Origin: Verrucomicrobia bacterium IMCC26134
GTDB lineage: Bacteria; Verrucomicrobiota; Verrucomicrobiia; Opitutales; Opitutaceae
Assembly: GCA_000972765.1 (NCBI GenBank)
Contig: CP011265.1
Span: forward strand, 124,001 to 188,000
Direction: 5' to 3'
DNA: 64,000 nucleotides
The notes beneath the pieces were generated by a model. The model was given only the letters and a program-made list of their open reading frames with translations, had not been told where the DNA came from and ran no database searches. This document shows, in pieces, positions 1-64,000 of the stretch (position 1 is its first letter; every line of letters starts with the position of its first letter). The position numbers were made by a program, and so were the translations under genes.

Positions 1-3000
1 CCGTAAGCGCGGAGAGTTGTCCGTCGGCGTTGGCCCAGGTTTCAATGGCGTTCTTGAGGGAGGCGGCGGATGCCACGTAGAATGAATCGACGCTGAGACC
101 GGTGTCCGCAAACAGCTTGATGTCCTCGGCCCTCACGCGCCGGAGCAGCGCCGATTCCCGCGCATACTCCGCCATGCTCCCTGCCACGCTTGCCCCGCTC
201 CAGGCGTCCTCGCCGGGGGCAAAAATAATCACGCGGTTGCGCACCGTAGCCTGCTGGACCCGGAGGAGCGAAGGCATGCTCACTTGCCCCCATACGTCGC
301 GGGCCTGGACCAGCACCGTGTAGGGCGCTCCGCCTTCGCTAAACCCGCCCACGAGCGCCGTCCATTGCCCGGTTGCCGCGTCTTTGGCCAACTGGACCTC
401 CGGTAGGTCGACCACCGGCTCGTCCCCGCTCGGACTGTAGTTGGGCGGCACGATAACGCCCCAGACCTTGTCTATGCCAAAGCCTGATTCCACATCTACC
501 GTTAGCCGCGCCTCCTGGGTGCCTTGCAGCGAAATGTCCCCACTACTCGCGTAAACCACCGGGCGTCCCGAGCTCGCCACGCTCTCGAGCGCCAGCTTGC
601 CGGCGGCCAGAACCGCGCCCCCGGTGCCGCTCTGCGGCGTCTGGAGACCGGCCATGGCCCCGATCGCATCGGCGTGGGCCGCGCCGAGCGATTTGCCGGA
701 CGCAACACCGCTCCACCACAAAGAAGAATAACTGACCAAGCCGTTCGCGGCCAAGTGCGCCAGTTCATTGGCACCGCTGGAGCTGAACACCAACCGGCGC
801 GCCGAATAGACATCCGTCGACATCATCGGTCCGGCGACACGCGCGCCAAAACAGCTTTCCACCACCACCACCACGGACAAACTCGGACGGGTGGATTGCA
901 GTGTATCGAGCCAGTTATCCAGTTCGACGCCACTTACGCTTTCATTTTCAGACAGCAGGAAGAGCCCGTCGCCGTTGGGTGCGACGCGGCCGTGGTCTAC
1001 AAGGTAGACCAGCAGCACGTCGGTGTCGGCCTCCACCGCGCCGCCGCCGAGCGCGGAGGCGAGACCTGCCCGCGTGGGCACTGCATCCGCCTCGGCGCCA
1101 TGGCCGAGCCAGCGGATTTGCCCGTCGCTCAGGCCACGGTATTTCAGCACCTCCCGGGCCCGGGAGTTTAAGGCATGGGCGGCCGGCCACACCGGATCAT
1201 TCGGCCCACGGCGCCCATCCACCAGCAAGGCACGCCACTTGAGTCCCGCCTGACCGCCGCGCTGGACGACATTCACCCAGGCCACTCCGGTCCGGCCGGC
1301 GGCGTTGCGCGCGACCACTTGATCAATACCTGGGGTGTTGCCGGCCACGTAGCGCCCGGTCGCCGCCTGAATGCTGCCGCCGCTCCGCGCGGGGCCCATG
1401 CTCCAAACCAGTGTGCCGTCGTTGTTGATACTTGCGAAGTCGATGCTCTCGCCCGTGCCCACCGTCGCGACCGTGGGGCTGATTTGCAGATGGCGAGCCG
1501 GGTTGCGGAGGAAAATGAGCGCGCCATCCGTGCCACCGCCGATGATGTCCGGGTCCCCGTCGCCATCGAAGTCCATCACCGTCGCCGTTAGCCCGGCGCG
1601 GAAGCCGTTGAAGGTGCCGCCCCAAACTTTGCTTTCGAGCAGGAACGAGCCGTCCGCCTGGCCAAGGAAGCGCCACAGGCGGCCGGCGGAATCGGAGGCC
1701 AAGACGTCCGCTCGCTGGTCGTCATTCGTATCCGCCACCGATAGCGCCGTGCCGCCGGTCACAGGTATGCCGAGTAGGTTTGGCTGGGTGGCGGGCAAGG
1801 CGTAGGGCAGCTCGCCGGAGGTTTTTGCGAAGTGCAGGACGGTGGATTCGTTAAGGACGAGGAGGTCGGGGCCTCCGGATTTTACCCAGAGCGTCGGGCG
1901 GACTGCGCCGGTGCCGATGGCCAGATTGCCCACCCACTCGAAAGGGGCCGCCCCGCCGCTCGTGGCGCGGTAGAAACGCAGGAGGCCGTCATTCGACCCC
2001 ACCACGAGATCGGCGCGCCCGTCGCCATTCCAGTCGCCGAGGGCCGGATAGACCGGGCCGCCCGGCCATTCGGGTAGGTCATTCACAGTTTGCGGGACCG
2101 GATCCGCGGCGAATGGCGATCCATCATTGCGCAAGAACCGCACCGCGCCACCCACGCCGCCTACGACCATATCCAGATCCCCGTCGCCGTCCCAATCTCC
2201 CAGGGCCGGGGCACTATTGCCTCCGGCTAGGGCAAAACTGCCCGCTTCGTTTGTGTAAGGGTTGGAGAAAAAGCTGCCCGACCCACGTTGGCGGTCGGCG
2301 GGAAAAATCTGCTGGTTGACGACCACCAGGGCGGAGTCTGCCCAGACCACTCCGCCCGCTTGGGCCGTGTCGCGAAAGAGGGGAGAAGATCCGGCGGTAA
2401 ACTCGGCTAACAGGGACTGCCCGTCACCATCCGTGTCCGAAGTGGCACTATTTGATAAGGTTCCGTAGTAATATTGCTCAAAGCCGTCATTGATACCATC
2501 GCCGTCGGTATCGTTCGAGAGAAAGAAGGCAACCGCCTCGTGGTCAGTGCCGGTCCTCATGGTAAAGGAGATCTGACGCAGGGGCACGCCCCAAGCATCC
2601 TGCTGGCGCACACCATCCAGCGTCCAATAGGCAAAGCTCGCATCCGTGATTGCATCCGTAGTCACGACCGTGCCGTCGGCGACGATCGCCGACTGGCTGA
2701 CCATGCCGGCCGGTTCGCTCCGCAGCGTGTAGCGTGAGAACCCGGCGAAATTTACCGTCACCAAATCGGAATCCCCATAGGCCACCCCCCCCTCGGAAAG
2801 CGAGTTGGCAAAGACGGGCGAGGTGCCCGCTTGATATTCCGCCAGCATAGTTCGTCCATCTCGGTCGCTGTCTGCCGTCGCATCGTTGCTGAGGGTGCCG
2901 TAGTAGTAGTTTTCCCAGGCATCGGGCACGCCATCGGCATCGGTATCTCCCGTGAAGAAATTGGCGGTGGCGACGCGGTTGGCGGCCTCCATGGTAAAGG

Positions 3001-3805
3001 AGACCAAACGCAGCGCGATGCCCCACGCATCTTGCTGCCGGACGCCATCGACCAACCAATAACCGAACTCCGCATCCGTGATCTCTGGGGTGGTGATCAC
3101 GGTGCCCAGCGCCGCGTAGCCTGATAGGTCGACGGCCCCAAGTGGGCTCTGGTTGACGGTGTAGCTGGCGTAGCCGGAGAGATTACAGGTCACCAACGCG
3201 GAGCTCGCGGTGCTCACGCCTCCGGCGAGACTGTTGTTCGGGTAGAGGGGATGGGTGCCTCCGGCATATTCCTGCAGCAGGCTCAGCCCATCGCCATCGG
3301 TATCCGAGCCTGACACGTTAATGAGTGACCCGTAGTATTCGATCTCGAACCAATCGGGCACGCCATCGGCATCGCTATCGCGCGTGCCCGGCAAGTAGTG
3401 CGCGGTGGCGGTGGTGTTTTCGTAAAGGGTAAAAGAGATCGGATTGAGCGAACGCCCCCAAGCATCGCGATAGACCGTGGCGGGGGAGGACGAGTTCGTC
3501 CAATGGGTGAACTGGTAGCTTTCGCTGGTCGCAGGCGCGCTGACCGTCGTGTTAATTACTGCCGTTTCGAGCCACTGATCGGAGGCGACGCCGGCTATGA
3601 CATTGCTTCCGGAGGAGGCGGCATCGTTGACCGAATTCTGGACGAAGTTGACAGTGGCGCCCGACACCTCCCCGAGGCTGAAGCAAACCGATGCCACTAC
3701 CGCGAGCAGCCGCGCTCGCCCGGGCGAAGACCCCGGCACCGGACCGCGCGTCCGCCTTAAGCACCTTTGGGAAACGCGGGCGGCGGTGGAGGCTTCGGAG
3801 AACAT
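1..3805 (-). CDS. Secreted TSP3/VCBS-repeat protein with C13 (legumain-like) peptidase domain, C-terminus cut by window edge
   Basis: An open frame of about 1268 codons runs off the left edge, so the C-terminus is missing. A hydrophobic segment near residues 32-50 (LLAVVASVCFSLG) looks like a signal peptide. An in-frame GTG shortly before it could be the true start instead of the ATG used here. Three calcium-binding TSP3-type motifs (DTDGDG, DSDRDG, DTDGDG) alternate with similar beta-rich units. FG-GAP/VCBS-like units follow (GDWDGDGDLDMVVGG, DWNGDGRADLVVGSNDG, DFDGDGDPDIIGGG). Near residues 930-990 lies a C13-type catalytic pair: His in VYLVDHG and Cys in VVVESCFG, about 47 residues apart, as in bacterial C13 peptidases. 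The substrate is unknown; an exported or surface protease is inferred. It lies 50 bases downstream of the RCC1-repeat gene on the same strand. The peptidase call is fairly firm, activity unproven. Confidence 0.8.
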   Translation of the reverse strand, partial: MFSEASTAARVSQRCLRRTRGPVPGSSPGRARLLAVVASVCFSLGEVSGATVNFVQNSVNDAASSGSNVIAGVASDQWLETAVINTTVSAPATSESYQFTHWTNSSSPATVYRDAWGRSLNPISFTLYENTTATAHYLPGTRDSDADGVPDWFEIEYYGSLINVSGSDTDGDGLSLLQEYAGGTHPLYPNNSLAGGVSTASSALVTCNLSGYASYTVNQSPLGAVDLSGYAALGTVITTPEITDAEFGYWLVDGVRQQDAWGIALRLVSFTMEAANRVATANFFTGDTDADGVPDAWENYYYGTLSNDATADSDRDGRTMLAEYQAGTSPVFANSLSEGGVAYGDSDLVTVNFAGFSRYTLRSEPAGMVSQSAIVADGTVVTTDAITDASFAYWTLDGVRQQDAWGVPLRQISFTMRTGTDHEAVAFFLSNDTDGDGINDGFEQYYYGTLSNSATSDTDGDGQSLLAEFTAGSSPLFRDTAQAGGVVWADSALVVVNQQIFPADRQRGSGSFFSNPYTNEAGSFALAGGNSAPALGDWDGDGDLDMVVGGVGGAVRFLRNDGSPFAADPVPQTVNDLPEWPGGPVYPALGDWNGDGRADLVVGSNDGLLRFYRATSGGAAPFEWVGNLAIGTGAVRPTLWVKSGGPDLLVLNESTVLHFAKTSGELPYALPATQPNLLGIPVTGGTALSVADTNDDQRADVLASDSAGRLWRFLGQADGSFLLESKVWGGTFNGFRAGLTATVMDFDGDGDPDIIGGGTDGALIFLRNPARHLQISPTVATVGTGESIDFASINNDGTLVWSMGPARSGGSIQAATGRYVAGNTPGIDQVVARNAAGRTGVAWVNVVQRGGQAGLKWRALLVDGRRGPNDPVWPAAHALNSRAREVLKYRGLSDGQIRWLGHGAEADAVPTRAGLASALGGGAVEADTDVLLVYLVDHGRVAPNGDGLFLLSENESVSGVELDNWLDTLQSTRPSLSVVVVVESCFGARVAGPMMSTDVYSARRLVFSSSGANELAHLAANGLVSYSSLWWSGVASGKSLGAAHADAIGAMAGLQTPQSGTGGAVLAAGKLALESVASSGRPVVYASSGDISLQGTQEARLTVDVESGFGIDKVWGVIVPPNYSPSGDEPVVDLPEVQLAKDAATGQWTALVGGFSEGGAPYTVLVQARDVWGQVSMPSLLRVQQATVRNRVIIFAPGEDAWSGASVAGSMAEYARESALLRRVRAEDIKLFADTGLSVDSFYVASAASLKNAIETWANADGQLSALT

Positions 3806-3855
3806 GAGGGCTAGGAAATGATGAACGAGAGAACGCGCACGGGTCTGGGCGGTGA

Positions 3856-6800
3856 TCAGAGAGCTTTGGCCTTAAGGGCCAGACTGTGGAAAGAACCGGC
3901 GGCGATGGCGGTCACGCCGCTCAAGCCGGCGGGGATGGTCGTTTGGCCAGAAGAGTTATTGCCCCAAGCCACGACGGTTCCGTCGCTCTTGAGGGCCAGA
4001 CTGTGGTATTCTCCGGCGGCGATGGCGATGACGCCGCTCAAGCCGGCGGGGATGGTCGTTTGGCCTTTGGAGTTATCACCCCAAGCCACGACGGTTCCGT
4101 CGCTCTTGAGGGCCAGACTGTGGGAACGCCCGGCGACGATGGCGGTCACGCCGCTCAAGCCGGCAGGTGTAACGGCAGGTGTAACGTCACCACCCCAAGC
4201 CACGACGGTTCCGTCGGTCTTAAGGGCCAGACTGTGGTAAGTCCCCGCGGCCAAGGCGGTCACACCGCTCAAGCCGGCGGGGATGGTTGTTTGGCCATTG
4301 TAATTATAACCCCAAGCCACGACGGTGCCGCCGCTCTTGAGGGCCAGACTGTGGGAACTCCCGGCGGCGATGGCGGTCACGCCGCTCAAGCCGGCGGGGA
4401 TAGTCGTTTCGCCATAGGAGTTACTTCCCCAAGCCACGACGGTTCCGTCGCTCTTGAGGGCCAGACTGTGTTGACTCCCGGCGGAGATGGCGGTCACGCC
4501 GCTCAAGCCGGCTGGGGGATCGTAACCACTCCAATCCACGACGGTTCCGTCGCTCTTGAGGGCCAGACTGCGGTAACTCCCGGCGGCGATGGCGGTCACG
4601 CCGCTCAAGCCGGCGGGGATGTAAAAGTTACTTCCCCAGCCGACAACGAGTCGGATGCCATTATACGGGCGGTTGGCGGCGTGCCAGCCTGCAGGCATAA
4701 GCAAGTCCGCCCGAGCTTGGCTGGTTATCGTGAGCTCGGGTCCTTCGGCCGGTGCGAGGTTCATCTTTTTAAAGACAAAGGGCGTGGCATAGGTTTGAAC
4801 GGTGCTTCCAGCGATTAGCGTGACACTCGAGAAAACTCCGCTACTGGCGTTGGCCTTCAGCTCGCCGCTCTCGACGACCAAGCCTGCATCGCCATCGGCA
4901 TAGAGCCAGAAAAGGGCATTCAGCACCTCGTCATCGGTGGGTGCGTTTTTGCTGACCGTCACGGCTTCGGTGCCTGCGGTGGCGGGAACGGTAATCCAGT
5001 CGATGGGGAGCAGGCCACGCCCATCGAGGGCGAGGATCTCGAACTTGATTTGCCCGAGCTGGACGTTCCAATCGGCGGCGACGTCCCAGGTGACCGTGTG
5101 GTCGGTGTTGCTGGCGATGGCATCGCCGATTTTGTTTCCGGTGCCCTCGGCGAAGGTCACGGGTTTGACGAGGTTGGCGAAGGAGCGGGTGCCATCGATG
5201 AAGGCGAGTGCGCGGGTTCTCACCGTGGCATCGTCGGGATCATTCACGCGGAAAACGACATCCATGAGGGTGGTGCCGGGGCGCATGGTGGCGGATTTGA
5301 TGACGACGGTGGGGGCGGTATTGGCCGGTGCGATCGGGGACGGCGGGTTATAAACGAGCAGGGTGGCCGCGAACAAGGTGACGCCCGAGGGTGCGGCGGC
5401 GTTGGTGGCAACGAGCCTGTAATCCTCGCCGCCGTCGCTACTCTGAAGGTTCATAAGGGTGAGGGTGGCGGTCGTCTGCCCGATCAGGGCTGTGTTGCCC
5501 TTGAACCATTGTAGGGTTGGGGTCGGGCTGCCGGTGACCACGGCGGTGAAGGTGGCGCTGCCGCCGACGGTGGCGGTCTGCAAAGCGGGCTGGGTGGTGA
5601 AGGCCGGCACGGTGTTGACGATCAGGGTGGCCGTGGATGAGGTGACTCCCGAGGGGGCGGCGACGTTGGTGGCGACGACCTTGTAGTCGCCGGCGTCAGA
5701 GAGTTGGACGATCGAGATGGTCAGCGAGGCGGAGGTTTGGCCGGCAAGGGGGGTGTTGCCCTTGAACCATTGCAGGGTCGGGGTCGGCCAGCCGGCTACC
5801 GTGGCGGTGAAGGTGGCGGTGCCGCCGAAAGTGACGGACTGCACTGCGGGCTGGGTGGTGAAGACCGGTGCGGCAGGGGCGACCAAGCCTTGTGTGACTT
5901 CGGCGCTGGTTTCGCTGCCGAAGGCGTTGGAGACTTTAACAGTATAGTTGCCGGTATCGGTGACGGACGCGGAGGCGATGTTGTAGGTGGCACTGGTCGC
6001 GCCGGGAAGGGCGTTGCCATCTTTGAACCACTGATAGGTAAAGGGGCCGGTGCCGGCGGCGACCACGCTCAGGCTGCCAGCTTGGCCCAGAACCAACTCT
6101 TGTGCAAGGGGTTGAGTCGCGATGCCTGCGATGTCAGAATTCGATGCGGCCACCTTGAGGGCGGTCATCTGGAACCGGGGGGCGACTACTGAGGAGATGG
6201 TGCGACCGCCAAAAGCGACGGCATCAAAAGCGGACGTAATCGCCGAGGGCTTCGAGGTCGCAGTGATGGTGGTGCTGTTCGAAGAGTAAACGACGGCGCC
6301 TGCCTTGCGGATAATAAAACTCAAGTTAAGGTCGGTCGAACTTTTGCGGGTTATCCCGTAGGTGAAATCGTAGAGGTTAGTGCCGGTCTCCGTGCTCCAA
6401 ACAACGGACGAGGTTGAGGCGGTGACGTTGCCCACGCTAATTGCGGTCGGCGAACTGTAGGCATTCACGCCCACGGAGAGTAGCTCGTAGCTGGCATAGG
6501 CCGTGCCGGTCTGGGCGGCACGAGCCACAAGAACAGTCGTCGTTGTTGTTGCATTTGACGACAGGGCGCGGTAGCCCTTCCAACCGAAGGTTCCTCCACC
6601 TAGGGCCGTGCCATTATTACTTAGGCCGGAATTGAGCAGTGTGGTCAGCGGGTCGACACCCCCCGAATTGAAGAGACCGATAGCTATATTCTGCAAACCG
6701 GATGAATAGAATGATCCAGTAAGCTTGATATAGTCGTTTACGTTCGCCAGGCTGAGGGGATTTTGAGTGATGCGTGCGCAGGCATTGATGACGGCTGAAG

Positions 6801-7080
6801 ACGAGGCTGCTCCGCTAAGCACCAAACCAGACGCGGTGCCGTTGCCTGTATATCCCAGCGTGCCCGAGGCCTTGGAGTAGGCACCGCACCAAGTCGTGCC
6901 GGTCGGTGTGATGACGCTGGGCGAGACACTGTAGGTGTCGGTTGAAAAATCGGTCTGGAAAACCACTGACTCGGCGCGGAGGTTTGTGGCCAGGCCAGTC
7001 AGGAGGGCTACTGTAAGAAGTCTAAATCCTGCCGGGGATCGGGCTGCCGCGAGCAGGGAAAAGAGCGTGGTGGTTTTCAT
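3856..7080 (-). CDS. Secreted protein with three Ig-like domains and RCC1-like repeats
   Basis: This 1074-residue protein starts at the ATG preceding MKTTTLFSLL. The frame extends 25 codons further upstream, but this start gives a good signal peptide, with probable cleavage after ATNLRA. About 290 residues with a LamG-like beta-sandwich look follow the signal. Three Ig-like domains come next, each with the QWFK core and a D.G.Y strand (near residues 330-590), then a short linker domain. The C-terminus has seven RCC1-like repeats of about 37 residues (SGVTAIAAGS.HSLALKSDGTVVAWG), which should fold as a beta-propeller. No catalytic site is visible, so a surface or extracellular binding role is inferred. 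It lies between the giant MBG gene and the C13 peptidase gene on the same strand, with gaps of 154 and 50 bases, so the three may be co-transcribed. Confidence 0.85.
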   Translation of the reverse strand: MKTTTLFSLLAAARSPAGFRLLTVALLTGLATNLRAESVVFQTDFSTDTYSVSPSVITPTGTTWCGAYSKASGTLGYTGNGTASGLVLSGAASSSAVINACARITQNPLSLANVNDYIKLTGSFYSSGLQNIAIGLFNSGGVDPLTTLLNSGLSNNGTALGGGTFGWKGYRALSSNATTTTTVLVARAAQTGTAYASYELLSVGVNAYSSPTAISVGNVTASTSSVVWSTETGTNLYDFTYGITRKSSTDLNLSFIIRKAGAVVYSSNSTTITATSKPSAITSAFDAVAFGGRTISSVVAPRFQMTALKVAASNSDIAGIATQPLAQELVLGQAGSLSVVAAGTGPFTYQWFKDGNALPGATSATYNIASASVTDTGNYTVKVSNAFGSETSAEVTQGLVAPAAPVFTTQPAVQSVTFGGTATFTATVAGWPTPTLQWFKGNTPLAGQTSASLTISIVQLSDAGDYKVVATNVAAPSGVTSSTATLIVNTVPAFTTQPALQTATVGGSATFTAVVTGSPTPTLQWFKGNTALIGQTTATLTLMNLQSSDGGEDYRLVATNAAAPSGVTLFAATLLVYNPPSPIAPANTAPTVVIKSATMRPGTTLMDVVFRVNDPDDATVRTRALAFIDGTRSFANLVKPVTFAEGTGNKIGDAIASNTDHTVTWDVAADWNVQLGQIKFEILALDGRGLLPIDWITVPATAGTEAVTVSKNAPTDDEVLNALFWLYADGDAGLVVESGELKANASSGVFSSVTLIAGSTVQTYATPFVFKKMNLAPAEGPELTITSQARADLLMPAGWHAANRPYNGIRLVVGWGSNFYIPAGLSGVTAIAAGSYRSLALKSDGTVVDWSGYDPPAGLSGVTAISAGSQHSLALKSDGTVVAWGSNSYGETTIPAGLSGVTAIAAGSSHSLALKSGGTVVAWGYNYNGQTTIPAGLSGVTALAAGTYHSLALKTDGTVVAWGGDVTPAVTPAGLSGVTAIVAGRSHSLALKSDGTVVAWGDNSKGQTTIPAGLSGVIAIAAGEYHSLALKSDGTVVAWGNNSSGQTTIPAGLSGVTAIAAGSFHSLALKAKAL
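3870..4640 (-). repeat. Seven coding tandem repeats (RCC1-like units)
   Basis: A unit of about 110-120 bases recurs seven times, each with the plus-strand strings GAGGGCCAGACTG and CACGACGGTTCCGTCG or close variants. Unit length varies because the loop between blades differs. The repeats encode the C-terminal RCC1-like propeller of the protein above and are coding sequence, not an array of another type. Confidence 0.85.
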
Positions 7081-7234
7081 AATAAGTGAGAGATGGTTAA
7101 AAGGGTGTCGGGCGGGCGGCTGAAGGACCACCATGCGCCTAGATGCGCGGGGCAAGACCGTAGGGGCTGTAGGCCCCGAGCAACAAGCAGAAGAGTAGTT
7201 TAGTGGTGCTGGCCGACATTTTTCGGAGTCGTTT

Positions 7235-10200
7235 TTAGGGCAGAATTGCCACGCGGAAGAAGCGGCGACCGCCGACGGGGGTGGAGTCCACGATCGTCAC
7301 CTCGGCGCCCGTGCCGACGACGTCGGCGCCGGCCAGCGGGCTCCACGTGGCGAGATCGGTGCTCACCTGGACTTGGTAGGCGACGCCGTAGGCGGCGAAC
7401 CAACGGAGGGCGAATCCTGTTTGACCGTATCCGGCGACGGTAGTTTTTAAGAGCGACTGCCCATCGGCGGGATTGGTCGAGGCGAGGAACTCGGCCTGAT
7501 TGGTTTGCCCGTCGCCGTCGGCGTCGGCGTTTGTGGCGGCGGCAGAATTGCCGAGGGTGGCCAGCGCCCAATCGGCGTAGGTGCGTGCAAACAGGACCGT
7601 CTGCCCGGTGATTGCGTTGGGGGTGGAGGGGCCATCCACGCTGTAGGGGGCGACTTCGACCGCGGAGAGCGTGAGCGGGAACCGGACTTGGCTGGTGGCT
7701 GCCGACTGGATCTCAAACACGATGTTGGCCACGGCGGAACCCACCGGGAACGTGTGCGAGGATCCCCACGCGGATGCGAATGAGACGCTTCCGGTCTGGC
7801 TCGCATAGACGTTGCCAGGAGCGACGTTCCAGGTCGGAGACATGCCCGCTGGCAGCGCGCCCGCTGGCACGACGAGCGAGGAAGCGCCGGCGATGCGCAG
7901 CAGGGACGCGGGGTAGTTCACTTGGAACGACAGGCCGGCCTGGCCGGCGTCCACTCCATCGAGATAAACCTGAGCGAGAACCTTGTTGGCATTGGCCCCG
8001 GTTAGCCGGGTTAGCACAAGGCGAGCGGCCAGGGTGACCTGAGCCGTGGAGCGCAACAGGCTGCCGGCGGCAGAGGTGGATAATACTGTCGCCAGCGTGC
8101 GCACAGAGGGCGTGCTCGAAGCCGCAGCCCGCGTAGTCTGTGGCGTGTAGGGGAATGAGGGGGCCTCATCCAATCGGGTGACTACACGCAGCACTTTGAT
8201 GGCGTCGCCCTCGGTGAGGATATTATCCAGATTCAGGTCGTTGAGCGCGTGGTCCCATGAACGGATCTGCGCGGGGTTGGCGTAGAGGCGGATGAGTTCG
8301 GCGGCATCCGCGACGTCGAGACGGCCGTTGTTATTGGCGTCTCCGGGGATATCGCGCCGGGCGATGGCCATAGAGCCGCCCTTTAGCTTGGTGTAGCCTT
8401 CGATGGGTTGACCAAAGACATTGCTGATACTGAGCAGGGTCGGTGCGAGGGCGACTGCGGCTCCTGCGGGCACGCTGCGAGTCGTAATGCGTATCGTGCC
8501 GACCAGTTGGCGGCCTTCGGAGAAGGTCGAGGGGAAGGTCGTTCCGACCACCCGCACGGTGCCGGCGTTCTGGTCGATGACCACCTGGGTGTTGTTGGCC
8601 AGCTTCGGGCCGAATACGAAGGACGGTTTGGTAAGGTAGGCTTTGTCGTAGGAGACGACGAAGCTCAGGCCAGTGACATCGCCAAGGCTGTCCAGGTAAA
8701 CGGGGACGTCGATGGTGCGGTTTTCCGCCGTCGAGGCGGGAGGCTCCAGCGAGAGCATCTGATCGGGCGTGCGCACGGTGATCGTCACAGGCGCGGTGCT
8801 GGATGTGCCGTAAGCGTTGGTCGCTTGAAGGGTATAAGCCCCGCCGTTGGTCGGAGTGGTCGCCGCCACGGTATAGGTGCTGGCGGTCGCTCCTGAAATC
8901 GCGGCGCCGTCCTTGAACCACTGGAAGGTGACAGGGAGTGCGCCGAGCATATCGGCGGAAAGCGTAAAAGAATCGCCCTCGTCGACAGTCAGGTCCGAAA
9001 GAAGAGAGGTGAAGGCTGGAACGGGGCCGTTGATTTTGGCGACAAACATGTCCCAAAAACCTCCTCCTGAGACGGTCTGCGTGCCGAAGTTCGCGGTAGT
9101 GTCAAAAATACCGGCCTGGAAAATCTCGCCGGACGAGTTGATGGCGATGGACTGGCTAAAGTCGTTGTTCGCGCCACCAGCGCCCAGAGCCCAGACGACG
9201 CCGGCGCCCGCGCGGAGTTTAGCCACAAAGGCATCGGATAAACCGGCCGCGGTAAGCGTGGTGGAGCCGAAGGCAGCCGAGTTTTGCAAGGAGCCGGAGA
9301 GCACCATCGTGCCAAGCGGATCGGCGGCGATCGCAAGGGCGGTATCGCTGCCGGTGCCGCCGTAACGATTGGCCTCAAGGATCGAGGCGTCGGCGAGGCC
9401 GAGACGGACCACGAAGATATCTTCGGCCCCGGCACTGGCGAGACTGGTGGCACCGAACCCGGTGGCGGCGGAGCCCGTGAATGAACCTGCTACCCAGAGG
9501 CCGCCCGAAGTGTCAAAGGCTACGCCGCGAGCGTTGTCCGCGGTCGTGCCGCCAAATCGTTTGGCCCAAAGAAAAACGCCTGAGGCATCAAGGCTGGCTG
9601 CAAACGCATCCGTGCCGCCCGCGCTGGTAAGCGTGATGGAGCCAAATGTGGCGCCGACGTTGAAGGAGCCGGCCACGGCGATTTCTCCTATGGCGCTGAC
9701 AGCGACGGCATAGGTGATATCGTTGCCCGTGCCGCCCATCTTGCGCGCCCAAACCGGAGTGCCGGAGGAGTCGAGCTTGGCCAGGAAGCCATCGCTCCCG
9801 CCCGAGCTGGTGAGCGTGGTCGAACCAAACGTGATCGATGAGCTGAACTGTCCTGCTAGGTAGAGATTTCCCGAAGCATCGACGGCCATGGCGTGCAGGC
9901 TGTCGCTCCCAGTGCCTCCAAAGCGCTTGGCCCATACCGTGGTCCCGCTGGCGTTGAGATTTACCAGAACAATGTCCTTGGAACCGGCGGACGTTAGCGC
10001 GGTGCCGGAGATTGTGGTCGAGGTGAGGAATTCTCCGCCTGCCACTATCCCCCCACCGGTTAGGGCGACGACTGTTTTTGCGAAATCAGAATTTACCCCG
10101 CCGAATTGGCGCGACCAAGCCACGGTTCCATCTCGGGTTAATTTAACGAGGACGGTGTCGCTCAGGCTGCCACCTGACGCTGTGAGCGTCGAGCTGCCGA

Positions 10201-13200
10201 TCGTCACGGAACTTTCAAAATCACCGAACAGGAAGGCGTTGCCACTCGCGTCGGCTGCGATCGCGTAAGCGGTATCGAAACCGGAGGCACCGAAACCCTT
10301 GGCCCAAACGTAGCCTTGGGCAAAATCGCCCACGTCAACCCGGAAGGTGCGCCGGACTGTGGCCGCCGGCTGCCAGTTCGCGTTGCCCGGCTGTGAAGCC
10401 TCAATGATGACTTCGCCCAGCCCGCTTATGGTCAACTGGCTGCCGCTCAATGTGGCGGGGCCAGATACTACGTTGAAGCCAACGTTGAGTCCGCTGGAAG
10501 AGGTAGCAGAGAGGTTTAGCGGAGGCACTCCTAAGGTCTGATTCGAAATAGACGCGAACGTTATCGTCTGGATGGCCTTGGCGATCACCAGGCTACCTGA
10601 GGCGGTTCCAGCGTAGTTGGCGTCGTTTACGGTCGCGAGGACCGCGTAGGTGCCGGCGGCGGTGGGCACGGAGGACGAGCCGTCGTAAGTTAACGTCACG
10701 GTCAGACCAGCGGGGACCGTCGTGGCGGAGGCGGACTTGGCGGAACCGTTATAGGTGGCGGAGAGGTCGCCAAGGGTCACGGTGGCGGCGGATTTGCCGA
10801 TGACGAGGCTACCGGAGGTTGAGCCTGCGTAGTTGGCGTCATCGATGGTGGCGACGACAGCGTAGGTTCCAGCGGCAGTCGGAGCCGTGGACGAGCCGTC
10901 GTAGGTGGTGGTGACGTTCAGGCCAGCGGGGACGGTGGTGGCGGAGGCGGACTTCGCGGAACCGTTATAGGTGGCGGAGAGGTCGCCAAGGGTCACGGTG
11001 GCGGCGGATTTGCCGATCACCAGATTACCCGTGGCGGATCCAATGTAATTGGCGTCGTTTACGGTCGCAACGACCGCGTAGGTGCCGGCCGCGCTGGGCG
11101 CGGAGGACGAGCCGGCATAGGTGAGCGTCACGGTCAGGCCAGTGGGCGAAGTGGTCGCGGTCGCGGACTTAGCGGAACCGTTGTAGGTGGCGGCGAGGTC
11201 GCCAAGGGTCACGGTAGCGCTGGCTTTGCCGATCACCAGATTACCCGATGCGGATCCAACGTAGTTGGCGTCATCGATGGTAGCCACGACCGCGTAGGTG
11301 CCGGCCGCGGTGGGCGCGGAGGACGAGCCGCCGTAGGTGAGGGCAACGTTGATGCCGGCGGGCTCCGTGGTCGCGGTCGCGGACTTCGCTGTGCCGTTGT
11401 AGGTGGCGGAGAGGTCGCCGAGAGTCACGGTGGCGGCGGATTTGCCGATCATCAGGTTGCCCGAGGCGGATCCAATGTAATTGGCGTCATCGATGGTCGC
11501 CACGACCGCGTAGGTGCCGGCGGCAGTGGGCGCGGAGGACGAGCCGCCGTAGGTGAGCGTCACGGTCAGGCCAGTGGGCGAAGTGGTCGCGGTCGCGGAC
11601 TTCGCGGAACCGTTGTAGGTGGCGGCGAGGTCGCCGAGGGCCACGGAGGCGGAGGCCTTGCCGATGACGAGGCTACCGGAGGTGGAGCCTGCGTAGTTGG
11701 CGTCATCGATGGTGGCGACGACAGCGTAGGCGCCAGCGGCAGTCGGAGCCGTGGCCAATCCACCGTAGGTAAGAGTGACGTTTAGGCCGGCGGGTTCCGT
11801 AGTCGCGGATGCGGACCTCGCGGAACCGTTGTAGGTGGCCGAGAGATCGCCAAGCGTCACGGTGGCGGTGGCTTTGCCGATCACCAGGTTGCCGGAGGCG
11901 GATCCAATGTAATTGGCGTCATAGATCGTAGCGACAACGGCATAGGTGCGAGCGGCAGTAGGCGCGGAGGCCGAGCCGTCGTAGGTGAAGGTAACGTTGA
12001 GGCCGGCGGGCTCCGTGGTCGCGGAGACGGGCTTGGCGGAACCGTTGTAGGTCGCAGCGAGGTCGCCGAGGGTCACGGTAGCGGTGGCTTTTCCGATCAA
12101 CAGATTGCCGGAGGCGGTGCCGGCGTAGTTGGCGTCATCGATGGTGGCGACAACGGCGTAGGTTCCAGCGGCAGTCGGAGCCGTGGACGAGCCGTCGTAG
12201 GTGGTGGTGACGTTCAGGCCAGCGGGCGAAGTGGTCACGGAGACGGGCTCGGCGGAACCGTTATAGGTGGCCGAGAGGTCGCCGAGAGTTACGGAGGCGG
12301 AGGCCTTGCCGATGACGAGGCTACCGTAGGTGGAGCCGGCGTAGTTTGCGTCATCGATGGTGGCGACGACAGCGTAGGCGCCAGCGGCAGTCGGAGCCGT
12401 GGCCGATCCACCGTAGGTAAGAGTGACGTTCAGGCCGGCGGGCGAAGTCGTCGCGGTCGCGGACTTGGCGGAACCGTTGTAATTCGCCGAGAGGTTATCG
12501 AGAGTTACGGTAGCGGAGGCCTTACCGATCATCAGGTTGCCCGAGACGGATCCAACGTAGTTGGCGTCATCGATGGTCGCGAGGACCGCGTAGGTGCCGG
12601 CGGCAGTAGGTGCGGTGGCAGAGCCGTCGTAGGTGAGCGTCACCGTCAAGCCAGCGGGTTCCGTGGTCGCGGATGCGGACTTGGAGGAACCGTTATAGGT
12701 GGCCGAGAGGTTGCCGAGGGTTACGGTGGCGGCGGCCTTGCCGATCAACAGATTGCCGGAGGCGGTGCCGGCGTAGTTGGCGTCATCGATGGTCGCGAGG
12801 ACCGCGTAGGTGCCGGCGGCGGTGGGCGCGGTGGCGGAGCCGTCGTAGGTGAGAGCAACGTTGAGGTCGGCGGGCTCGGTGGTCGCGGATGCGGACTTGG
12901 CGGAACCGTTGTAGGTGGCCGAGAGGTCGCCAAGCGTCACGGTCGCGGTGGCTTTGCCGATCACCAGGTTGCCGGAGGTTGATCCGACGTAGTTGGCGTC
13001 GTTAATGGTTGCGACTACCGCGTAGGTGCCGGCGGCGGTGGGCGCGGTGGACGAGCCGTCGTAGGTGAGAGTGACGTTCAGGCCAGCGGGGACCGTCGTG
13101 GCGGAGGCGGACTTGGCTGCCGCGTCGTAAGTTGCGGAGAGATCACCAAGGGAAACGGAGGCGGAGGCCTTTCCGATCAACAGATTGCCGGAGGCGGTGC

Positions 13201-16200
13201 CGGCGTAGTTGGCGTCATCGATGGTGGCGACAACGGCGTAGGTTCCAGCGGCAGTCGGAGCCGTGGACGAGCCGTCGTAGGTGGTGGTGACGTTCAGGCC
13301 AGCGGGCGAAGTGGTCACGGAGACGGGCTCGGCGGAACCGTTATAGGTGGCCGAGAGGTCGCCGAGAGTTACGGAGGCGGAGGCCTTGCCGATGACGAGG
13401 CTACCGGAGGTGGAGCCTGCGTAGTTGGCGTCATCGACGGTGGCGACGACAGCGTAGGCGCCAGCGGCAGTCGGAGCCGTGGCCGATCCACCGTAGGTAA
13501 GAGTGACGTTCAGGCCGGCGGGCGAAGTCGTCGCGGTCGCGGACTTCGCGGAACCGGTGTAATTCGCCGAGAGGTCGCCGAGGGTCACGGAGGCGGCGGC
13601 TTTTCCGATCACCAGGTTGCCGGAGGCGGAGCCAGCGTAGTTGGCGTCATCGATTGTCGCCACGACTGCGTAGGTGCCGGCGGCGGTGGGCGCGGTGGCG
13701 GAGCCGTCGTAGGTGAGGGTGACGTTGAGGTCGGCGGGCTCGGTGGTCGCGGATGCGGACTTCGCGGAACCGTTGTAATTCGCCGAGAGGTTATCGAGAG
13801 TTACGGTAGCGGAGGCCTTACCGATCATCAGGTTGCCCGAGACGGATCCAACGTAGTTGGCGTCGCTGATAGTCGCGACCACTTCGTAGGTGCCGGCCGC
13901 GCTGGGCGCGGTGTCGGAGCCGTTGTAGGTGAGGGTCACGGTCAGTCCGGCTGGCGAAGTGGTCGCGGATGCGGACCTCGCGGTGCCGTTGTATGTCGCC
14001 GAGAGGTCTCCGAGGGTCACGGTAGCGGATGCTTTACCGATCATCAGATTGCCCGAAGCGGATCCAGCGTAGTTGACGTCGTTGATGGTCGCGACTACCG
14101 CGTAGGTGCCGGCGGCAGTAGGTGCGGAGGCGGAGCCGTCGTAGGTGACGGTAACGTTGAGATCGGCGGGCTCCGTGATAGCGGATGCGGACTTGGCGGA
14201 ACCGTTGTAGGTCGCAGCGAGGTCGCCGAGGGTCACGGTAGCGGTGGCTCTGCCGATCACCAGGCTACCCTTGGCGGTGCCGGCGTAGTTGGCGTCGTTG
14301 ACGGTCGCGACGACCGCGTAGGTGCCGGCAGCGGTGGGCGCGGTTGCGGAGCCGTCGTAGGTGAGGGTAACGCTGAGGTCGGCGGGCTCCGTGGTCGCGG
14401 ATGCGGGCTTGGCGGAACCGTTGTAGGTGGCCGAGAGATCGCCGAGGGTCACGGTAGCGGTGGCTTTGCCGATCACCAGGTTGCCGGAGGCGGAGCCAGC
14501 GTAGTTGGCGTCATCGATGGTCGCGAGGACCGCGTAGGTGCCGGCGGCAGTAGGTGCGGTGGCAGAGCCGTCGTAGGTGAGCGTCACCGTCAAGCCAGCG
14601 GGTTCCGTGGTCGCGGATGCGGACTTGGAGGAACCGTTATAGGTGGCCGAGAGGTTGCCGAGGGTTACGGTGGCGGCGGCCTTGCCGATCAACAGATTGC
14701 CGGAGGCGGTGCCGGCGTAGTTGGCGTCATCGATGGTCGCGAGGACCGCGTAGGTGCCGGCGGCGGTGGGCGCGGTGGCGGAGCCGTCGTAGGTGAGAGC
14801 AACGTTGAGGTCGGCGGGCTCGGTGGTCGCGGATGCGGACTTCGCGGTGCCGTTGTAGGTCGTCGAGAGGTCGCCGAGAGTCACGGTAGCGGTGGCTTTG
14901 CCGATCACCAGGTTGCCGGAGGCGGTGCCAATGAAGTTGGCGTCATCGATGGTTGCGACGACCGCGTAGGTGCCGGCGGCGGTGGGCGCAGTGGCGGAGC
15001 CGTCGTAGGTGAGAGTGACGTTCAGGCCAGCAGGGACCGTCGTGACGGAGGCGGACTTGGCTGCCGCGTCGTAAGTGGCAGAGAGATCACCAAGGGAAAC
15101 GGAGGCGGAGGCCTTGCCGATGACGAGGCTACCGGAGGTGGAGCCGGCGTAGTTGGCGTCGTTGATGATTGCGACGACCGCGTAGGTGCTGGCGGCAGTG
15201 GGCGCGGCGGACGAGCTGTCGTAAGTTAACGTCACGGTCAGACTAGCAGGCGAAGTGGTCGCGGATGCGGACTTGGCGGAACCGTTGTAGGTGGCCGAGA
15301 GGTCGCCGAGGGTTACGGTGGCGGTGGCTTTGCCGATCACCAGATTGCCGGAGGCGGTGCCGGCGTAGTTGGCGTCATCGATTGTCGCCACGACCGCGTA
15401 GGTGCCGGCGGCGGTGGGCGTGGAGGACGAGCCGGCATAGGTGAGCGTCACGGTCAGGCCAGCGGGGACCGTCGTGGCGGAGGCGGACTTGGCTGCCGCG
15501 TCGTAAGTGGCGGAGAGATCACCAAGGGAAACGGAGGCGGAGGCCTTGCCGATGACGAGGCTACCGGAGATGGATCCAGCGTAGTTTGCGTCATCGATGG
15601 TGGCGACGACCGCGTAGGCGCCAGCGGCAGTAGGAGCCGTGGCCGATCCACCGTAGGTAAGCGTGACGTTCAGGCCGGCGGGGACGGTGGTGGCGGATGC
15701 GGGCTTGGCGGAACCGTTATAGGTGGCCGAGGTGTCGCCGAGGGTTACGGAGGCAGAGGCTTTGCCGATCACCAGGTTGCCGGAGGCGGAGCCAGCGTAG
15801 TTGGCGTCATCGATGGTCGCCATGACTGCGTAGGTGCCGGCGGCGGTAGGCGCGGTGTCGGAGCCGTCGTAGGTGAGGGCAACGTTGAGGCCGGCGGGCT
15901 CCGTGGTCGCGGATGCGGACTTCGCGGTGCCGTTGTAGGTCGTCGAGAGGTCGCCGAGAGTCACGGTAGCGGTGGCTTTGCCGATCACCAGGTTGCCGGA
16001 GGCGGAGCCAGCGTAGTTGGCGTCATCGATGGTCGCGAGGACCGCGTAGGTGCCGGCGGCGGTAGGCGCCGTGGCGGAGCCGCCGTAGGTGAAGGTAACG
16101 TTGAGGTCGGCGGGTTCCGTGGTCGCGGATGCGAACTTCGCGGAACCGTTGTAGGTCGCCGAGAGGTTATCGAGGGTGACCGAGGCGGAGGCTTTACTGA

Positions 16201-16294
16201 TAGTTATTTCTTCTGTAGCAGACGCCGATCTTGGGGCAAATATGCAGCATAATATAGCCATTATTAAATGTGCCACATATTGATTTTTTTTCAT
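7235..16294 (-). CDS. Giant secreted MBG-repeat protein with beta-propeller, cohesin-like and dockerin-like modules
   Basis: This protein has 3019 residues. A signal peptide (MKKNQYVAHLIMAILCCIF...) covers about residues 1-26. Residues 34-1905 are 26 tandem 72-residue MBG-type repeats with the core Y.GSAK.A.ATT and APTAAGTYAVVATI. A short Ig-like segment follows. About residues 1990-2415 hold SBBP-type beta-propeller units (WAKRFGGTGSD...A.DASGN.YLAG.F). An Ig-like domain comes next, then a cohesin-like domain (VPVYLDSLGDVTGLSFVVSYD). Near 2650-2710 lies a dockerin-like pair of calcium loops (GDANNNGRLDVAD and DLNLDNILTEGD). A second cohesin-like domain and a DADGDG.TNQAEF loop near 2921 precede the C-terminal domain. 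No enzyme domain is visible. A long surface stalk or adhesin is the likely role; binding partners are unknown. The MBG and SBBP calls are firm, the cohesin call moderate. Confidence 0.88.
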   Translation of the reverse strand: MKKNQYVAHLIMAILCCIFAPRSASATEEITISKASASVTLDNLSATYNGSAKFASATTEPADLNVTFTYGGSATAPTAAGTYAVLATIDDANYAGSASGNLVIGKATATVTLGDLSTTYNGTAKSASATTEPAGLNVALTYDGSDTAPTAAGTYAVMATIDDANYAGSASGNLVIGKASASVTLGDTSATYNGSAKPASATTVPAGLNVTLTYGGSATAPTAAGAYAVVATIDDANYAGSISGSLVIGKASASVSLGDLSATYDAAAKSASATTVPAGLTVTLTYAGSSSTPTAAGTYAVVATIDDANYAGTASGNLVIGKATATVTLGDLSATYNGSAKSASATTSPASLTVTLTYDSSSAAPTAASTYAVVAIINDANYAGSTSGSLVIGKASASVSLGDLSATYDAAAKSASVTTVPAGLNVTLTYDGSATAPTAAGTYAVVATIDDANFIGTASGNLVIGKATATVTLGDLSTTYNGTAKSASATTEPADLNVALTYDGSATAPTAAGTYAVLATIDDANYAGTASGNLLIGKAAATVTLGNLSATYNGSSKSASATTEPAGLTVTLTYDGSATAPTAAGTYAVLATIDDANYAGSASGNLVIGKATATVTLGDLSATYNGSAKPASATTEPADLSVTLTYDGSATAPTAAGTYAVVATVNDANYAGTAKGSLVIGRATATVTLGDLAATYNGSAKSASAITEPADLNVTVTYDGSASAPTAAGTYAVVATINDVNYAGSASGNLMIGKASATVTLGDLSATYNGTARSASATTSPAGLTVTLTYNGSDTAPSAAGTYEVVATISDANYVGSVSGNLMIGKASATVTLDNLSANYNGSAKSASATTEPADLNVTLTYDGSATAPTAAGTYAVVATIDDANYAGSASGNLVIGKAAASVTLGDLSANYTGSAKSATATTSPAGLNVTLTYGGSATAPTAAGAYAVVATVDDANYAGSTSGSLVIGKASASVTLGDLSATYNGSAEPVSVTTSPAGLNVTTTYDGSSTAPTAAGTYAVVATIDDANYAGTASGNLLIGKASASVSLGDLSATYDAAAKSASATTVPAGLNVTLTYDGSSTAPTAAGTYAVVATINDANYVGSTSGNLVIGKATATVTLGDLSATYNGSAKSASATTEPADLNVALTYDGSATAPTAAGTYAVLATIDDANYAGTASGNLLIGKAAATVTLGNLSATYNGSSKSASATTEPAGLTVTLTYDGSATAPTAAGTYAVLATIDDANYVGSVSGNLMIGKASATVTLDNLSANYNGSAKSATATTSPAGLNVTLTYGGSATAPTAAGAYAVVATIDDANYAGSTYGSLVIGKASASVTLGDLSATYNGSAEPVSVTTSPAGLNVTTTYDGSSTAPTAAGTYAVVATIDDANYAGTASGNLLIGKATATVTLGDLAATYNGSAKPVSATTEPAGLNVTFTYDGSASAPTAARTYAVVATIYDANYIGSASGNLVIGKATATVTLGDLSATYNGSARSASATTEPAGLNVTLTYGGLATAPTAAGAYAVVATIDDANYAGSTSGSLVIGKASASVALGDLAATYNGSAKSATATTSPTGLTVTLTYGGSSSAPTAAGTYAVVATIDDANYIGSASGNLMIGKSAATVTLGDLSATYNGTAKSATATTEPAGINVALTYGGSSSAPTAAGTYAVVATIDDANYVGSASGNLVIGKASATVTLGDLAATYNGSAKSATATTSPTGLTVTLTYAGSSSAPSAAGTYAVVATVNDANYIGSATGNLVIGKSAATVTLGDLSATYNGSAKSASATTVPAGLNVTTTYDGSSTAPTAAGTYAVVATIDDANYAGSTSGSLVIGKSAATVTLGDLSATYNGSAKSASATTVPAGLTVTLTYDGSSSVPTAAGTYAVLATVNDANYAGTASGSLVIAKAIQTITFASISNQTLGVPPLNLSATSSSGLNVGFNVVSGPATLSGSQLTISGLGEVIIEASQPGNANWQPAATVRRTFRVDVGDFAQGYVWAKGFGASGFDTAYAIAADASGNAFLFGDFESSVTIGSSTLTASGGSLSDTVLVKLTRDGTVAWSRQFGGVNSDFAKTVVALTGGGIVAGGEFLTSTTISGTALTSAGSKDIVLVNLNASGTTVWAKRFGGTGSDSLHAMAVDASGNLYLAGQFSSSITFGSTTLTSSGGSDGFLAKLDSSGTPVWARKMGGTGNDITYAVAVSAIGEIAVAGSFNVGATFGSITLTSAGGTDAFAASLDASGVFLWAKRFGGTTADNARGVAFDTSGGLWVAGSFTGSAATGFGATSLASAGAEDIFVVRLGLADASILEANRYGGTGSDTALAIAADPLGTMVLSGSLQNSAAFGSTTLTAAGLSDAFVAKLRAGAGVVWALGAGGANNDFSQSIAINSSGEIFQAGIFDTTANFGTQTVSGGGFWDMFVAKINGPVPAFTSLLSDLTVDEGDSFTLSADMLGALPVTFQWFKDGAAISGATASTYTVAATTPTNGGAYTLQATNAYGTSSTAPVTITVRTPDQMLSLEPPASTAENRTIDVPVYLDSLGDVTGLSFVVSYDKAYLTKPSFVFGPKLANNTQVVIDQNAGTVRVVGTTFPSTFSEGRQLVGTIRITTRSVPAGAAVALAPTLLSISNVFGQPIEGYTKLKGGSMAIARRDIPGDANNNGRLDVADAAELIRLYANPAQIRSWDHALNDLNLDNILTEGDAIKVLRVVTRLDEAPSFPYTPQTTRAAASSTPSVRTLATVLSTSAAGSLLRSTAQVTLAARLVLTRLTGANANKVLAQVYLDGVDAGQAGLSFQVNYPASLLRIAGASSLVVPAGALPAGMSPTWNVAPGNVYASQTGSVSFASAWGSSHTFPVGSAVANIVFEIQSAATSQVRFPLTLSAVEVAPYSVDGPSTPNAITGQTVLFARTYADWALATLGNSAAATNADADGDGQTNQAEFLASTNPADGQSLLKTTVAGYGQTGFALRWFAAYGVAYQVQVSTDLATWSPLAGADVVGTGAEVTIVDSTPVGGRRFFRVAILP
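10580..16195 (-). repeat. 26 tandem 216-bp coding repeats (MBG-type)
   Basis: The array has 26 units of exactly 216 bases, all in frame, without indels. Some units match at longer distances. A stretch of about 236 bases near 12091-12326 recurs 1080 bases (five units) away near 13171-13406. Another block near 12607 recurs 1944 bases (nine units) away near 14551. This indicates block duplication or gene conversion inside the array as well as simple tandem growth. Confidence 0.95.
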
Positions 16295-16917
16295 AAATCG
16301 GTTTAGATTACTTTGGGGTAGCGCTTTGTTAAGAAGAGTTCGGAAAATGGAGGCAGGCCGAGAAATGTTAATTTATCGATACTCTCTGGGAGACTCGCAA
16401 TTCCTGCGCCTATTCCACGGCGCGATCTCGTCGAGCGAGCGGCGGGAGCAGGTGAAAGTTAAGGATTCTTGGGTGCTCGCCTTGGTGCGCTGGCCATGAG
16501 ATCAGGGCTCCGCTAAACTTTGGAGGCGGAGAGATGATTGGGCGATTCGTTATCGTTAGTCTAACCGGTTGCTTGACGGGAAATAGCGACACCTAGAATG
16601 AAGCCCCTACGAATTACGACTTTAATTAGGTTTATTTAGGTTTAGGCACTGTTTAGCCAAATCCGGTTTCGCTGATCGCGCGGCGCAGGCAGGAGATACT
16701 TGGATCTGTTACAGTCCGCAGCGCATTGGGCGGATTGGTGAGGAGTTTACGCGGGTGAGGCTTTGGTTTAACTATCCCTCCTGTTCAGTTTTCGGGCTCC
16801 ACCTCACTGTATAGCGCCGCCGTGTTTAGTAATCGAGGTCAGCGCTCCTTAAGCTTGTTAAATCTAGTTTATGACTTTGGTATAACATTGACATCAGCGG
16901 CTTTTTCGCACTTAATA
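16295..16917. other. Non-coding stretch upstream of the giant gene
   Basis: No convincing gene was found here. The stretch is more AT-rich than the flanking genes near 16200-16320 and 16600-16660, and must hold the promoter of the giant minus-strand gene. No clear promoter boxes or hairpin could be identified. Confidence 0.5.
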
Positions 16918-17115
16918 ATGATTATAGTGAGCTCTGAACCCAAAACCTACCGTGCAGACTATTATTATCAACGACCGGGAGGATCCAAAACCAGGACTGC
17001 AATTTCTGGTCCGGTTGGTGGTCATTTAAACGGAGGCACGACGGAATCTGCTGTTTTGAACTATCTTAGGAATAAACACCCTGGCTGCGACATCATCCTA
17101 ATGAAGTTAGAGTGA
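16918..17115 (+). CDS. Small hypothetical protein whose stop codon is supplied by the IS3 end
   Basis: The frame begins at an ATG (MIIVSSEPKTYRADYYYQ) and encodes 65 residues. An in-frame GTG at 16822 would add 32 residues. No family is recognised. The stop TGA (17113-17115) is the first three bases of the inserted IS element. Removing the IS with one copy of its AGAG target duplication restores the frame ...LEWK followed by TAA (TGGAAATAA at 18397-18405), so the insertion cost only the last two residues. The protein may still work. Being a gene at all is an inference from length and composition. Confidence 0.45.
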   Translation: MIIVSSEPKTYRADYYYQRPGGSKTRTAISGPVGGHLNGGTTESAVLNYLRNKHPGCDIILMKLE

Positions 17116-17167
17116 GGTTGCCCCGAATCGACGGACACGAGTTGAGCCACTAAAGAAAGACTCAACG

Positions 17168-17509
17168 ATGAAAGAACAAAAGCAGACAGGAATGAAGCCA
17201 CCAAGGCACGACGAAGCGTTTCGTCAGCAAGCAGTGCGCATGTGGAAGCAAAGCGGGAGGTCAGCGGAGCTGACTGCCCGGGAGCTGGGAATCAGTGTGT
17301 TTCAGCTCTACGACTGGAATCGGACGGGGCAGCCAGCCCGGGCCGCCGGGCTGGCTGCCCCGTCCGATAGCAAGGAGGTGTTGCAGGCCGAGAACGAACG
17401 ACTGCGGCAAGAGCTGGCGAGGATCACCGAGCAGAGGGACATCCTAAAAAAAGCTGCGGGCATCCTCTCCGAACCATCGCACAGCGGTATGCCCGGATTA
17501 AAGCGATGA
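17168..17509 (+). CDS. IS3-family transposase OrfA (copy 1)
   Basis: This 113-residue protein has an N-terminal helix-turn-helix (FRQQAVRMWKQSG...LTARELGISVFQLYDW), which in this family binds the inverted repeats. A leucine-zipper-like coiled coil follows (LQAENERLRQELARITEQRDILKKA), used for multimerisation. The stop overlaps the start of orfB as ATGA. A run of seven A residues near its end lies in a position for -1 frameshifting into the orfB frame, giving the OrfAB transposase typical of IS3 elements. Confidence 0.93.
   Translation: MKEQKQTGMKPPRHDEAFRQQAVRMWKQSGRSAELTARELGISVFQLYDWNRTGQPARAAGLAAPSDSKEVLQAENERLRQELARITEQRDILKKAAGILSEPSHSGMPGLKR
17446..17495 (+). other. Probable programmed -1 frameshift site of the IS3 element
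   Basis: Seven A residues (17446-17452) are read in OrfA as AAA AAA after CTA. A -1 slip gives an open frame that runs into OrfB without a stop. A stem with perfectly matching arms CGGGCAT (17457-17463) and ATGCCCG (17489-17495) follows the slip site and could stimulate shifting. The same arrangement occurs in copy 2 on the other strand. The function is inferred from well-studied IS3 members. Confidence 0.7.
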
Positions 17510-18342
17510 GCCACGAACATCCGACCAAAACGATGTGCGAGGTGCTGGAAGTCTCGCGCAGTGGTTACTACCAATGGCAAAGCGCGCGGGCCTCGGCTCG
17601 TGCACTTAAAACCAAAGCGATCAGGGCAAAGATTGCCAGCGTGCACGCGGCCTCCCGTGGCACATATGGGAGTCCGCGGGTGACGGTGGCCCTGCACAAG
17701 CAAGGCGAAGCGGTAGGCCGCAACCGCGTGGCCCGCTTGATGAAAGAAGCCGGACTGCACGGTCGACAGGCCCGCCGGTATCGGGTTCGAACCACCGACA
17801 GCGCGCACAACGAGCCTATCGCCCCAAACCTGCTGCCAAAGGCAAGCGTCCCCACCAAGCCCGACGAAGTGTGGGTCACCGATATCACCTATGTCGAAAC
17901 CGGCGAAGGCTGGTTATACTTGGCCGGAGTGCTCGACCTTTATAGCCGCCGATTGATCGGCTGGGCCATGGGATCGAGCCTGGAGACAGCGCTCCCGCTG
18001 GCCGCCCTGCACATGGCCCTGAGAAAACGCCGACCGGGCGCAGGCCTGCTTCATCACTCGGATCGTGGCTGTCAGTATGCCAGCGCAGCCTATCGCTCCA
18101 CCTTGGCCGGCCACGGTTGCATCGCCTCCATGAGCCGCCGGGGTAACTGTTACGACAACGCTACAATGGAGTCGTTCTGGAGCACGCTCAAACATGAGCT
18201 GATCTACCGCCGCCGCTTCGCCACCCGCAGCGAAGCCACCACCGCCATCTTCGACTACATCGAGAGCTTCTATAACCGAATACGCCTTCACTCGTCCCTC
18301 GGCTTTAAAAGCCCCCTCGACTACGAATCCAACCTCAACTAA
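17506..18342 (+). CDS. IS3-family transposase OrfB, DDE integrase domain (copy 1)
   Basis: This 278-residue protein has an N-terminal HTH_21-like region (SGYYQW) and an rve-type DDE catalytic core. The acidic residues are visible in VWVTDITYVET, HHSDRGCQYAS and CYDNATMESFW, followed by the K.E region (TLKHELIYRR). Length and motifs are normal for IS3, so the copy appears functional. It is expected to act as the OrfAB fusion, cutting and joining IS ends. Copy 2 differs by at least two bases near codons 41-43, one changing Ser to Arg. Confidence 0.95.
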   Translation: MSHEHPTKTMCEVLEVSRSGYYQWQSARASARALKTKAIRAKIASVHAASRGTYGSPRVTVALHKQGEAVGRNRVARLMKEAGLHGRQARRYRVRTTDSAHNEPIAPNLLPKASVPTKPDEVWVTDITYVETGEGWLYLAGVLDLYSRRLIGWAMGSSLETALPLAALHMALRKRRPGAGLLHHSDRGCQYASAAYRSTLAGHGCIASMSRRGNCYDNATMESFWSTLKHELIYRRRFATRSEATTAIFDYIESFYNRIRLHSSLGFKSPLDYESNLN

Positions 18343-18392
18343 CAAAAGTAAAATCTAGCCCAACTAGTGTCCGTTTTATCGGGGGAAGCCCA

Positions 18393-19270
18393 AGAGTGGA
18401 AATAACTTAAGGCTATCAGGTTCTGTTCTAGCCTACGCGACGAAGACAGCATGGGGCCTCAAGAACCAGCCTAGTTTGTTGAGGAGGAGGCGGCGGGCTT
18501 CAAGCGACCACTTTGAAAACGGGAAGATCGTCGGAGCGGCGGTGATATCAGCGCTGAACTTAAGGCCACGGGTGAAATTGATAAGGGAGTTTCTCTGTCC
18601 GGGAACAAAGTTGCGAGCGCGGAGGCCTCTGGGAGGACGCCGTTGCCTAGGTAAGCTTGGCGAATGGGGGATGCTCTCAAAACGTTTGAGGAGGCCTGAG
18701 CGAATGCGCGGGGAGACACTGGACTTCTAATTGAATCCGATTGCACGTTCCCTAATGTATTGCGGCGGAGTCTTTTTGTTGATGGGGCGCGATGCCTACT
18801 GAATTGGGCCAGATTGTTTCTGCAGGGGTCAGAAAATCGACCAGACCAACATCGGGGAATGGAGAATTACCGTTTTTCCCCAACCTCTTCCATAGGGTAA
18901 AAATTTTAAAGCATCCCCTTGCCTTAGCCTTTCATGCGTCGACCGCATCATCCGGTCGCCCTAGACTTTACTTTAAGCAACTCTGAACCTCCGTCTCCGC
19001 CCGCAGGTCGGAGACCAGCACTCCGACCTTCCTAAACTTGAATCCCGACCGGTGGATTTTCCGCAACAAGTCCCCGGCAATCTCATATAGCTGCGGTGGA
19101 CGAGAACATTACGGGGCTTAGAAACGGATCGCCGGCTATTACGGAATGGACGGAGAGCACACGCATAACCCAAATACTGTTCCGTTGAGCACGGGCCGCA
19201 GTTAAGGTGCTAGCGTTTCGACGTTAACCGCTTATCCGCAGGATCTTGGTGGTGCCAAAAACCATGACGC
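18393..19270. other. Stretch between the two IS copies without a convincing gene
   Basis: Only short frames with biased composition occur here, none resembling a known family. The composition is more AT-rich than the core region to the right. It may hold decayed accessory sequence. No tRNA, terminator or clear repeat was recognised. Confidence 0.4.
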
Positions 19271-19432
19271 GTGATTTATTTAAAATGTCCTAGGACCTAC
19301 TTTGTGGAATATCAATCCTGCTTGGATCCCTTGGATGGCTTCAAAGTTGAAGGTAAGAAATGGCCCGACGAAACGGATGAGCCGGCTTTTAGGGCCTACA
19401 TGACAGCGACCTACGTGGGCTTCCCCCGATAA
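19271..19432 (+). pseudogene. Possible small gene interrupted by IS copy 2
   Basis: A GTG-initiated frame (IYLKCPRTYFVEYQSC...) reads 48 codons to the IS border at 19415, then ends at a TAA inside the IS. Rejoining the flanks after removing the IS and one ACG duplicate keeps the frame open for 29 more codons (GLAPKEYPCLDKITAQ...), to a stop at 20785. The reconstructed product would be 77 residues. No family is recognised and the frame could be chance, so confidence is low. Confidence 0.3.
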
Positions 19433-19465
19433 AACGGACACTAGTTGGGCTAGATTTTACTTTTG

Positions 19466-20302
19466 TTAGTTGAGGTTGGATTCGTAGTCGAGGGGGCTTT
19501 TAAAGCCGAGGGACGAGTGAAGGCGTATTCGGTTATAGAAGCTCTCGATGTAGTCGAAGATGGCGGTGGTGGCTTCGCTGCGGGTGGCGAAGCGGCGGCG
19601 GTAGATCAGCTCATGTTTGAGCGTGCTCCAGAACGACTCCATTGTAGCGTTGTCGTAACAGTTACCCCGGCGGCTCATGGAGGCGATGCAACCGTGGCCG
19701 GCCAAGGTGGAGCGATAGGCTGCGCTGGCATACTGACAGCCACGATCCGAGTGATGAAGCAGGCCTGCGCCCGGTCGGCGTTTTCTCAGGGCCATGTGCA
19801 GGGCGGCCAGCGGGAGCGCTGTCTCCAGGCTCGATCCCATGGCCCAGCCGATCAATCGGCGGCTATAAAGGTCGAGCACTCCGGCCAAGTATAACCAGCC
19901 TTCGCCGGTTTCGACATAGGTGATATCGGTGACCCACACTTCGTCGGGCTTGGTGGGGACGCTTGCCTTTGGCAGCAGGTTTGGGGCGATAGGCTCGTTG
20001 TGCGCGCTGTCGGTGGTTCGAACCCGATACCGGCGGGCCTGTCGACCGTGCAGTCCGGCTTCTTTCATCAAGCGGGCCACGCGGTTGCGGCCTACCGCTT
20101 CGCCTTGCTTGTGCAGGGCCACCGTCACCCGCGGACTCCCATATGTGCCACGGGAGGCCGCGTGCACCCTGGCGATCTTTGCCCTGATCGCTTTGGTTTT
20201 AAGTGCACGAGCCGAGGCCCGCGCGCTTTGCCATTGGTAGTAACCACTGCGCGAGACTTCCAGCACCTCGCACATCGTTTTGGTCGGATGTTCGTGGCTC
20301 AT
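19466..20302 (-). CDS. IS3-family transposase OrfB (copy 2)
   Basis: This 278-residue product is nearly identical to the OrfB of copy 1, with the same DDE motifs and the same ATGA overlap with its OrfA. It has Arg rather than Ser in the AKIA.VHAASRG stretch. It appears intact and is expected to be expressed as an OrfAB fusion through the same A7 slip site. Confidence 0.95.
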   Translation of the reverse strand: MSHEHPTKTMCEVLEVSRSGYYQWQSARASARALKTKAIRAKIARVHAASRGTYGSPRVTVALHKQGEAVGRNRVARLMKEAGLHGRQARRYRVRTTDSAHNEPIAPNLLPKASVPTKPDEVWVTDITYVETGEGWLYLAGVLDLYSRRLIGWAMGSSLETALPLAALHMALRKRRPGAGLLHHSDRGCQYASAAYRSTLAGHGCIASMSRRGNCYDNATMESFWSTLKHELIYRRRFATRSEATTAIFDYIESFYNRIRLHSSLGFKSPLDYESNLN

Positions 20303-20640
20303 CGCTTTAATCCGGGCATACCGCTGTGCGATGGTTCGGAGAGGATGCCCGCAGCTTTTTTTAGGATGTCCCTCTGCTCGGTGATCCTCGCCAGCTCTTG
20401 CCGCAGTCGTTCGTTCTCGGCCTGCAACACCTCCTTGCTATCGGACGGGGCAGCCAGCCCGGCGGCCCGGGCTGGCTGCCCCGTCCGATTCCAGTCGTAG
20501 AGCTGAAACACACTGATTCCCAGCTCCCGGGCAGTCAGCTCCGCTGACCTCCCGCTTTGCTTCCACATGCGCACTGCTTGCTGACGAAACGCTTCGTCGT
20601 GCCTTGGTGGCTTCATTCCTGTCTGCTTTTGTTCTTTCAT
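20299..20640 (-). CDS. IS3-family transposase OrfA (copy 2)
   Basis: This 113-residue protein is identical in translation to OrfA of copy 1, with the HTH and coiled coil described there. The open frame extends about 35 codons upstream, across the IS end into flanking DNA, but the start used here (MKEQKQTG) matches copy 1, where no such extension exists. Confidence 0.93.
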   Translation of the reverse strand: MKEQKQTGMKPPRHDEAFRQQAVRMWKQSGRSAELTARELGISVFQLYDWNRTGQPARAAGLAAPSDSKEVLQAENERLRQELARITEQRDILKKAAGILSEPSHSGMPGLKR

Positions 20641-20764
20641 CGTTGAGTCTTTCTTTAGTGGCTCAACTCGTGTCCGTCGATTCGGGGCAACCTCAACGGC
20701 CTTGCTCCGAAAGAATACCCATGTTTGGATAAAATCACAGCCCAAACCAGTTCCCTAATTTCCC

Positions 20765-21478
20765 GTGATCCTACCCGAGTATCTTGACACTTTGTTTCTC
20801 GTGCCGGGACCGCCGGCAAAGGGGTGGCCTGCTGATTTCGCAATCATCACGGCCGCAAATGCGTTTAGCGCTGGATCAAGGAAGGATGACGCCGAGGCGG
20901 ATATCAGCCTGCGGAAAGATCTGTCTCGACTGAAAGCAACCCGCATTCGGGTAACCGGCATGTCGCTCGACTGGGAACATCGCGAACACGGCTGGGCAGC
21001 ATGGCCACTATCCTTTGCGCAGGCGGTTGAGCTATCCACGAAATACCGCCAGAATGCGTTCTTCGTCGTCGAGAAGGATACGCTCTTCGCCGTTAGCTGC
21101 ACGACGCTGAAGAGGCAAAAGATAGGTAACTGGCACACCCGCCTGCGAAAGAGATCCAATGAACCGACCGACACCGTCTATGTGGTGGAACTCGACAGAG
21201 CGGTGTTGGACGTAAAGCGATTCAGGATCAAAAACGCCGGTCACCGACCTTCGATGAAGTGCCTTTATGTCGGAAAGACCGGGCGCACGCCCGGCGAGCG
21301 ATTCCGGCAGCACAAAGAAGGCTACAAAAGCTGCTCCCTCGTCAGGAAATTTGGGCTCCGGTTGGTGCCCGGTCTGTTTCCCACCAAAGCCCGTTTGAGT
21401 AAAGCGGAGGCCGCGGCGCTGGAGAAAAACCACGCCGAGGCGCTGCGCGCCAAAGGCTACGCGGTTTGGCAGAACTAA
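20765..21478 (+). CDS. DUF3293 - GIY-YIG nuclease-like fusion protein
   Basis: This 237-residue protein starts at GTG, the first start after an in-frame TAA nine bases upstream. Residues about 20-115 match the DUF3293 pattern (FAIITAANAFS...GWAAWPLSFAQAVELSTKYRQNAFFVVE). The C-terminal 80 residues resemble a GIY-YIG-type nuclease (MKCLYVGKTGRTPGERFRQH, then VRKFGLRLVPGLF and EAAALEKNHAEALRAKGYAVW). The first motif is LYVGKT rather than GIY...YIG, and the Arg-His pair (RFRQH) is kept. It lies between IS copy 2 and the integrase, so it may be cargo of the integrated element. Its biological role is not known; DNA cleavage is possible. Confidence 0.7.
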   Translation: MILPEYLDTLFLVPGPPAKGWPADFAIITAANAFSAGSRKDDAEADISLRKDLSRLKATRIRVTGMSLDWEHREHGWAAWPLSFAQAVELSTKYRQNAFFVVEKDTLFAVSCTTLKRQKIGNWHTRLRKRSNEPTDTVYVVELDRAVLDVKRFRIKNAGHRPSMKCLYVGKTGRTPGERFRQHKEGYKSCSLVRKFGLRLVPGLFPTKARLSKAEAAALEKNHAEALRAKGYAVWQN

Positions 21479-21621
21479 TGCGGCTTATCAAAGGCAAGTG
21501 CCTGAAGAAGAGGCGAAATGACCCTCTTGGGTGACCTGCGAGAAGAATCCCAGTGTCGCAGAGGTTAGCTCTACGACAAAGATGGCGCGGCTTTTACGGA
21601 AAACACGGGGCATCTTCTTTC

Positions 21622-22836
21622 TCACAGGCCAAGTGACATGCGGTAGCTGGGGCTCGTGGGCTTGGTTATATCAGGAAGCAGCGCGATGGCCGCCCGCTTG
21701 GCGTGCGAATCAACGTGGGTGTAGTGTTTGGAAATCACCGATGAATCATGGCCGATAATTTCCATCGCGACGGACTCCACTACGCCTGCGGATTTGAGCA
21801 TGGAGGTGGCGGTGTGCCGCAGGCTGTGAAAGCTAATTTCACTTACCTTACGGCTATTTGATCGGCCTTTGCCATCCTCCGTTTTCAACTTGGTTTTCCG
21901 TTCGTCCACCATACCAGACGCGGCGAGAATGGCGTGAAATTGCTGCGACAGGCGGGAGTCTCCGGTGTCTTTGATTCCAATTTTATACGCCTTTGGAAAT
22001 AGTGGGGCGGCTGGGTCGTCCGGTGCCTGTAGCTCGGTGATGTAGGCGAGCACCGGCACGGCGATAGGCAGGTCCATTTTCTTTCCCGTCTTCGCCGTCA
22101 CAAAGTGGAATTGACGGTTCTCCGCGTCCACGTTCTGCCAAGTCAGACGGGCAATGTCTTTGAGGCGTTGTCCCATGTATAGACCGCACAGGATTATCCC
22201 GCGCCACTCGCCGGACGCATTGCCAAGAATCATCTTCAATTCCGGCACAGTGAAGGCGCGGCGCATCACCTTGGCGGCTTGCTGCTCGACGGTTGTCCGC
22301 TTCTTTATTAGTAGCTGGGCGGGGTTGGTCTGCATGAGACCGTCACGCTGGGCCGCGCCTAGTGCGATGCGTAGATACTTTAATGCCTTGTGCGCAGTTG
22401 CAGGCGAAGTGCGGGCCTCAACTCCATCACGAAAGCGAGCAACGTCGCTGCGCTCAACCTGTGATATGTCGAGATCGGCGCGGGTGCCGAGTGAGGTGAT
22501 GAAGTCGCGGGCAATCTGTGCGTAGGCGGCGGCGGTGCGGGGTGCCGTGGTTGCCTTTAGTTTCTCCGCCCACCCGTTCAAGAAATCGCGGGTGGTGGCG
22601 AAGGTGAGCGGCTCAGTGTTCACCGCTGAGTAAATGTCCTGCATGATGCGGCGGGCCTGTGACTCACCCAGTCGTTTCTGTGCGCCTAGCTTCGCGGCCT
22701 TCTCCAATAGATCGGCCATTGCCTGTGCCTTCTTCCGGTTGGTCTGCTTTGTGGACCTTTGGACACGCCTCCCATCGGCGGTGTAGTAGCAGGCGAAGAA
22801 ATAATCAGATCGGTCTTTTTTGCGTAGGGACGCCAT
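21622..22836 (-). CDS. Tyrosine recombinase (phage-type integrase)
   Basis: This 404-residue protein has an N-terminal Arm-type region (YFFACYYTADGRRVQRSTKQTNRKKAQ), a core-binding SAM-like region (about residues 75-180) and a catalytic domain. The catalytic residues are visible: Arg in GLYMGQRLKDIARL, Lys in TAKTGKKMDLPI, His-x-x-Arg in FHSLRHT, His in EIIGHDS and the Tyr nucleophile in SKHYTHVD. It would integrate or excise a mobile element. Its start lies about 95 bases from a truncated tRNA 3' end, the usual arrangement for an element inserted in a tRNA gene. It is complete and likely active. Confidence 0.95.
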   Translation of the reverse strand: MASLRKKDRSDYFFACYYTADGRRVQRSTKQTNRKKAQAMADLLEKAAKLGAQKRLGESQARRIMQDIYSAVNTEPLTFATTRDFLNGWAEKLKATTAPRTAAAYAQIARDFITSLGTRADLDISQVERSDVARFRDGVEARTSPATAHKALKYLRIALGAAQRDGLMQTNPAQLLIKKRTTVEQQAAKVMRRAFTVPELKMILGNASGEWRGIILCGLYMGQRLKDIARLTWQNVDAENRQFHFVTAKTGKKMDLPIAVPVLAYITELQAPDDPAAPLFPKAYKIGIKDTGDSRLSQQFHAILAASGMVDERKTKLKTEDGKGRSNSRKVSEISFHSLRHTATSMLKSAGVVESVAMEIIGHDSSVISKHYTHVDSHAKRAAIALLPDITKPTSPSYRMSLGL

Positions 22837-22930
22837 TATGCAGGCAAGGTGACAACTAGAGTGGCAACGTGCAATGCTGTTTTGAGCTGTTTACATTTGC
22901 TTTTTTACCTATGAAACCGAGAGACTTGGT

Positions 22931-22974
22931 GTGGCGCAAGCGTATCACAGGTTCGAGTCCTGTGGCGTCCACCA
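22931..22974 (+). other. 3' part of a tRNA gene: probable attachment site (att)
   Basis: A perfect T-arm (ACAGG, loop TTCGAGT, CCTGT at 22947-22963) is followed by an acceptor 3' strand GGCGTCC, discriminator A and CCA ending at 22974. The matching acceptor 5' strand GGACGCC, D-arm and anticodon arm are absent upstream. The bases GGCGCAAGCGT before the T-arm suggest a long variable arm, as in tRNA-Leu or tRNA-Ser. With the adjacent integrase, this is best read as the displaced 3' end left by site-specific integration. Confidence 0.75.
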
Positions 22975-22978
22975 TTTA

Positions 22979-23001
22979 AATACCTTGGAAACCAAGGTAT
23001 T
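22979..23001. terminator. Perfect 10-bp hairpin after the tRNA fragment
   Basis: The arms AATACCTTGG and CCAAGGTATT pair perfectly around an AAA loop, five bases after the tRNA CCA. It is probably the native terminator or processing hairpin of the original tRNA. A long T run is missing, so termination is only inferred. Confidence 0.5.
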
Positions 23002-23168
23002 GTTAAAGACAGAGCATAATAATCGGAAGGGGGCTGGAGGGAGACGTTTTCAATTATTCAACTCCGCTCCACTCGGCTCAGAGTATGATGTGAGGCGACG
23101 ACGCTTCGGTTAATCGCTGAGGCGCGGCGCGCGTTGTGAATGACGAAAGCAGGGTAACGCCAAGCAGG

Positions 23169-23732
23169 CTAAGGCTGCGTGGGTGCGGAGGGGGGAAGGG
23201 TGGTTTGCTCGGCTTCGCGAGCGAGCAGCCAGAGGAGATCCGAGAGGCGGTTCACGTAGGACATGATGAGCGGGCTGACGGTGCGGCCGTGAGCGGGCAG
23301 GCCGGCGAGGCGGCGCTCGCAGCGGCGGGCGACGACTCTCGCATTGTCAAAGGCGGCGGCGGGCGGCGTGGCCCCGGGGGTGGCCCAGCCGTCAAAGCGC
23401 AGGCCGCGTGCTTCCAGAGCGGCGGCGGCGGCATCGATGCGGGCGAGGGAGGAGTCGTCGATCTTGGGGAATTTGGAATCACCATAGCGCGCGACGTCTG
23501 TCTCGGCGCAGGCGAGTTCTCCCATGAGCGCGACGAGATCCTTCTGGATCGCGAGCAGCAAGGGCGCCGAGCTGGCGTCCGAGCCCGCCGCGCGGGCGAG
23601 ACCGAGTGCGACATTCAGCTCGTCGCAGGTGCCGAGCGCCTCGATCTGCGCATGGTCCTTGGCCACACGCTGGCCGTAGAGCAGAGAGGTCGTGCCGTCG
23701 TCGCCTCGCCGTGTGGTGATGCTAAAGCTCAT
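23169..23732 (-). CDS. pduO: PduO-type ATP:cob(I)alamin adenosyltransferase
   Basis: This 187-residue protein transfers the adenosyl group of ATP to cob(I)alamin, making adenosylcobalamin in the cytoplasm. It matches the PduO/MMAB family in length. The family motifs are visible: ATP-binding N-terminus (TTRRGDDGTTSLLYG.R..KD), GTCDELNVALG, the R-rich helix VVARRCERRL and the C-terminal YVNRLSDLLWLLAR. No other cobalamin gene is nearby. It points the same way as the Gfo/Idh gene upstream (62-base gap), so the two may share a transcript, without an obvious functional link. Confidence 0.92.
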   Translation of the reverse strand: MSFSITTRRGDDGTTSLLYGQRVAKDHAQIEALGTCDELNVALGLARAAGSDASSAPLLLAIQKDLVALMGELACAETDVARYGDSKFPKIDDSSLARIDAAAAALEARGLRFDGWATPGATPPAAAFDNARVVARRCERRLAGLPAHGRTVSPLIMSYVNRLSDLLWLLAREAEQTTLPPSAPTQP

Positions 23733-23794
23733 GATGGAACGAGCCTGGTTGCGTGTGGACGGCAGGTCAATGCGGCGAGGGATGACGGCTCGCC

Positions 23795-24871
23795 TCAGGC
23801 GATGCGGCGGGCTGCAGCCTGGGCGCGGAGGCAGAGTTCGGCGGCCTTGAAGGCGTGGCGCTGGGTCATGGCTTTTTCGGTGCGGTTGAGGCAGTCGAGG
23901 ATGAGTTCGCCAAAGAAGCGGAAGCCGACCTGGCCCGCGACCTGGAGGTGGTGCTCGCCCTTCTCGTCCACAAGGTAGACGTGGTCGCCGGTTTTATCGC
24001 GGCCGACGTCGAGGTATTTGCGCAGCTCGATGTAGCCCTTGGTGCCCAGAATGGTCATGCGTCCGTCGCCCCAGGTGCTGAGGCCATCGGGCGTGAACCA
24101 GTCCACGCGGATGTAGTTTGTGGCACCGTTGTCGCCGAGGAGATTGGCCTCGCCGAAGTCTTCAAACTCGGGGGTCGAGGGGTTGGCGTAGTTGGCGACG
24201 GCGGCGTTGGTGACGGTGGCGTCCGTCGCGCCGGTGAAGGTCAGAAATTGCTCGAACTGATGGCTGCCGATGTCGCAGAGGATGCCGCCGAATTGTTCCT
24301 TTTTGAAAAACCAGTCTGGGCGGCTTGGTTTGTTGAGCCGGTGGGGGCCGAGGCCGATGACCTGAAGCACGCGGCCGATGGCGCCCTGTTGGACGAGGTC
24401 GGTGGCATACATGGCGGATTCAACGTGGAGCCGTTCGCTGAAATAGACGGCGTATTTGCGGCCGGTGCGTGCGACGACGGCCTTGGCGGCGTCGAGTTGG
24501 TCGAGCGTGGTGAACGGCGTCTTGTCGGTGAAGTAGTCTTTGCCGGCTTCCATGACGCGGCATCCGATGGCGCTGCGCAGATTGGGGATGGCGGCGGCGG
24601 CGACCAGCTGCACGGCCGGGTCGGCCAGGACATCCTCGAAGGAGCGGGCGACTTTGGCGCCCGGGTAGCGGGAGGCGAGGGCCTCGGCGCGGGCGGTGTC
24701 GCCGTCGTAAACCCATTTCAACTGGCCGCCGGCCTCGACGAGACCGTTGCACTGGCCGTTGATGTGGCCGTGGTCGAGAAAGGCGGCGGCGAAGATGAAT
24801 TCACCGGGTTTGACCACGGGGCTGGGTTTGCCCTGGGGGGCGTAGTTCATTCCGTCGGATTTTTGGCTCAT
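23795..24871 (-). CDS. Gfo/Idh/MocA family oxidoreductase
   Basis: This 358-residue protein has an N-terminal Rossmann-like NAD(P) domain (about residues 25-145) and a C-terminal alpha/beta substrate domain (about 150-350). The EAGKDYFTDKTPFT segment aligns with the EKP/DKP region that carries the catalytic Lys in this family. The DIGSHQFEQFLTFTG stretch corresponds to the GG...D.G.H motif. The N-terminal glycine motif is unusual (FAAAFLDHGHINGQ). The substrate is not predictable; sugars or inositols are typical, and Verrucomicrobiota carry many paralogues. Confidence 0.88.
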   Translation of the reverse strand: MSQKSDGMNYAPQGKPSPVVKPGEFIFAAAFLDHGHINGQCNGLVEAGGQLKWVYDGDTARAEALASRYPGAKVARSFEDVLADPAVQLVAAAAIPNLRSAIGCRVMEAGKDYFTDKTPFTTLDQLDAAKAVVARTGRKYAVYFSERLHVESAMYATDLVQQGAIGRVLQVIGLGPHRLNKPSRPDWFFKKEQFGGILCDIGSHQFEQFLTFTGATDATVTNAAVANYANPSTPEFEDFGEANLLGDNGATNYIRVDWFTPDGLSTWGDGRMTILGTKGYIELRKYLDVGRDKTGDHVYLVDEKGEHHLQVAGQVGFRFFGELILDCLNRTEKAMTQRHAFKAAELCLRAQAAARRIA

Positions 24872-24949
24872 GGTTAAAATTCTGCCTACGGAAGTCGGCT
24901 CTGGGCTTGAAGCCGCAGTATATGCAAACAGTCGCTAATGCTGAGCGAC

Positions 24950-25555
24950 TCAGATGACCGGAGGCTGGCAGGGTGCGGCGGGAGGCTTGGCGGCGCCGGC
25001 GGAGTTTTTGGTTTTCTCGGCCAGGGCGGTGATGTCGCGCTCAAGCGGACGACGCACGGCTTTCTCCATGCGATCGATGAAGAGGGTGCCGTTGAGGTGG
25101 TCGACCTCATGCTGTATGCAGCGACCGAGCAGGCCGTTGCAGACGAGCAACTGCGGGTTGCCCTGCAGATCCTGATAGGTCACGCGGACCAAGTTGGGGC
25201 GAAAAATATCGCCGCGAATTTCCGGGAAGGAAAGGCAGCCTTCCTCGTAGCTGGTTTTTTCCGAAGGCAGCACCTCCACTTTCGGATTCACGAGCACGGC
25301 CGGCATGAAAAGCTCGAGCGGGGTTTGGGCGCCGTTGAGCTCCCAGCTGAAGTCTCGATCCGTCTCGCGCAGATCGATGACGCAGAGTTGCAGGGCCTGG
25401 CCGACCTGCTGGGCGGCGAGGCCGATGCCGCGGGCGCCGTGCATGGTTTCGATCATGTCGTGCGCGAGCCGGGCGAGCGAGGCGTCAAAGCGTGTGATAG
25501 GGGCGCCCTTTTTGCGAAGGACGGGGGCGTTGTAGTGAACAATCGCTAAAGACAT
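24950..25555 (-). CDS. def: Peptide deformylase
   Basis: This enzyme removes the formyl group from N-terminal formyl-methionine of new proteins. All three family motifs are present: GIGLAAQQVG, EGCLSFP (metal-binding Cys) and QHEVDHLNG (two metal-binding His and the catalytic Glu). The start used here (MSLAIVHYNAPVLRKKG) fits the family. An in-frame ATG 22 codons upstream would add an unlikely tail. The protein is about 201 residues, with a proline/alanine-rich C-terminal tail beyond the domain. The divergent membrane-protein gene begins 84 bases away. Confidence 0.95.
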   Translation of the reverse strand: MSLAIVHYNAPVLRKKGAPITRFDASLARLAHDMIETMHGARGIGLAAQQVGQALQLCVIDLRETDRDFSWELNGAQTPLELFMPAVLVNPKVEVLPSEKTSYEEGCLSFPEIRGDIFRPNLVRVTYQDLQGNPQLLVCNGLLGRCIQHEVDHLNGTLFIDRMEKAVRRPLERDITALAEKTKNSAGAAKPPAAPCQPPVI

Positions 25556-25639
25556 GGGTCGGATGAGGGTCGATAATGCCGTCAAGGTGTCGCAGCGTGG
25601 GTTTGCCTCCGCCGGCGGCAAACCAATAGTTCCCCTGTC

Positions 25640-27355
25640 ATGCCCCCTTCATCTCCATCTTCCCTTCGCCGCTGGTTTTGGGCGGGTTTGGGGTGTGGGC
25701 TGGTTTTGATGGGGGGCGCCTGGATGGTTCCCGGGCATCTGGCTTCGGTCGCGCCTGCGCTGCTGCTTCGTGCGGGCAACGGCACGCCGGGTCTGGCCGA
25801 GCTCGGGCAAACGCGACTCGAGGACGGTCTGCCCGGTCCGGCCGCGTTGTTATTGGCGGGGGTGCGATTGGACGGGGATGCGGGCGTTTCGATGAAATCC
25901 GACGAGGGCCGGGCGCTGGCCAAAGCGCTCGGCGAGTTTGCGAAACGTGAACCGGGTTTGATGCCGTGGGGCGGACCGGATCCGTTTTTGGAGCCCTTGC
26001 GCCGGCAAACGGCGGCGGGTCGGGAAAGCGGGTTGGAGGCGAGCCGGCCGATCTTGGATTTTTTGGTGACGGCGAAGGCGCGCGAGGCCTTGCGCGGCTT
26101 TTTGGAGAACTCTCGCCTGGCCGCCGTCAGGGAAACCCTGGCCTTGCGCGTGGTGTCATCCACGGGAGTTTTTGTGCCAGCAAATCGTCCCGGTGGGCAG
26201 ACCTTGGAGGCCTTGTTTTTGTTGTCTGCCTTGTTGCAGCAGGGCGAGCATCTGCATCCGGCCTTTGCCCGGGAGTGGAGGGAGGCGGCCCGCACCGCGG
26301 CCCAGCAGGGCAAGTTAGGCGGACTGGAGCCGATGTTGCTCGACCTTTTGGCGCTGGGCCGGCGGCTGGATTGGCGTCAGCTGACCGAAATCGCCGGCGG
26401 GGTGGAGTCGCATGAGAGCTGGAGTGTCCTCGCCCGTATGGCGCGCGGTGGGGGCGATGAGTTTACCGGCGTGCTGGCTGCGATTCTAATGGAGGGCTCC
26501 GGCGAGCGGGTCTTGCGATACCATATCGCGCATCCCGCCACGGCCGACGCCGATCTGCGGCTGGCGCTGGGCGCGGGGCAGGGGGGGCTGCATCTTTTGC
26601 TGGAGCGCGGTGTGCCGGTGAATCGCCAGCCGGCGGCCCCCGTTCCGGGCGTGCTAGCGGGGCTCGCGTTGCTTTACCCCGGCGCCGCCCTTTGGCTGAA
26701 ACTGGCTCTCTTTGCCGCTGGCGCCTATCTGGCGGGAGGAGGCCGTTTGCTTCGCTTTGCCCGGGTCAAGGGCCGGACCCGATCTGCCGGGGCCGCGCCG
26801 CTCAACGGCCGCGCCGCCCTGGTCGCACTGGCGGCCACCGTGTTGTTTTTGGCGGCGACCGAGCCGTTCAACCGGCCTCCTGCGCCACCGCCTGCCGGGG
26901 TCCTGCGATTGTCAGTTCCCGTGCTGGGCAGCGTGTGGGAACCTGATTCACTGACCCACGTCCCCCCCACTTTATCCATCAACATGAACACCCTCCTCTC
27001 TATCGGATTTTTCGCCCTGCTGCAAATCTGCATGTATTGGATTTGCCTTACTAAAATACGCGAGGTCGCCGCCTCCGATCTGCCCTCGCTGGTCAAGCTC
27101 AGGCTCATGGAGAACGAAGAGAATCTTTTTGATGGTGGCCTTTACATCGGCATCGGCGGCACCGCCACCGCCCTTGTGCTGCAGGTTCTGGGGGTGATTG
27201 AGCCCAACCTGCTCGCCGCTTATTCTTCCAATCTTTTCGGCATCACTTGTGTGGCGCTGGTAAAAATCCGTCTGGTGCGGCCCTACAAGACCAAGCTGAT
27301 CCTCGACGCGCAGCACGCCATCTCCGCTCCGTCCGTCCAGTCGCAGCCATGCTGA
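25640..27355 (+). CDS. Unknown multi-pass membrane protein
   Basis: This 571-residue protein matches no family I recognise. An N-terminal hydrophobic segment (about residues 12-32) is followed by about 290 mostly helical soluble residues. Hydrophobic segments lie near residues 335-350, 355-375 and 395-412, then a pair near 450-472 and 510-530. It ends 4 bases before the next gene, so the two are likely translated from one transcript. The soluble part probably faces the periplasm, because it follows an N-terminal anchor. Function unknown. Confidence 0.6.
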   Translation: MPPSSPSSLRRWFWAGLGCGLVLMGGAWMVPGHLASVAPALLLRAGNGTPGLAELGQTRLEDGLPGPAALLLAGVRLDGDAGVSMKSDEGRALAKALGEFAKREPGLMPWGGPDPFLEPLRRQTAAGRESGLEASRPILDFLVTAKAREALRGFLENSRLAAVRETLALRVVSSTGVFVPANRPGGQTLEALFLLSALLQQGEHLHPAFAREWREAARTAAQQGKLGGLEPMLLDLLALGRRLDWRQLTEIAGGVESHESWSVLARMARGGGDEFTGVLAAILMEGSGERVLRYHIAHPATADADLRLALGAGQGGLHLLLERGVPVNRQPAAPVPGVLAGLALLYPGAALWLKLALFAAGAYLAGGGRLLRFARVKGRTRSAGAAPLNGRAALVALAATVLFLAATEPFNRPPAPPPAGVLRLSVPVLGSVWEPDSLTHVPPTLSINMNTLLSIGFFALLQICMYWICLTKIREVAASDLPSLVKLRLMENEENLFDGGLYIGIGGTATALVLQVLGVIEPNLLAAYSSNLFGITCVALVKIRLVRPYKTKLILDAQHAISAPSVQSQPC

Positions 27356-27359
27356 GGTC

Positions 27360-28733
27360 ATGAACAAAACCCTCCTGCTCATCCTCTGCGACTTTCTGTT
27401 GCTGACCCTTCTTGCGCTGGCGCGTTGGGACGCCAAGGAGCCGTCCCGGCCTGCCCCAGGCGCGCCCAAGGCCGCCGCCGGCGCGCACGCCTCCACTTCC
27501 GAGCAGGATATGGTCGCCGTGATGAAGATTTCGCTCGAGGACGAGCAGGCGCGGCGCGACGCGCTTACCCGGGATCTGGCGCAGACGGAGCTGCTCAAGA
27601 AAGAGGCGGAGAAAACCGGCGCCCAGCTCGCCGAATCCCTGGCCGAGACCAAGGCGTCCGCGCAAAAACTGGACACCGCCCTCGCCGCGACGCGGGCCGA
27701 CGTCTCCGCCGAACGCGCCCGGTCCGAGCAACTCGCGCGCGACCTGGCCGTGCGCGCGGCCGAGGCGAAACGGCAGCAGGAAGATATAAACAAACTGGAG
27801 CAGGCCGAGGCTTCCGCCCGACGCAGGGCGGAGGATCTGTCCTTGAGCGTGAAGGTGGCGGAGAAGGAGAAGGCGATCCTCACCGAGCAGACGACCCGCC
27901 TGCGCGCCGAGGTCGAGAACGAGCGGGCGGAGCGCCAGCGCGTGCAGCAGACCACCGTCGCCCTGGTGCAGGGCGTGGGCCAGCTCGCCGAGCAATCCAG
28001 CGCCCTGAAACGCGAGATCATCGAATCCCGACCCATCAACGCCAACACGCTGTTCACCGCCTTCATGGAGCGTCGGGTGGCGACGCGGTTCACTGCGGAC
28101 CGAGATTCGTTTCTGGGGCCGGTAAATCGGAGCAGAGAGACAAACACGATCGTCGCCAGCGATGGCAGGAACGCGGTGGTCCTGCTTCACGTTGATGACA
28201 CTCCCTTTAATTGGTCCGAGCAGGGCGGGCAGTCGGACTGGGCCTCGCTTTCTTTCAAGCTCTCCCGCGGCGACCTTACGTTGAGTGCGGCCCGGGTGGA
28301 TTTCCTTTCGCTGGACCCGCGAATCGTCGCGGTGCCGTTGACTGCGGCGGAGGCGGTCTCGCTCAAAAGCGAGCCCTACCTCATCGCCTTGGAGCCGTTT
28401 AAATTTCCCGAAGCGGTTCTCATCAGCGCAGGGGGAAAAGGCTATGGCGAACTTCCCTTCAAGCTCGATCCTGCGAACCCGGGTTACGTCACGGTGGATA
28501 ACCGTCTTATAAGGCGTTTGTTTGGTGAGTTCTCCCCCTCGCGCGGCGATCTGGTGCTGAGTAAGACGGGTGAACTGCTCGGGATCATGGTCAACGACAG
28601 CACCTGCGCTTTGATCACAAACTTCCTGCCGCAGCGCAGCCTTTCGCTGGGAGAAAATCTGCTGAAGACACCCACCGGGCCGGTGCTGGATGAGATCGCC
28701 GCGCGTTATCGCGCGCTCCGTCTGCGAATGTAA
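27360..28733 (+). CDS. Membrane-anchored coiled-coil protein with degenerate trypsin-like domain
   Basis: This 457-residue protein has an N-terminal membrane segment (LLLILCDFLLLTLLAL), then a long heptad-rich coiled coil (about residues 50-225), then a beta-rich C-terminal domain. The latter resembles the trypsin-like fold: VDFLSLDPRIVAVPL looks like the catalytic-Asp strand, and FGEFSPSRGDLVLSKTGELLGIMVN aligns with the GNSGGPL...G...GI segment. The serine nucleophile motif is changed (SRGD), so protease activity is unlikely. It sits 4 bases after the unknown membrane protein and 6 bases before the sulfatase-like gene. A scaffold role in the envelope is inferred. Confidence 0.65.
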   Translation: MNKTLLLILCDFLLLTLLALARWDAKEPSRPAPGAPKAAAGAHASTSEQDMVAVMKISLEDEQARRDALTRDLAQTELLKKEAEKTGAQLAESLAETKASAQKLDTALAATRADVSAERARSEQLARDLAVRAAEAKRQQEDINKLEQAEASARRRAEDLSLSVKVAEKEKAILTEQTTRLRAEVENERAERQRVQQTTVALVQGVGQLAEQSSALKREIIESRPINANTLFTAFMERRVATRFTADRDSFLGPVNRSRETNTIVASDGRNAVVLLHVDDTPFNWSEQGGQSDWASLSFKLSRGDLTLSAARVDFLSLDPRIVAVPLTAAEAVSLKSEPYLIALEPFKFPEAVLISAGGKGYGELPFKLDPANPGYVTVDNRLIRRLFGEFSPSRGDLVLSKTGELLGIMVNDSTCALITNFLPQRSLSLGENLLKTPTGPVLDEIAARYRALRLRM

Positions 28734-28739
28734 TCAGGT

Positions 28740-29924
28740 ATGTGCGCTCCTCCCGATATAATCTGGCTGGTGACCACGCAATGGCGCGCGCAGGCCTGTG
28801 CCTATGCGGGCGACCCCAATGCCCGCACTCCCGCCCTCGATGCGCTGTCGGCGGATGCGGCCACGGTCAACTACGCGCAGGCAGTGACGCCGCATCCCTT
28901 CGGCCCCTTCGCGCGGGCGGCCTTGTTAACCGGAGTGCCTTCGCCCGAAAACGGAGTGCGTGACTACTACGACGCCCTGCCCGTGACCGCGCGCACGATC
29001 GCCCACCGGTTAAATGAACGCGGCTATGCCACGGCTTTTTTTGGCAAATGGGGAGTCGGCGAACGCGACCAGTGCGTGCCGCTGGTCGGCGAAGCGGCGG
29101 CGCGGCGACCGGTGCCGGCGGACGCACGGGGCGGTTTTGCGCACTGGGAGGGGTTTGAGGGCGGGTTTTTGCTTAACGAACCCTGGCTGCAAGGGCCGGA
29201 CGATGCGGAGCCCCGTCGCGCCTCCGGTTATCAGAGTGATGTGGTATGTTCGCTGGCGCAGGCTTGGTGGGGTAAACTCGATGGCGCGGGAACGTCACCA
29301 CGCTTCGCCATGGTGAGTCTGGAGCCGCCTCATCCGCCCTACGCTGGAGCGGTGCCGGCGGATATCGTCCGCCAGTCGGAACAGACGCTTCGGCTCGCGT
29401 CCAACGTGCCGCCCGGCGGCGAGGTGGAGGCAACGGCGAGGCGCGAGCTGGCCGGCTACTACGCCCACGTAGAGGCGACGGATCGTGCCCTTGGCGCATT
29501 GGTCGCCGCGCTTGATGAGGCTGCGAATCGGGCCGGGCGGCCCAGGCCCTTGGTTGTGTTTACCTCGGTGCATGGAGACATGCACGGGGCCCACGGTTTG
29601 TTTCGGAAGGGATGGCCGCACGAGGAGAGCATCCGGGTGCCCTTGCTGGTGCGCGGCGCGCCGGTGGCGTCTGGTGGCGCAAGCGCCGGGCGTTCAGACG
29701 AGGCGGTATCGTTGTTGGATTTGACGGCGATGACCGGCGCTTGGAGCGAGGGTCGCGGCTGGCTTTGTCCGCGTGATCGGGCCGCGATCTCGATGCCATC
29801 GGTGGTTGATCTTCCGTTACAATGCGATCGCGTCTGGAGTGGCTGGCGGTCCGCCCGGGAGAAGCATATCCTCCTGTCGGACGGCACCCGGTGGGTTTTG
29901 CCTGAAAAAATGGATTTGAAATGA
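28740..29924 (+). CDS. Sulfatase-fold protein lacking catalytic residues
   Basis: This 394-residue protein follows the sulfatase fold: an N-terminal strand (DIIWLVTTQWR), the RTPALDALSADA segment, ARAALLTGVPSP, RLNERGYATAFFGKWG and FTSVHGDMHGAHGLFRKGWPHEESIRVPLLVRG. Key residues are changed. The metal-binding Asp pair of the first strand is Thr-Gln. The Cys/Ser that becomes formylglycine (C.PSR) is Gly in GPFAR. The Asp of SDHGD is Val. No signal peptide is visible. It is probably not a sulfatase in activity and may bind a ligand. It is the third gene of a tight plus-strand group. Confidence 0.75.
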   Translation: MCAPPDIIWLVTTQWRAQACAYAGDPNARTPALDALSADAATVNYAQAVTPHPFGPFARAALLTGVPSPENGVRDYYDALPVTARTIAHRLNERGYATAFFGKWGVGERDQCVPLVGEAAARRPVPADARGGFAHWEGFEGGFLLNEPWLQGPDDAEPRRASGYQSDVVCSLAQAWWGKLDGAGTSPRFAMVSLEPPHPPYAGAVPADIVRQSEQTLRLASNVPPGGEVEATARRELAGYYAHVEATDRALGALVAALDEAANRAGRPRPLVVFTSVHGDMHGAHGLFRKGWPHEESIRVPLLVRGAPVASGGASAGRSDEAVSLLDLTAMTGAWSEGRGWLCPRDRAAISMPSVVDLPLQCDRVWSGWRSAREKHILLSDGTRWVLPEKMDLK

Positions 29925-29973
29925 GTATTCGCGTCGTTGGACATCGACCGCCACACAGGCATTATAACCCACC

Positions 29974-30963
29974 ATGAACACTCCCATGATCTATCGCAGG
30001 CTGGGTCGGTCCGGCTTAAAAGTATCCGCGCTATCCTTCGGCGCGTGGGTTACCTTCGGCAACCAAATCGGTGATCCGGTGGCGAAGGAGTTGATGCACA
30101 CCGCGTATGACGCCGGGGTGAATTTTTTCGACAACGCCGAGGGCTACGCCGCGGGCAAGGCGGAGCTCGTCATGGGCGATATTCTCAAGAAAAGCGGCTG
30201 GACGCGTTCCAGCTATGTGGTGTCGAGCAAGGTGTTTTTCGGGGTGAGCAAACGCCCGAACGAGACCGGCCTCTCCCGCAAGCATGTCATCGAGGCCTGC
30301 CATGCCGCGCGCACCCGACTACAGGTCGACTACCTCGACCTTTATTTCTGTCATCGTCCCGATCCCGAGACGCCCATCGAGGAAACGTGTCGCGCTATGC
30401 ACGATCTGGTGAGTCAGGGCCACGTGCTCTACTGGGGCACCAGCGAGTGGACTGCGGCGCAACTCACCGAAGCCTACTCGGTATGCGAAAGACTGGGCCT
30501 GCACGGTCCCTCGATGGAGCAACCGCAATACAATCTCTTCAACCGCGCCAATCTGGAGGTAAATCTCGCCCCGCATTGCTCGGCCCGTGGCCTGGGCACC
30601 ACGATCTGGTCGCCACTCGCCAGTGGTTTGTTGACCGGCAAGTATAACGACGGTGTCCCTGCGGACTCGCGCCTGAACACCCCGGGGTTGGAATGGTTGC
30701 GCGACCGGCTCACTGGTCCCGATGTCGGTCCCCAGATCGCGGCGGTCAAAGCCCTCGCTGTCATCGCCCGCGAGCTGGGCACCACCCTGCCGTGCCTCGG
30801 AATCGCGTGGTGCCTGAAAAATCCCCACGTCAGCACGGTGATCCTGGGGGCCTCGCGTGCCTCGCAGCTGCGGGAAAACCTGGGCGCGCTGGACGTGGTG
30901 CCCTTGCTCACGCCCGCGGTCATGGCCAGGATCGACGCGATCAGCAAGCCGGTGGCGAATTGA
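29974..30963 (+). CDS. Aldo/keto reductase, potassium-channel beta-subunit-like subfamily
   Basis: This 329-residue NADPH-dependent oxidoreductase has a TIM-barrel fold. The catalytic tetrad is visible: Asp and Tyr in NFFDNAEGYAAG, Lys in YVVSSKVFFG and His in LDLYFCHRPD. The WGTSEWTAAQL and EQPQYNLFNR segments and the C-terminal VILGASRASQLRENLGAL cofactor region are typical of the YghZ/KCNAB group. The start is an ATG 49 bases after the sulfatase-fold gene. The substrate is unknown; aldehydes or glyceraldehyde phosphates are common for the group. Confidence 0.92.
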   Translation: MNTPMIYRRLGRSGLKVSALSFGAWVTFGNQIGDPVAKELMHTAYDAGVNFFDNAEGYAAGKAELVMGDILKKSGWTRSSYVVSSKVFFGVSKRPNETGLSRKHVIEACHAARTRLQVDYLDLYFCHRPDPETPIEETCRAMHDLVSQGHVLYWGTSEWTAAQLTEAYSVCERLGLHGPSMEQPQYNLFNRANLEVNLAPHCSARGLGTTIWSPLASGLLTGKYNDGVPADSRLNTPGLEWLRDRLTGPDVGPQIAAVKALAVIARELGTTLPCLGIAWCLKNPHVSTVILGASRASQLRENLGALDVVPLLTPAVMARIDAISKPVAN

Positions 30964-30982
30964 GTGCGCTCGGCCGGGGCCT

Positions 30983-31024
30983 AAAAATAAAAAACCCTCA
31001 AGACCGCGGTGGGTCCTGAGGGTT
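30983..31024 (-). terminator. Rho-independent terminator of the tRNA cluster
   Basis: On the minus strand, arms AACCCTCA and TGAGGGTT (30993-31000 and 31017-31024), with partial pairing inside, are followed by a T-rich run (30992-30983). It lies just after tRNA-Gln, the last gene of the minus-strand tRNA set. Confidence 0.85.
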
Positions 31025-31028
31025 AACA

Positions 31029-31102
31029 TGGCTGCCCGACTAGGAGTCGAACCTAGACAAAGCGAGTCAGAGTCGCTTGTGCTGCCATTACACAATCGGG
31101 CA
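31029..31102 (-). tRNA. trnQ: tRNA-Gln (CUG anticodon)
   Basis: The acceptor strands TGCCCGA and TCGGGCA pair, with discriminator G and encoded CCA. The anticodon stem AGCGA/TCGCT encloses the loop CTCTGAC, giving anticodon CTG. The T-arm has GGTTCGACTCC. This is the last gene of a three-tRNA minus-strand set. Confidence 0.95.
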
Positions 31103-31135
31103 AAAGTATGATCTGGAAAGGTCTAAGGGGATAAA

Positions 31136-31210
31136 TGGAGCCGGCGATGGGATTCGAACCCGCAACCGCCTGTTTACAAAACAGGTGCTCTACCATTGAG
31201 CTACGCCGGC
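31136..31210 (-). tRNA. trnT: tRNA-Thr (UGU anticodon)
   Basis: The acceptor GCCGGCG pairs with CGCCGGC, followed by discriminator T and encoded CCA. The anticodon stem CCTGT/ACAGG holds the loop TTTGTAA, so the anticodon is TGT. D-arm and T-arm (GGTTCGAATCC) are canonical. It is the middle gene of the cluster. Confidence 0.95.
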
Positions 31211-31325
31211 GAAAGCGGGAACTGGCTTGGCGGCACCGGCCGTTTTGCAAGTCTGCTGACCTTCCTTGGAAACATGGTGAATTAAACTCCGGCAAAAGAA
31301 CGTTGCCCGATGGCCTGACGAAAAG

Positions 31326-31400
<75 letters not shown>

Positions 31401-31527
31401 AAAAAGACGAGGGGTGAACAGGCGACAGGCGGTCGGCCTTGTCAACGTCGTTTTCGATCAAAACCCAGCTTTCAAACAATTCCCTTGCCAAGCCCGCCGC
31501 GCTTCCGTGTTTTGGACAACTCGTCCC

Positions 31528-31722
31528 ATGCAAAAGACAAAAAAATCCGTCGCCAAGCGCTTCAAGCTGTCCGCAACCGGCAAGCTTGTTCGTCGCACGC
31601 CCGGCTTCCGTCACTTGCTTGCCTCCAAGAGCACCTCGGCCAAACGCCGCGCCTCTAAAGACAAGCTCGTCGCCGAAGGCCATGCGAAGCCGCTGAAGCG
31701 CTGCCTCCCGTTCGGTCTGTAA
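31528..31722 (+). CDS. rpmI: 50S ribosomal protein L35
   Basis: This 64-residue basic protein (MQKTKKSVAKRFKLSATGKLVRR...) matches L35 in length and pattern, with the conserved central HLLASKS and C-terminal LPFGL ends. The ATG chosen gives the family N-terminus; the frame is open further upstream but without family similarity. L35 belongs to the large ribosomal subunit. rplT follows after 88 bases, the usual pairing. infC, often the first gene of this operon, is not upstream here. Confidence 0.97.
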   Translation: MQKTKKSVAKRFKLSATGKLVRRTPGFRHLLASKSTSAKRRASKDKLVAEGHAKPLKRCLPFGL

Positions 31723-31810
31723 TCAATCACAGCACCGTTCAAAACCAAAACCGCCAGGCGGGTGATCCTAACGAGACGACCCGCCGGCCCAAAAACAGGA
31801 AACTACCAAC

Positions 31811-32191
31811 ATGCCTCGTGCAACAAATGCCGCCGCTTCCCGCCGTCGCCGGAAGAAGGTCCTCAACTACGCCAAGGGTTACTTTGGCAACAAATCCAAG
31901 CTCTTCCGCTACGCGAAAGAAGCCGTTCATCACGCCTGGCTCTACGCCTTCCGTGCCCGCCGCAAGAAGAAGGGCGACTTCCGCTCCATCTGGATCGTTC
32001 GTTTGAACGCCGCTGCTCGTGCCAATGGCATTAGCTACAGCCGTCTCATCGAGGGTCTCAAGGCCGCCAACATCCTCCTCGACCGCAAGGTCCTGTCGGA
32101 TATCGCCATCCGCGATGAGGTCGCCTTTACCGCCCTGGTTTCCAAAGCCCAGGACGCGTTGAAGGCCAAGGTTGCCGCCAAGGCCGCCTAA
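31811..32191 (+). CDS. rplT: 50S ribosomal protein L20
   Basis: This 126-residue protein begins MPRATNAAASRRRRKK and has the family signature KGYFGNKSKLFRYAKEAV and the RLIEGLKAANILLDRKVL segment. L20 binds 23S rRNA early in large-subunit assembly, and in many bacteria represses its own operon by binding a leader mRNA. No such leader is evident here. A strong terminator follows at 32244. Confidence 0.97.
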   Translation: MPRATNAAASRRRRKKVLNYAKGYFGNKSKLFRYAKEAVHHAWLYAFRARRKKKGDFRSIWIVRLNAAARANGISYSRLIEGLKAANILLDRKVLSDIAIRDEVAFTALVSKAQDALKAKVAAKAA

Positions 32192-32243
32192 GCTGCCCAA
32201 TCAAACGCGAGCCCACCAACGGCTCGCCTCCCTTCAGTCCCCG

Positions 32244-32281
32244 GAGGACGGGCCTTTTCCAAGGCGCCGTCCTCTTTTTTT
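32244..32281 (+). terminator. Rho-independent terminator after rplT
   Basis: The arms GAGGACGG (32244-32251) and CCGTCCTC (32267-32274) enclose a smaller CCTT/AAGG stem, and seven T residues follow. It separates rpmI-rplT from pheS, whose start lies 64 bases downstream. Confidence 0.9.
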
Positions 32282-32344
32282 GCCCGTCCGCCTCGCGACT
32301 TTCTTAGCCCACCGATTTTCCGCCGCACGTTTCCTTCGCCTTCC

Positions 32345-33388
<1,044 letters not shown>

Positions 33389-33405
33389 AATCAAACCCCT
33401 GAAGT

Positions 33406-33498
33406 TTAACCACGGAGAGCACGGAGGGCACGGAGAGGAATACCGATTAGAACTCTCATCCTTTTCCACTCCGTGCTCTCCGTGACCTCAGTGGTTTA
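33406..33498. repeat. Intergenic CACGGAG-type palindrome between pheS and pheT
   Basis: The left part reads AACCACGGAGAGCACGGAG with further CACGGAG units, and the right part CTCCGTGCTCTCCGTG then CAGTGGTT, so the two can form a long hairpin. A related palindrome occurs at 36003-36086. It could be a REP-like repeat, shape mRNA decay, or serve as a weak terminator inside the operon. Confidence 0.75.
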
Positions 33499-33525
33499 AA
33501 ATCTTATCTCCGACTCCTTTTCAGA

Positions 33526-35988
33526 ATGAAACTCTCCCGCTCCTGGCTCCAAGACTACGTTGATCTCGCCGGCGTCACCGACGACGACATCTCCCGCGCC
33601 ATCACCTTCCTCGGCTTCGAGGTCGAACAGGTCATCCGCACCGGCGCCCCTTCCTTTAACAACGTCGTCGTCGGTCACATCCTCACCCGCGACAAACACC
33701 CCAACGCCGACAAGCTCTCCGTCTGCACCGTCGACGTCGGCCCCGCCCACGGCGGCGTGCGCACCATCGTCTGCGGCGCGCCCAACTGCGACGTCGGCAA
33801 CCGCGTGCCCGTGGCCCTCCCCGGCGCCGTGCTCCCAGGCGACTTCGTCATCAAGGAGGCCAAGGTCCGCGGCGAGCCCTCCTCCGGCATGATGTGCTCC
33901 GCCAAGGAACTCACCCTCGCCGAGGACGCCGCCGGCCTGCTCCTCCTCTCCGGTTCGACCGAGGTCGGCACGCCGATCAACTCCGTCCTCCCCGCCGGCG
34001 ACGTCGTTTTCGACATCGAGATCACCCCCAACCGGCCCGACGCCCTCAGCCATCTCGGTGTCGCCCGCGAGCTCGCCGCCTGGTTTAAAAAGGAACTCCG
34101 CTACCCGGCCGTCAGCTTCACGCCCGCCGCCATCTCGGCCAATCCGCGCCCCGATCTGCTCACCTCCGTCCGCGTCCTCGCCGATACCGATTGCCCGCTC
34201 TACACCGCCACCGTCGTCACCGGCGTGAAGATCGGCCCGTCCCCCGACTGGATGCAGCAGCGCCTCGCCGCCGTCGGCCTGCGCCCGATCAACAACGTCG
34301 TCGATATCGGAAACTACGTGATGCTCGAATACGGCCAGCCCGTGCACGCCTTTGACGCTGCCAAGCTCGCCAGCGGCGAGATCATCGTCCGCCACGCCAC
34401 CGAGGGCGAAAAGATCACCACCCTCGACAAAAAAGAGCGCACCCTTTCCGCCGGCATGCTCGTCATCGCCGACGCGCAAAAGCCCGTCGTTATCGCCGGC
34501 ATCATGGGCTCCGCCGAATCGGGCGTTTCCGCCGACACCCTCGACCTCGTGCTCGAGGTCGCCTTCTTCAGGCGCCAGTCCATCCGCGGCACCGGCAAGC
34601 GCCTCGGCCTCGGCTCCGACTCCTCCTACCGCTACGAGCGCGGCGTGGATGTCCACTCGCTCGACGAGGCCGCCCACCGCTTTATTGACCTCATCCTCGC
34701 CCACGCCGGCGGTGCCGTCGCCGGCCCCATTCACCGCGTCGGCTCCGACGTGCCTTGGGAACGCGAGATCACCGTCACCCCCGGCTACATCAACGAGAAG
34801 CTCGGCTTCGATATTCCCGCCGCCGAGATGCGCGCCGCCCTCGAATCCCTCGAGCTTGTCGTCACCGAGGAAATCCCCACCGAGAAACGCGGCCCGGCCT
34901 GGACTTTCTCCATCCCAAGCTGGCGCGACGATCTCGACCGCCCCATCGACCTCGTCGAAGAGGTCGTGCGCCTCTACGGCACCGAAAAAATTCCCACCTC
35001 CGTCATCACCGCCCCCGGCCTGGTGGGCAACGATGACCCGATCGTGCTCTTCAACCGCAAGGTCGCCGACGCCTTCGTCGGCCAGGGCTTTAACGAGTGC
35101 GTCAACTACACCCTGCGCGCCGGCCAGGAGATCGCCGCCTGGACCACGTCCACCCACGTCGAATCTCTCGCCCTCGCCAATCCCTTCGTCGAGGACCAGT
35201 CGCACCTCCGCCCCACGCTCGTGAGCGGCCTCCTCGAATCCCTCAAGCTCAACCAATCTCGCGGTGTCACCGCCTCGCGTTTCTTCGAGACCGGCCGCGT
35301 TTTCCTCGAGCGCAACGGCCAGCTCTCCGAGTGCGTCGCCGCCGCCTTTATCCTCGCGGAAGAGACCGGCGAGCGCAGCTGGCGTCCGCGCGAGGCCGCC
35401 GATTTCTACACCGCCAAACGCCACGCCGAGACCATCGCCGCCCTTGCCGGGATCGAGCTCGGCCGCCAGCCCACCTCCCTCGTCGCCGCGCCCGCCCAAG
35501 GCTGGCAGACCGGTCACGCCGCCACCGCCGGCGACATCAAGCACGGCTGGACCGCGACCTTCGGCCTCGTTGACCTCGCCCACTTGAAGGCGCTCGGCAT
35601 CACGGGAAAAGTTTACGCCGGCTTCTTCGCCATCGTGTCGGAGAAAGTCACCGCCGACGCCGATCGCCGTAGCTACAAACCCTTCAGCCTGCAACCCGCC
35701 GCGCTCCGCGACCTCGCTGTCGTGGTTCCCGCGACGACGTCAGCGAGCGAAGTCCAGAAAGCCATCGCCAAACACGCGCGCGCCGCCGCCGGAGCCGCCT
35801 TCGCGCTCGAGAGTGTGGACATTTTTGACGTTTACACCGGCAAAGGCGTGCCCGATGGCCAGCAAAGCCTCGCCTACGCCCTGACCTTCCGCGCCCCTGA
35901 CCGCACCCTCACCGACGACGAGGTCAACGCCGCCTTCACCAAAGTGCAGGCCGACCTCGCGACCGCCGGCTACCAGATCCGGAAGTAA
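33526..35988 (+). CDS. pheT: Phenylalanyl-tRNA synthetase beta subunit
   Basis: This 820-residue protein is the large subunit of PheRS. The N-terminal domain (MKLSRSWLQDYVDL) is followed by a tRNA-binding EMAP-type domain (about residues 40-150: HPNADKLSVCTVD). The B3/B4 editing domain follows (about 210-390: LEYGQPVHAFD, SDSSYRYERGVD), then a B5 domain, the core fold (VNYTLR), and the C-terminal FDX-ACB anticodon domain (RDLAVVVPATT, near 725-820). Length is normal for a bacterial PheT. It should form the alpha2-beta2 enzyme with the upstream pheS. Confidence 0.97.
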   Translation: MKLSRSWLQDYVDLAGVTDDDISRAITFLGFEVEQVIRTGAPSFNNVVVGHILTRDKHPNADKLSVCTVDVGPAHGGVRTIVCGAPNCDVGNRVPVALPGAVLPGDFVIKEAKVRGEPSSGMMCSAKELTLAEDAAGLLLLSGSTEVGTPINSVLPAGDVVFDIEITPNRPDALSHLGVARELAAWFKKELRYPAVSFTPAAISANPRPDLLTSVRVLADTDCPLYTATVVTGVKIGPSPDWMQQRLAAVGLRPINNVVDIGNYVMLEYGQPVHAFDAAKLASGEIIVRHATEGEKITTLDKKERTLSAGMLVIADAQKPVVIAGIMGSAESGVSADTLDLVLEVAFFRRQSIRGTGKRLGLGSDSSYRYERGVDVHSLDEAAHRFIDLILAHAGGAVAGPIHRVGSDVPWEREITVTPGYINEKLGFDIPAAEMRAALESLELVVTEEIPTEKRGPAWTFSIPSWRDDLDRPIDLVEEVVRLYGTEKIPTSVITAPGLVGNDDPIVLFNRKVADAFVGQGFNECVNYTLRAGQEIAAWTTSTHVESLALANPFVEDQSHLRPTLVSGLLESLKLNQSRGVTASRFFETGRVFLERNGQLSECVAAAFILAEETGERSWRPREAADFYTAKRHAETIAALAGIELGRQPTSLVAAPAQGWQTGHAATAGDIKHGWTATFGLVDLAHLKALGITGKVYAGFFAIVSEKVTADADRRSYKPFSLQPAALRDLAVVVPATTSASEVQKAIAKHARAAAGAAFALESVDIFDVYTGKGVPDGQQSLAYALTFRAPDRTLTDDEVNAAFTKVQADLATAGYQIRK

Positions 35989-36002
35989 ACCGGATTTTGA
36001 AT

Positions 36003-36086
36003 CACGCAGATCACGGAGCTCCACAAAGAAGAAGGCAGAGGCTCACGCCCCTGGCGTTTCTCTTCTCCGTGCGCTCCGTGGTTAAG
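36003..36086. repeat. Intergenic palindrome after pheT (CACGGAG family)
   Basis: ATCACGCAGATCACGGAG on the left is mirrored by CTCCGTGCGCTCCGTGGTTAA on the right. It lies between convergent pheT and the DUF3127 gene, where it may act as a bidirectional terminator. It resembles the repeat between pheS and pheT, suggesting a dispersed family. Confidence 0.7.
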
Positions 36087-36103
36087 CTGATGGAGATCTC
36101 CTC

Positions 36104-36463
36104 TCAGAACGGCACGTCGCCGTCTTCCTGAACCGGCTCACCGGGGGGCTCGACCAGGGGGGCGCCGTCATCGTCGGCCATCGGAGCGTCAGGGGTGGCG
36201 CCTACCGGTTCGATTTTCCAGGCGTTGAGATTCACGAAATAGCTATCCTTCCACTCGCGACCACGGAGGTCGAAGAAGACCTTCGCCTTCGCGCCGGTCT
36301 TGAGGGCGGAGACGAGACATACTTTGTCCTTCACGCACTCGAATTTGATGTCCTGCGGAAACTTCCCCGACTCGATGGTGAGCACGAACTCACGTTTATT
36401 AAAACCGCTGCCGAAGGTTTGCTCCTCGAAGACTTTTTTGACCGTGCCGGTGATTTCAAACAT
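36104..36463 (-). CDS. DUF3127 domain protein (OB-fold-like, possible ssDNA binding)
   Basis: This 119-residue protein starts at [28 protein letters not shown], matching the DUF3127 N-terminus; the open frame extends upstream but without similarity. The domain continues through [14 protein letters not shown] and [19 protein letters not shown]. The C-terminal 30 residues are acidic and low complexity, ending EDGDVPF, like the acidic tip of single-stranded DNA-binding proteins. The molecular role is not established. It is divergent from gatC, 140 bases away. Confidence 0.85.
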
Positions 36464-36603
36464 GGCTCGACGATGAACCATGCCGGCGCACAAGCGCCAG
36501 CCGTCTTTTCTCCGACGGGGCAAAATCAGGCTTAGGCTGGTCCTGCCATGCCCCGTGTAATTTCTCCTCGCTCCTCGCTTTCCTCTCCTCACTCCTTTTC
36601 CCC

Positions 36604-36882
36604 ATGCAGATAGACATCGACCACCTTGCCATGCTCTCCCGCCTGGCGCTCACCCCCGAGGAAAAGGTAAAATTCTCCGCCCAGCTCGGCGACATCATTG
36701 GTTACATCGAGAAACTCAAGGAAGTGAACGTGGACGGCGTCGAGCCCACCGCGCATGCCACGCCCATTTTCAACGTTCTCCAAGCCGACGACCCACGCCC
36801 CGGGCTCTCGGTCGAAGACGCCCTCCGCAACGCCCCCGTCCAACGCGACCACATGGTCGTTGTCCCCCGCGTCGTCGAATAA
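36604..36882 (+). CDS. gatC: Asp-tRNA(Asn)/Glu-tRNA(Gln) amidotransferase subunit C
   Basis: This 92-residue subunit stabilises GatA in the GatCAB complex, which makes Gln-tRNA and/or Asn-tRNA by transamidation. The family pattern is present: [20 protein letters not shown], the [13 protein letters not shown]-like [13 protein letters not shown] and the C-terminal [17 protein letters not shown]. gatA starts seven bases after its stop, so the pair is translationally close. Confidence 0.96.
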
Positions 36883-36889
36883 GGCCGCT

Positions 36890-38359
36890 ATGACCACGCC
36901 CCTCCATTTTCAAACCGTCACCGAACTTTCCGCCGCTCTGGCCGCCGGTTCGCTCACCTCCGTCGCCCTCACCGAGGCGTTCATCGCCCGCACGCACGCC
37001 GTCGAGGCTCGGGTGCAGGCGTTTAACTCCTACGATACCGACGACGCCCTCGCCCAGGCGCGTGCCTCCGATGCCCGGCGCGCCGCCGGTCAGGCCCTCG
37101 GCCCTCTCGATGGCATCCCGGTGGGCATGAAGGATGTCATCGCCGTGCGAGACCAACCGCTCACCGCGTCGTCGAAGATTTTGGCCGGCTTTGTCAGCCC
37201 CTACGACGCCACCGTCACCACCAAGCTGCGCGCCGCCGGTGTCGTGCTTTGGGGGCGGCTTAACATGGATGAGTTCGCGATGGGGTCCTCCACCGAGAAT
37301 TCCTCAACCAAGGTCACCGCCAATCCCTACGACCTCTCGCGCATCCCCGGAGGTTCCTCCGGCGGCAGCGCGGCCGCCCTCGCCGCCGGCGAGGCTCCCG
37401 CCACCCTCGGCTCCGATACGGGCGGCTCCATCCGCCAGCCTGCCGCACTCTGCGGCGTGGTCGGCCTCAAGCCCACCTACGGTCTTATCTCACGCTACGG
37501 TCTCATCGCCTACGCCTCCTCGCTCGACCAGATCGGCCCCTTCGGCCGCACCGTTGAGGACGTTGCCCTCCTGCTGCAGGCTATCGCGGGCCACGACGAG
37601 CGTGACTCAACCTCGTTTAAGGCCGTCATCCCCGACTATCGCGCCGCCCTGACCGCCCCGCGCACGCATCCGTGGCGCATCGGCATCCCGAAGGAGTATT
37701 TTGGCGACGGCTTGGATCCCGAGGTTTCCGCCGCCGTGCAAGGGGCCATCGCCTACTACAAATCACTCGGCGCCGAGATCCGGGAGGTTTCGCTTCCGCA
37801 CACGCCTTACGCGCTGGCCGCCTACTACATCATCGCGACCGCCGAGGCTTCCTCGAACTTGGCGCGGTTCGATGGGGTGCGCTACGGCCATCGCAGCGCC
37901 GAGGCGGATAACCTTCACGCCCTCTACTTCAAGTCTCGCGCCGAGGGTTTCGGTTCCGAGGTGAAGCGCCGCATCATCCTCGGCACCTACGTGCTCAGCT
38001 CCGGTTACTACGATGCCTACTACGGCCGGGCGCAGAAAGTCCGCACCCTCATCCGCGAAGACTTTATCAAGGCTTACGGCGAGGTGGATGTCATCCTCAC
38101 GCCGACCGCGCCCACGCCCGCCTTCAAACGCGGCGAGAAGAGCGACGATCCCCTCGCGATGTATCTGGCCGACATCTACACCATCGGGGTGAACCTCGCC
38201 GGCTTGCCCGCGATCAGTATCCCCTGCGGTTTCACCACTGCCGGCCTGCCCATCGGGTTGCAACTCATCGGCCAGCCCTTCGCCGAGGCCGACCTCCTCG
38301 CCGCCGCTTATGCCTACGACGCTACCCACGACTGGGCCAAGCGCACACCTAACTTATAA
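36890..38359 (+). CDS. gatA: Asp-tRNA(Asn)/Glu-tRNA(Gln) amidotransferase subunit A
   Basis: This 489-residue amidase subunit hydrolyses glutamine and passes ammonia to GatB. The amidase signature is complete: catalytic Lys in [10 protein letters not shown], cis-Ser and Ser nucleophile in [29 protein letters not shown] (read across the loop). The start is the ATG seven bases after gatC; an upstream extension of the frame overlaps gatC and is not used. The downstream gatB is 97 bases away across a palindromic spacer. Confidence 0.96.
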
Positions 38360-38364
38360 GAAGC

Positions 38365-38450
38365 CAGAATTCAGAAGTCAGGTTTCAGTAGGTAACGCCT
38401 TCCGAATCCGATCTTCTGATCCCTGACTCCTGAATTCTGACTCCTTTTTT
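38365..38450. repeat. Intergenic palindrome between gatA and gatB
   Basis: The arms CAGAATTCAGAAGTCAGG (38365-38382) and CCTGACTCCTGAATTCTG (38422-38439) pair at 17 of 18 positions around a 39-base loop, and are followed by CTCC and a T run. It differs in sequence from the CACGGAG palindromes. It could attenuate transcription into gatB or be a mobile REP-like repeat. Confidence 0.75.
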
Positions 38451-38456
38451 AAAAAA

Positions 38457-39929
38457 ATGACCTACGAAGCCGTCATCGGTCTTGAAGTCCACGTCCAGAT
38501 CAAGACCCGTTCAAAAATGTTCACCCGTGTCGCCGCCGGCTACGGGCAGCCCGAGAACACCCTTACTGATCCCACCGTGCTCGCCCTGCCCGGCGCCCTC
38601 CCGGTGATGAACAAGGCCGCCGTCGACGCCATCATCAAGGCTGGCCTCATGCTCGGCTGCGAGATCGCCCCCGTCTGCAAGTGGGACCGGAAAAATTACT
38701 TCTACCCCGACTCGCCCAAGAACTACCAGATATCCCAATACGACCAGCCCATCTGCATCGGCGGCACGGTCGAGATCGAGCTGCCCGGCCCGGCGCGCAA
38801 CATCCAGGGCGAGCACAAGGGCATCCCGCTCACCCGCATCCATCTCGAAGAGGATGTGGGCAAGCTCAACCACGGCGTCGGCGGGTCGCTCATCGACTAC
38901 AACCGCGCCGGCACCCCGCTGATGGAGATCGTATCCGATCCCGCCCTACGTTCCGCCGACGAGGCCTACGCCTACCTCCAGTCCATCCGCACCAGCATCG
39001 TTTACGCCGGCATCTCCGACTGCGACATGGAGAAGGGCCAGCTCCGCTGCGATGCCAACATATCCATCCGCCCCGTCGGCGACACCAAGCTCGGCACCAA
39101 GGTCGAGCTGAAGAACCTCAACTCGATCGCCTTCGTGCGCGACGGCATCGCCCATGAGATCGCCCGCCAGATCGCCGTCACCAAGGCCGGCGGCGTCATC
39201 GTGCAGGAGACGCGCGACTACGACGGCATCGCCGGCACCAGCCAGTCCCTCCGTTCCAAGGAAATGGCGCACGACTACCGCTATTTCCCCGACCCCGACC
39301 TCATGCCAGTCAAGGTGGACGCCGACTGGAAGGCCCGCCTCGCGGCCGAATTACCCGAGCGCCCCTTTGACAAGCAGCGTCGCTTCATGGCTGCCGAGGC
39401 CGACGGTGGCTATGCGCTGCCCTACACCCTCGCCAGCGTGCTCATCCCCGACCGCGAGCTTTCCGATTGGTTTGAGCAGGCCGCCAAACTTGCCGGCGCC
39501 GGCCGCGCCCAGGCGGTGGGCAACTGGATCGTCAACGACCTCCTTCGCGAACTCGCCGCCTCCGCCACCGTGCTCGCCACCGCCAAGGTCACGCCCGCGG
39601 CGCTGGCCGAACTCGTTGGCCTCGTCGCCGCCGGCACCCTCCTCCAACACTCCGCCAAAGAGGTGTTTGCCGACATGGTCGCCACGGGCGAAGCGCCTGC
39701 CGCGATCGTAGCCCGCAAGGGACTCGCCGCCGCGCCCACTGACACCGCAGAGCTGGAAACCTGGTGCCGCGACAGCATCGCCGCCAACGCCAAGGCCGTC
39801 GCGGAGTTCAAAGCCGGCAAGGAAAGCGCGCTCAACGCCTTCAAGGGCGCGATCATGAAAGCCGCCAAGGGCAAGGCCAACCCCAAGGCGGTGGACGAGA
39901 CCCTCCGCCGCCTGCTCGCCGCGCTGTAA
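38457..39929 (+). CDS. gatB: Asp-tRNA(Asn)/Glu-tRNA(Gln) amidotransferase subunit B
   Basis: This 490-residue subunit is the kinase/transamidase part of GatCAB, which activates Glu- or Asp-tRNA with ATP. The N-terminal catalytic cradle shows YEAVIGLEVHVQIKT, YFYPDSPKNYQISQYDQPI and LEEDVGKLNH, with DYNRAGTPLMEIVSDP. The C-terminal helical YqeY-like domain (about residues 330-490) binds the tRNA elbow. Length is normal. Confidence 0.97.
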   Translation: MTYEAVIGLEVHVQIKTRSKMFTRVAAGYGQPENTLTDPTVLALPGALPVMNKAAVDAIIKAGLMLGCEIAPVCKWDRKNYFYPDSPKNYQISQYDQPICIGGTVEIELPGPARNIQGEHKGIPLTRIHLEEDVGKLNHGVGGSLIDYNRAGTPLMEIVSDPALRSADEAYAYLQSIRTSIVYAGISDCDMEKGQLRCDANISIRPVGDTKLGTKVELKNLNSIAFVRDGIAHEIARQIAVTKAGGVIVQETRDYDGIAGTSQSLRSKEMAHDYRYFPDPDLMPVKVDADWKARLAAELPERPFDKQRRFMAAEADGGYALPYTLASVLIPDRELSDWFEQAAKLAGAGRAQAVGNWIVNDLLRELAASATVLATAKVTPAALAELVGLVAAGTLLQHSAKEVFADMVATGEAPAAIVARKGLAAAPTDTAELETWCRDSIAANAKAVAEFKAGKESALNAFKGAIMKAAKGKANPKAVDETLRRLLAAL

Positions 39930-39978
39930 CGGTTCGCACCGGCCATAGCGCGCCATTCTTTTTCCCCGGCACTTCCCC

Positions 39979-40515
39979 ATGCTCACGCTGCCCGTCGCCC
40001 CCGGTCTGCACCTCACCCAACTCCACCCCGATGACACGGAAGAGTTGTTCGCCCTCACCGACGCCAACCGCGCCCACCTCCGTCGTTGGTTACCCTGGCT
40101 CGATCAGACCCGTGTTTCCGCCGCCACCGCGAAGTTCATCGTCCAGTCGCAGCGCGAGGCGACCGCCGGCACCGGGCTGCATTTCGCGATCTACGAGCAG
40201 AACGTCATCGTTGGCATCATCGGCTACGTGCGGATAGATCCCGTGAACCGCGGTGCGTATATCGGCTACTGGCTGGCCGCCGACGCCCAGGGGCGCGGTA
40301 TCATGACCCGCTGTGTCACCGCGCTCTACACCTATGGTTTCGCCAAGCTCGAGCTGCATCGCCAGGTCATCCTCTGCGCCGAGAAAAACACCGCCAGCTT
40401 TGCAGTCGCCGAGCGTTGTGGATTTCAATTTGAAGGCGTCTCCCGTGAGGCCGAGTGGCTCTACGACGCCTACGTCGGCCTCCGCGTTTACGCCCGCCTG
40501 CGCACGGATGCCTGA
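39979..40515 (+). CDS. GNAT-family N-acetyltransferase (RimJ/RimL type)
   Basis: This 178-residue protein has the RimJ/RimL pattern: an N-terminal LHPDDTEELFALTDANRAHLRRWLPW segment, the core strand GIIGYVRIDPVNRGAYIGYWLAADAQGRGIM with the acetyl-CoA-binding QGRG loop, and AEKNTASFAVAERCGFQFEG near the end. RimL members acetylate ribosomal proteins, while others act on antibiotics or small amines. The target cannot be chosen from sequence. It follows gatB by 49 bases, possibly on the same transcript. Confidence 0.9.
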   Translation: MLTLPVAPGLHLTQLHPDDTEELFALTDANRAHLRRWLPWLDQTRVSAATAKFIVQSQREATAGTGLHFAIYEQNVIVGIIGYVRIDPVNRGAYIGYWLAADAQGRGIMTRCVTALYTYGFAKLELHRQVILCAEKNTASFAVAERCGFQFEGVSREAEWLYDAYVGLRVYARLRTDA

Positions 40516-40585
40516 CAAATCCCTGACATCCGTCTGACGATGCGGTGACAACTCGGCGGGCGGCTTCCGCTACAGTGTGGGCGTT

Positions 40586-41932
40586 ATGAAAACCACCGCC
40601 CTCCTCCTCGTCGCGCTCGGGTTCTGCTCCGGGTTGCTCGTCTCCGCCAAGGCCAAGTCGCCCGCGCCCATCACCGACTCCGTCGGTCTTAGGATCGAAA
40701 TCGATCGCGCCGTCCTTCCCGCCGAATCCCTCGAGACCGCCATCGTCAAGGTGTCCCTCCGCGGTTGCACGCCGCCAAAGGCCGCCCGCCGCGCACCGGT
40801 CAATCTCGCCCTCGTCATCGACAAATCCGGCTCCATGTCCGGCGATCGCATCGAGCGCGCCCGCGAGGCCGCGCTGGAGGCGGTGCGCCGTCTCGGACCC
40901 GACGACCTCGTGTCGGTTGTCGCCTTCGACAACGGTGTGCGAACCCTCCTGCCCGCGCGCCGTGTCGGCGACGGCTCCGCGATCACCGAGGCCATCGAGG
41001 GCATCGCCGCCAATGGCGGCACCAATCTCTACGGCGGCGTCGCGGCCGGTGCCGAGGCCCTGCGCCGTCACATTGAGGATGGCTACACCCATCGCGTGAT
41101 TCTCCTCTCCGACGGGCAGGCCAACGTCGGTCCGCAGACTCCCGAGGCGCTCGGTTCGCTCGGCGCGCAGTTGGTGCGCGAGGGCATATCGGTTACCACC
41201 ATCGGTCTTGGGCTCGATTTTAACGAGGACCTCATGACGCGGCTCGCGCGCCGTAGCGACGGCAACACCTACTTCGTGGAAAACAGCCGCGATCTCGGCA
41301 GGATTTTTGGCGAGGAACTTGGCGATGTGCTTAGCATCGTCGCCCGCCGCGTCGTGATCGAGGTCACCTTTCCTGAGGGCGTGCGTCCCGTGCGCCTGGT
41401 CGGCCGCGAGGGCCGGATCGAAAATCGCCGCGCGTTCATCGAGCTGAACCAGCTCTACGGCAGCCAGGAAAAGTTTGCGTTGGTCGAGGTTGAGATCGAC
41501 GCAGCAAAACCCCGCACCTCCCGCGAGATCGCCTGCGCCGAGGTTCGTTACGAAAACGCATCCGACGCCCGTCCCGTCTCCCAAAGCGCCCGTGCCATGG
41601 TGAGTTTCTCAGCGGCCCGCGCCGAGGTCGTCAGCTCCGCCAATCATCAGGTGCAGGCTGATTACGCCGCCAACCGTATTGCGGAGACCAGGGACGAGGT
41701 CGTCGTGCTGATCGATGCTGGGCGGCGGGACGAGGCGGTCACCCGCCTGCGCGAGGTGGGGTCGTCGCTCGATAAACTGGGACGCGACTATTCGAATTCT
41801 GCGGTTCTCTCCGTCGCCGCGCCCGCTGCGTCCGCTGCCGCCAAGGTGGAGGCCGGCGGGCTGAGTAGCGCCGACCGCAAGGACTACCGCGCCAAGGCCC
41901 AGCAAACTTATAATCAGCAACGGGCCGAGTGA
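40586..41932 (+). CDS. Exported von Willebrand factor A domain protein
   Basis: This 448-residue protein has an N-terminal export signal (MKTTALLLVALGFCSGLLVSAKA). A GTG nine bases upstream is an alternative start. A VWA domain covers about residues 72-250, with a complete MIDAS: DKSGSMS, the Thr in GGTNLYGG and the Asp in LLSDGQANVGP. A beta-rich domain and a C-terminal alanine-rich helical tail follow. It resembles YfbK-type VWA proteins. It precedes the DUF4139 gene by 81 bases and may act in the envelope with it. The partner is unknown. Confidence 0.88.
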   Translation: MKTTALLLVALGFCSGLLVSAKAKSPAPITDSVGLRIEIDRAVLPAESLETAIVKVSLRGCTPPKAARRAPVNLALVIDKSGSMSGDRIERAREAALEAVRRLGPDDLVSVVAFDNGVRTLLPARRVGDGSAITEAIEGIAANGGTNLYGGVAAGAEALRRHIEDGYTHRVILLSDGQANVGPQTPEALGSLGAQLVREGISVTTIGLGLDFNEDLMTRLARRSDGNTYFVENSRDLGRIFGEELGDVLSIVARRVVIEVTFPEGVRPVRLVGREGRIENRRAFIELNQLYGSQEKFALVEVEIDAAKPRTSREIACAEVRYENASDARPVSQSARAMVSFSAARAEVVSSANHQVQADYAANRIAETRDEVVVLIDAGRRDEAVTRLREVGSSLDKLGRDYSNSAVLSVAAPAASAAAKVEAGGLSSADRKDYRAKAQQTYNQQRAE

Positions 41933-42013
41933 TCTGCCGCCCGCGCCTGACATTAACCTGACAATTCCAGACTGCCCAAAGCCCGTTGCTTCGGGCAGTC
42001 TTCCCTCAAGCCT

Positions 42014-43414
42014 ATGAACTCTTCACGTCTCACTCCCGTGCTTGCGGCTCTGCCGCTCTTGCTTCCGGTTGCGCTTTCGGCGCAGACCGCGCTCACGATT
42101 TACAACCAGAACTTCGCCGTCGTGCGCGAGCTCGTGCCGCTCGATCTCAAGGCCGGCGTCAACCAGGTGAACTTCTCCGGCGCCACCACCCAGGTCGAGG
42201 CCGACTCGGTCGTGTTGCGCGACGTCTCGGGCAAGGTTTCCCTCCGTATCCTCGAGCAAAGCTACCGCGCCGACGCCGCCTCGGAAGGGTTGCTGCTCTC
42301 GCTCAACGAGGGCAAGATCCTCGACTTCATCGTGCGCGATCAGAACGCCAAGGAATACCTCGTCAAAGGTCGCGTCATCCGCAGCGGCTACAACTCCGCC
42401 GGGTCCGCCGCCACGCCCATCATCGAGGTGGATGGAAAACTCCGCTTCACTCTCCCCGGCCAACCCATCTTTCCTTCGCTCGGCGACGACGCGATTCTTC
42501 AGCCCACGCTCTCCTGGCAGTTAAACGCCGATCGTGCCGCAAAACTTAACGCCGAGCTCGGCTATGTGACCAACGGCATGAGCTGGCAGGCCGCCTACAA
42601 TCTCGTCGCGCCAGAGAAGGGTGATCAGGTGGATGTCGTCGGCTGGATCACGGTGACGAACAACACCGGCAAGCGCTTCGACGACACCACGGTTAAGCTC
42701 ATGGCCGGTGACGTGAATCGCGTGCAACCGCAGCCCGTGAATGTCGGCGAGATTCGCCGACGTGTCGCCAAGATGTCATTTGATCTGGGCGCGGCCGAAG
42801 TCACCGAGAAGGCTTTCGATGAATTTCACCTCTACTCGCTGCCGCGTCCCGTGACCCTGCGGGACCAAGAGACCAAGCAAGTCGAGTTCCTGCGTGCGAC
42901 CGGTGTGACCGCGCCGCAGCTCTACATCTACGACCAGCAGAAATATGGCGTGAAGGTCGCCACGGTCAGGGAATTTAAGAACACCAAGGAAAACGGCGGA
43001 CTAGGCTTGCCGCTGCCGAAAGGCCGTGTGCGTTTCTACCGTCAGGATGCGGCCGACGGACGCCTTGAGTTCGTGGGTGAAAACAACCTCGACCACACCG
43101 CCCGCAACGAGACCGTGCGCCTCTACACCGGCGATGTGTTTGACATTGCGGTCGAGAAAAAGGCGACCGATTCACAGATGAGCAGCCGCAACGATTTCCG
43201 TGAAGAGGCCTTCGAGGTCAAGCTGCGTAACCGAAAAGCTGATACCGTCGAAGTGCGCGTGGTGGATCACTTCAACGCCGCCGTGAATTGGAAGCTCATC
43301 CAGCAATCCGACCCCTCCGAGAAAACCGCCTCCGACACCGCCGAGTTCCGCCTCACGCTCAAGCCTGACGAGGAAAAGGTCGTCACCTACCGCGTTCGCT
43401 ACGATTGGAAATGA
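42014..43414 (+). CDS. Exported DUF4139 protein
   Basis: This 466-residue protein has a signal peptide (LTPVLAALPLLLPVALSAQ). The mature part begins with the DUF4139-type strand LTIYNQNFAVVRE.VPLDLKAG, which is followed by LSWQLNADRA...AELGYVTNGMSWQAAYN and ends in RVRYDW, all typical of the family. It is all-beta with no recognisable catalytic site. Its stop overlaps the start of the histidine kinase gene (ATGA), so the two are translationally coupled. An envelope-linked sensory accessory role is inferred from this. Confidence 0.88.
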   Translation: MNSSRLTPVLAALPLLLPVALSAQTALTIYNQNFAVVRELVPLDLKAGVNQVNFSGATTQVEADSVVLRDVSGKVSLRILEQSYRADAASEGLLLSLNEGKILDFIVRDQNAKEYLVKGRVIRSGYNSAGSAATPIIEVDGKLRFTLPGQPIFPSLGDDAILQPTLSWQLNADRAAKLNAELGYVTNGMSWQAAYNLVAPEKGDQVDVVGWITVTNNTGKRFDDTTVKLMAGDVNRVQPQPVNVGEIRRRVAKMSFDLGAAEVTEKAFDEFHLYSLPRPVTLRDQETKQVEFLRATGVTAPQLYIYDQQKYGVKVATVREFKNTKENGGLGLPLPKGRVRFYRQDAADGRLEFVGENNLDHTARNETVRLYTGDVFDIAVEKKATDSQMSSRNDFREEAFEVKLRNRKADTVEVRVVDHFNAAVNWKLIQQSDPSEKTASDTAEFRLTLKPDEEKVVTYRVRYDWK

Positions 43415-45342
43415 ACCGCACTGCCGCCCACCGCCTCTGGCTTTACGGTCTCCTGCTCCTTTTGCCGGCGCTCGGAGTCGGCGTGCTTGCGCTGGGATTG
43501 CTCGCCCGGGAGCAGTCGCGGTTGGCCGAGCGGGAGCAGTCCGCGCGCGAATCGGGCCGTGCCGCGGTCGAGACCCGTGCGCGCCTGATTGCGGAGAATA
43601 TCGAACTCCTTGTCGGCGACGTGCAGTCCGCGCTCATGGCGACCTTGCTGGAGGCTCCCGCAGCCGAGCCGCGCGCTTTTCTCACCGAGTGGCAGGCGAC
43701 CAATTCGTTGGTGCGCGATGTCTTCCGCGTCACGGCCGATGGCCGGCCGGTTTGGGGCGCGACGAGCGACCCGATACGCAACTGGATCGCCCAGGGTCCA
43801 CCCTGGGGCAGCCCACCAATCGCGCCAGCGATCGCGCTCGCCGATCAGGCTGGTGCGACAGTCAACCCAGCCAACGTCGTTGCATTGGCGAAAGACGAAG
43901 CCAAAGCACAGGCCTCATTCAATGAAACCGACGCCCGCCGTGACATCACCAGCAATGTCGGCCAGTATAAACGCGCCCGACAGGAAATTCAGGAAGTGGC
44001 CAAGGTGAGGAATTACGCCGATGTCGCTTCCCAGTCTTTCGCGCAGTCCGCCGCCGAATCGCGCAGGGCAAGTGCGCTGGGCTCCGCTTCACAGCCTCCT
44101 GCGTCAGCATCTGCTCCCGCGCCAGCCATGGCCGAGATTGAGCCGACGGCCGCCCCCCTGGATTCCTTCGATAAAAAACTCGTGTCCTCGCGTGCAGACA
44201 GCCCCGTCGTGGGCTTCAGCTACGTCGCGTCTGCCGATCCTGGAATGCGCTCGGGTTGGTCACCTTGGCGCGATGCAGGGGGCCTGCACCTCTTTGGCTG
44301 GCGCGAACTCCCCGACCGCACCGTGGTGGGGCTGGAGTTGCGGCTCGACGCCATCAAAGCCCGCCTCGGCGAGGTATTTCCCGCCTCGCCCGGAGCGGGC
44401 GAGGGCTACGCGCTGCGCGATACCTCGGGCCGCGCCTGGCACGTGGTTGGCGGTGTGGATTTACCCATCGCGCTGGAAGTGCCGCTCGCGGGGGCCACGT
44501 TGCCAGGCTGGACCGTGGTCGGCTACGCAATCGCGGCAGGCTACGAGTCTGCTTCTCCGCGCGGCTTTTTCGCCCTCGGCGCCACCCTCATTGGCCTGCT
44601 CGTGCTGGCCATCCTCGCCGCCGGAGCGCTACTTCTGCGCCAGGCGCGACTGAGCGAGGCGGAGGCGGCGCTCAAAACCTCCTTCGTGGCCAATGTCTCG
44701 CATGAGTTGAAAACGCCGCTCACGACGATCCGCCTCTATGCCGAGTTACTGGAGCAGGGTCGGGTGCGCGATCCGGCCAGACAGGCCGACTATCTGCTCA
44801 CCATCGGACGCGAGACCCAGCGCCTTGCGAGACTGGTGGGAAACGTGCTCGATTTCAGCCGGCTGGAGCAGGGGAAGAAAAAATATGAAAGCATCGCTTA
44901 CGATCTCGCCGCCGAGCTGCGCCGCCTCGCCGATACCCAGGGGCCGCGTCTTGCCGGGGAGGGCCTCGCCTTGCGCTCCGAATTACCCGTCGCACAACCG
45001 GTTTCGACCGATCGTGATGCCGTCGAACAAATCGTTCTCAATCTTCTCGATAACGCCTGCAAATATGCCGCCAGCGGAGGTGAGGTGACGCTCCGGCTGG
45101 ATCGTGCCGGCTCCGCGTATCGCATCGCGGTCTCGGACCGGGGGCCCGGAGTGCCTCCCGATCAGCGAGAACGCATTTTCGAAAAATTTCATCGTTTAGA
45201 TGATCGCCTGACCGCCGAAAAAAGCGGAACGGGGCTCGGCCTCAGCATCGCCCGCCAGCTCGCCCGCGGTCTGGGCGGCGACTTGTGTTGCGTTGCGAAC
45301 GAAGGCGGCGGCGCTGCGTTTATTTTAACCATTCCCATCTAA
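43411..45342 (+). CDS. Membrane sensor histidine kinase
   Basis: This 643-residue kinase starts at the ATG overlapping the DUF4139 stop. A membrane segment near residues 10-28, a periplasmic part to about 383 and a second segment (about 384-410) precede the kinase. The H box is FVANVSHELKTPLTTIR (His near 430), then the N box NLLDNACKYA, G1 SDRGPGVPPDQRERIFEKFHR and G2 SGTGLGLSIARQLARGLGG. No HAMP domain is apparent. The periplasmic part contains a low-complexity Ala/Ser-rich stretch (about 210-250). The matching response regulator starts eight bases downstream. The signal is unknown. Confidence 0.94.
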   Translation: MNRTAAHRLWLYGLLLLLPALGVGVLALGLLAREQSRLAEREQSARESGRAAVETRARLIAENIELLVGDVQSALMATLLEAPAAEPRAFLTEWQATNSLVRDVFRVTADGRPVWGATSDPIRNWIAQGPPWGSPPIAPAIALADQAGATVNPANVVALAKDEAKAQASFNETDARRDITSNVGQYKRARQEIQEVAKVRNYADVASQSFAQSAAESRRASALGSASQPPASASAPAPAMAEIEPTAAPLDSFDKKLVSSRADSPVVGFSYVASADPGMRSGWSPWRDAGGLHLFGWRELPDRTVVGLELRLDAIKARLGEVFPASPGAGEGYALRDTSGRAWHVVGGVDLPIALEVPLAGATLPGWTVVGYAIAAGYESASPRGFFALGATLIGLLVLAILAAGALLLRQARLSEAEAALKTSFVANVSHELKTPLTTIRLYAELLEQGRVRDPARQADYLLTIGRETQRLARLVGNVLDFSRLEQGKKKYESIAYDLAAELRRLADTQGPRLAGEGLALRSELPVAQPVSTDRDAVEQIVLNLLDNACKYAASGGEVTLRLDRAGSAYRIAVSDRGPGVPPDQRERIFEKFHRLDDRLTAEKSGTGLGLSIARQLARGLGGDLCCVANEGGGAAFILTIPI

Positions 45343-45350
45343 GGCGTTTC

Positions 45351-46073
45351 ATGAAAGCCCGCATTCTCATCGCCGAAGACGACGCCAACATCCGCCACGG
45401 TCTGGTCGCCACCTTGGAGAGCGAAGGTTACGATGTGGTCGCCGCCGCCGACGGTGCGCAGGCTTTAAAGCTGTATCCTCAGCAAAAATACGACCTCGTC
45501 ATCCTTGATGTGATGATGCCCAGGATCAGCGGCTATGAGGTTTGCCGCGAACTTCGGGCCGCCGGGGTGGCGACGCCAGTTTTACTGCTGACCGCCAAGG
45601 GCGAGGAAGTGGACAAGGTCGTAGGCCTCAAACTCGGGGCCGACGATTATGTGGTAAAACCCTTTGGCGTGCATGAGTTGCTCGCCCGGGTGGAGGCCTT
45701 GTTGCGGCGCGGGCGGCTGACGGCGGCTGGAGCGGCGGCCCTGACCACGGCTGGCAGGTCTCCCGTTTTCCGGCTCGGGGCGGCCGAGATCGACCGCAAT
45801 ACTTACACCGCGCGCCGAGCGGGGTATCCGGACGAGACCCTGACGGCGCGCGAATTGAAGCTGGCGGAGACCTTTGCGGCGCATCCCGGAGAGACGTTGA
45901 CGCGGGACGCCTTGCTCAACGCGGTGTGGGGCGTCGGGTATTTCGGCACGACGCGGACGCTGGATCAACACGTCGCGCAGCTGCGCAAAAAAATCGAGCC
46001 CGACCCCGTGGAGGCGCGGGTGCTCATCACGGTGCACGGGGTGGGGTATCGTTACACTGGCGAAGCAGCCTGA
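45351..46073 (+). CDS. OmpR-family response regulator
   Basis: This 240-residue protein has a receiver domain (residues 1-120) with the acidic pair EDD near the start, phosphoacceptor Asp53 in LVILDVMMPRISGYE and Lys in VVKPFGVHELLARV. A winged-helix DNA-binding domain follows (LTARELKLAETFAAHPGETLTRDALLNAVWG, ending GVGYRYTG). The start ATG fits the family; the frame extends upstream within the kinase gene. It is the cognate regulator of the kinase just upstream. Confidence 0.96.
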   Translation: MKARILIAEDDANIRHGLVATLESEGYDVVAAADGAQALKLYPQQKYDLVILDVMMPRISGYEVCRELRAAGVATPVLLLTAKGEEVDKVVGLKLGADDYVVKPFGVHELLARVEALLRRGRLTAAGAAALTTAGRSPVFRLGAAEIDRNTYTARRAGYPDETLTARELKLAETFAAHPGETLTRDALLNAVWGVGYFGTTRTLDQHVAQLRKKIEPDPVEARVLITVHGVGYRYTGEAA

Positions 46074-46100
46074 AGCTGGCGCTTGCGTTGCGGGCGGCAC

Positions 46101-46133
46101 AAAAAAGCCGCCGTCCCGGGAAGGGGCGGCGGC
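46101..46133 (-). terminator. Rho-independent terminator for the Fur-family gene
   Basis: A GC-rich stem has arms GCCGCCGTCCC (46107-46117) and GGGGCGGCGGC (46123-46133), pairing fully with one G-T wobble. On the minus strand it is followed by six T residues. It lies between the convergent response regulator and Fur-family genes. Confidence 0.85.
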
Positions 46134-46166
46134 GCAAAGTTTGCCGTTAAAAGAGACCGGCGGATT

Positions 46167-46709
46167 TTACAGCGCGACGGGGATGGCGACCTGCGCGTTA
46201 CGCCCGCGCTTAGGGGCCGTTTGGGCGGAGGACTTGGCGAAGAACTCCACGATGTGGCTGACATCCGAGTAGCCTTGGGCTTTCAACAGCTCCTCGACCT
46301 TGCTCATGGCGGCGGTCAGTTCACTGATCGCGCCCGACTCGAGCGGAATGATCTCTCCGGTGTCCTTGGCGACGATATGATAGGCGACCTGGTTTTGGTC
46401 TTTCATCTGGTAGAGGCTGGTCCCGTTATGAAAGAACGAACGGCGCACGATACCGAGTTCCTCGAACGCGGCCAGACAACGGTAAACGGTCACCAAGTCG
46501 CATGACCTATTGTTCAGTTCGGCGTGGATGCGCTCGATGCTGAGCGGGGCTTCGTAGCCAATAAGCACCTTGAGAATAGCGATGCGTGGCTGGGTGACCC
46601 GTAAAGCAGCGGCACGAAGGCGGGCGCAGGCGGCATCTACTCTTTCTTTGGGCGTGGCAGAGGTCTCTCCGCTATGCAGGGGGTGGTTGGTTTGGGTGGA
46701 GGCGATCAT
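46167..46709 (-). CDS. Fur-family transcription regulator lacking zinc cysteines
   Basis: This 180-residue protein has a winged helix (ACARLRAAALRVTQPRIAILKVLIGYEAPLSIERIHAEL...DLVTVYRCLAAFEELGIVRR) followed by a dimerisation domain (YHIVAKDTGEIIPLESG). In typical Fur proteins this last segment holds H-x-x-C and C-x-x-C; here the cysteines are replaced (AKDTG), and a C-terminal C-x-x-C is also absent. The metal site is thus atypical. It is divergent from the SDR gene, with about 220 bases between them. The ligand cannot be assigned. Confidence 0.88.
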   Translation of the reverse strand: MIASTQTNHPLHSGETSATPKERVDAACARLRAAALRVTQPRIAILKVLIGYEAPLSIERIHAELNNRSCDLVTVYRCLAAFEELGIVRRSFFHNGTSLYQMKDQNQVAYHIVAKDTGEIIPLESGAISELTAAMSKVEELLKAQGYSDVSHIVEFFAKSSAQTAPKRGRNAQVAIPVAL

Positions 46710-46933
46710 GGATTAATTTGGTCCTTAGATAAAGGCGGTATGGTATTGTCACTGGATTGAAACACAAATCGCTAAAACTATTGATTAGCTTGTAACTCCC
46801 TTGGCATTAGGAGGCCTAAAGCAAGTTCGTGACTGTCGGGCGGGACCTTGAATTTAGCACAAAACCGTTGCCAGCCACGAATCGGCGCCAGTTTCGCTTT
46901 GCAGCTTTAACGGGTGCGGCTTGCGCTAGCCGC

Positions 46934-47725
46934 ATGTTAAACAAAGGCAAATTCACAGCATTGGTAACGGGAGCATCACGCGGTATTGGACGCGGCATAG
47001 CGTTGGAGCTGGCGAAGGCCGGCGGACGGGTGGCCATCAACTACGCCGGTAACGAGGTGGCGGCCAATGAGGCGTTGGAGCTGGTTCGCGCCGCGGGTGG
47101 CGATGGCTTTATCGTCCAAGGCGACGTCTCGGTGGCTAGCGACCGTGCGCGGGTCGTGGCCGAGACGGTGCGCCAGTTTGGCCGGATCGATCTGTTGGTG
47201 AATAATGCGGGGGTCGCCCCGTCGGTCCGGGCCGACTTACTGGATGCGGGAGAAGAGAGTTTTGACCGCCTGTTTGCCATCAACTTGAAGGGGCCGTTTT
47301 TCCTTACCCAGCTGGTCGCCAAACAGATGCTGGAGCAGGCGCCTGATGCGGAAGGGTTTCGCGGCCGCATCGTGAACATCACCTCGATCTCGGTCTACAC
47401 CGCCTCCACCAATCGCGGTGACTACTGCATGGTGAAGGCGGGCCTCGCGATGATGACGAAGCTCTTCGCCGACCGCTTGGCGACCGCGGGTATCAATGTT
47501 TACGAGATTCGCCCCGGCGTAATCGCCACGGACATGACCGGCGGAGTGAAGGCCAAATACGACAAACTCATCCTGGAGGATGAGCGCGGCATTTCACCGA
47601 TCCGCCGGTGGGGCAAACCCGAGGACATTGGCCGGGCGGTGCGGGCGATCGCAGAAGATCGTTTTCCTTTCACCACCGGCACGGCCTTCGACGTCGATGG
47701 CGGGTTCCACCTGCAACGGCTTTGA
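46934..47725 (+). CDS. Short-chain dehydrogenase/reductase, FabG-like
   Basis: This 263-residue protein starts at [22 protein letters not shown]. It has the Rossmann motif [15 protein letters not shown] and the catalytic Ser-Tyr-Lys ([14 protein letters not shown]). The C-terminal [10 protein letters not shown] and [14 protein letters not shown] are typical of the FabG group. The reaction is likely NADPH-dependent carbonyl reduction; fatty acid synthesis or a polyol are both possible. It stands alone, between the Fur-family gene and the glycosyltransferase cluster. Confidence 0.93.
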
Positions 47726-47899
47726 TGCGTGCAGATTAATTGACCAACCAGACCGACTGTCTGGGGTGCGCTTTCTTGACAATCCCGTCGGGCTTTGTGT
47801 CGCTGCGTAGTGATATGGGTGAGGGTTAGCCAAACGCATTTCTGAAATACGTTCGGTTGCCGGATCGTTAACACTGGCCCATGTGTAAACCAATTTCTC

Positions 47900-48598
47900 G
47901 TGGCCACGTTTCCCTTATCACTAGTCGTCGTAATTCCAGTGTTTAATGAACACGAAGCGATTGAGTCGGTCTTGATCGAATGGAGGGCGGAGTTGAGCCA
48001 ACGGGTGCAAGCTTATCGCCTATTGGTCATAAACGATGGCTCCACAGATGCGACTTTAGAAAAACTTAGGGCCCTGACCTGGCCCGAGTTGGTAATTCAT
48101 ACGCACTCGAATCGTGGTCATGGTCAGAGTTGTCTAGCGGGCTACCGGATGGCTGCCGATATGGGGGCGGAGTATGTGTTCCAGATCGATTCCGATGGGC
48201 AATGTGAGCCATCCGCATTTAGGGCTGTTTGGGAGCAACGAGGTAAAACCGGAGCAGTTTATGGACGCCGGACTACCCGGGCCGACGGATGGTCGCGCTG
48301 GTTGGTGACACGGGTGTTGCGTTGGTTGCTTAAATTACTCCTGCGGACTGGATTAAATGACACAAACGTGCCCTATCGACTCTATTCCGCTTCAGTGGCG
48401 GCTGAGGCGTCGGCGAGTGTTTCACCCGCGTTTGAACTGGCTAATATAGCCATGGCCTTGGTGATGGAGCCGAAAGGTTTCATCGAGGTGCCTATTCATT
48501 TCCGAGACCGCATCGGCGGTCATCCGTCAGTAAAATGGTTTGGCTTTGCCAAGAAAGCAGTTCGTTTGCTGCGCGATTTAAAGACATTAAAAAAATGA
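47900..48598 (+). CDS. Family 2 glycosyltransferase
   Basis: This 232-residue GT-A enzyme starts at GTG. It has VVVIPVFNEHEAIESVL, the donor-site NDGSTDATL and QIDSDGQC with the metal-binding Asp-x-Asp. The R.G..S.KW.GFAKK stretch near the C-terminus resembles polyprenyl-phosphate glycosyl synthases. No membrane segment is visible. Its stop overlaps the start of glf (ATGA), and glf overlaps the next gene the same way, so this forms a tight operon for envelope sugar transfer. Donor and acceptor are unknown. Confidence 0.92.
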   Translation: MATFPLSLVVVIPVFNEHEAIESVLIEWRAELSQRVQAYRLLVINDGSTDATLEKLRALTWPELVIHTHSNRGHGQSCLAGYRMAADMGAEYVFQIDSDGQCEPSAFRAVWEQRGKTGAVYGRRTTRADGWSRWLVTRVLRWLLKLLLRTGLNDTNVPYRLYSASVAAEASASVSPAFELANIAMALVMEPKGFIEVPIHFRDRIGGHPSVKWFGFAKKAVRLLRDLKTLKK

Positions 48599-49728
48599 TA
48601 CCTGACTACGATTATCTGATCGTAGGGGCGGGCTTCGCCGGCATGGTTCTGGCCGAGCGCCTAGGCTCCGTGGGCAAACGGTGTCTGATCGTGGATAAGC
48701 GTGATCATATTGGAGGGAACTGTTACGATAGAAAAGACAATCACGGCATTCGCTATCATGTTTACGGCCCACACTATTTTCGCACCAACTCGACCAGTGT
48801 GCGGACTTATCTAAGTCGCTTTACGGAGTGGCGTGAAGTCAGCTACCGTGTTCGAGTATTCACAAAAGGAAAGCATTGGAGTTTCCCGGTTAATTTGCAG
48901 ACCTTTCGACAGCTCACTGATAATACTGAGGCTACGGAAGCAGACTTTAAAGCATATCTGGAGAAAAATGCGCAGAGTATAACCAATCCGGCTAACGCTA
49001 AGGAAGCAATACTGGCGGTCGTGGGTGAGGAATTATATAATCTCTTCTATGCGGGCTACACCGCCAAGCAATGGGGCCGACCGCCGGAACAGTTGGACGC
49101 GTCGGTTACCCGCCGCATACCGATCAGGACGAATGCGGACGACCGATATTTTCAAGACGAGTTCCAAGCGCTTCCGCGTGAAGGCTACACCAGCCTTTTC
49201 GAACGTATGCTGGAGGCATCGGGCGCGGAGTTATTGCTCAATACAGACTATAGATCGGTGCGCGCTAACGCTCATTTCGGGCATACGATATACACCGGCC
49301 CGCTGGATGAATACTTTGATTGCCGTTGGGGTACTTTGCCCTACAGGACCTTACGGTTTGAACTGGAAGAGCATTTAGCGGATCAAAACGGGTTTATACA
49401 ACCGGCGCTTCAAATCAACCACCCCGGTCCCGAATCTTTCACCCGCACGGTGGAGCTTAAACATATTACAGGGCAGCAAGGCTCATGGACGAATATAGTT
49501 CGCGAATTCCCATCCGAATATAAAGCAGGTCAGAGCGAGCCTTATTACCCCGTCCCGGGTGCGGATAGCCAGTCGTTGGCGCAGCGCTATCGGGATTTGG
49601 CCAATAAAGAGCTTGCGGTGACCTTTGTGGGACGGCTGGCAGAGTATCGTTATTTAAATATGGATCAGGTCGTGGGTGGAGCGCTGCATGTATTTGATAA
49701 AATGAACGTGGCGCGTAATACGGCATGA
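48595..49728 (+). CDS. glf: UDP-galactopyranose mutase
   Basis: This 377-residue flavoenzyme interconverts UDP-galactopyranose and UDP-galactofuranose. The N-terminal dinucleotide fold (DYLIVGAGFAGMVLAERL) and KRDHIGGNCYD bind FAD. Further on, HVYGPHYFRTNS, FPVNLQTFRQLT, AGYTAKQWGRPPEQLDASVTRRIPIR and YYPVP are family hallmarks. The start overlaps the previous gene's stop. Its presence argues that galactofuranose enters a surface polymer made by the neighbouring glycosyltransferases. Confidence 0.96.
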   Translation: MIPDYDYLIVGAGFAGMVLAERLGSVGKRCLIVDKRDHIGGNCYDRKDNHGIRYHVYGPHYFRTNSTSVRTYLSRFTEWREVSYRVRVFTKGKHWSFPVNLQTFRQLTDNTEATEADFKAYLEKNAQSITNPANAKEAILAVVGEELYNLFYAGYTAKQWGRPPEQLDASVTRRIPIRTNADDRYFQDEFQALPREGYTSLFERMLEASGAELLLNTDYRSVRANAHFGHTIYTGPLDEYFDCRWGTLPYRTLRFELEEHLADQNGFIQPALQINHPGPESFTRTVELKHITGQQGSWTNIVREFPSEYKAGQSEPYYPVPGADSQSLAQRYRDLANKELAVTFVGRLAEYRYLNMDQVVGGALHVFDKMNVARNTA

Positions 49729-51911
49729 AGACTTTAGACGCCAACGGAGCGGTCCCTCGCATAATCTGGATCATCGGGTGTTTGTTGCCCTTGGTATTTG
49801 GGGTATACCAAGCCACTGGATACCGCACCAACCTTGAGATTAAGTCGAGTGAGCTGGGTGTAACGGTTCGTGTAGATGACATGGAGGTGACTTGCCCCCT
49901 GAATCTAAAGGGACTGCAAAAAATAACGTTAACAGCTACACCCTCGTATTTTGAAACCGGTTGCGAGAAGTTGATATTAACTGGATCGAACGGAGGGGAG
50001 CAGAATCTGGCGGCACCAAGCAGGTTTAAATTCTCCCGCGTAAAGGTTGCGCTGACTGGCGATTGGTGGGTGGATCGAACTGAGGAGCAGGAAACTATTT
50101 TAATAAAAAAATGTGATATCGAGGGAAGCTTTTCGATCGCGGGCATATTCACCGGCAGGATACTCAAAGACTGCGAGATCCAACTGGAAGGAGACGCGGG
50201 GTGCCGGGTGTATTTCCGCGGTGGCACTCTTAATAATGATTTTGGGATTATTTTGGCGGACGGAAGTGTAGTTGCCGGACAATTAATCCCGCAGGAAAAC
50301 CGTGACCTTCTAAGAATGTCCCATTATGGCTTCGGGGCGTTGTTTGGGGCAGGGGTCCTTATCGTGGCATTCTCCTTGTTGCAAAGGATATATCCTCAAG
50401 GCCGTTCTGGTGATTATTCGCGCGTCGTCTGGGGGTGGGTGGCGTTTATTTCCTTGGCCATCGGGTTTGTATTTAGCTTGTGGATAGCCCGCTCAGTGCT
50501 TGATGCACGCCCGCATTTTCAAGACGACATGGGGTATTTATTGCGGGCAAAATGGCTTATGTCCGGCCGCTTAAGTCTCGATGTCCCCGAGCACGCGCAG
50601 CATTTTACGATACCGTTTACGTTTTTTGAAAATAACCGGTGGATCAGTCAATATACACTGGGTTGGCCTGCTTTGCTAGCGGTGGGGCAGGCGTTGGGAC
50701 TGGTTTGGATAGTGGGGCCGGTATGCGGTCTGGTCTTAGGCTACTTTACCTGGCAACTTGGGACGGAGGTCGGCGGCAAGCGGGTGGGCGCTCTCGCCGC
50801 CGCCTTGGGGGTATTGTCTCCCATGGCGCAGATTTTAGCCGGGAGTATGCTCGCGCACACCGCGTCTGCAATGTTATCCGCTTTGTTTCTATGGCTTTAT
50901 GTGACAGGCTGGAAAGATGAAAGCCGGTGGTGGGCTAGATTGGCGTGCGCTGGATTGGCATTGGGGTTTGCCCTTTCCATACGCCCGCTTTCCGCGCTTT
51001 CAGTTGCCATACCTTCCGCCCTGTATGGCTTGGCTGAAATGTGGCGTTTAAAGTTCGGTCACAGGGCCTGGACCGGGCTTCTGGCAGTTGTGATCGGTGG
51101 TTTGGCGGGATCGGTTCCTCAGTTTCTGGATAATTATTATATTACAGGCAACCCGCTGTTGTTTGCTTATACACTTGGCCCAAAGATTACTTGGTCTTGG
51201 GGTAATTATAGTGACGGTCTTTTTTTGGCGGATCACACGATGGCCTTGGTTCCCGATATGGCGTTCGGCTGGTTTTGGCCGTGGATCTCGGGCGGAAAAC
51301 TCGCTTTGCTTGGATTTAGCTTCGTTGTAATCGTATTTATAACTGGACGGGCCCAGCGTCTGGATTGGCTGCTTTTGGGCCTGTGCATAAGTTTTCCTGT
51401 TGCATATATGGGTTCGAATGCAGGCACCGGATTACATGGGTTTGGACCCCGTTATTATTCGGATGTCTTTTTTGCTTTGTTCATTTTGACCGCTAGAGGT
51501 GTCGTCGTGCTTGGCAATCTTTATGGCGGCGGGGGTATTAAGTGGCGGCCTTTAACGGCCCTTTTGATTATCCTGACCGCTTCAGCAGCGATAACGCTCC
51601 CCCAAAGAATGTCCTTATATCGCGGCTATAATGAAGCCGACGACCGGGTTGAGGAAATGTTAAGCAAGGCCGGAATCAAGCGGGGGCTGGTTTTGTTATC
51701 CGGTCCACGCCATATCATGTGGGTGCGGGCGGCTCGCTTGGTGCCGATGGATTCCAGGGCGGATCTGGTATTCGCTGAATCCTTGGCAGACAACCGTGCG
51801 ATCGTGGAAGCATATGCGGATCGGCCGATTTATGTTATAAGTGATGAAGGGGTTAAGCCATACGTAGCCCACGCAGAACCGTCACCCGCTCAAGCAACCA
51901 TCAATCGGTGA
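49725..51911 (+). CDS. GT-C-like membrane glycosyltransferase with N-terminal soluble domain
   Basis: This 728-residue protein starts four bases before the end of glf. A membrane segment (about residues 12-32) is followed by about 170 soluble, beta-rich residues, then many membrane segments from about 206 on. The loop after the first C-terminal-half helix has the Asp pair HFQDDMGYLLRAKWLMSGRL, as in GT-C/ArnT-like enzymes where acidic residues bind the lipid donor. A second region after residue 600 (GFGPRYYSDVFFALFIL) is typical too. The N-terminal soluble domain is unusual. Donor and acceptor are unknown. Confidence 0.8.
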   Translation: MKTLDANGAVPRIIWIIGCLLPLVFGVYQATGYRTNLEIKSSELGVTVRVDDMEVTCPLNLKGLQKITLTATPSYFETGCEKLILTGSNGGEQNLAAPSRFKFSRVKVALTGDWWVDRTEEQETILIKKCDIEGSFSIAGIFTGRILKDCEIQLEGDAGCRVYFRGGTLNNDFGIILADGSVVAGQLIPQENRDLLRMSHYGFGALFGAGVLIVAFSLLQRIYPQGRSGDYSRVVWGWVAFISLAIGFVFSLWIARSVLDARPHFQDDMGYLLRAKWLMSGRLSLDVPEHAQHFTIPFTFFENNRWISQYTLGWPALLAVGQALGLVWIVGPVCGLVLGYFTWQLGTEVGGKRVGALAAALGVLSPMAQILAGSMLAHTASAMLSALFLWLYVTGWKDESRWWARLACAGLALGFALSIRPLSALSVAIPSALYGLAEMWRLKFGHRAWTGLLAVVIGGLAGSVPQFLDNYYITGNPLLFAYTLGPKITWSWGNYSDGLFLADHTMALVPDMAFGWFWPWISGGKLALLGFSFVVIVFITGRAQRLDWLLLGLCISFPVAYMGSNAGTGLHGFGPRYYSDVFFALFILTARGVVVLGNLYGGGGIKWRPLTALLIILTASAAITLPQRMSLYRGYNEADDRVEEMLSKAGIKRGLVLLSGPRHIMWVRAARLVPMDSRADLVFAESLADNRAIVEAYADRPIYVISDEGVKPYVAHAEPSPAQATINR

Positions 51912-52001
51912 TGACTTTAGGAATCTTCAATGTAACGGTTCGTTTATGGTGGTTGGCCGCTTCATCTGGCGTCTACGCCCGAAGTCATATCGATTTGTAA
52001 A

Positions 52002-53165
52002 ATGAGTTCGTTTCCTGAAATCACGGTTGTGATCCCTTGCCTGAATGAGGAACTCACGGTGGTGGCGTGCGTGAAAGAGGCCTTGGAGGCGTTTCGAACC
52101 GGAAATTTAGCAGGGGAAGTGGTGGTTGCGGACAACGGCAGCACGGATGACTCTAGGGCTCTCGCATTGGAGGCCGGCGCCCGCGTGGTATGCGCTGAAA
52201 GACGCGGCTACGGGGCTGCGCTGATGGCTGGTATCGACGCGGCGGGCGGGCGTTTCGTGGTCATGGGCGATGCCGATGGCAGTTATGATTTCGGCGACAC
52301 GGTCAAATTCGTGGCGGCATTGCGAGGTGGCGCCGAACTGGTGCAGGGATGCCGGCTTCCGTCCGCTGGCGGCAAAATCGAGGAGGGTGCGATGCCTTGG
52401 TTGCATCGTCTGGTGGGGAATCCTGGTTTGACTTGGTTGGCTCGGCTGATGTTCCGAACGCCGGTGCACGATGTGTATTGCGGCCTGCGGGGTTTTAGCA
52501 AAGCCCGCTATGTCGCGATGGGGTTGCGATGCACCGGTATGGAATTCGCCACGGAGATGATCATCAAGGCTGCCTTGCATAACGTAATCACGGCGGAGGT
52601 CCCGGTAACGCTGCGAAGAGACGGGAGGGGAGGGCGGGCGCCGCATTTACGGACTTTTCGGGACGGATGGCGGACCTTGCGTTTGTTTCTATTGTTTAGT
52701 CCACGCTGGGTGCACGTCATCCCGGGAATGCTCTTGTCTGGTTTTGGTTTCCTCCTCGGCGTCCTGGCTTTGGTAAGTGCAAAGATTGGCCCTGCGACAC
52801 TCGGCCCGCACAGCCTGCTGGTTGCGTCCGCGGCGTTATTAGTGGGCAAGCAAGCACTCTGGATGGGTGTGTTTGCACGGACATTTGCCACCCTGGAGGG
52901 CATCGCACCGGTGAGTCCCGGCCTGGTGGTCTTCCGCCGTTATTTCACACTGGAACGTGTCATCGTGCTGGCGTTGCTCAGCATGGCCGCGGGGGTGGGG
53001 CTGGTCGCCGCTACTTTTCTGCATTGGCGAGGGCAGGGTTATGGACCGCTGGACTATGCCAAGACGCTGGTCTGGGTGGTGCCGGGCATCAGCTTGGTGG
53101 CACTCGGCGGTCAGGCGCTGATCGGCAGTTTTGCGCTTAGTTTGCTCACGCTGGAGCGAAAGTAA
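52002..53165 (+). CDS. Polyprenyl-phosphate glycosyltransferase-like GT2 with C-terminal membrane domain
   Basis: This 387-residue protein has an N-terminal GT-A domain (VVIPCLNEELTVV, ADNGSTDDSR, VMGDADGSYDF) like dolichyl-phosphate-type synthases, with the RRDGRGG region. The C-terminal half has about four membrane segments (starting HVIPGMLLSGFGFLLGVLALV). Such proteins make lipid-linked sugars on the cytoplasmic face of the membrane. It starts 90 bases after the GT-C gene and is the last of the plus-strand set, ending nine bases before the convergent methyltransferase gene. Confidence 0.9.
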   Translation: MSSFPEITVVIPCLNEELTVVACVKEALEAFRTGNLAGEVVVADNGSTDDSRALALEAGARVVCAERRGYGAALMAGIDAAGGRFVVMGDADGSYDFGDTVKFVAALRGGAELVQGCRLPSAGGKIEEGAMPWLHRLVGNPGLTWLARLMFRTPVHDVYCGLRGFSKARYVAMGLRCTGMEFATEMIIKAALHNVITAEVPVTLRRDGRGGRAPHLRTFRDGWRTLRLFLLFSPRWVHVIPGMLLSGFGFLLGVLALVSAKIGPATLGPHSLLVASAALLVGKQALWMGVFARTFATLEGIAPVSPGLVVFRRYFTLERVIVLALLSMAAGVGLVAATFLHWRGQGYGPLDYAKTLVWVVPGISLVALGGQALIGSFALSLLTLERK

Positions 53166-53174
53166 CATTCCGGC

Positions 53175-53872
53175 CTATCTAGGCCGGGCGACGCAGTGCC
53201 ATTTGCCCAACCGGAAGCGCGATATCTGCGGATCAAAACGCTGTTGGAACGCTTCCAGAATGAATTCGGAGGCGGATAACCAGGCGAAGCAGGTTTCGGC
53301 TTCGCGCTCGGTCATGACCGCTAATGCGTCAAGACGCGGCCAGCATGTCCTCAGTGTTTTGGAGCGCAGTGAAAGATGCACGAGATCGAGAAATGGTGTG
53401 CGCCATGGTTCGACGATCAGGAAGCACCCCCTGGACGCAGGACGCGGGCAACCTCCGCAAAAACGAGAGGCAGATCCGTTTGGAGCGCTGGTAGATGATG
53501 CGACCCGCCGTGGACGGCGATGATATCGCGCGACGCGGTCGGCAGCTTGATGTCGCGGCAGTCGCCGACATAAAGCTGTGTCGCCGGCCCCTGATAGGCC
53601 TCCAGCAGGCGTCGCGATAAATCGACTCCCGAAACCTTGGAGTAGCCGAGCTCGAACCAGACACGAAGTGCGTTTCCTCTCCCGCAAAAAATCTCCAGCA
53701 CAGATTGGTCACGGCTCCAGTCCCTAGCGCCCAATCCCGCGAGGCGCTTTGCGAACTTCAATCGCTCCACCTCGGCGGTTTCGAAGCGTTGGCAGGCCTT
53801 TTCCCAGTCCTCATCGCAACAAGCCAAGGGGGCACCACTCGATGATGGCTGGTTGGCCGGATATCCTGGCAT
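53175..53872 (-). pseudogene. Class I SAM-dependent methyltransferase with frameshift
   Basis: The first part (MPGYPANQPSSS...) carries SAM motifs VLEIFCGRGNALRVWFELG, GVDLSRR and VGDCRD, and reaches FAEVARVLRPGG, then hits TGA at 53417. Homology-like sequence continues in another frame (CFLIVEPWRTPFLDLVHL...RLGKWHCVARPR) to 53175. One extra base in the C5 run at 53427-53431 would restore a 232-residue protein. It is either a recent inactivating mutation, a phase-variable homopolymer or a sequencing error. It begins four bases after the DUF2298 gene on the same strand. Confidence 0.8.
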
Positions 53873-53875
53873 CGC

Positions 53876-56800
53876 TCATGGTGAAAAACCGGATACACGG
53901 TAAATCTGAACATCGTCGATGTCGTAGATTTTTTGGAAACCGAGCCGGCTGAACTTTTCGATTCCATCGGGTGTTCCGTAGATACGTTCCAGCCGGCCGA
54001 CAATAACGAGGCTTACACCGTAGCGGGCGATCAGGTTGCGGGTGAGTTCAACATCGGCGGTTCGGTAGATCGTTCGAACGTCGTCGATGCGCTGCTCGAC
54101 ATGGTTCTCCGCCAGTCCGGCCTGTTGCTGGCGTTGATGCCAGCTCCACCCCACAACCGAGGGGAGCCCGGTGTGCACGGCGTAACGCGAGCCCCAGCTG
54201 TAGAGCCGGTCTTTGGTGTTCATTTCCAGGATCACGGGCGATCCTTGAATGTTGTCCTGCAGCCAACGGATCGCCTTGAGATCGGGGGCAAGCGGGAAGC
54301 TGACCGACTCCATCGCATAGCCGGCCTTTTCCGCAAAGGCCAATCCATCTAGTGTGCGCGGCGTCTCCGCCATGCGGTCCCGGATCTTGGCGGGGGTGGC
54401 GGTCAGGGGGAAGAGCGCCGCCGCTCCGAGCAAAGCGATGAAAGCGCCCATCCACAGCCATCGGACACGGGGTGCTTCCACTCGCCAATGGGCCAACACC
54501 CCCGGCAGAGTAAGCGCGGAGGCAAGTCCGAACAAGACCCACACCTGGTAGTAAAATTTAAACACGGTGTTCATGCGTCCTATGTCACCGGCGAGCACTA
54601 CAAATTCGACGAGAAGCGAAAGGGTGAAGGCGACGAAGGTCAGCAATCCGGGCAAGGATTGAAGCGCGTCCTTGCGTCGCTGAATCACGACTGAAACTGA
54701 AAGTAGCAGGCCTGCCAGCAAGAGCGGTGTCAGGTGGCCGTTGAGCGCGGCGATGAGGCAGAGGGTGGCGAGTAATACAGTAAAAATCGCTCCAGCCCCG
54801 GCGGCGGGGCGGGTGAGGCCCAGTGTAATCAGACGGTGACGCGTCATCACGCGGCGACGTGCGACGAGGCTGCGGGCGATCCTTGTCCAAAGATGGAAGC
54901 CACGAGTAAATGGAATTTTCCCCTGCCTCCAGGCCGCGGCCACGCCGGATCCAAGCACGAAAAGGAAGAGACCGTGGATAAAAAGATAATCGCGCAGGCT
55001 CGTCCGGTTGCCGGTCCAGCTTTCGAAAGATCCGTAGCCCGCGACATAGGTTCGGTGGAAGGGCAGGAAGGCGAGGTAACCCGCCGCGATGATCACGCTG
55101 AAAATCCCGATGGATTTAATCAACGCCGAGCTGAAGGCGCGGGCGCCTGAGGTGTCGCGTTGCCACAGGCTAGTGAACAAAACCAAGCCGCTCAGCGCGC
55201 CATAAGTCGGCCAGTCCCAGGTGTTGGTCGGCCAGAAAAAACCCAGCGTCAGGGCGAGTAACGCGGCGAGCCCGACCTTGGTTTTTGAGTCCGTGACACG
55301 CGTCCATGCGGCCAGCAAAACAATCACGCAGAGCGTAAACGGAAGGGCCATGAGATGCGGATGCAGGTCGGCGTAAAGGAAACTCCAATACGGAAACTCG
55401 GTGACCGGCGCGATCTCGTCGCCGCTGATGGCACGGGCGGAAACCCAGTAGAGATCAGCCGTGTAGGCCGAAAGCCGTTCCCCGTGGCCGATGCGCCATA
55501 AACCATGGGTGGCGCGTATAAGGTCGGATACGAGCGGGAAGGTCAGCTCGTGGTCGGTCGCGCCGATACGGACCAGATTGTTCCAGATGAAGCGAAGCTG
55601 GAACAGATTCCCGAAAACCATCACGAAGGCCGTGGCCGACCAGGCGGCGAGCCATCCTCCGGTCGGCCGCAGGGCGCGGGCGGCGGACAGGGTTGCGGAG
55701 CAGGCGAGACCAAAAAATGTGGCGAGGCAGAGGTTGAAGCCAACCTCGGGCAGCACGGCCAGGCCCTTGATCAGCGTGCCGCAGAGAACGAACCCGAAGT
55801 AATAGTAATTGATAAAACCGCCCGCGAACCAGGCGTTGAGCGGCGGAAAATGCTCTGATTTCAGCACGCCGTTCAGGAAGGTCATTTCCATTGGCTTTTC
55901 CCCTCCCCACGACTCATGCCAGAGGTCGGGATTAGCGGAACGCACCCAAAGGAAAAAAACGAAACCGAGCCAGAAAACGCCTTCCACCCGCAGGACGGCG
56001 AAGCGGTTTTCATGCCGGCTCCACCAAGCCCGCCAGCCAGCTCTTGCGCGCCAGGAAATGGCGGCGGCGGCGAGGGCAAAAAGCCCGAAAATAATCCAGT
56101 AACCCGGACGATCATTCCGCATCATACCGGTGCTCGCCAGCAACCAGACCAGCCATGCGGGAATCAGAATCGCAAGGGGGCGGGCGAGCGCGCAGCCCCG
56201 GTCGGGCAACATGCGCAGCAACGGACCGAGCAGGCCCCAGCCGGCGAGTTGAAGAAGGAGCAGGTGTAACGACCAGACCACTACAGGATGACGGGCGGAG
56301 AAGGAGTCGCGATCAAACATCGCCGACCAGGTGCCTTCTTTTTGCACCTCTGCCCAGCGTTCAGGGGGGAGCAGAATGGCGGATTCGGGGCGCCCGGCCG
56401 GCTCGGCCCTGGCGGTATGCTTTCGCAGACTGCGCGGCTGGGGCTTCATCGGCTCGCGGGTGTCGGTGACCCCATCAAGGGGAATGGCGTTGAAGCGCTC
56501 CACCAGGGCCTGCGGATTGTAGCGCGCAGACTTTTTAAAGATACTTACGGGCGGGTGGTCATAGACGCTGAAGGCTTCCTCGGCTGAACGGGTAGAGATA
56601 GGCAGCCCGAGAAAATTGAGCTCGCGGGTGAATTCAGCCACCTTGTCGAAACCAAGCGTGCCGTCTTCAAGACCCTGGTAGTAGCTGATCGTAAACGGAT
56701 ACCGGTGCGGCATCCGCGGGATCGAGTCGCGTAGCTTTTGGCTGGCGAGAATAACGTAGTCCGCACGATTAAGTTTGGCGAGGAGCTGGCCGCGTTTCTC

Positions 56801-58261
56801 GCTATCGTCGGCGACGTAGTGTGCCAGTTCGATCTGGGTGTAGCGATCGGGGCTAAGCCCGCCGGTGCGAGGCAGGGGCAACCAGTCGTCCCAGTGTTCA
56901 CAGGCGAGCACGCTGCCTGCCGGGACGTGGTCGTAAATCCATTCCGAGGCTTCGATGCGCGTGTGTTTCCGGGTGTAGATCGAGACGAAGGCCAGCGCCC
57001 AGGCCAGGGTAAAAAGCACTGCCAATGTGGCCATGCCTTTTCCGGCCAGCGACAGGATGCGGGCGTCTTTGCGGGGTGCGGCAAGCCAGGACAAACCCCA
57101 GGCTGCCAGCACGCATAGGCTTCCATAAATCGGCAGGAAGTAGCGCAGGGTGCATTGATAGGTGAACCCCAGGTGGAAAAACACGATGGCCACCCACAAG
57201 GTCGGTATGGCGTGAGCCCAAACGCGTTGACGAAGGGTTTGCCAGCAGGCGCAGCTCCACGCGATCCAGGCCGTGAGACCAAGGCCAAGACCGAGACCCC
57301 AGGTGATTAAATTCCATCCCGGCCAAAGCAACGGGGTGCGTCCGTAAAACTGGCGGGTGAAAACATTGTCGGTCACGCCCGTGCTGATGGCGACAACCTC
57401 GCGCATGTTCGCCACCCAGCGCGGAGCAAGTTGCCACGGCCAAAAACCGGCGAAGGCGTCGGGCAGTGCCAAGCGCACGGTGATGATCGTCGCCAAGGAG
57501 AAAACCAAGGTGCGCACGAATGCCCGCTGCAGGACGGAGATCACGCCGCCTTCACGCACTCCAGCTGCAGGCAGAAGGGCGGTGATCGCGACTACGAGGC
57601 CGAAGGTGGCGACTGATATTTTACAGCTGATGGCCAGTCCGAGCGCGACTCCAGTGCAGGCGTAGTCGAGGAGTTTTTGACTTCGCCAGGCTCGCACCAG
57701 CAGGACGAGGGCGAGTCCGACGAAGAGGTTGGCGAAGGGATCGACGACGAAAAAATGAGCATGCTGGATGGGCACGACGGCCAGCGCGTAGAGCAACGCG
57801 GCCAGGAGGGCGGTGTTTGCCCGCCGGTAGAGCGACCAAGCCAGGGCGAATACCAGCGTGATCGTGGCGGTGTCGGCGATGGCCGAGAGGGCGCGACCGG
57901 TCATGGCCATTTGCTCGGGGGTTTTGATGCCGCCGAGCACCATGACCCCGCGCAATGCTGTTCCGGGCAATGTTCCGTAAGCGTAAAAAGTCGCCTCGCG
58001 ATTGCGCGGGTTGAGCGGAGATTTCGACTCGTCCAAATACTCCGCCACCGAGTGAGGCCAATCCAGCCGCCAGGTGCACATCATGATGTGGCGTTCGTCC
58101 GGGTGCTGGCCGCCGGATTGATCCCAGTTGAGACCGAAGAGCCGGAAGGCCAGGCCGAGGCCGAGCACTGCCAGCAAGAGCCAGCGGGTCCGGGACGAGA
58201 GCGAGGGAGCCAGGCCTGGCTCGGGTGCGGAAGGAGTGTCCGATGTGGATGCGTGTGTCAT
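53876..58261 (-). CDS. Giant GT-C (PMT-like) / DUF2298 fusion membrane protein
   Basis: This 1461-residue protein is almost entirely membrane-embedded. Residues about 25-600 resemble a GT-C glycosyltransferase of the PMT/ArnT type, with the acidic loop WDQSGGQHPDERH and later QHAHFFVVDPFANLFVGLAL. Residues about 690-1450 match DUF2298, also called YYY membrane protein: GGFINYYYFGF, FPYWSFLYADLHPHLMALPF and TNTWDWPTYG. Such tandem fusions are known but without an established reaction. It lies in the same transcript direction as DprE1/DprE2-like genes and may use the lipid-linked arabinose they predict; this is an inference. Confidence 0.85.
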   Translation of the reverse strand: MTHASTSDTPSAPEPGLAPSLSSRTRWLLLAVLGLGLAFRLFGLNWDQSGGQHPDERHIMMCTWRLDWPHSVAEYLDESKSPLNPRNREATFYAYGTLPGTALRGVMVLGGIKTPEQMAMTGRALSAIADTATITLVFALAWSLYRRANTALLAALLYALAVVPIQHAHFFVVDPFANLFVGLALVLLVRAWRSQKLLDYACTGVALGLAISCKISVATFGLVVAITALLPAAGVREGGVISVLQRAFVRTLVFSLATIITVRLALPDAFAGFWPWQLAPRWVANMREVVAISTGVTDNVFTRQFYGRTPLLWPGWNLITWGLGLGLGLTAWIAWSCACWQTLRQRVWAHAIPTLWVAIVFFHLGFTYQCTLRYFLPIYGSLCVLAAWGLSWLAAPRKDARILSLAGKGMATLAVLFTLAWALAFVSIYTRKHTRIEASEWIYDHVPAGSVLACEHWDDWLPLPRTGGLSPDRYTQIELAHYVADDSEKRGQLLAKLNRADYVILASQKLRDSIPRMPHRYPFTISYYQGLEDGTLGFDKVAEFTRELNFLGLPISTRSAEEAFSVYDHPPVSIFKKSARYNPQALVERFNAIPLDGVTDTREPMKPQPRSLRKHTARAEPAGRPESAILLPPERWAEVQKEGTWSAMFDRDSFSARHPVVVWSLHLLLLQLAGWGLLGPLLRMLPDRGCALARPLAILIPAWLVWLLASTGMMRNDRPGYWIIFGLFALAAAAISWRARAGWRAWWSRHENRFAVLRVEGVFWLGFVFFLWVRSANPDLWHESWGGEKPMEMTFLNGVLKSEHFPPLNAWFAGGFINYYYFGFVLCGTLIKGLAVLPEVGFNLCLATFFGLACSATLSAARALRPTGGWLAAWSATAFVMVFGNLFQLRFIWNNLVRIGATDHELTFPLVSDLIRATHGLWRIGHGERLSAYTADLYWVSARAISGDEIAPVTEFPYWSFLYADLHPHLMALPFTLCVIVLLAAWTRVTDSKTKVGLAALLALTLGFFWPTNTWDWPTYGALSGLVLFTSLWQRDTSGARAFSSALIKSIGIFSVIIAAGYLAFLPFHRTYVAGYGSFESWTGNRTSLRDYLFIHGLFLFVLGSGVAAAWRQGKIPFTRGFHLWTRIARSLVARRRVMTRHRLITLGLTRPAAGAGAIFTVLLATLCLIAALNGHLTPLLLAGLLLSVSVVIQRRKDALQSLPGLLTFVAFTLSLLVEFVVLAGDIGRMNTVFKFYYQVWVLFGLASALTLPGVLAHWRVEAPRVRWLWMGAFIALLGAAALFPLTATPAKIRDRMAETPRTLDGLAFAEKAGYAMESVSFPLAPDLKAIRWLQDNIQGSPVILEMNTKDRLYSWGSRYAVHTGLPSVVGWSWHQRQQQAGLAENHVEQRIDDVRTIYRTADVELTRNLIARYGVSLVIVGRLERIYGTPDGIEKFSRLGFQKIYDIDDVQIYRVSGFSP

Positions 58262-58274
58262 GCCTGTTTGGTCA

Positions 58275-59009
58275 TCAGGCTTGGAGGCGCTTTACGATTT
58301 GGCGAGGCAGCAGGCGGATGAGGAACATGATCACGCGCCAGTGTCCGGGACTGTAGATCGTCGCCGAGCGCCTGCGTATGGCGGCAGAGATATCGGCGGC
58401 GACTTTCTCCGGCGTGGTGAAGAGCGCGGTTTTGGCCAGAAGAGCCGTCATGGGTGAATCCACCGGGCCCGGCTTGACGAGCAAGACCTGCACGGCGGGC
58501 AAGAGACGCTGGCGGAGGCCCTCGCAAAAGGTGTCGAGCGCGGCCTTGCTAGCGCCATAGATGTAGTTCGACCTGCGCCCGCGATCGCCCGCGACCGAGC
58601 CGATGATCACGCAGGAGCCTGCCCGACGGCTTTCAAAGCGCTTCGCCACAAATAGCGCCGCTTGCATGACTTCGATGGTGTTCACTTGCATGACCTCGGC
58701 GGTCAGCCGCGCATCGTTTTCGCAGGCGGCGTGGTCGGGCAGGGTTCCTTGGGCGGCGAGAAAAACATCAAAAGCCTGGAGAGCGCGGAAGCCGTCCCCG
58801 AGCGCGGCTTCCAGTCCGGCGTAGTCGCCGTTAACGCAGGTGCGAACCGTCGCCGAGGCCGCGCCTCGGGTGAGGAGATCCGCCGCCACGGCATCCAGCC
58901 TGGACTGGTTCCTGCCGATCAACCAAAAGCGTGTGTCTTCGCCGGCGTGCATCCGGCAGTAGGCCTGGGCAATGGCCGAGGTGGCGCCGAGTATAAGATG
59001 GTTTTTCAT
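58275..59009 (-). CDS. dprE2: DprE2-like SDR (keto-sugar reductase)
   Basis: This 244-residue SDR starts at MKNHLILGATSAIAQAYCRMH, overlapping the DprE1-like stop (ATGA). The Rossmann motif is GATSAIAQ, the catalytic set Ser in IIGSVAGDRGRRSNYIYGASKAAL with Tyr-x-x-x-Lys. A C-terminal hydrophobic stretch (HWRVIMFLIRLLP) fits membrane association. DprE2 completes the C2' epimerisation of polyprenylphosphoryl ribose by reducing the keto intermediate made by DprE1. The pairing makes the assignment strong; the exact lipid is unknown. Confidence 0.88.
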   Translation of the reverse strand: MKNHLILGATSAIAQAYCRMHAGEDTRFWLIGRNQSRLDAVAADLLTRGAASATVRTCVNGDYAGLEAALGDGFRALQAFDVFLAAQGTLPDHAACENDARLTAEVMQVNTIEVMQAALFVAKRFESRRAGSCVIIGSVAGDRGRRSNYIYGASKAALDTFCEGLRQRLLPAVQVLLVKPGPVDSPMTALLAKTALFTTPEKVAADISAAIRRRSATIYSPGHWRVIMFLIRLLPRQIVKRLQA

Positions 59010-60322
59010 GCGGTAAGGCCGGTTCGCCGGCTGAAGGTGGAGGCGCAGCGCGGATCGATGAAGGACTTGAACTCGGCGTGGCGGGGGTATGAGCGCTCGA
59101 AGGCATCGCGGCTCATTCGGTAGTCTTTTGCAGGATACAATGCTCCTTTGCAGGCGAAGACGGTGCGGTCCAGATCGTCGAGCAACCGATCGGTTGCCGC
59201 GCCCAGATTGGGTAGATCGAAGCAAATGGTGGCTCCCGGCCGGGGGAAGGAGAGGAGGCCGGGCGATTCGACTGCGCCGAAGAGTTTTACCACGGTCAGG
59301 AATGACGCCTGGCGCGCGGATTGAACCTTGCCAAGCGTCTCTCGCAGGGCCTCCGGCCCGGATTCCAAGGGAACGACGAATTGATATTGGATCAAGCCCT
59401 TGCGTCCGTAGGCGAGATTCCAGTCCGCCACGGCGTCGAGCGGGTAGAAAAAGCCATTGTAGGGAACGTCGCGTTGCGCGTTGCGCGAGGCGTTGGCCAG
59501 GTAGTAACCCGTATTGAGCAGGCGGAGGCTCCATGCGTTTACCATGTGATCAGGAAGCTCCCGCGGTATCTTGAACCGGGGCTGGGGATGGACTCCGGCG
59601 GACAACGGGCCATCGTCCTCGACGTGGTTGCCGGCGATGAAGAGCCCGCGCGGCGCGCCCCGGTGGGTGGCATCGAGCCAGGCCACCGAGTATTCGAAGG
59701 CGGCCTCTTGCCGGCGGGCTACTTCAAAGAACGCATCGAAACCGTGCAACGGCTCCAGTTGCTGCCGGATGAGGGGGGAACGAATCCCGCGGAGTTGCAG
59801 CTCCACCCAAAGGATCACTCCGGTCAGGCCCAGGCCCCCGATGGTGGCGCGGAAGAGGCCGGTGTTTTCCGCTGGGGAACACACCCGCACCGTGCCATCG
59901 GAGCGGCGCAGGCCGATGCGGCGCACGAAGCATCCGAAGGTGCCGGCGCGGTGATGGTTTTTGCCATGCACGTCGTTGGCCACACAGCCGCCGACGGTGA
60001 CGAATTTCGTCCCCGGGGTGACGGGGATAAACCACCCGCGCGGCACGCAAAACTCCAGCAGTTGCGCAAGGCTGCAACCGGCTTCGCAGACGAGTAGGCC
60101 GGTTTTCTTATCGAAGGAAATCAGCCGGTTAAGCTGCCGGGTTTCCACCAGAAAACCGTGGTCGAGCAGGCAAGAGTCGCCGTAGCTTCTCCCCAGTCCA
60201 TAGGGCAGAAACGGGACTTCCCCGGCGGGTAACGCATCGTCCATCCAGGCCAGATTCGCACTGCGGGTTCCGCTCGAGGCCCGTCTGCCCCATGAGTAAA
60301 AGGTTTTGACGGGTGCGGACAT
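59006..60322 (-). CDS. dprE1: DprE1-like FAD-dependent polyprenylphosphoryl-ribose oxidase
   Basis: This 438-residue protein has an FAD-binding PCMH domain with PYGLGRSYGDSCL, TPGTKFVTVGGCVANDVHGKNHH and GTFGCFVRRIGLRRSDG, then an ALO-like C-terminal domain. It matches DprE1, which oxidises the C2' hydroxyl of polyprenylphosphoryl-ribose. A conserved late segment has Lys in YPAKDYRM. It starts next to the HAD-UbiA gene (gap of zero bases) and overlaps the DprE2-like gene, giving the complete three-enzyme route to polyprenylphosphoryl-arabinose. Confidence 0.9.
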   Translation of the reverse strand: MSAPVKTFYSWGRRASSGTRSANLAWMDDALPAGEVPFLPYGLGRSYGDSCLLDHGFLVETRQLNRLISFDKKTGLLVCEAGCSLAQLLEFCVPRGWFIPVTPGTKFVTVGGCVANDVHGKNHHRAGTFGCFVRRIGLRRSDGTVRVCSPAENTGLFRATIGGLGLTGVILWVELQLRGIRSPLIRQQLEPLHGFDAFFEVARRQEAAFEYSVAWLDATHRGAPRGLFIAGNHVEDDGPLSAGVHPQPRFKIPRELPDHMVNAWSLRLLNTGYYLANASRNAQRDVPYNGFFYPLDAVADWNLAYGRKGLIQYQFVVPLESGPEALRETLGKVQSARQASFLTVVKLFGAVESPGLLSFPRPGATICFDLPNLGAATDRLLDDLDRTVFACKGALYPAKDYRMSRDAFERSYPRHAEFKSFIDPRCASTFSRRTGLTA

Positions 60323-61771
60323 TTAAATCGGTTTCGCCGCCGTGGCGGCGAGCACGCAAAGCAGTGCAAGCGCCCATGTCACCCAATCCCGCGCGGCGAA
60401 CCACACCGGGTCGTCATGCATCGTTTTTCGTCCGGCCAAAAACCAGACTCGCATGATCCAGAGCATGAGGATGAGCGCGATCAACCAAAGCCAGTGCGGG
60501 GAGGCATAGAGGGCTTTGCTCGCCGAGCTGTCCAGGTAGAGGGCCAGCACCACCACGGATAGGAAACCAGATGCGATGCCTACCGTAAGGACGAAGCCCA
60601 GATCGGATCGACTGTAGCCTCGGCGCGCGAGGGCGTCGTCTCCATCCTCAGGCAGGTAAGAGAGCTCTATGTAACGTTTCAGGAAGGCCAGCCCGAGGAA
60701 AAAAGTGGTCGAAAAAGCCAGCAGCCACGGCGATATCCACACCATGCCGGCTACTCCGCCGAGCAACATACGGTAGGTGTAGAGGCCCGATAAAAAAATG
60801 CCGTCGAATACGGGCGCGGTTTTCACGACCAAAGTGTAAAACAGTGAGAGCGCGTAGTAGCCTGCGATAACCGGCAAGGCCGCCGGGCTTGAAAAGGTTG
60901 CCAACGCCATGCCGGTCAGGAAAAGGATCATCGCCGTCACCAGCCCGGCCGGGATCGACCAAGCGCCGCTGGCGAAGGGGCGGCCCCGTTTGCGGGGATG
61001 GGCTCGATCCGCGTCCAGATCCGCGAGGTCGTTCAACAGATAGGACGACGAGGCGAGGCAGCAAACCGCCAAAAACACCGGCATGGTCTGTTGCCAGCAG
61101 TTCCAATCTGACCAGCGGTGGGCGGCGCAGAGCGGAAAAAAGACCAGCAAGTTCTTTAACCATTGATGCGGCCGCAGGGCTTTGAGGGCCAGCGCGCCGG
61201 CGCAGGCTGGCGAGGGGGCGACGGCGGCGAGGGGCTTGCCCAACCGGGCCGCCAGCGTGGCGCGGCGTGACTCGGTCCCGACGAACCACGCATTTCGAGC
61301 GGACCGCCAGACCGGCAGATCCGCCGCGCAGTCGCCGATGTAGTCGAATCCTTCGGCTCCAAATTCCGCGACCAATCGCTTCGCTTTGCGCGCGCCCTTG
61401 AGATTGTCGCCGGCTTCGCTGCCAAAAACCTCGCTGATGAACGGCAGGTGTCGCGTCACCTTTTGCGCGGCCTCCCGGTCGGCGGCGCTGGCCAGCACGA
61501 CCCGGCCTCCGCCGTCTCTCCAGGTTTTGCAAAAATGCAGGACTTCCTCGTTCCACATCAAGCGTTCACCTGACAACGCCGTCGCTGCGGCGACCCGCGA
61601 CTTTAAAAAAGGCCGCCCGCCCTTCACCAACCAGCCCAACGCGGGAATGATCCGCCAGAAACGCGGAAATAGAAATCTCGTGAGGCCTTCCCAAAAAAGA
61701 TCCCCGCGCAGCAGTGTCCCGTCGAGATCAACGGCCAGAACCTCGCCGACTTTTTCATGGCTGGGTTTCAT
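60323..61771 (-). CDS. HAD phosphatase - UbiA prenyltransferase fusion (DPPR synthase type)
   Basis: This 482-residue fusion has an N-terminal HAD domain (about residues 1-185) with VDLDGTLL, the Ser/Thr motif ASAADREAA and the Asp motif IGDCAADLPVW. The C-terminal UbiA domain has the prenyl-pyrophosphate Asp motif NDLADLDADRAHPRKRGRP, matching DPPR synthase, and about eight membrane segments. DPPR synthase joins phosphoribosyl-pyrophosphate to polyprenyl phosphate; the HAD part could remove the 5-phosphate of the product. This is an inference from the fusion. It precedes the DprE1/DprE2 pair. Confidence 0.88.
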   Translation of the reverse strand: MKPSHEKVGEVLAVDLDGTLLRGDLFWEGLTRFLFPRFWRIIPALGWLVKGGRPFLKSRVAAATALSGERLMWNEEVLHFCKTWRDGGGRVVLASAADREAAQKVTRHLPFISEVFGSEAGDNLKGARKAKRLVAEFGAEGFDYIGDCAADLPVWRSARNAWFVGTESRRATLAARLGKPLAAVAPSPACAGALALKALRPHQWLKNLLVFFPLCAAHRWSDWNCWQQTMPVFLAVCCLASSSYLLNDLADLDADRAHPRKRGRPFASGAWSIPAGLVTAMILFLTGMALATFSSPAALPVIAGYYALSLFYTLVVKTAPVFDGIFLSGLYTYRMLLGGVAGMVWISPWLLAFSTTFFLGLAFLKRYIELSYLPEDGDDALARRGYSRSDLGFVLTVGIASGFLSVVVLALYLDSSASKALYASPHWLWLIALILMLWIMRVWFLAGRKTMHDDPVWFAARDWVTWALALLCVLAATAAKPI

Positions 61772-61786
61772 GCAGGCGCAGCGGGT

Positions 61787-62743
61787 TCAGGCGTTCCGGT
61801 TCGGCGAGGGGGCGCCTGCCTGCTTGATTTCATCGCGGATGATATAAAGTGGCCGCCCTTTTGATTCCAAAAACAAGCGCCCCAGATACTCGCCGATGAT
61901 GCCGATCAGCAGGGTCTGGACGCCGCCGGTCACAAGTATGACGATGATCAGTCCGCTGTTATCGGAACCGGCTGGCTGGCCCAGGCGGGCGATTAAGATA
62001 TAAAGCAGCAAGGCCAGTGCGCTGAAGAAGAAGATGAAGCTGGTCCAAAAGGCGATGCGAAGCGGCCGCACCGAAAAACCGGCGATGGCGTCCACCGAGA
62101 GTTTCACGAGCTTTTGGAAATTGTAGTTGGTCTGGCCGGTTTTCCTGGGTTGGCGGTCGTATAAAAGCCCGGTTTGCGGGAAACCGATCCAGCTAATCAT
62201 GCCGCGGAAAAAGCGACCGGATTCCGGCAGGGCCAGAAACGCATCCACCACCCGTCGAGTCATCAACCGGAAATCGCCCGTATCTTCGGGTATCGGGTTG
62301 TCGGTCAGTATATTAAAGACGCGATAAAACAGTTTTGCCGATATCAGTTTGAGCCAGGACTCGCCGGCGCGCGAGCGTCTCACGCCATAGACGACGTCAT
62401 AGCCTTCTGCCATCTTGGCCCGCAAGGCCGGCAGCAACTCGGGCGGGTCTTGTAAATCGGCATCCAAGATAAGCACCTGCTCGCCAAGTGATTTTCTCAT
62501 TCCCGCCGACGAGGCGGCTTCGTGGCCAAAGTTGCGCGAGAATCGCAGTCCCTTCACCTCGGCGATCCTTTCGCCGATCTTGCAGATGATCGCCCACGAC
62601 AGATCGGTCGAACCATCGTCGACGATGATTATTTCATGAGCAAGACCGAGCTCACGGCATAAACAATGGACCCGGGTGATCGCCTTCTCCAGCCCCTCCG
62701 CTTCGTTGTAGCAGGGAACGATGATTGAGAGTTCGGGGTTCAT
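61787..62743 (-). CDS. Polyprenyl-phosphate sugar synthase, GtrB/DPM-like GT2
   Basis: This 318-residue protein has a GT-A domain (SIIVPCYNEAEGLEKAI, VDDGSTDLSW, LRFSRNFGHEAA, LDADLQDPPELLP) and two C-terminal membrane segments with a RP.YIIRDE tail. It fits GtrB-type enzymes that make polyprenyl-phosphate glucose or mannose. The stretch RKTGQTNYNFQKLVKL is family-conserved. It lies 16 bases upstream of the HAD-UbiA gene in the same direction, so it probably shares the transcript and supplies a lipid-linked donor. Confidence 0.93.
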   Translation of the reverse strand: MNPELSIIVPCYNEAEGLEKAITRVHCLCRELGLAHEIIIVDDGSTDLSWAIICKIGERIAEVKGLRFSRNFGHEAASSAGMRKSLGEQVLILDADLQDPPELLPALRAKMAEGYDVVYGVRRSRAGESWLKLISAKLFYRVFNILTDNPIPEDTGDFRLMTRRVVDAFLALPESGRFFRGMISWIGFPQTGLLYDRQPRKTGQTNYNFQKLVKLSVDAIAGFSVRPLRIAFWTSFIFFFSALALLLYILIARLGQPAGSDNSGLIIVILVTGGVQTLLIGIIGEYLGRLFLESKGRPLYIIRDEIKQAGAPSPNRNA

Positions 62744-62767
62744 CTCTGCGAGGGGGATGCCATGATA

Positions 62768-64000
62768 TTAGCGCAGCTCGGAGCGACGCCAGTAACCGAC
62801 CCTTTTACCCTCCGGCGTGGTGTAGGCGTCGCGCCATATATAATAGTCGTTAAGGAACACGTTCATTCGCGCCCATAATTCATTGGTGTCGGCCGTTTGA
62901 TACCAGAGAATGTAATCAATTTTTTCAGCGGCGGGCCAGACCATGATGCCGTCGATATAGCCATTATACAAGGCTTCCACCTTTTCCATGCGCTGGTTGA
63001 TGGGTTGGGCATAGCCGTGCCAGAGCAGTTCGTGGCCGACCCAGCCCAGCCACATTTGTTTGCCGGCGAAGAGCGGCACCACTGCGGAGTTGGTGAAGGA
63101 ATTGGGGTTGGGGCGCTCGATCGCTATCCCCGTCGGCTCCAGAGTCAGTTGATCCAGCAGGTGCCGGGTGGATTCATCCCTGCGCAAATAGGCGTCCCCT
63201 TGGAGTTTAGCGAAATTAATTTTGGGCGTAAGCCACCAGTATCTGGCGAGTTGGACGCCAAAAACACAGGGGTAGGCACAGGCGATCGCGGCGCATACCC
63301 GCACCCACTTTCGGCTTGCACGCTCGATCAGCACAGGACCGAGCATCATGAGCGTGGCAGCGGCAATCCAGGGCCACCATTTCAGGGTGGTGTTGAAGCG
63401 CTCGGTATCGCCGGAGTAAATGTCGTCTATAAAAGTAAATTCCGAAAGCCCGAGATAGGCGAGGGTGAGCACGGCGAGCCAGAGGCAGAGTTTGTTCCTA
63501 GCGTAAAAGCCGAGCGAGCCGAGCGCGAGGGTAGGCAGGAGGAAAAGAATATAGAGAAGCAGCGGACTGTGGAGCTCCCACGGCACCAGCTTCAGGGAGG
63601 TGGCATAGCTGCCGGCGGCGCCGGTGAAGGCGGTGAGATAGACCGCCGCCGCGAGCCAGACCGCCGCCGCCCCCACGGCGAGTGAGCCGATGATCGCAGC
63701 CCAGTTTTTTCGCTCCCATAGCACCCATCCCGCAATCCAGATAGCTTGCAGCGGAAGGGTCCAGGTATTGGAGAGCAAGGTCCAAGTCAGGGTGGCGCCC
63801 ACGAGAGCGGCATAACGTTTCTTTTTTGTGCGACTGTATAAAACCGCCGCCAAGGCGCCCAAGCCGAGCAGACAATAGCCGGAGTAGGGCGGATGGTAAT
63901 CGCCGAGAAAGGCGGTGTAGGCGAAGGATTCACCTGCGAGGTCCTGCCGGGTATGCTGGCTGGCGTATTCCTGCATCATGGTGCCGACCGGCGCCTTGTC
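62768..64000 (-). CDS. DUF2298-like membrane protein, N-terminus outside the window
   Basis: The frame is open to the right edge (DKAPVGTMMQEYASQ...), so the N-terminus is missing. The visible 410 residues have about nine membrane segments and resemble the C-terminal part of DUF2298 proteins: GDYHPPYSGYCLLGLGA and LLSNTWTLPLQAIW parallel ADLHPHLMALPF and TNTWDWPTYG of the larger fusion gene. A soluble C-terminal domain holds WLGWVGHELLWHGYAQPINQR, also like the larger protein's WSWHQRQQQAG region. It is upstream of the GT2 gene (24-base gap). The family is likely but divergent. Confidence 0.7.
   Translation of the reverse strand, partial: DKAPVGTMMQEYASQHTRQDLAGESFAYTAFLGDYHPPYSGYCLLGLGALAAVLYSRTKKKRYAALVGATLTWTLLSNTWTLPLQAIWIAGWVLWERKNWAAIIGSLAVGAAAVWLAAAVYLTAFTGAAGSYATSLKLVPWELHSPLLLYILFLLPTLALGSLGFYARNKLCLWLAVLTLAYLGLSEFTFIDDIYSGDTERFNTTLKWWPWIAAATLMMLGPVLIERASRKWVRVCAAIACAYPCVFGVQLARYWWLTPKINFAKLQGDAYLRRDESTRHLLDQLTLEPTGIAIERPNPNSFTNSAVVPLFAGKQMWLGWVGHELLWHGYAQPINQRMEKVEALYNGYIDGIMVWPAAEKIDYILWYQTADTNELWARMNVFLNDYYIWRDAYTTPEGKRVGYWRRSELR

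Follow-up and report, generated by a model that had tools for sequence, protein, structure and literature searches.

Lipid-linked D-arabinose is familiar chiefly from the cell wall of the tuberculosis bacterium. The mycobacterial DPA pathway involves Rv3806c, Rv3807c, DprE1, DprE2, Rv3789 and Emb, with Rv3789 being a GtrA-type protein. The same protein is called a member of the SMR family in PMC11127046. That paper also reports DprE1 and DprE2 homologues in arabinofuranose systems and describes a homologous HAD-UbiA fusion, ORF15 of Citrobacter youngae, which was assayed in 2024 and makes polyprenyl-P-ribose; a mutant in the HAD aspartate yields the 5-phosphate plus some dephosphorylated product. 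For ORF15 the paper reports farnesyl-P-ribose at m/z 435 and the 5-phosphate form at m/z 513. In Azorhizobium noeCHOP, another of the closest known systems, a D-arabinose precursor is the proposed product of noeCHO (PMC2443382). A literature search on DprE1 or D-arabinose in Verrucomicrobia gave no such report among the matches listed, judged by title and start of abstract, which is not proof of absence.

The locus described here lies in a window of 64,000 nt, the whole stretch of DNA analysed, from Verrucomicrobia bacterium IMCC26134. Gene identity, residues, operon layout and conservation were obtained from the sequence. The minus strand from 61771 to 58275 is filled exactly, with no gaps, by three contiguous genes encoding a HAD-UbiA fusion, a DprE1 homologue and a DprE2 homologue, which bears out the adjacency claimed in an earlier note on this DNA. 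The ATG of the DprE2 homologue overlaps the stop codon of the DprE1 homologue (ATGA), and the gene for a 1461-aa membrane protein starts 13 nt after the DprE2 homologue gene. The trio belongs to a block of six genes in the order small DUF2298 protein, GT2, HAD-UbiA, DprE1, DprE2 and 1461-aa PMT+DUF2298 protein (Table 1), and this order is kept in two relatives (L008 and G045); the trio order alone is also found on a Burkholderia plasmid. The small DUF2298 gene runs about 768 nt beyond the window end, as read in locus L058. For each of the six block proteins, the window's version is more similar to that of an Opitutia MAG than to that of G045, which belongs to the same family as the window. As this MAG is the sole named relative found, the organism is most likely one of the Opitutia (Verrucomicrobiota), and the claim that the genes lie outside Actinobacteria is very probably right.

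Table 1. Genes of the six-gene block and a nearby gene in the window, with predicted roles and the evidence for each
Feature	Position	Strand	Length and evidence
HAD-UbiA fusion	60323-61771	minus	482 aa; NF006088, Pfam HAD and UbiA, key residues, aligns with 8j8j
DprE1 homologue (predicted FAD polyprenylphosphoryl-ribose 2-oxidase)	59006-60322	minus	438 aa; NF053785, PDB DprE1 matches, active-site residues
DprE2 homologue (predicted SDR keto-reductase)	58275-59009	minus	244 aa; NF053786, NF005489, Y151xxxK155
1461-aa membrane protein, PMT-like and DUF2298/TIGR03662 halves, candidate pentofuranosyltransferase	53876-58261	minus	PF02366, PF13231, PF10060, TIGR03662
GT2, polyprenyl-phosphate sugar synthase-like (PgfS/ArnC type)	61787-62743	minus	Pfam GT2, NF047588, two C-terminal hydrophobic segments, conserved neighbour
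Small DUF2298 protein, cut by window end	62768-64000	minus	PF10060; relatives adjoining or inside block in L008, G045, G254
UDP-galactopyranose mutase (Glf)	48535-49728	plus	TIGR00031 345 bits, over cut-off; membership of system uncertain

The fusion protein consists of a HAD part (residues about 8-155) and a UbiA-type polyprenyl-phosphate 5-phosphoribosyltransferase part (about 186-482). It matches NCBIfam NF006088 over its full length (543 bits against a cut-off of 351; residues 8-479 on profile positions 10-479 of 482), and both Pfam UbiA (65 bits) and Pfam HAD (32 bits) are above cut-off. Three DPPR synthase models score 101-133 bits and the other UbiA models listed 19-40 bits, while the closest solved relative is the decaprenyl-phosphate phosphoribosyltransferase 8j8j (E 1.3e-22). 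The protein carries D15 and D17 in the HAD part and N247, D248, D251, D255, R366 and E369 in the UbiA part; the two HAD aspartates and the UbiA N-D-D-D motif are present in 27/27 aligned rows, of which the L023 row repeats the window. Some positions of HAD motifs III and IV vary among the relatives, which counts against the arabinose-donor reading given below. These conserved catalytic motifs, and by analogy the biochemistry of ORF15 (PMC11127046), support the earlier suggestion that the HAD part would act as the 5-phosphate phosphatase, and the fusion as a whole should make polyprenyl-P-ribose from PRPP. Having the fusion does not by itself imply arabinose: in 9 of the 21 genomes where it is full-length, a DprE1 search at E 1e-40 found nothing.

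The second protein scores 321 bits against the DprE1 family NF053785, under the equivalog cut-off of 500, and for this reason it is called a DprE1 homologue here; the cut-off is passed by 0/288 genomes of the phylum. Sugar 1,4-lactone oxidase, the runner-up family, reaches 42 bits. Among proteins in the PDB, DprE1 takes the first nine places (distinct sequences, E 2e-66 to 6e-63) and the next match lies at E 1.4e-10. Grouping with other sugar oxidases would have spoken against the earlier note; by score the protein is far nearer to DprE1 than to them. The genome has a single DprE1 match at E 1.7e-95, with two others at 2.4e-10 and 1.3e-9. Identity to the M. tuberculosis core is 35.6% over 391 columns, and 12 of the 14 inhibitor-contact residues in the PMC6128881 list are the same as in M. 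tuberculosis, including F369 and the active-site residues H132, K134, Q336, K367 and K418, all identical. Agreement at a set of 16 sites chosen partly from recall is 14/16. Departures from M. tuberculosis, which count against the arabinose-donor reading, are N385 to Thr, S228 to Val and Y314 to Phe. The cysteine that reacts with benzothiazinones is retained, as it is in 3/24 non-actinobacterial sequences, and might make these compounds a chemical probe outside mycobacteria; the homologue of G274, for one, bears Ala instead. The DprE1 tree is unrooted and displays only the spread among DprE1 homologues, with full support on 6/24 inner branches. Two outgroups were rejected: a GlcD-like protein from the same genome was too distant (branch 10), and sugar 1,4-lactone oxidases were above cut-off in 0/96 genomes.

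The third protein is an SDR with the motif Y151xxxK155; it scores 231 bits against NF005489 (cut-off 267) and 155 bits against the DprE2 family NF053786 (cut-off 250). Both the DprE1 and the DprE2 homologue are under their NCBI equivalog cut-offs, an observation that counts against the arabinose-donor reading. A DprE2 homologue is found no more than 0.5 kb from DprE1 in 18/18 loci read, which come from 18 of the 22 DprE1-bearing genomes, and in 5/5 plasmid loci read.

The trio probably makes polyprenyl-phosphoryl-beta-D-arabinofuranose from PRPP, a donor then used outside the membrane, and we give this sequence-based reading a probability of about 0.87. The genes should make polyprenyl-phosphoryl-D-arabinofuranose because their catalytic motifs are conserved, the substrates, direction and final glycan being inferred from homologues. 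The UbiA domain would transfer 5-phosphoribose from PRPP to polyprenyl phosphate and the fused HAD domain would strip off the 5-phosphate. DprE1, with FAD, would oxidise C2 of polyprenyl-P-ribose, and DprE2, with NAD(P)H, would reduce C2 from the opposite face to give the arabino epimer. Once flipped, the donor would serve GT-C enzymes on the outer side of the cytoplasmic membrane, and the likeliest of these are the operon's own DUF2298 proteins. The pathway had been called complete: this holds for donor synthesis, but not beyond it, as no GtrA or SMR protein was found in the genome (0 of each) and the acceptor enzyme is only a candidate. The D-arabinofuranose may end up in the envelope, as the earlier note took to follow, but a protein glycan or an exopolysaccharide is equally possible.

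Were the three genes unrelated neighbours, the UbiA protein would belong to quinone or lipid synthesis and carry its HAD domain by chance, next to a general sugar oxidase and an SDR. UbiA, HAD, FAD_binding_4 and SDR are indeed large families, and the genome holds two other UbiA proteins, but the full-length NF006088 match, the preference for DPPR synthase models and for DprE1 over the next families, and the shared order of the trio in two relatives and on the Burkholderia plasmid leave this explanation hardly credible. It is also improbable that the oxidase-reductase pair acts on polyprenyl-P-ribose to give some other pentofuranose (e.g. xylo), or that ribose is the end product and the pair acts elsewhere. 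A ribose product is plausible for the fusion itself, given the nine fusion genomes without a DprE1 match, and in Citrobacter O2 a different epimerase gives xylose; however, that system has one GalE-like SDR and no DprE1/E2 pair (PMC11127046), while here the DprE1 sites agree closely and DprE1 and DprE2 are paired at every locus read.

For the last step, arabinofuranose donor synthesis by the trio being retained, the choice is nearly even. The DUF2298 proteins are our candidate arabinofuranosyltransferases. The N-terminal half of the 1461-aa protein matches PF02366 and PF13231 above cut-off and its C-terminal half PF10060 (325 bits) and TIGR03662 (511 bits); it sits at the same place in L008 and G045 and contains YYYxG, which we take to mark the TIGR03662/PF10060 (Chlor_Arch_YYY, DUF2298) family. 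The small protein, as read in L058, scores 73 bits with PF10060, above cut-off; with TIGR03662 the small protein reaches 69 bits, below cut-off. PDB profile searches with both halves of the 1461-aa protein gave nothing credible; predicted structures of the halves went unused (mean pLDDT 37.6 and 36.7, two sequences each), and kinship of the halves is not claimed (profile comparison probability 0.9%). No function for TIGR03662/PF10060 was found in the sources searched. The DprE1 homologue occurs in 22/288 genomes of the phylum and TIGR03662 in 10, each of these 10 with a large as well as a small DUF2298 protein. Two genomes from the same genus, G085 and G257, have neither the fusion nor DprE1. 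There is only a little less than an even chance that the GT2 of the block supplies the DUF2298 proteins with a hexose donor and that the arabinosyltransferase is encoded by another gene (e.g. 49725-51911, or a PMT-like gene of the kind that follows the block in G045). The GT2 (Pfam GT2 104 bits; NF047588 241 bits, cut-off 500) is kept in the block as the trio is, the archaeal controls Haloferax and Methanosarcina have TIGR03662 and no DprE1 at E 1e-40, and relatives of the DUF2298 half are found on 0/72,556 plasmids at E 1e-8, though DprE1 is on 64. Against this, all 10 TIGR03662 genomes of the phylum have DprE1, with the genes apart in seven, and in G254 a small DUF2298 gene adjoins HAD-UbiA with no GT2. 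The co-occurrence has p 7e-13 with related genomes counted as independent; at the family level, the 4 TIGR03662 families are all among the 8/61 DprE1 families (p 1.3e-4, with the highest family number printed used as the total), a link seen within this one phylum.

A broader reading, to which we attach distinctly less than even odds, joins these elements. In Verrucomicrobiota, DUF2298/TIGR03662 proteins may act as D-arabinofuranosyltransferases: a two-headed GT-C (PMT and DUF2298 halves) and a single-headed partner would build a surface glycan from polyprenyl-P-arabinofuranose, without a known flippase or Emb-type enzyme. The polymer of Opitutia may also bear galactofuranose, as Glf is nearby, and would then be a convergent Gram-negative counterpart of arabinogalactan, which the retained cysteine would let benzothiazinones switch off. 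The arabinogalactan part is speculation: Glf is also near the block in G045 (3.7 kb away) and weakly enriched with TIGR03662 (6/10 against 57/278, p 0.009), with no enrichment with DprE1 (7/22 against 56/266, p 0.18). A concrete, testable function is thereby proposed for the DUF2298 family. The only MatE match in the genome is a weak one, in a 555-aa frame about 1.6 Mb from the block that we take to be MurJ, and the block proteins have no MATE, GtrA or SMR flippase match. The absence from the genome of the flippase families of known systems points to an unrecognised lipid-sugar flippase.

Compared with the mycobacterial DPA pathway, the UbiA, DprE1 and DprE2 steps are the same, but the HAD domain stands in place of the unrelated phosphatase Rv3807c (PMC11127046), and counterparts of Rv3789 (GtrA and SMR families) and an Emb family protein were not found here; Emb arabinosyltransferase (PF04602) is present in 0/22 DprE1-bearing genomes, this one included, the C. 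glutamicum control being positive. ORF15 of Citrobacter youngae O1 (PRP-PPPRS fusion, PMC11127046) likewise joins an N-terminal HAD phosphatase to a UbiA phosphoribosyltransferase, and the UbiA residues N247, D248, D251, D255, R366 and E369 have equivalents at coincidentally equal numbers; its HAD nucleophile is D18, where the window protein has D15 and D17. In the three-component pentofuranose system of that paper the GT-C is of family GT136 and the donor genes come with a flippase (MATE, or GtrA/SMR in related systems), whereas here DprE1 and DprE2 follow the fusion, the block has no recognised flippase gene and the candidate GT-Cs are PMT/DUF2298 proteins by Pfam match. Alphaproteobacterial and Burkholderia plasmid clusters also keep HAD-UbiA, DprE1 and DprE2 together (two genes of the set lie within 1.7 kb in at least 18 of the 40 DprE1 records listed), but 3/5 of the loci read have GtrA inside the operon or close by (unannotated in the other two), and there is no DUF2298 relative. 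The novelty implied by the earlier note falls away, as both the fusion and DprE1/E2 homologues have already been published from outside Actinobacteria and are found on many plasmids. The locus would place lipid-linked D-arabinofuranose synthesis in another phylum, with a DprE1 homologue in some of its sampled genomes: the pathway and fused enzyme are known from other bacteria, and the sugar-transferring enzymes of the block look different from the known ones.

Near its end, the window (bases 124001-188000 in a genome of 4.0 Mb on one contig) carries a block of six minus-strand genes separated, in order, by intergenic gaps of 24, 15, 0, -4 and 13 nt. Because of this close spacing, the block reads as one operon.

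Genes of the block, listed in block order
Gene	Coordinates	Strand
Small DUF2298 protein	62768 to about 64768, past window end	minus
GT2	61787-62743	minus
HAD-UbiA fusion	60323-61771	minus
DprE1 homologue	59006-60322	minus
DprE2 homologue	58275-59009	minus
PMT plus DUF2298 protein, 1461-aa	53876-58261	minus

The six-gene order is common to the window, to L008, a locus from an Opitutia bacterium MAG matched through the fusion protein (Opitutia is a class within Verrucomicrobiota), and to G045, which belongs to the same family as the window's genome. All six window proteins are nearer to those of L008 than to those of G045 (54.4 versus 54.2, 73.8 versus 69.0, 60.3 versus 49.1, 69.8 versus 60.6, 59.3 versus 51.9 and 70.1 versus 65.1% identity), so that the window most likely comes from an Opitutia bacterium. 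At 53175-53872 on the minus strand, a SAM methyltransferase reading is spread across two frames, with a Methyltransf_11 match in 53417-53872 and a plausible continuation at 53175-53687 in a different frame; it is either a broken gene or a sequence error. Divergent from the block, 47900-53165 on the plus strand encodes a GT2 and a UDP-galactopyranose mutase, both of which also lie next to the block in G045, then a 728-aa membrane protein whose PMT_2 match is below threshold and a second GT2 that has about six hydrophobic segments. In G045 the 1461-aa gene is followed by a PMT_2-type gene and by one for a 536-aa protein that matches no Pfam family (L035:8537-12189). A counterpart of this PMT_2-type gene (49% identity) comes after the L008 block, but there is none at the equivalent place in the window.

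By homology, the fusion and the DprE1 and DprE2 homologues are together predicted to produce polyprenyl-P-D-arabinofuranose. NCBIfam NF006088 matches almost the entire fusion (543 bits; cut-off 351), and the UbiA half can be aligned with the DPPR synthase structure 8j8j (E 1.3e-22). Across 27 aligned rows (the window and 26 loci, of which L023 duplicates the window and L054 is truncated), D15 and D17 of the HAD half and N247, D248, D251 and D255 of the UbiA half do not vary. R366 is present in all 26 rows having a letter there, and E369 is Ala in one (L011) of 26. The HAD motif-III and motif-IV positions are not constant in the relatives, the Lys giving way to R, T, S or A and D147 mostly to N.

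The DprE1 homologue scores 321 bits with the DprE1 model (cut-off 500) as against 42 for the next model, and its nine top distinct PDB sequences are all DprE1. Identity to the M. tuberculosis core is 35.6% over 391 columns, and 14 of 16 selected positions carry the M. tuberculosis residue, the exceptions being Y314 (Phe) and N385 (Thr). The inhibitor contacts listed in PMC6128881 agree at 12 of 14 positions, with S228 replaced by Val and N385 by Thr. Of 24 non-actinobacterial rows, three (the window, L008 and G045) carry the benzothiazinone-reactive cysteine, Cys387, and the remaining 21 have Ala there. An Ala in this position is given as the reason why M. avium is naturally resistant to benzothiazinones (PMC3206020), and DprE1 activity is reported not to require the cysteine (PMC6128881). 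The DprE2 homologue is an SDR protein with YxxxK at 151-155 and scores 155 bits with the DprE2 model (cut-off 250).

Among 288 genomes sampled from the phylum, the full-length fusion occurs in 21 (22 exceed the cut-off, but G157 has UbiA alone; a broken, incomplete match in G008 is not counted) and DprE1, at E 1e-40 or better, in 22. Both are found in 12 genomes, the fusion alone in nine and DprE1 alone in 10, two of these last (G023 and G237) having a free-standing UbiA beside DprE1. Two genomes of the window's genus have neither the full-length fusion nor DprE1 (E 1e-40), and the distribution is therefore patchy. Loci were read in four of the nine fusion-only genomes (L048, L049, L050 and L051 in G220, G140, G119 and G134); these full-length fusions, in genomes with no DprE1 match, perhaps make ribose or xylose donors.

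The genes also occur on plasmids. A DprE1 homologue is present in 64 of 72,556 plasmid records and a HAD-UbiA or UbiA relative in 83, of which 80 span at least 80% of the query; 18 of the 40 DprE1 records listed (of 64) recur among the 40 UbiA records listed (of 83), with the genes at most 1.7 kb apart. Three of five loci read, on Burkholderia, Rhizobium and Salipiger plasmids, have the fusion, DprE1 and DprE2, with a GtrA gene inside the operon or close to it. The UbiA gene is separate from the others on a Granulicella plasmid and free-standing with DprE1 and DprE2 on a Flammeovirgaceae plasmid, GtrA being annotated at neither locus. A UbiA-type relative (29.8% identity over query 197-426) is encoded at 5045-5731 of MT837543.1, a 6.6-kb 'Bacteriophage sp.' record without annotation that derives from human faecal samples.

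The flippase family GtrA is found in 19 of the 22 DprE1 genomes, and in G274, of the window's class, its gene lies between DprE1 and DprE2. It was not found in the window's own genome (G000), G045 or G254, which are the three genomes with a DUF2298 gene adjoining HAD-UbiA or its block. The window's genome has no SMR match and one weak MatE match (G000:C1:1812305-1812790, 34 bits) in a 555-aa frame that we take to be perhaps MurJ. We infer that an unrecognised flippase serves the arabinose donor. The arabinosyltransferase Emb was found in none of the 22 DprE1 genomes.

TIGR03662, the DUF2298-type family (PF10060), occurs in 10 of the 288 genomes, all 10 with DprE1 (Fisher p 7e-13 by genomes, 1.3e-4 by families). 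In each of them one DUF2298 protein is large and another small, the latter falling under the TIGR03662 cut-off; in G148 one copy sits at the end of a contig, and the stretch that bears the other has unread bases. In seven of the 10, namely G148 and six members of a single family, DprE1 is far from the DUF2298 genes or on another contig, and in G254 it is likewise on a different contig from them. This separation favours a link of function over one of position alone, but there are few independent cases. Haloferax and Methanosarcina have TIGR03662 with no DprE1 found at E 1e-40, and no relative of the DUF2298 half was found on any of the 72,556 plasmid records, both of which speak against a general rule. 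The DUF2298 proteins may be GT-C enzymes that consume the arabinose donor; this is about as likely as their using a hexose donor from the block GT2, with another gene encoding the arabinosyltransferase. Judged by title, neither of two papers that mention DUF2298 concerns glycosylation. What deserves a second look is the connection with DUF2298 and the lack of a known flippase.

The fusion is of the same kind as Citrobacter ORF15, which converts PRPP to farnesyl-P-ribose and, when its HAD Asp is mutated, yields the 5-phosphate plus a little remaining dephosphorylated product (PMC11127046). In the survey of that paper, DprE1/E2 homologues go with arabinofuranose glycans, and Azorhizobium noeCHO were earlier proposed as makers of a D-arabinose precursor (PMC2443382). 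The trio in the window is a further instance of this already known kind of system.
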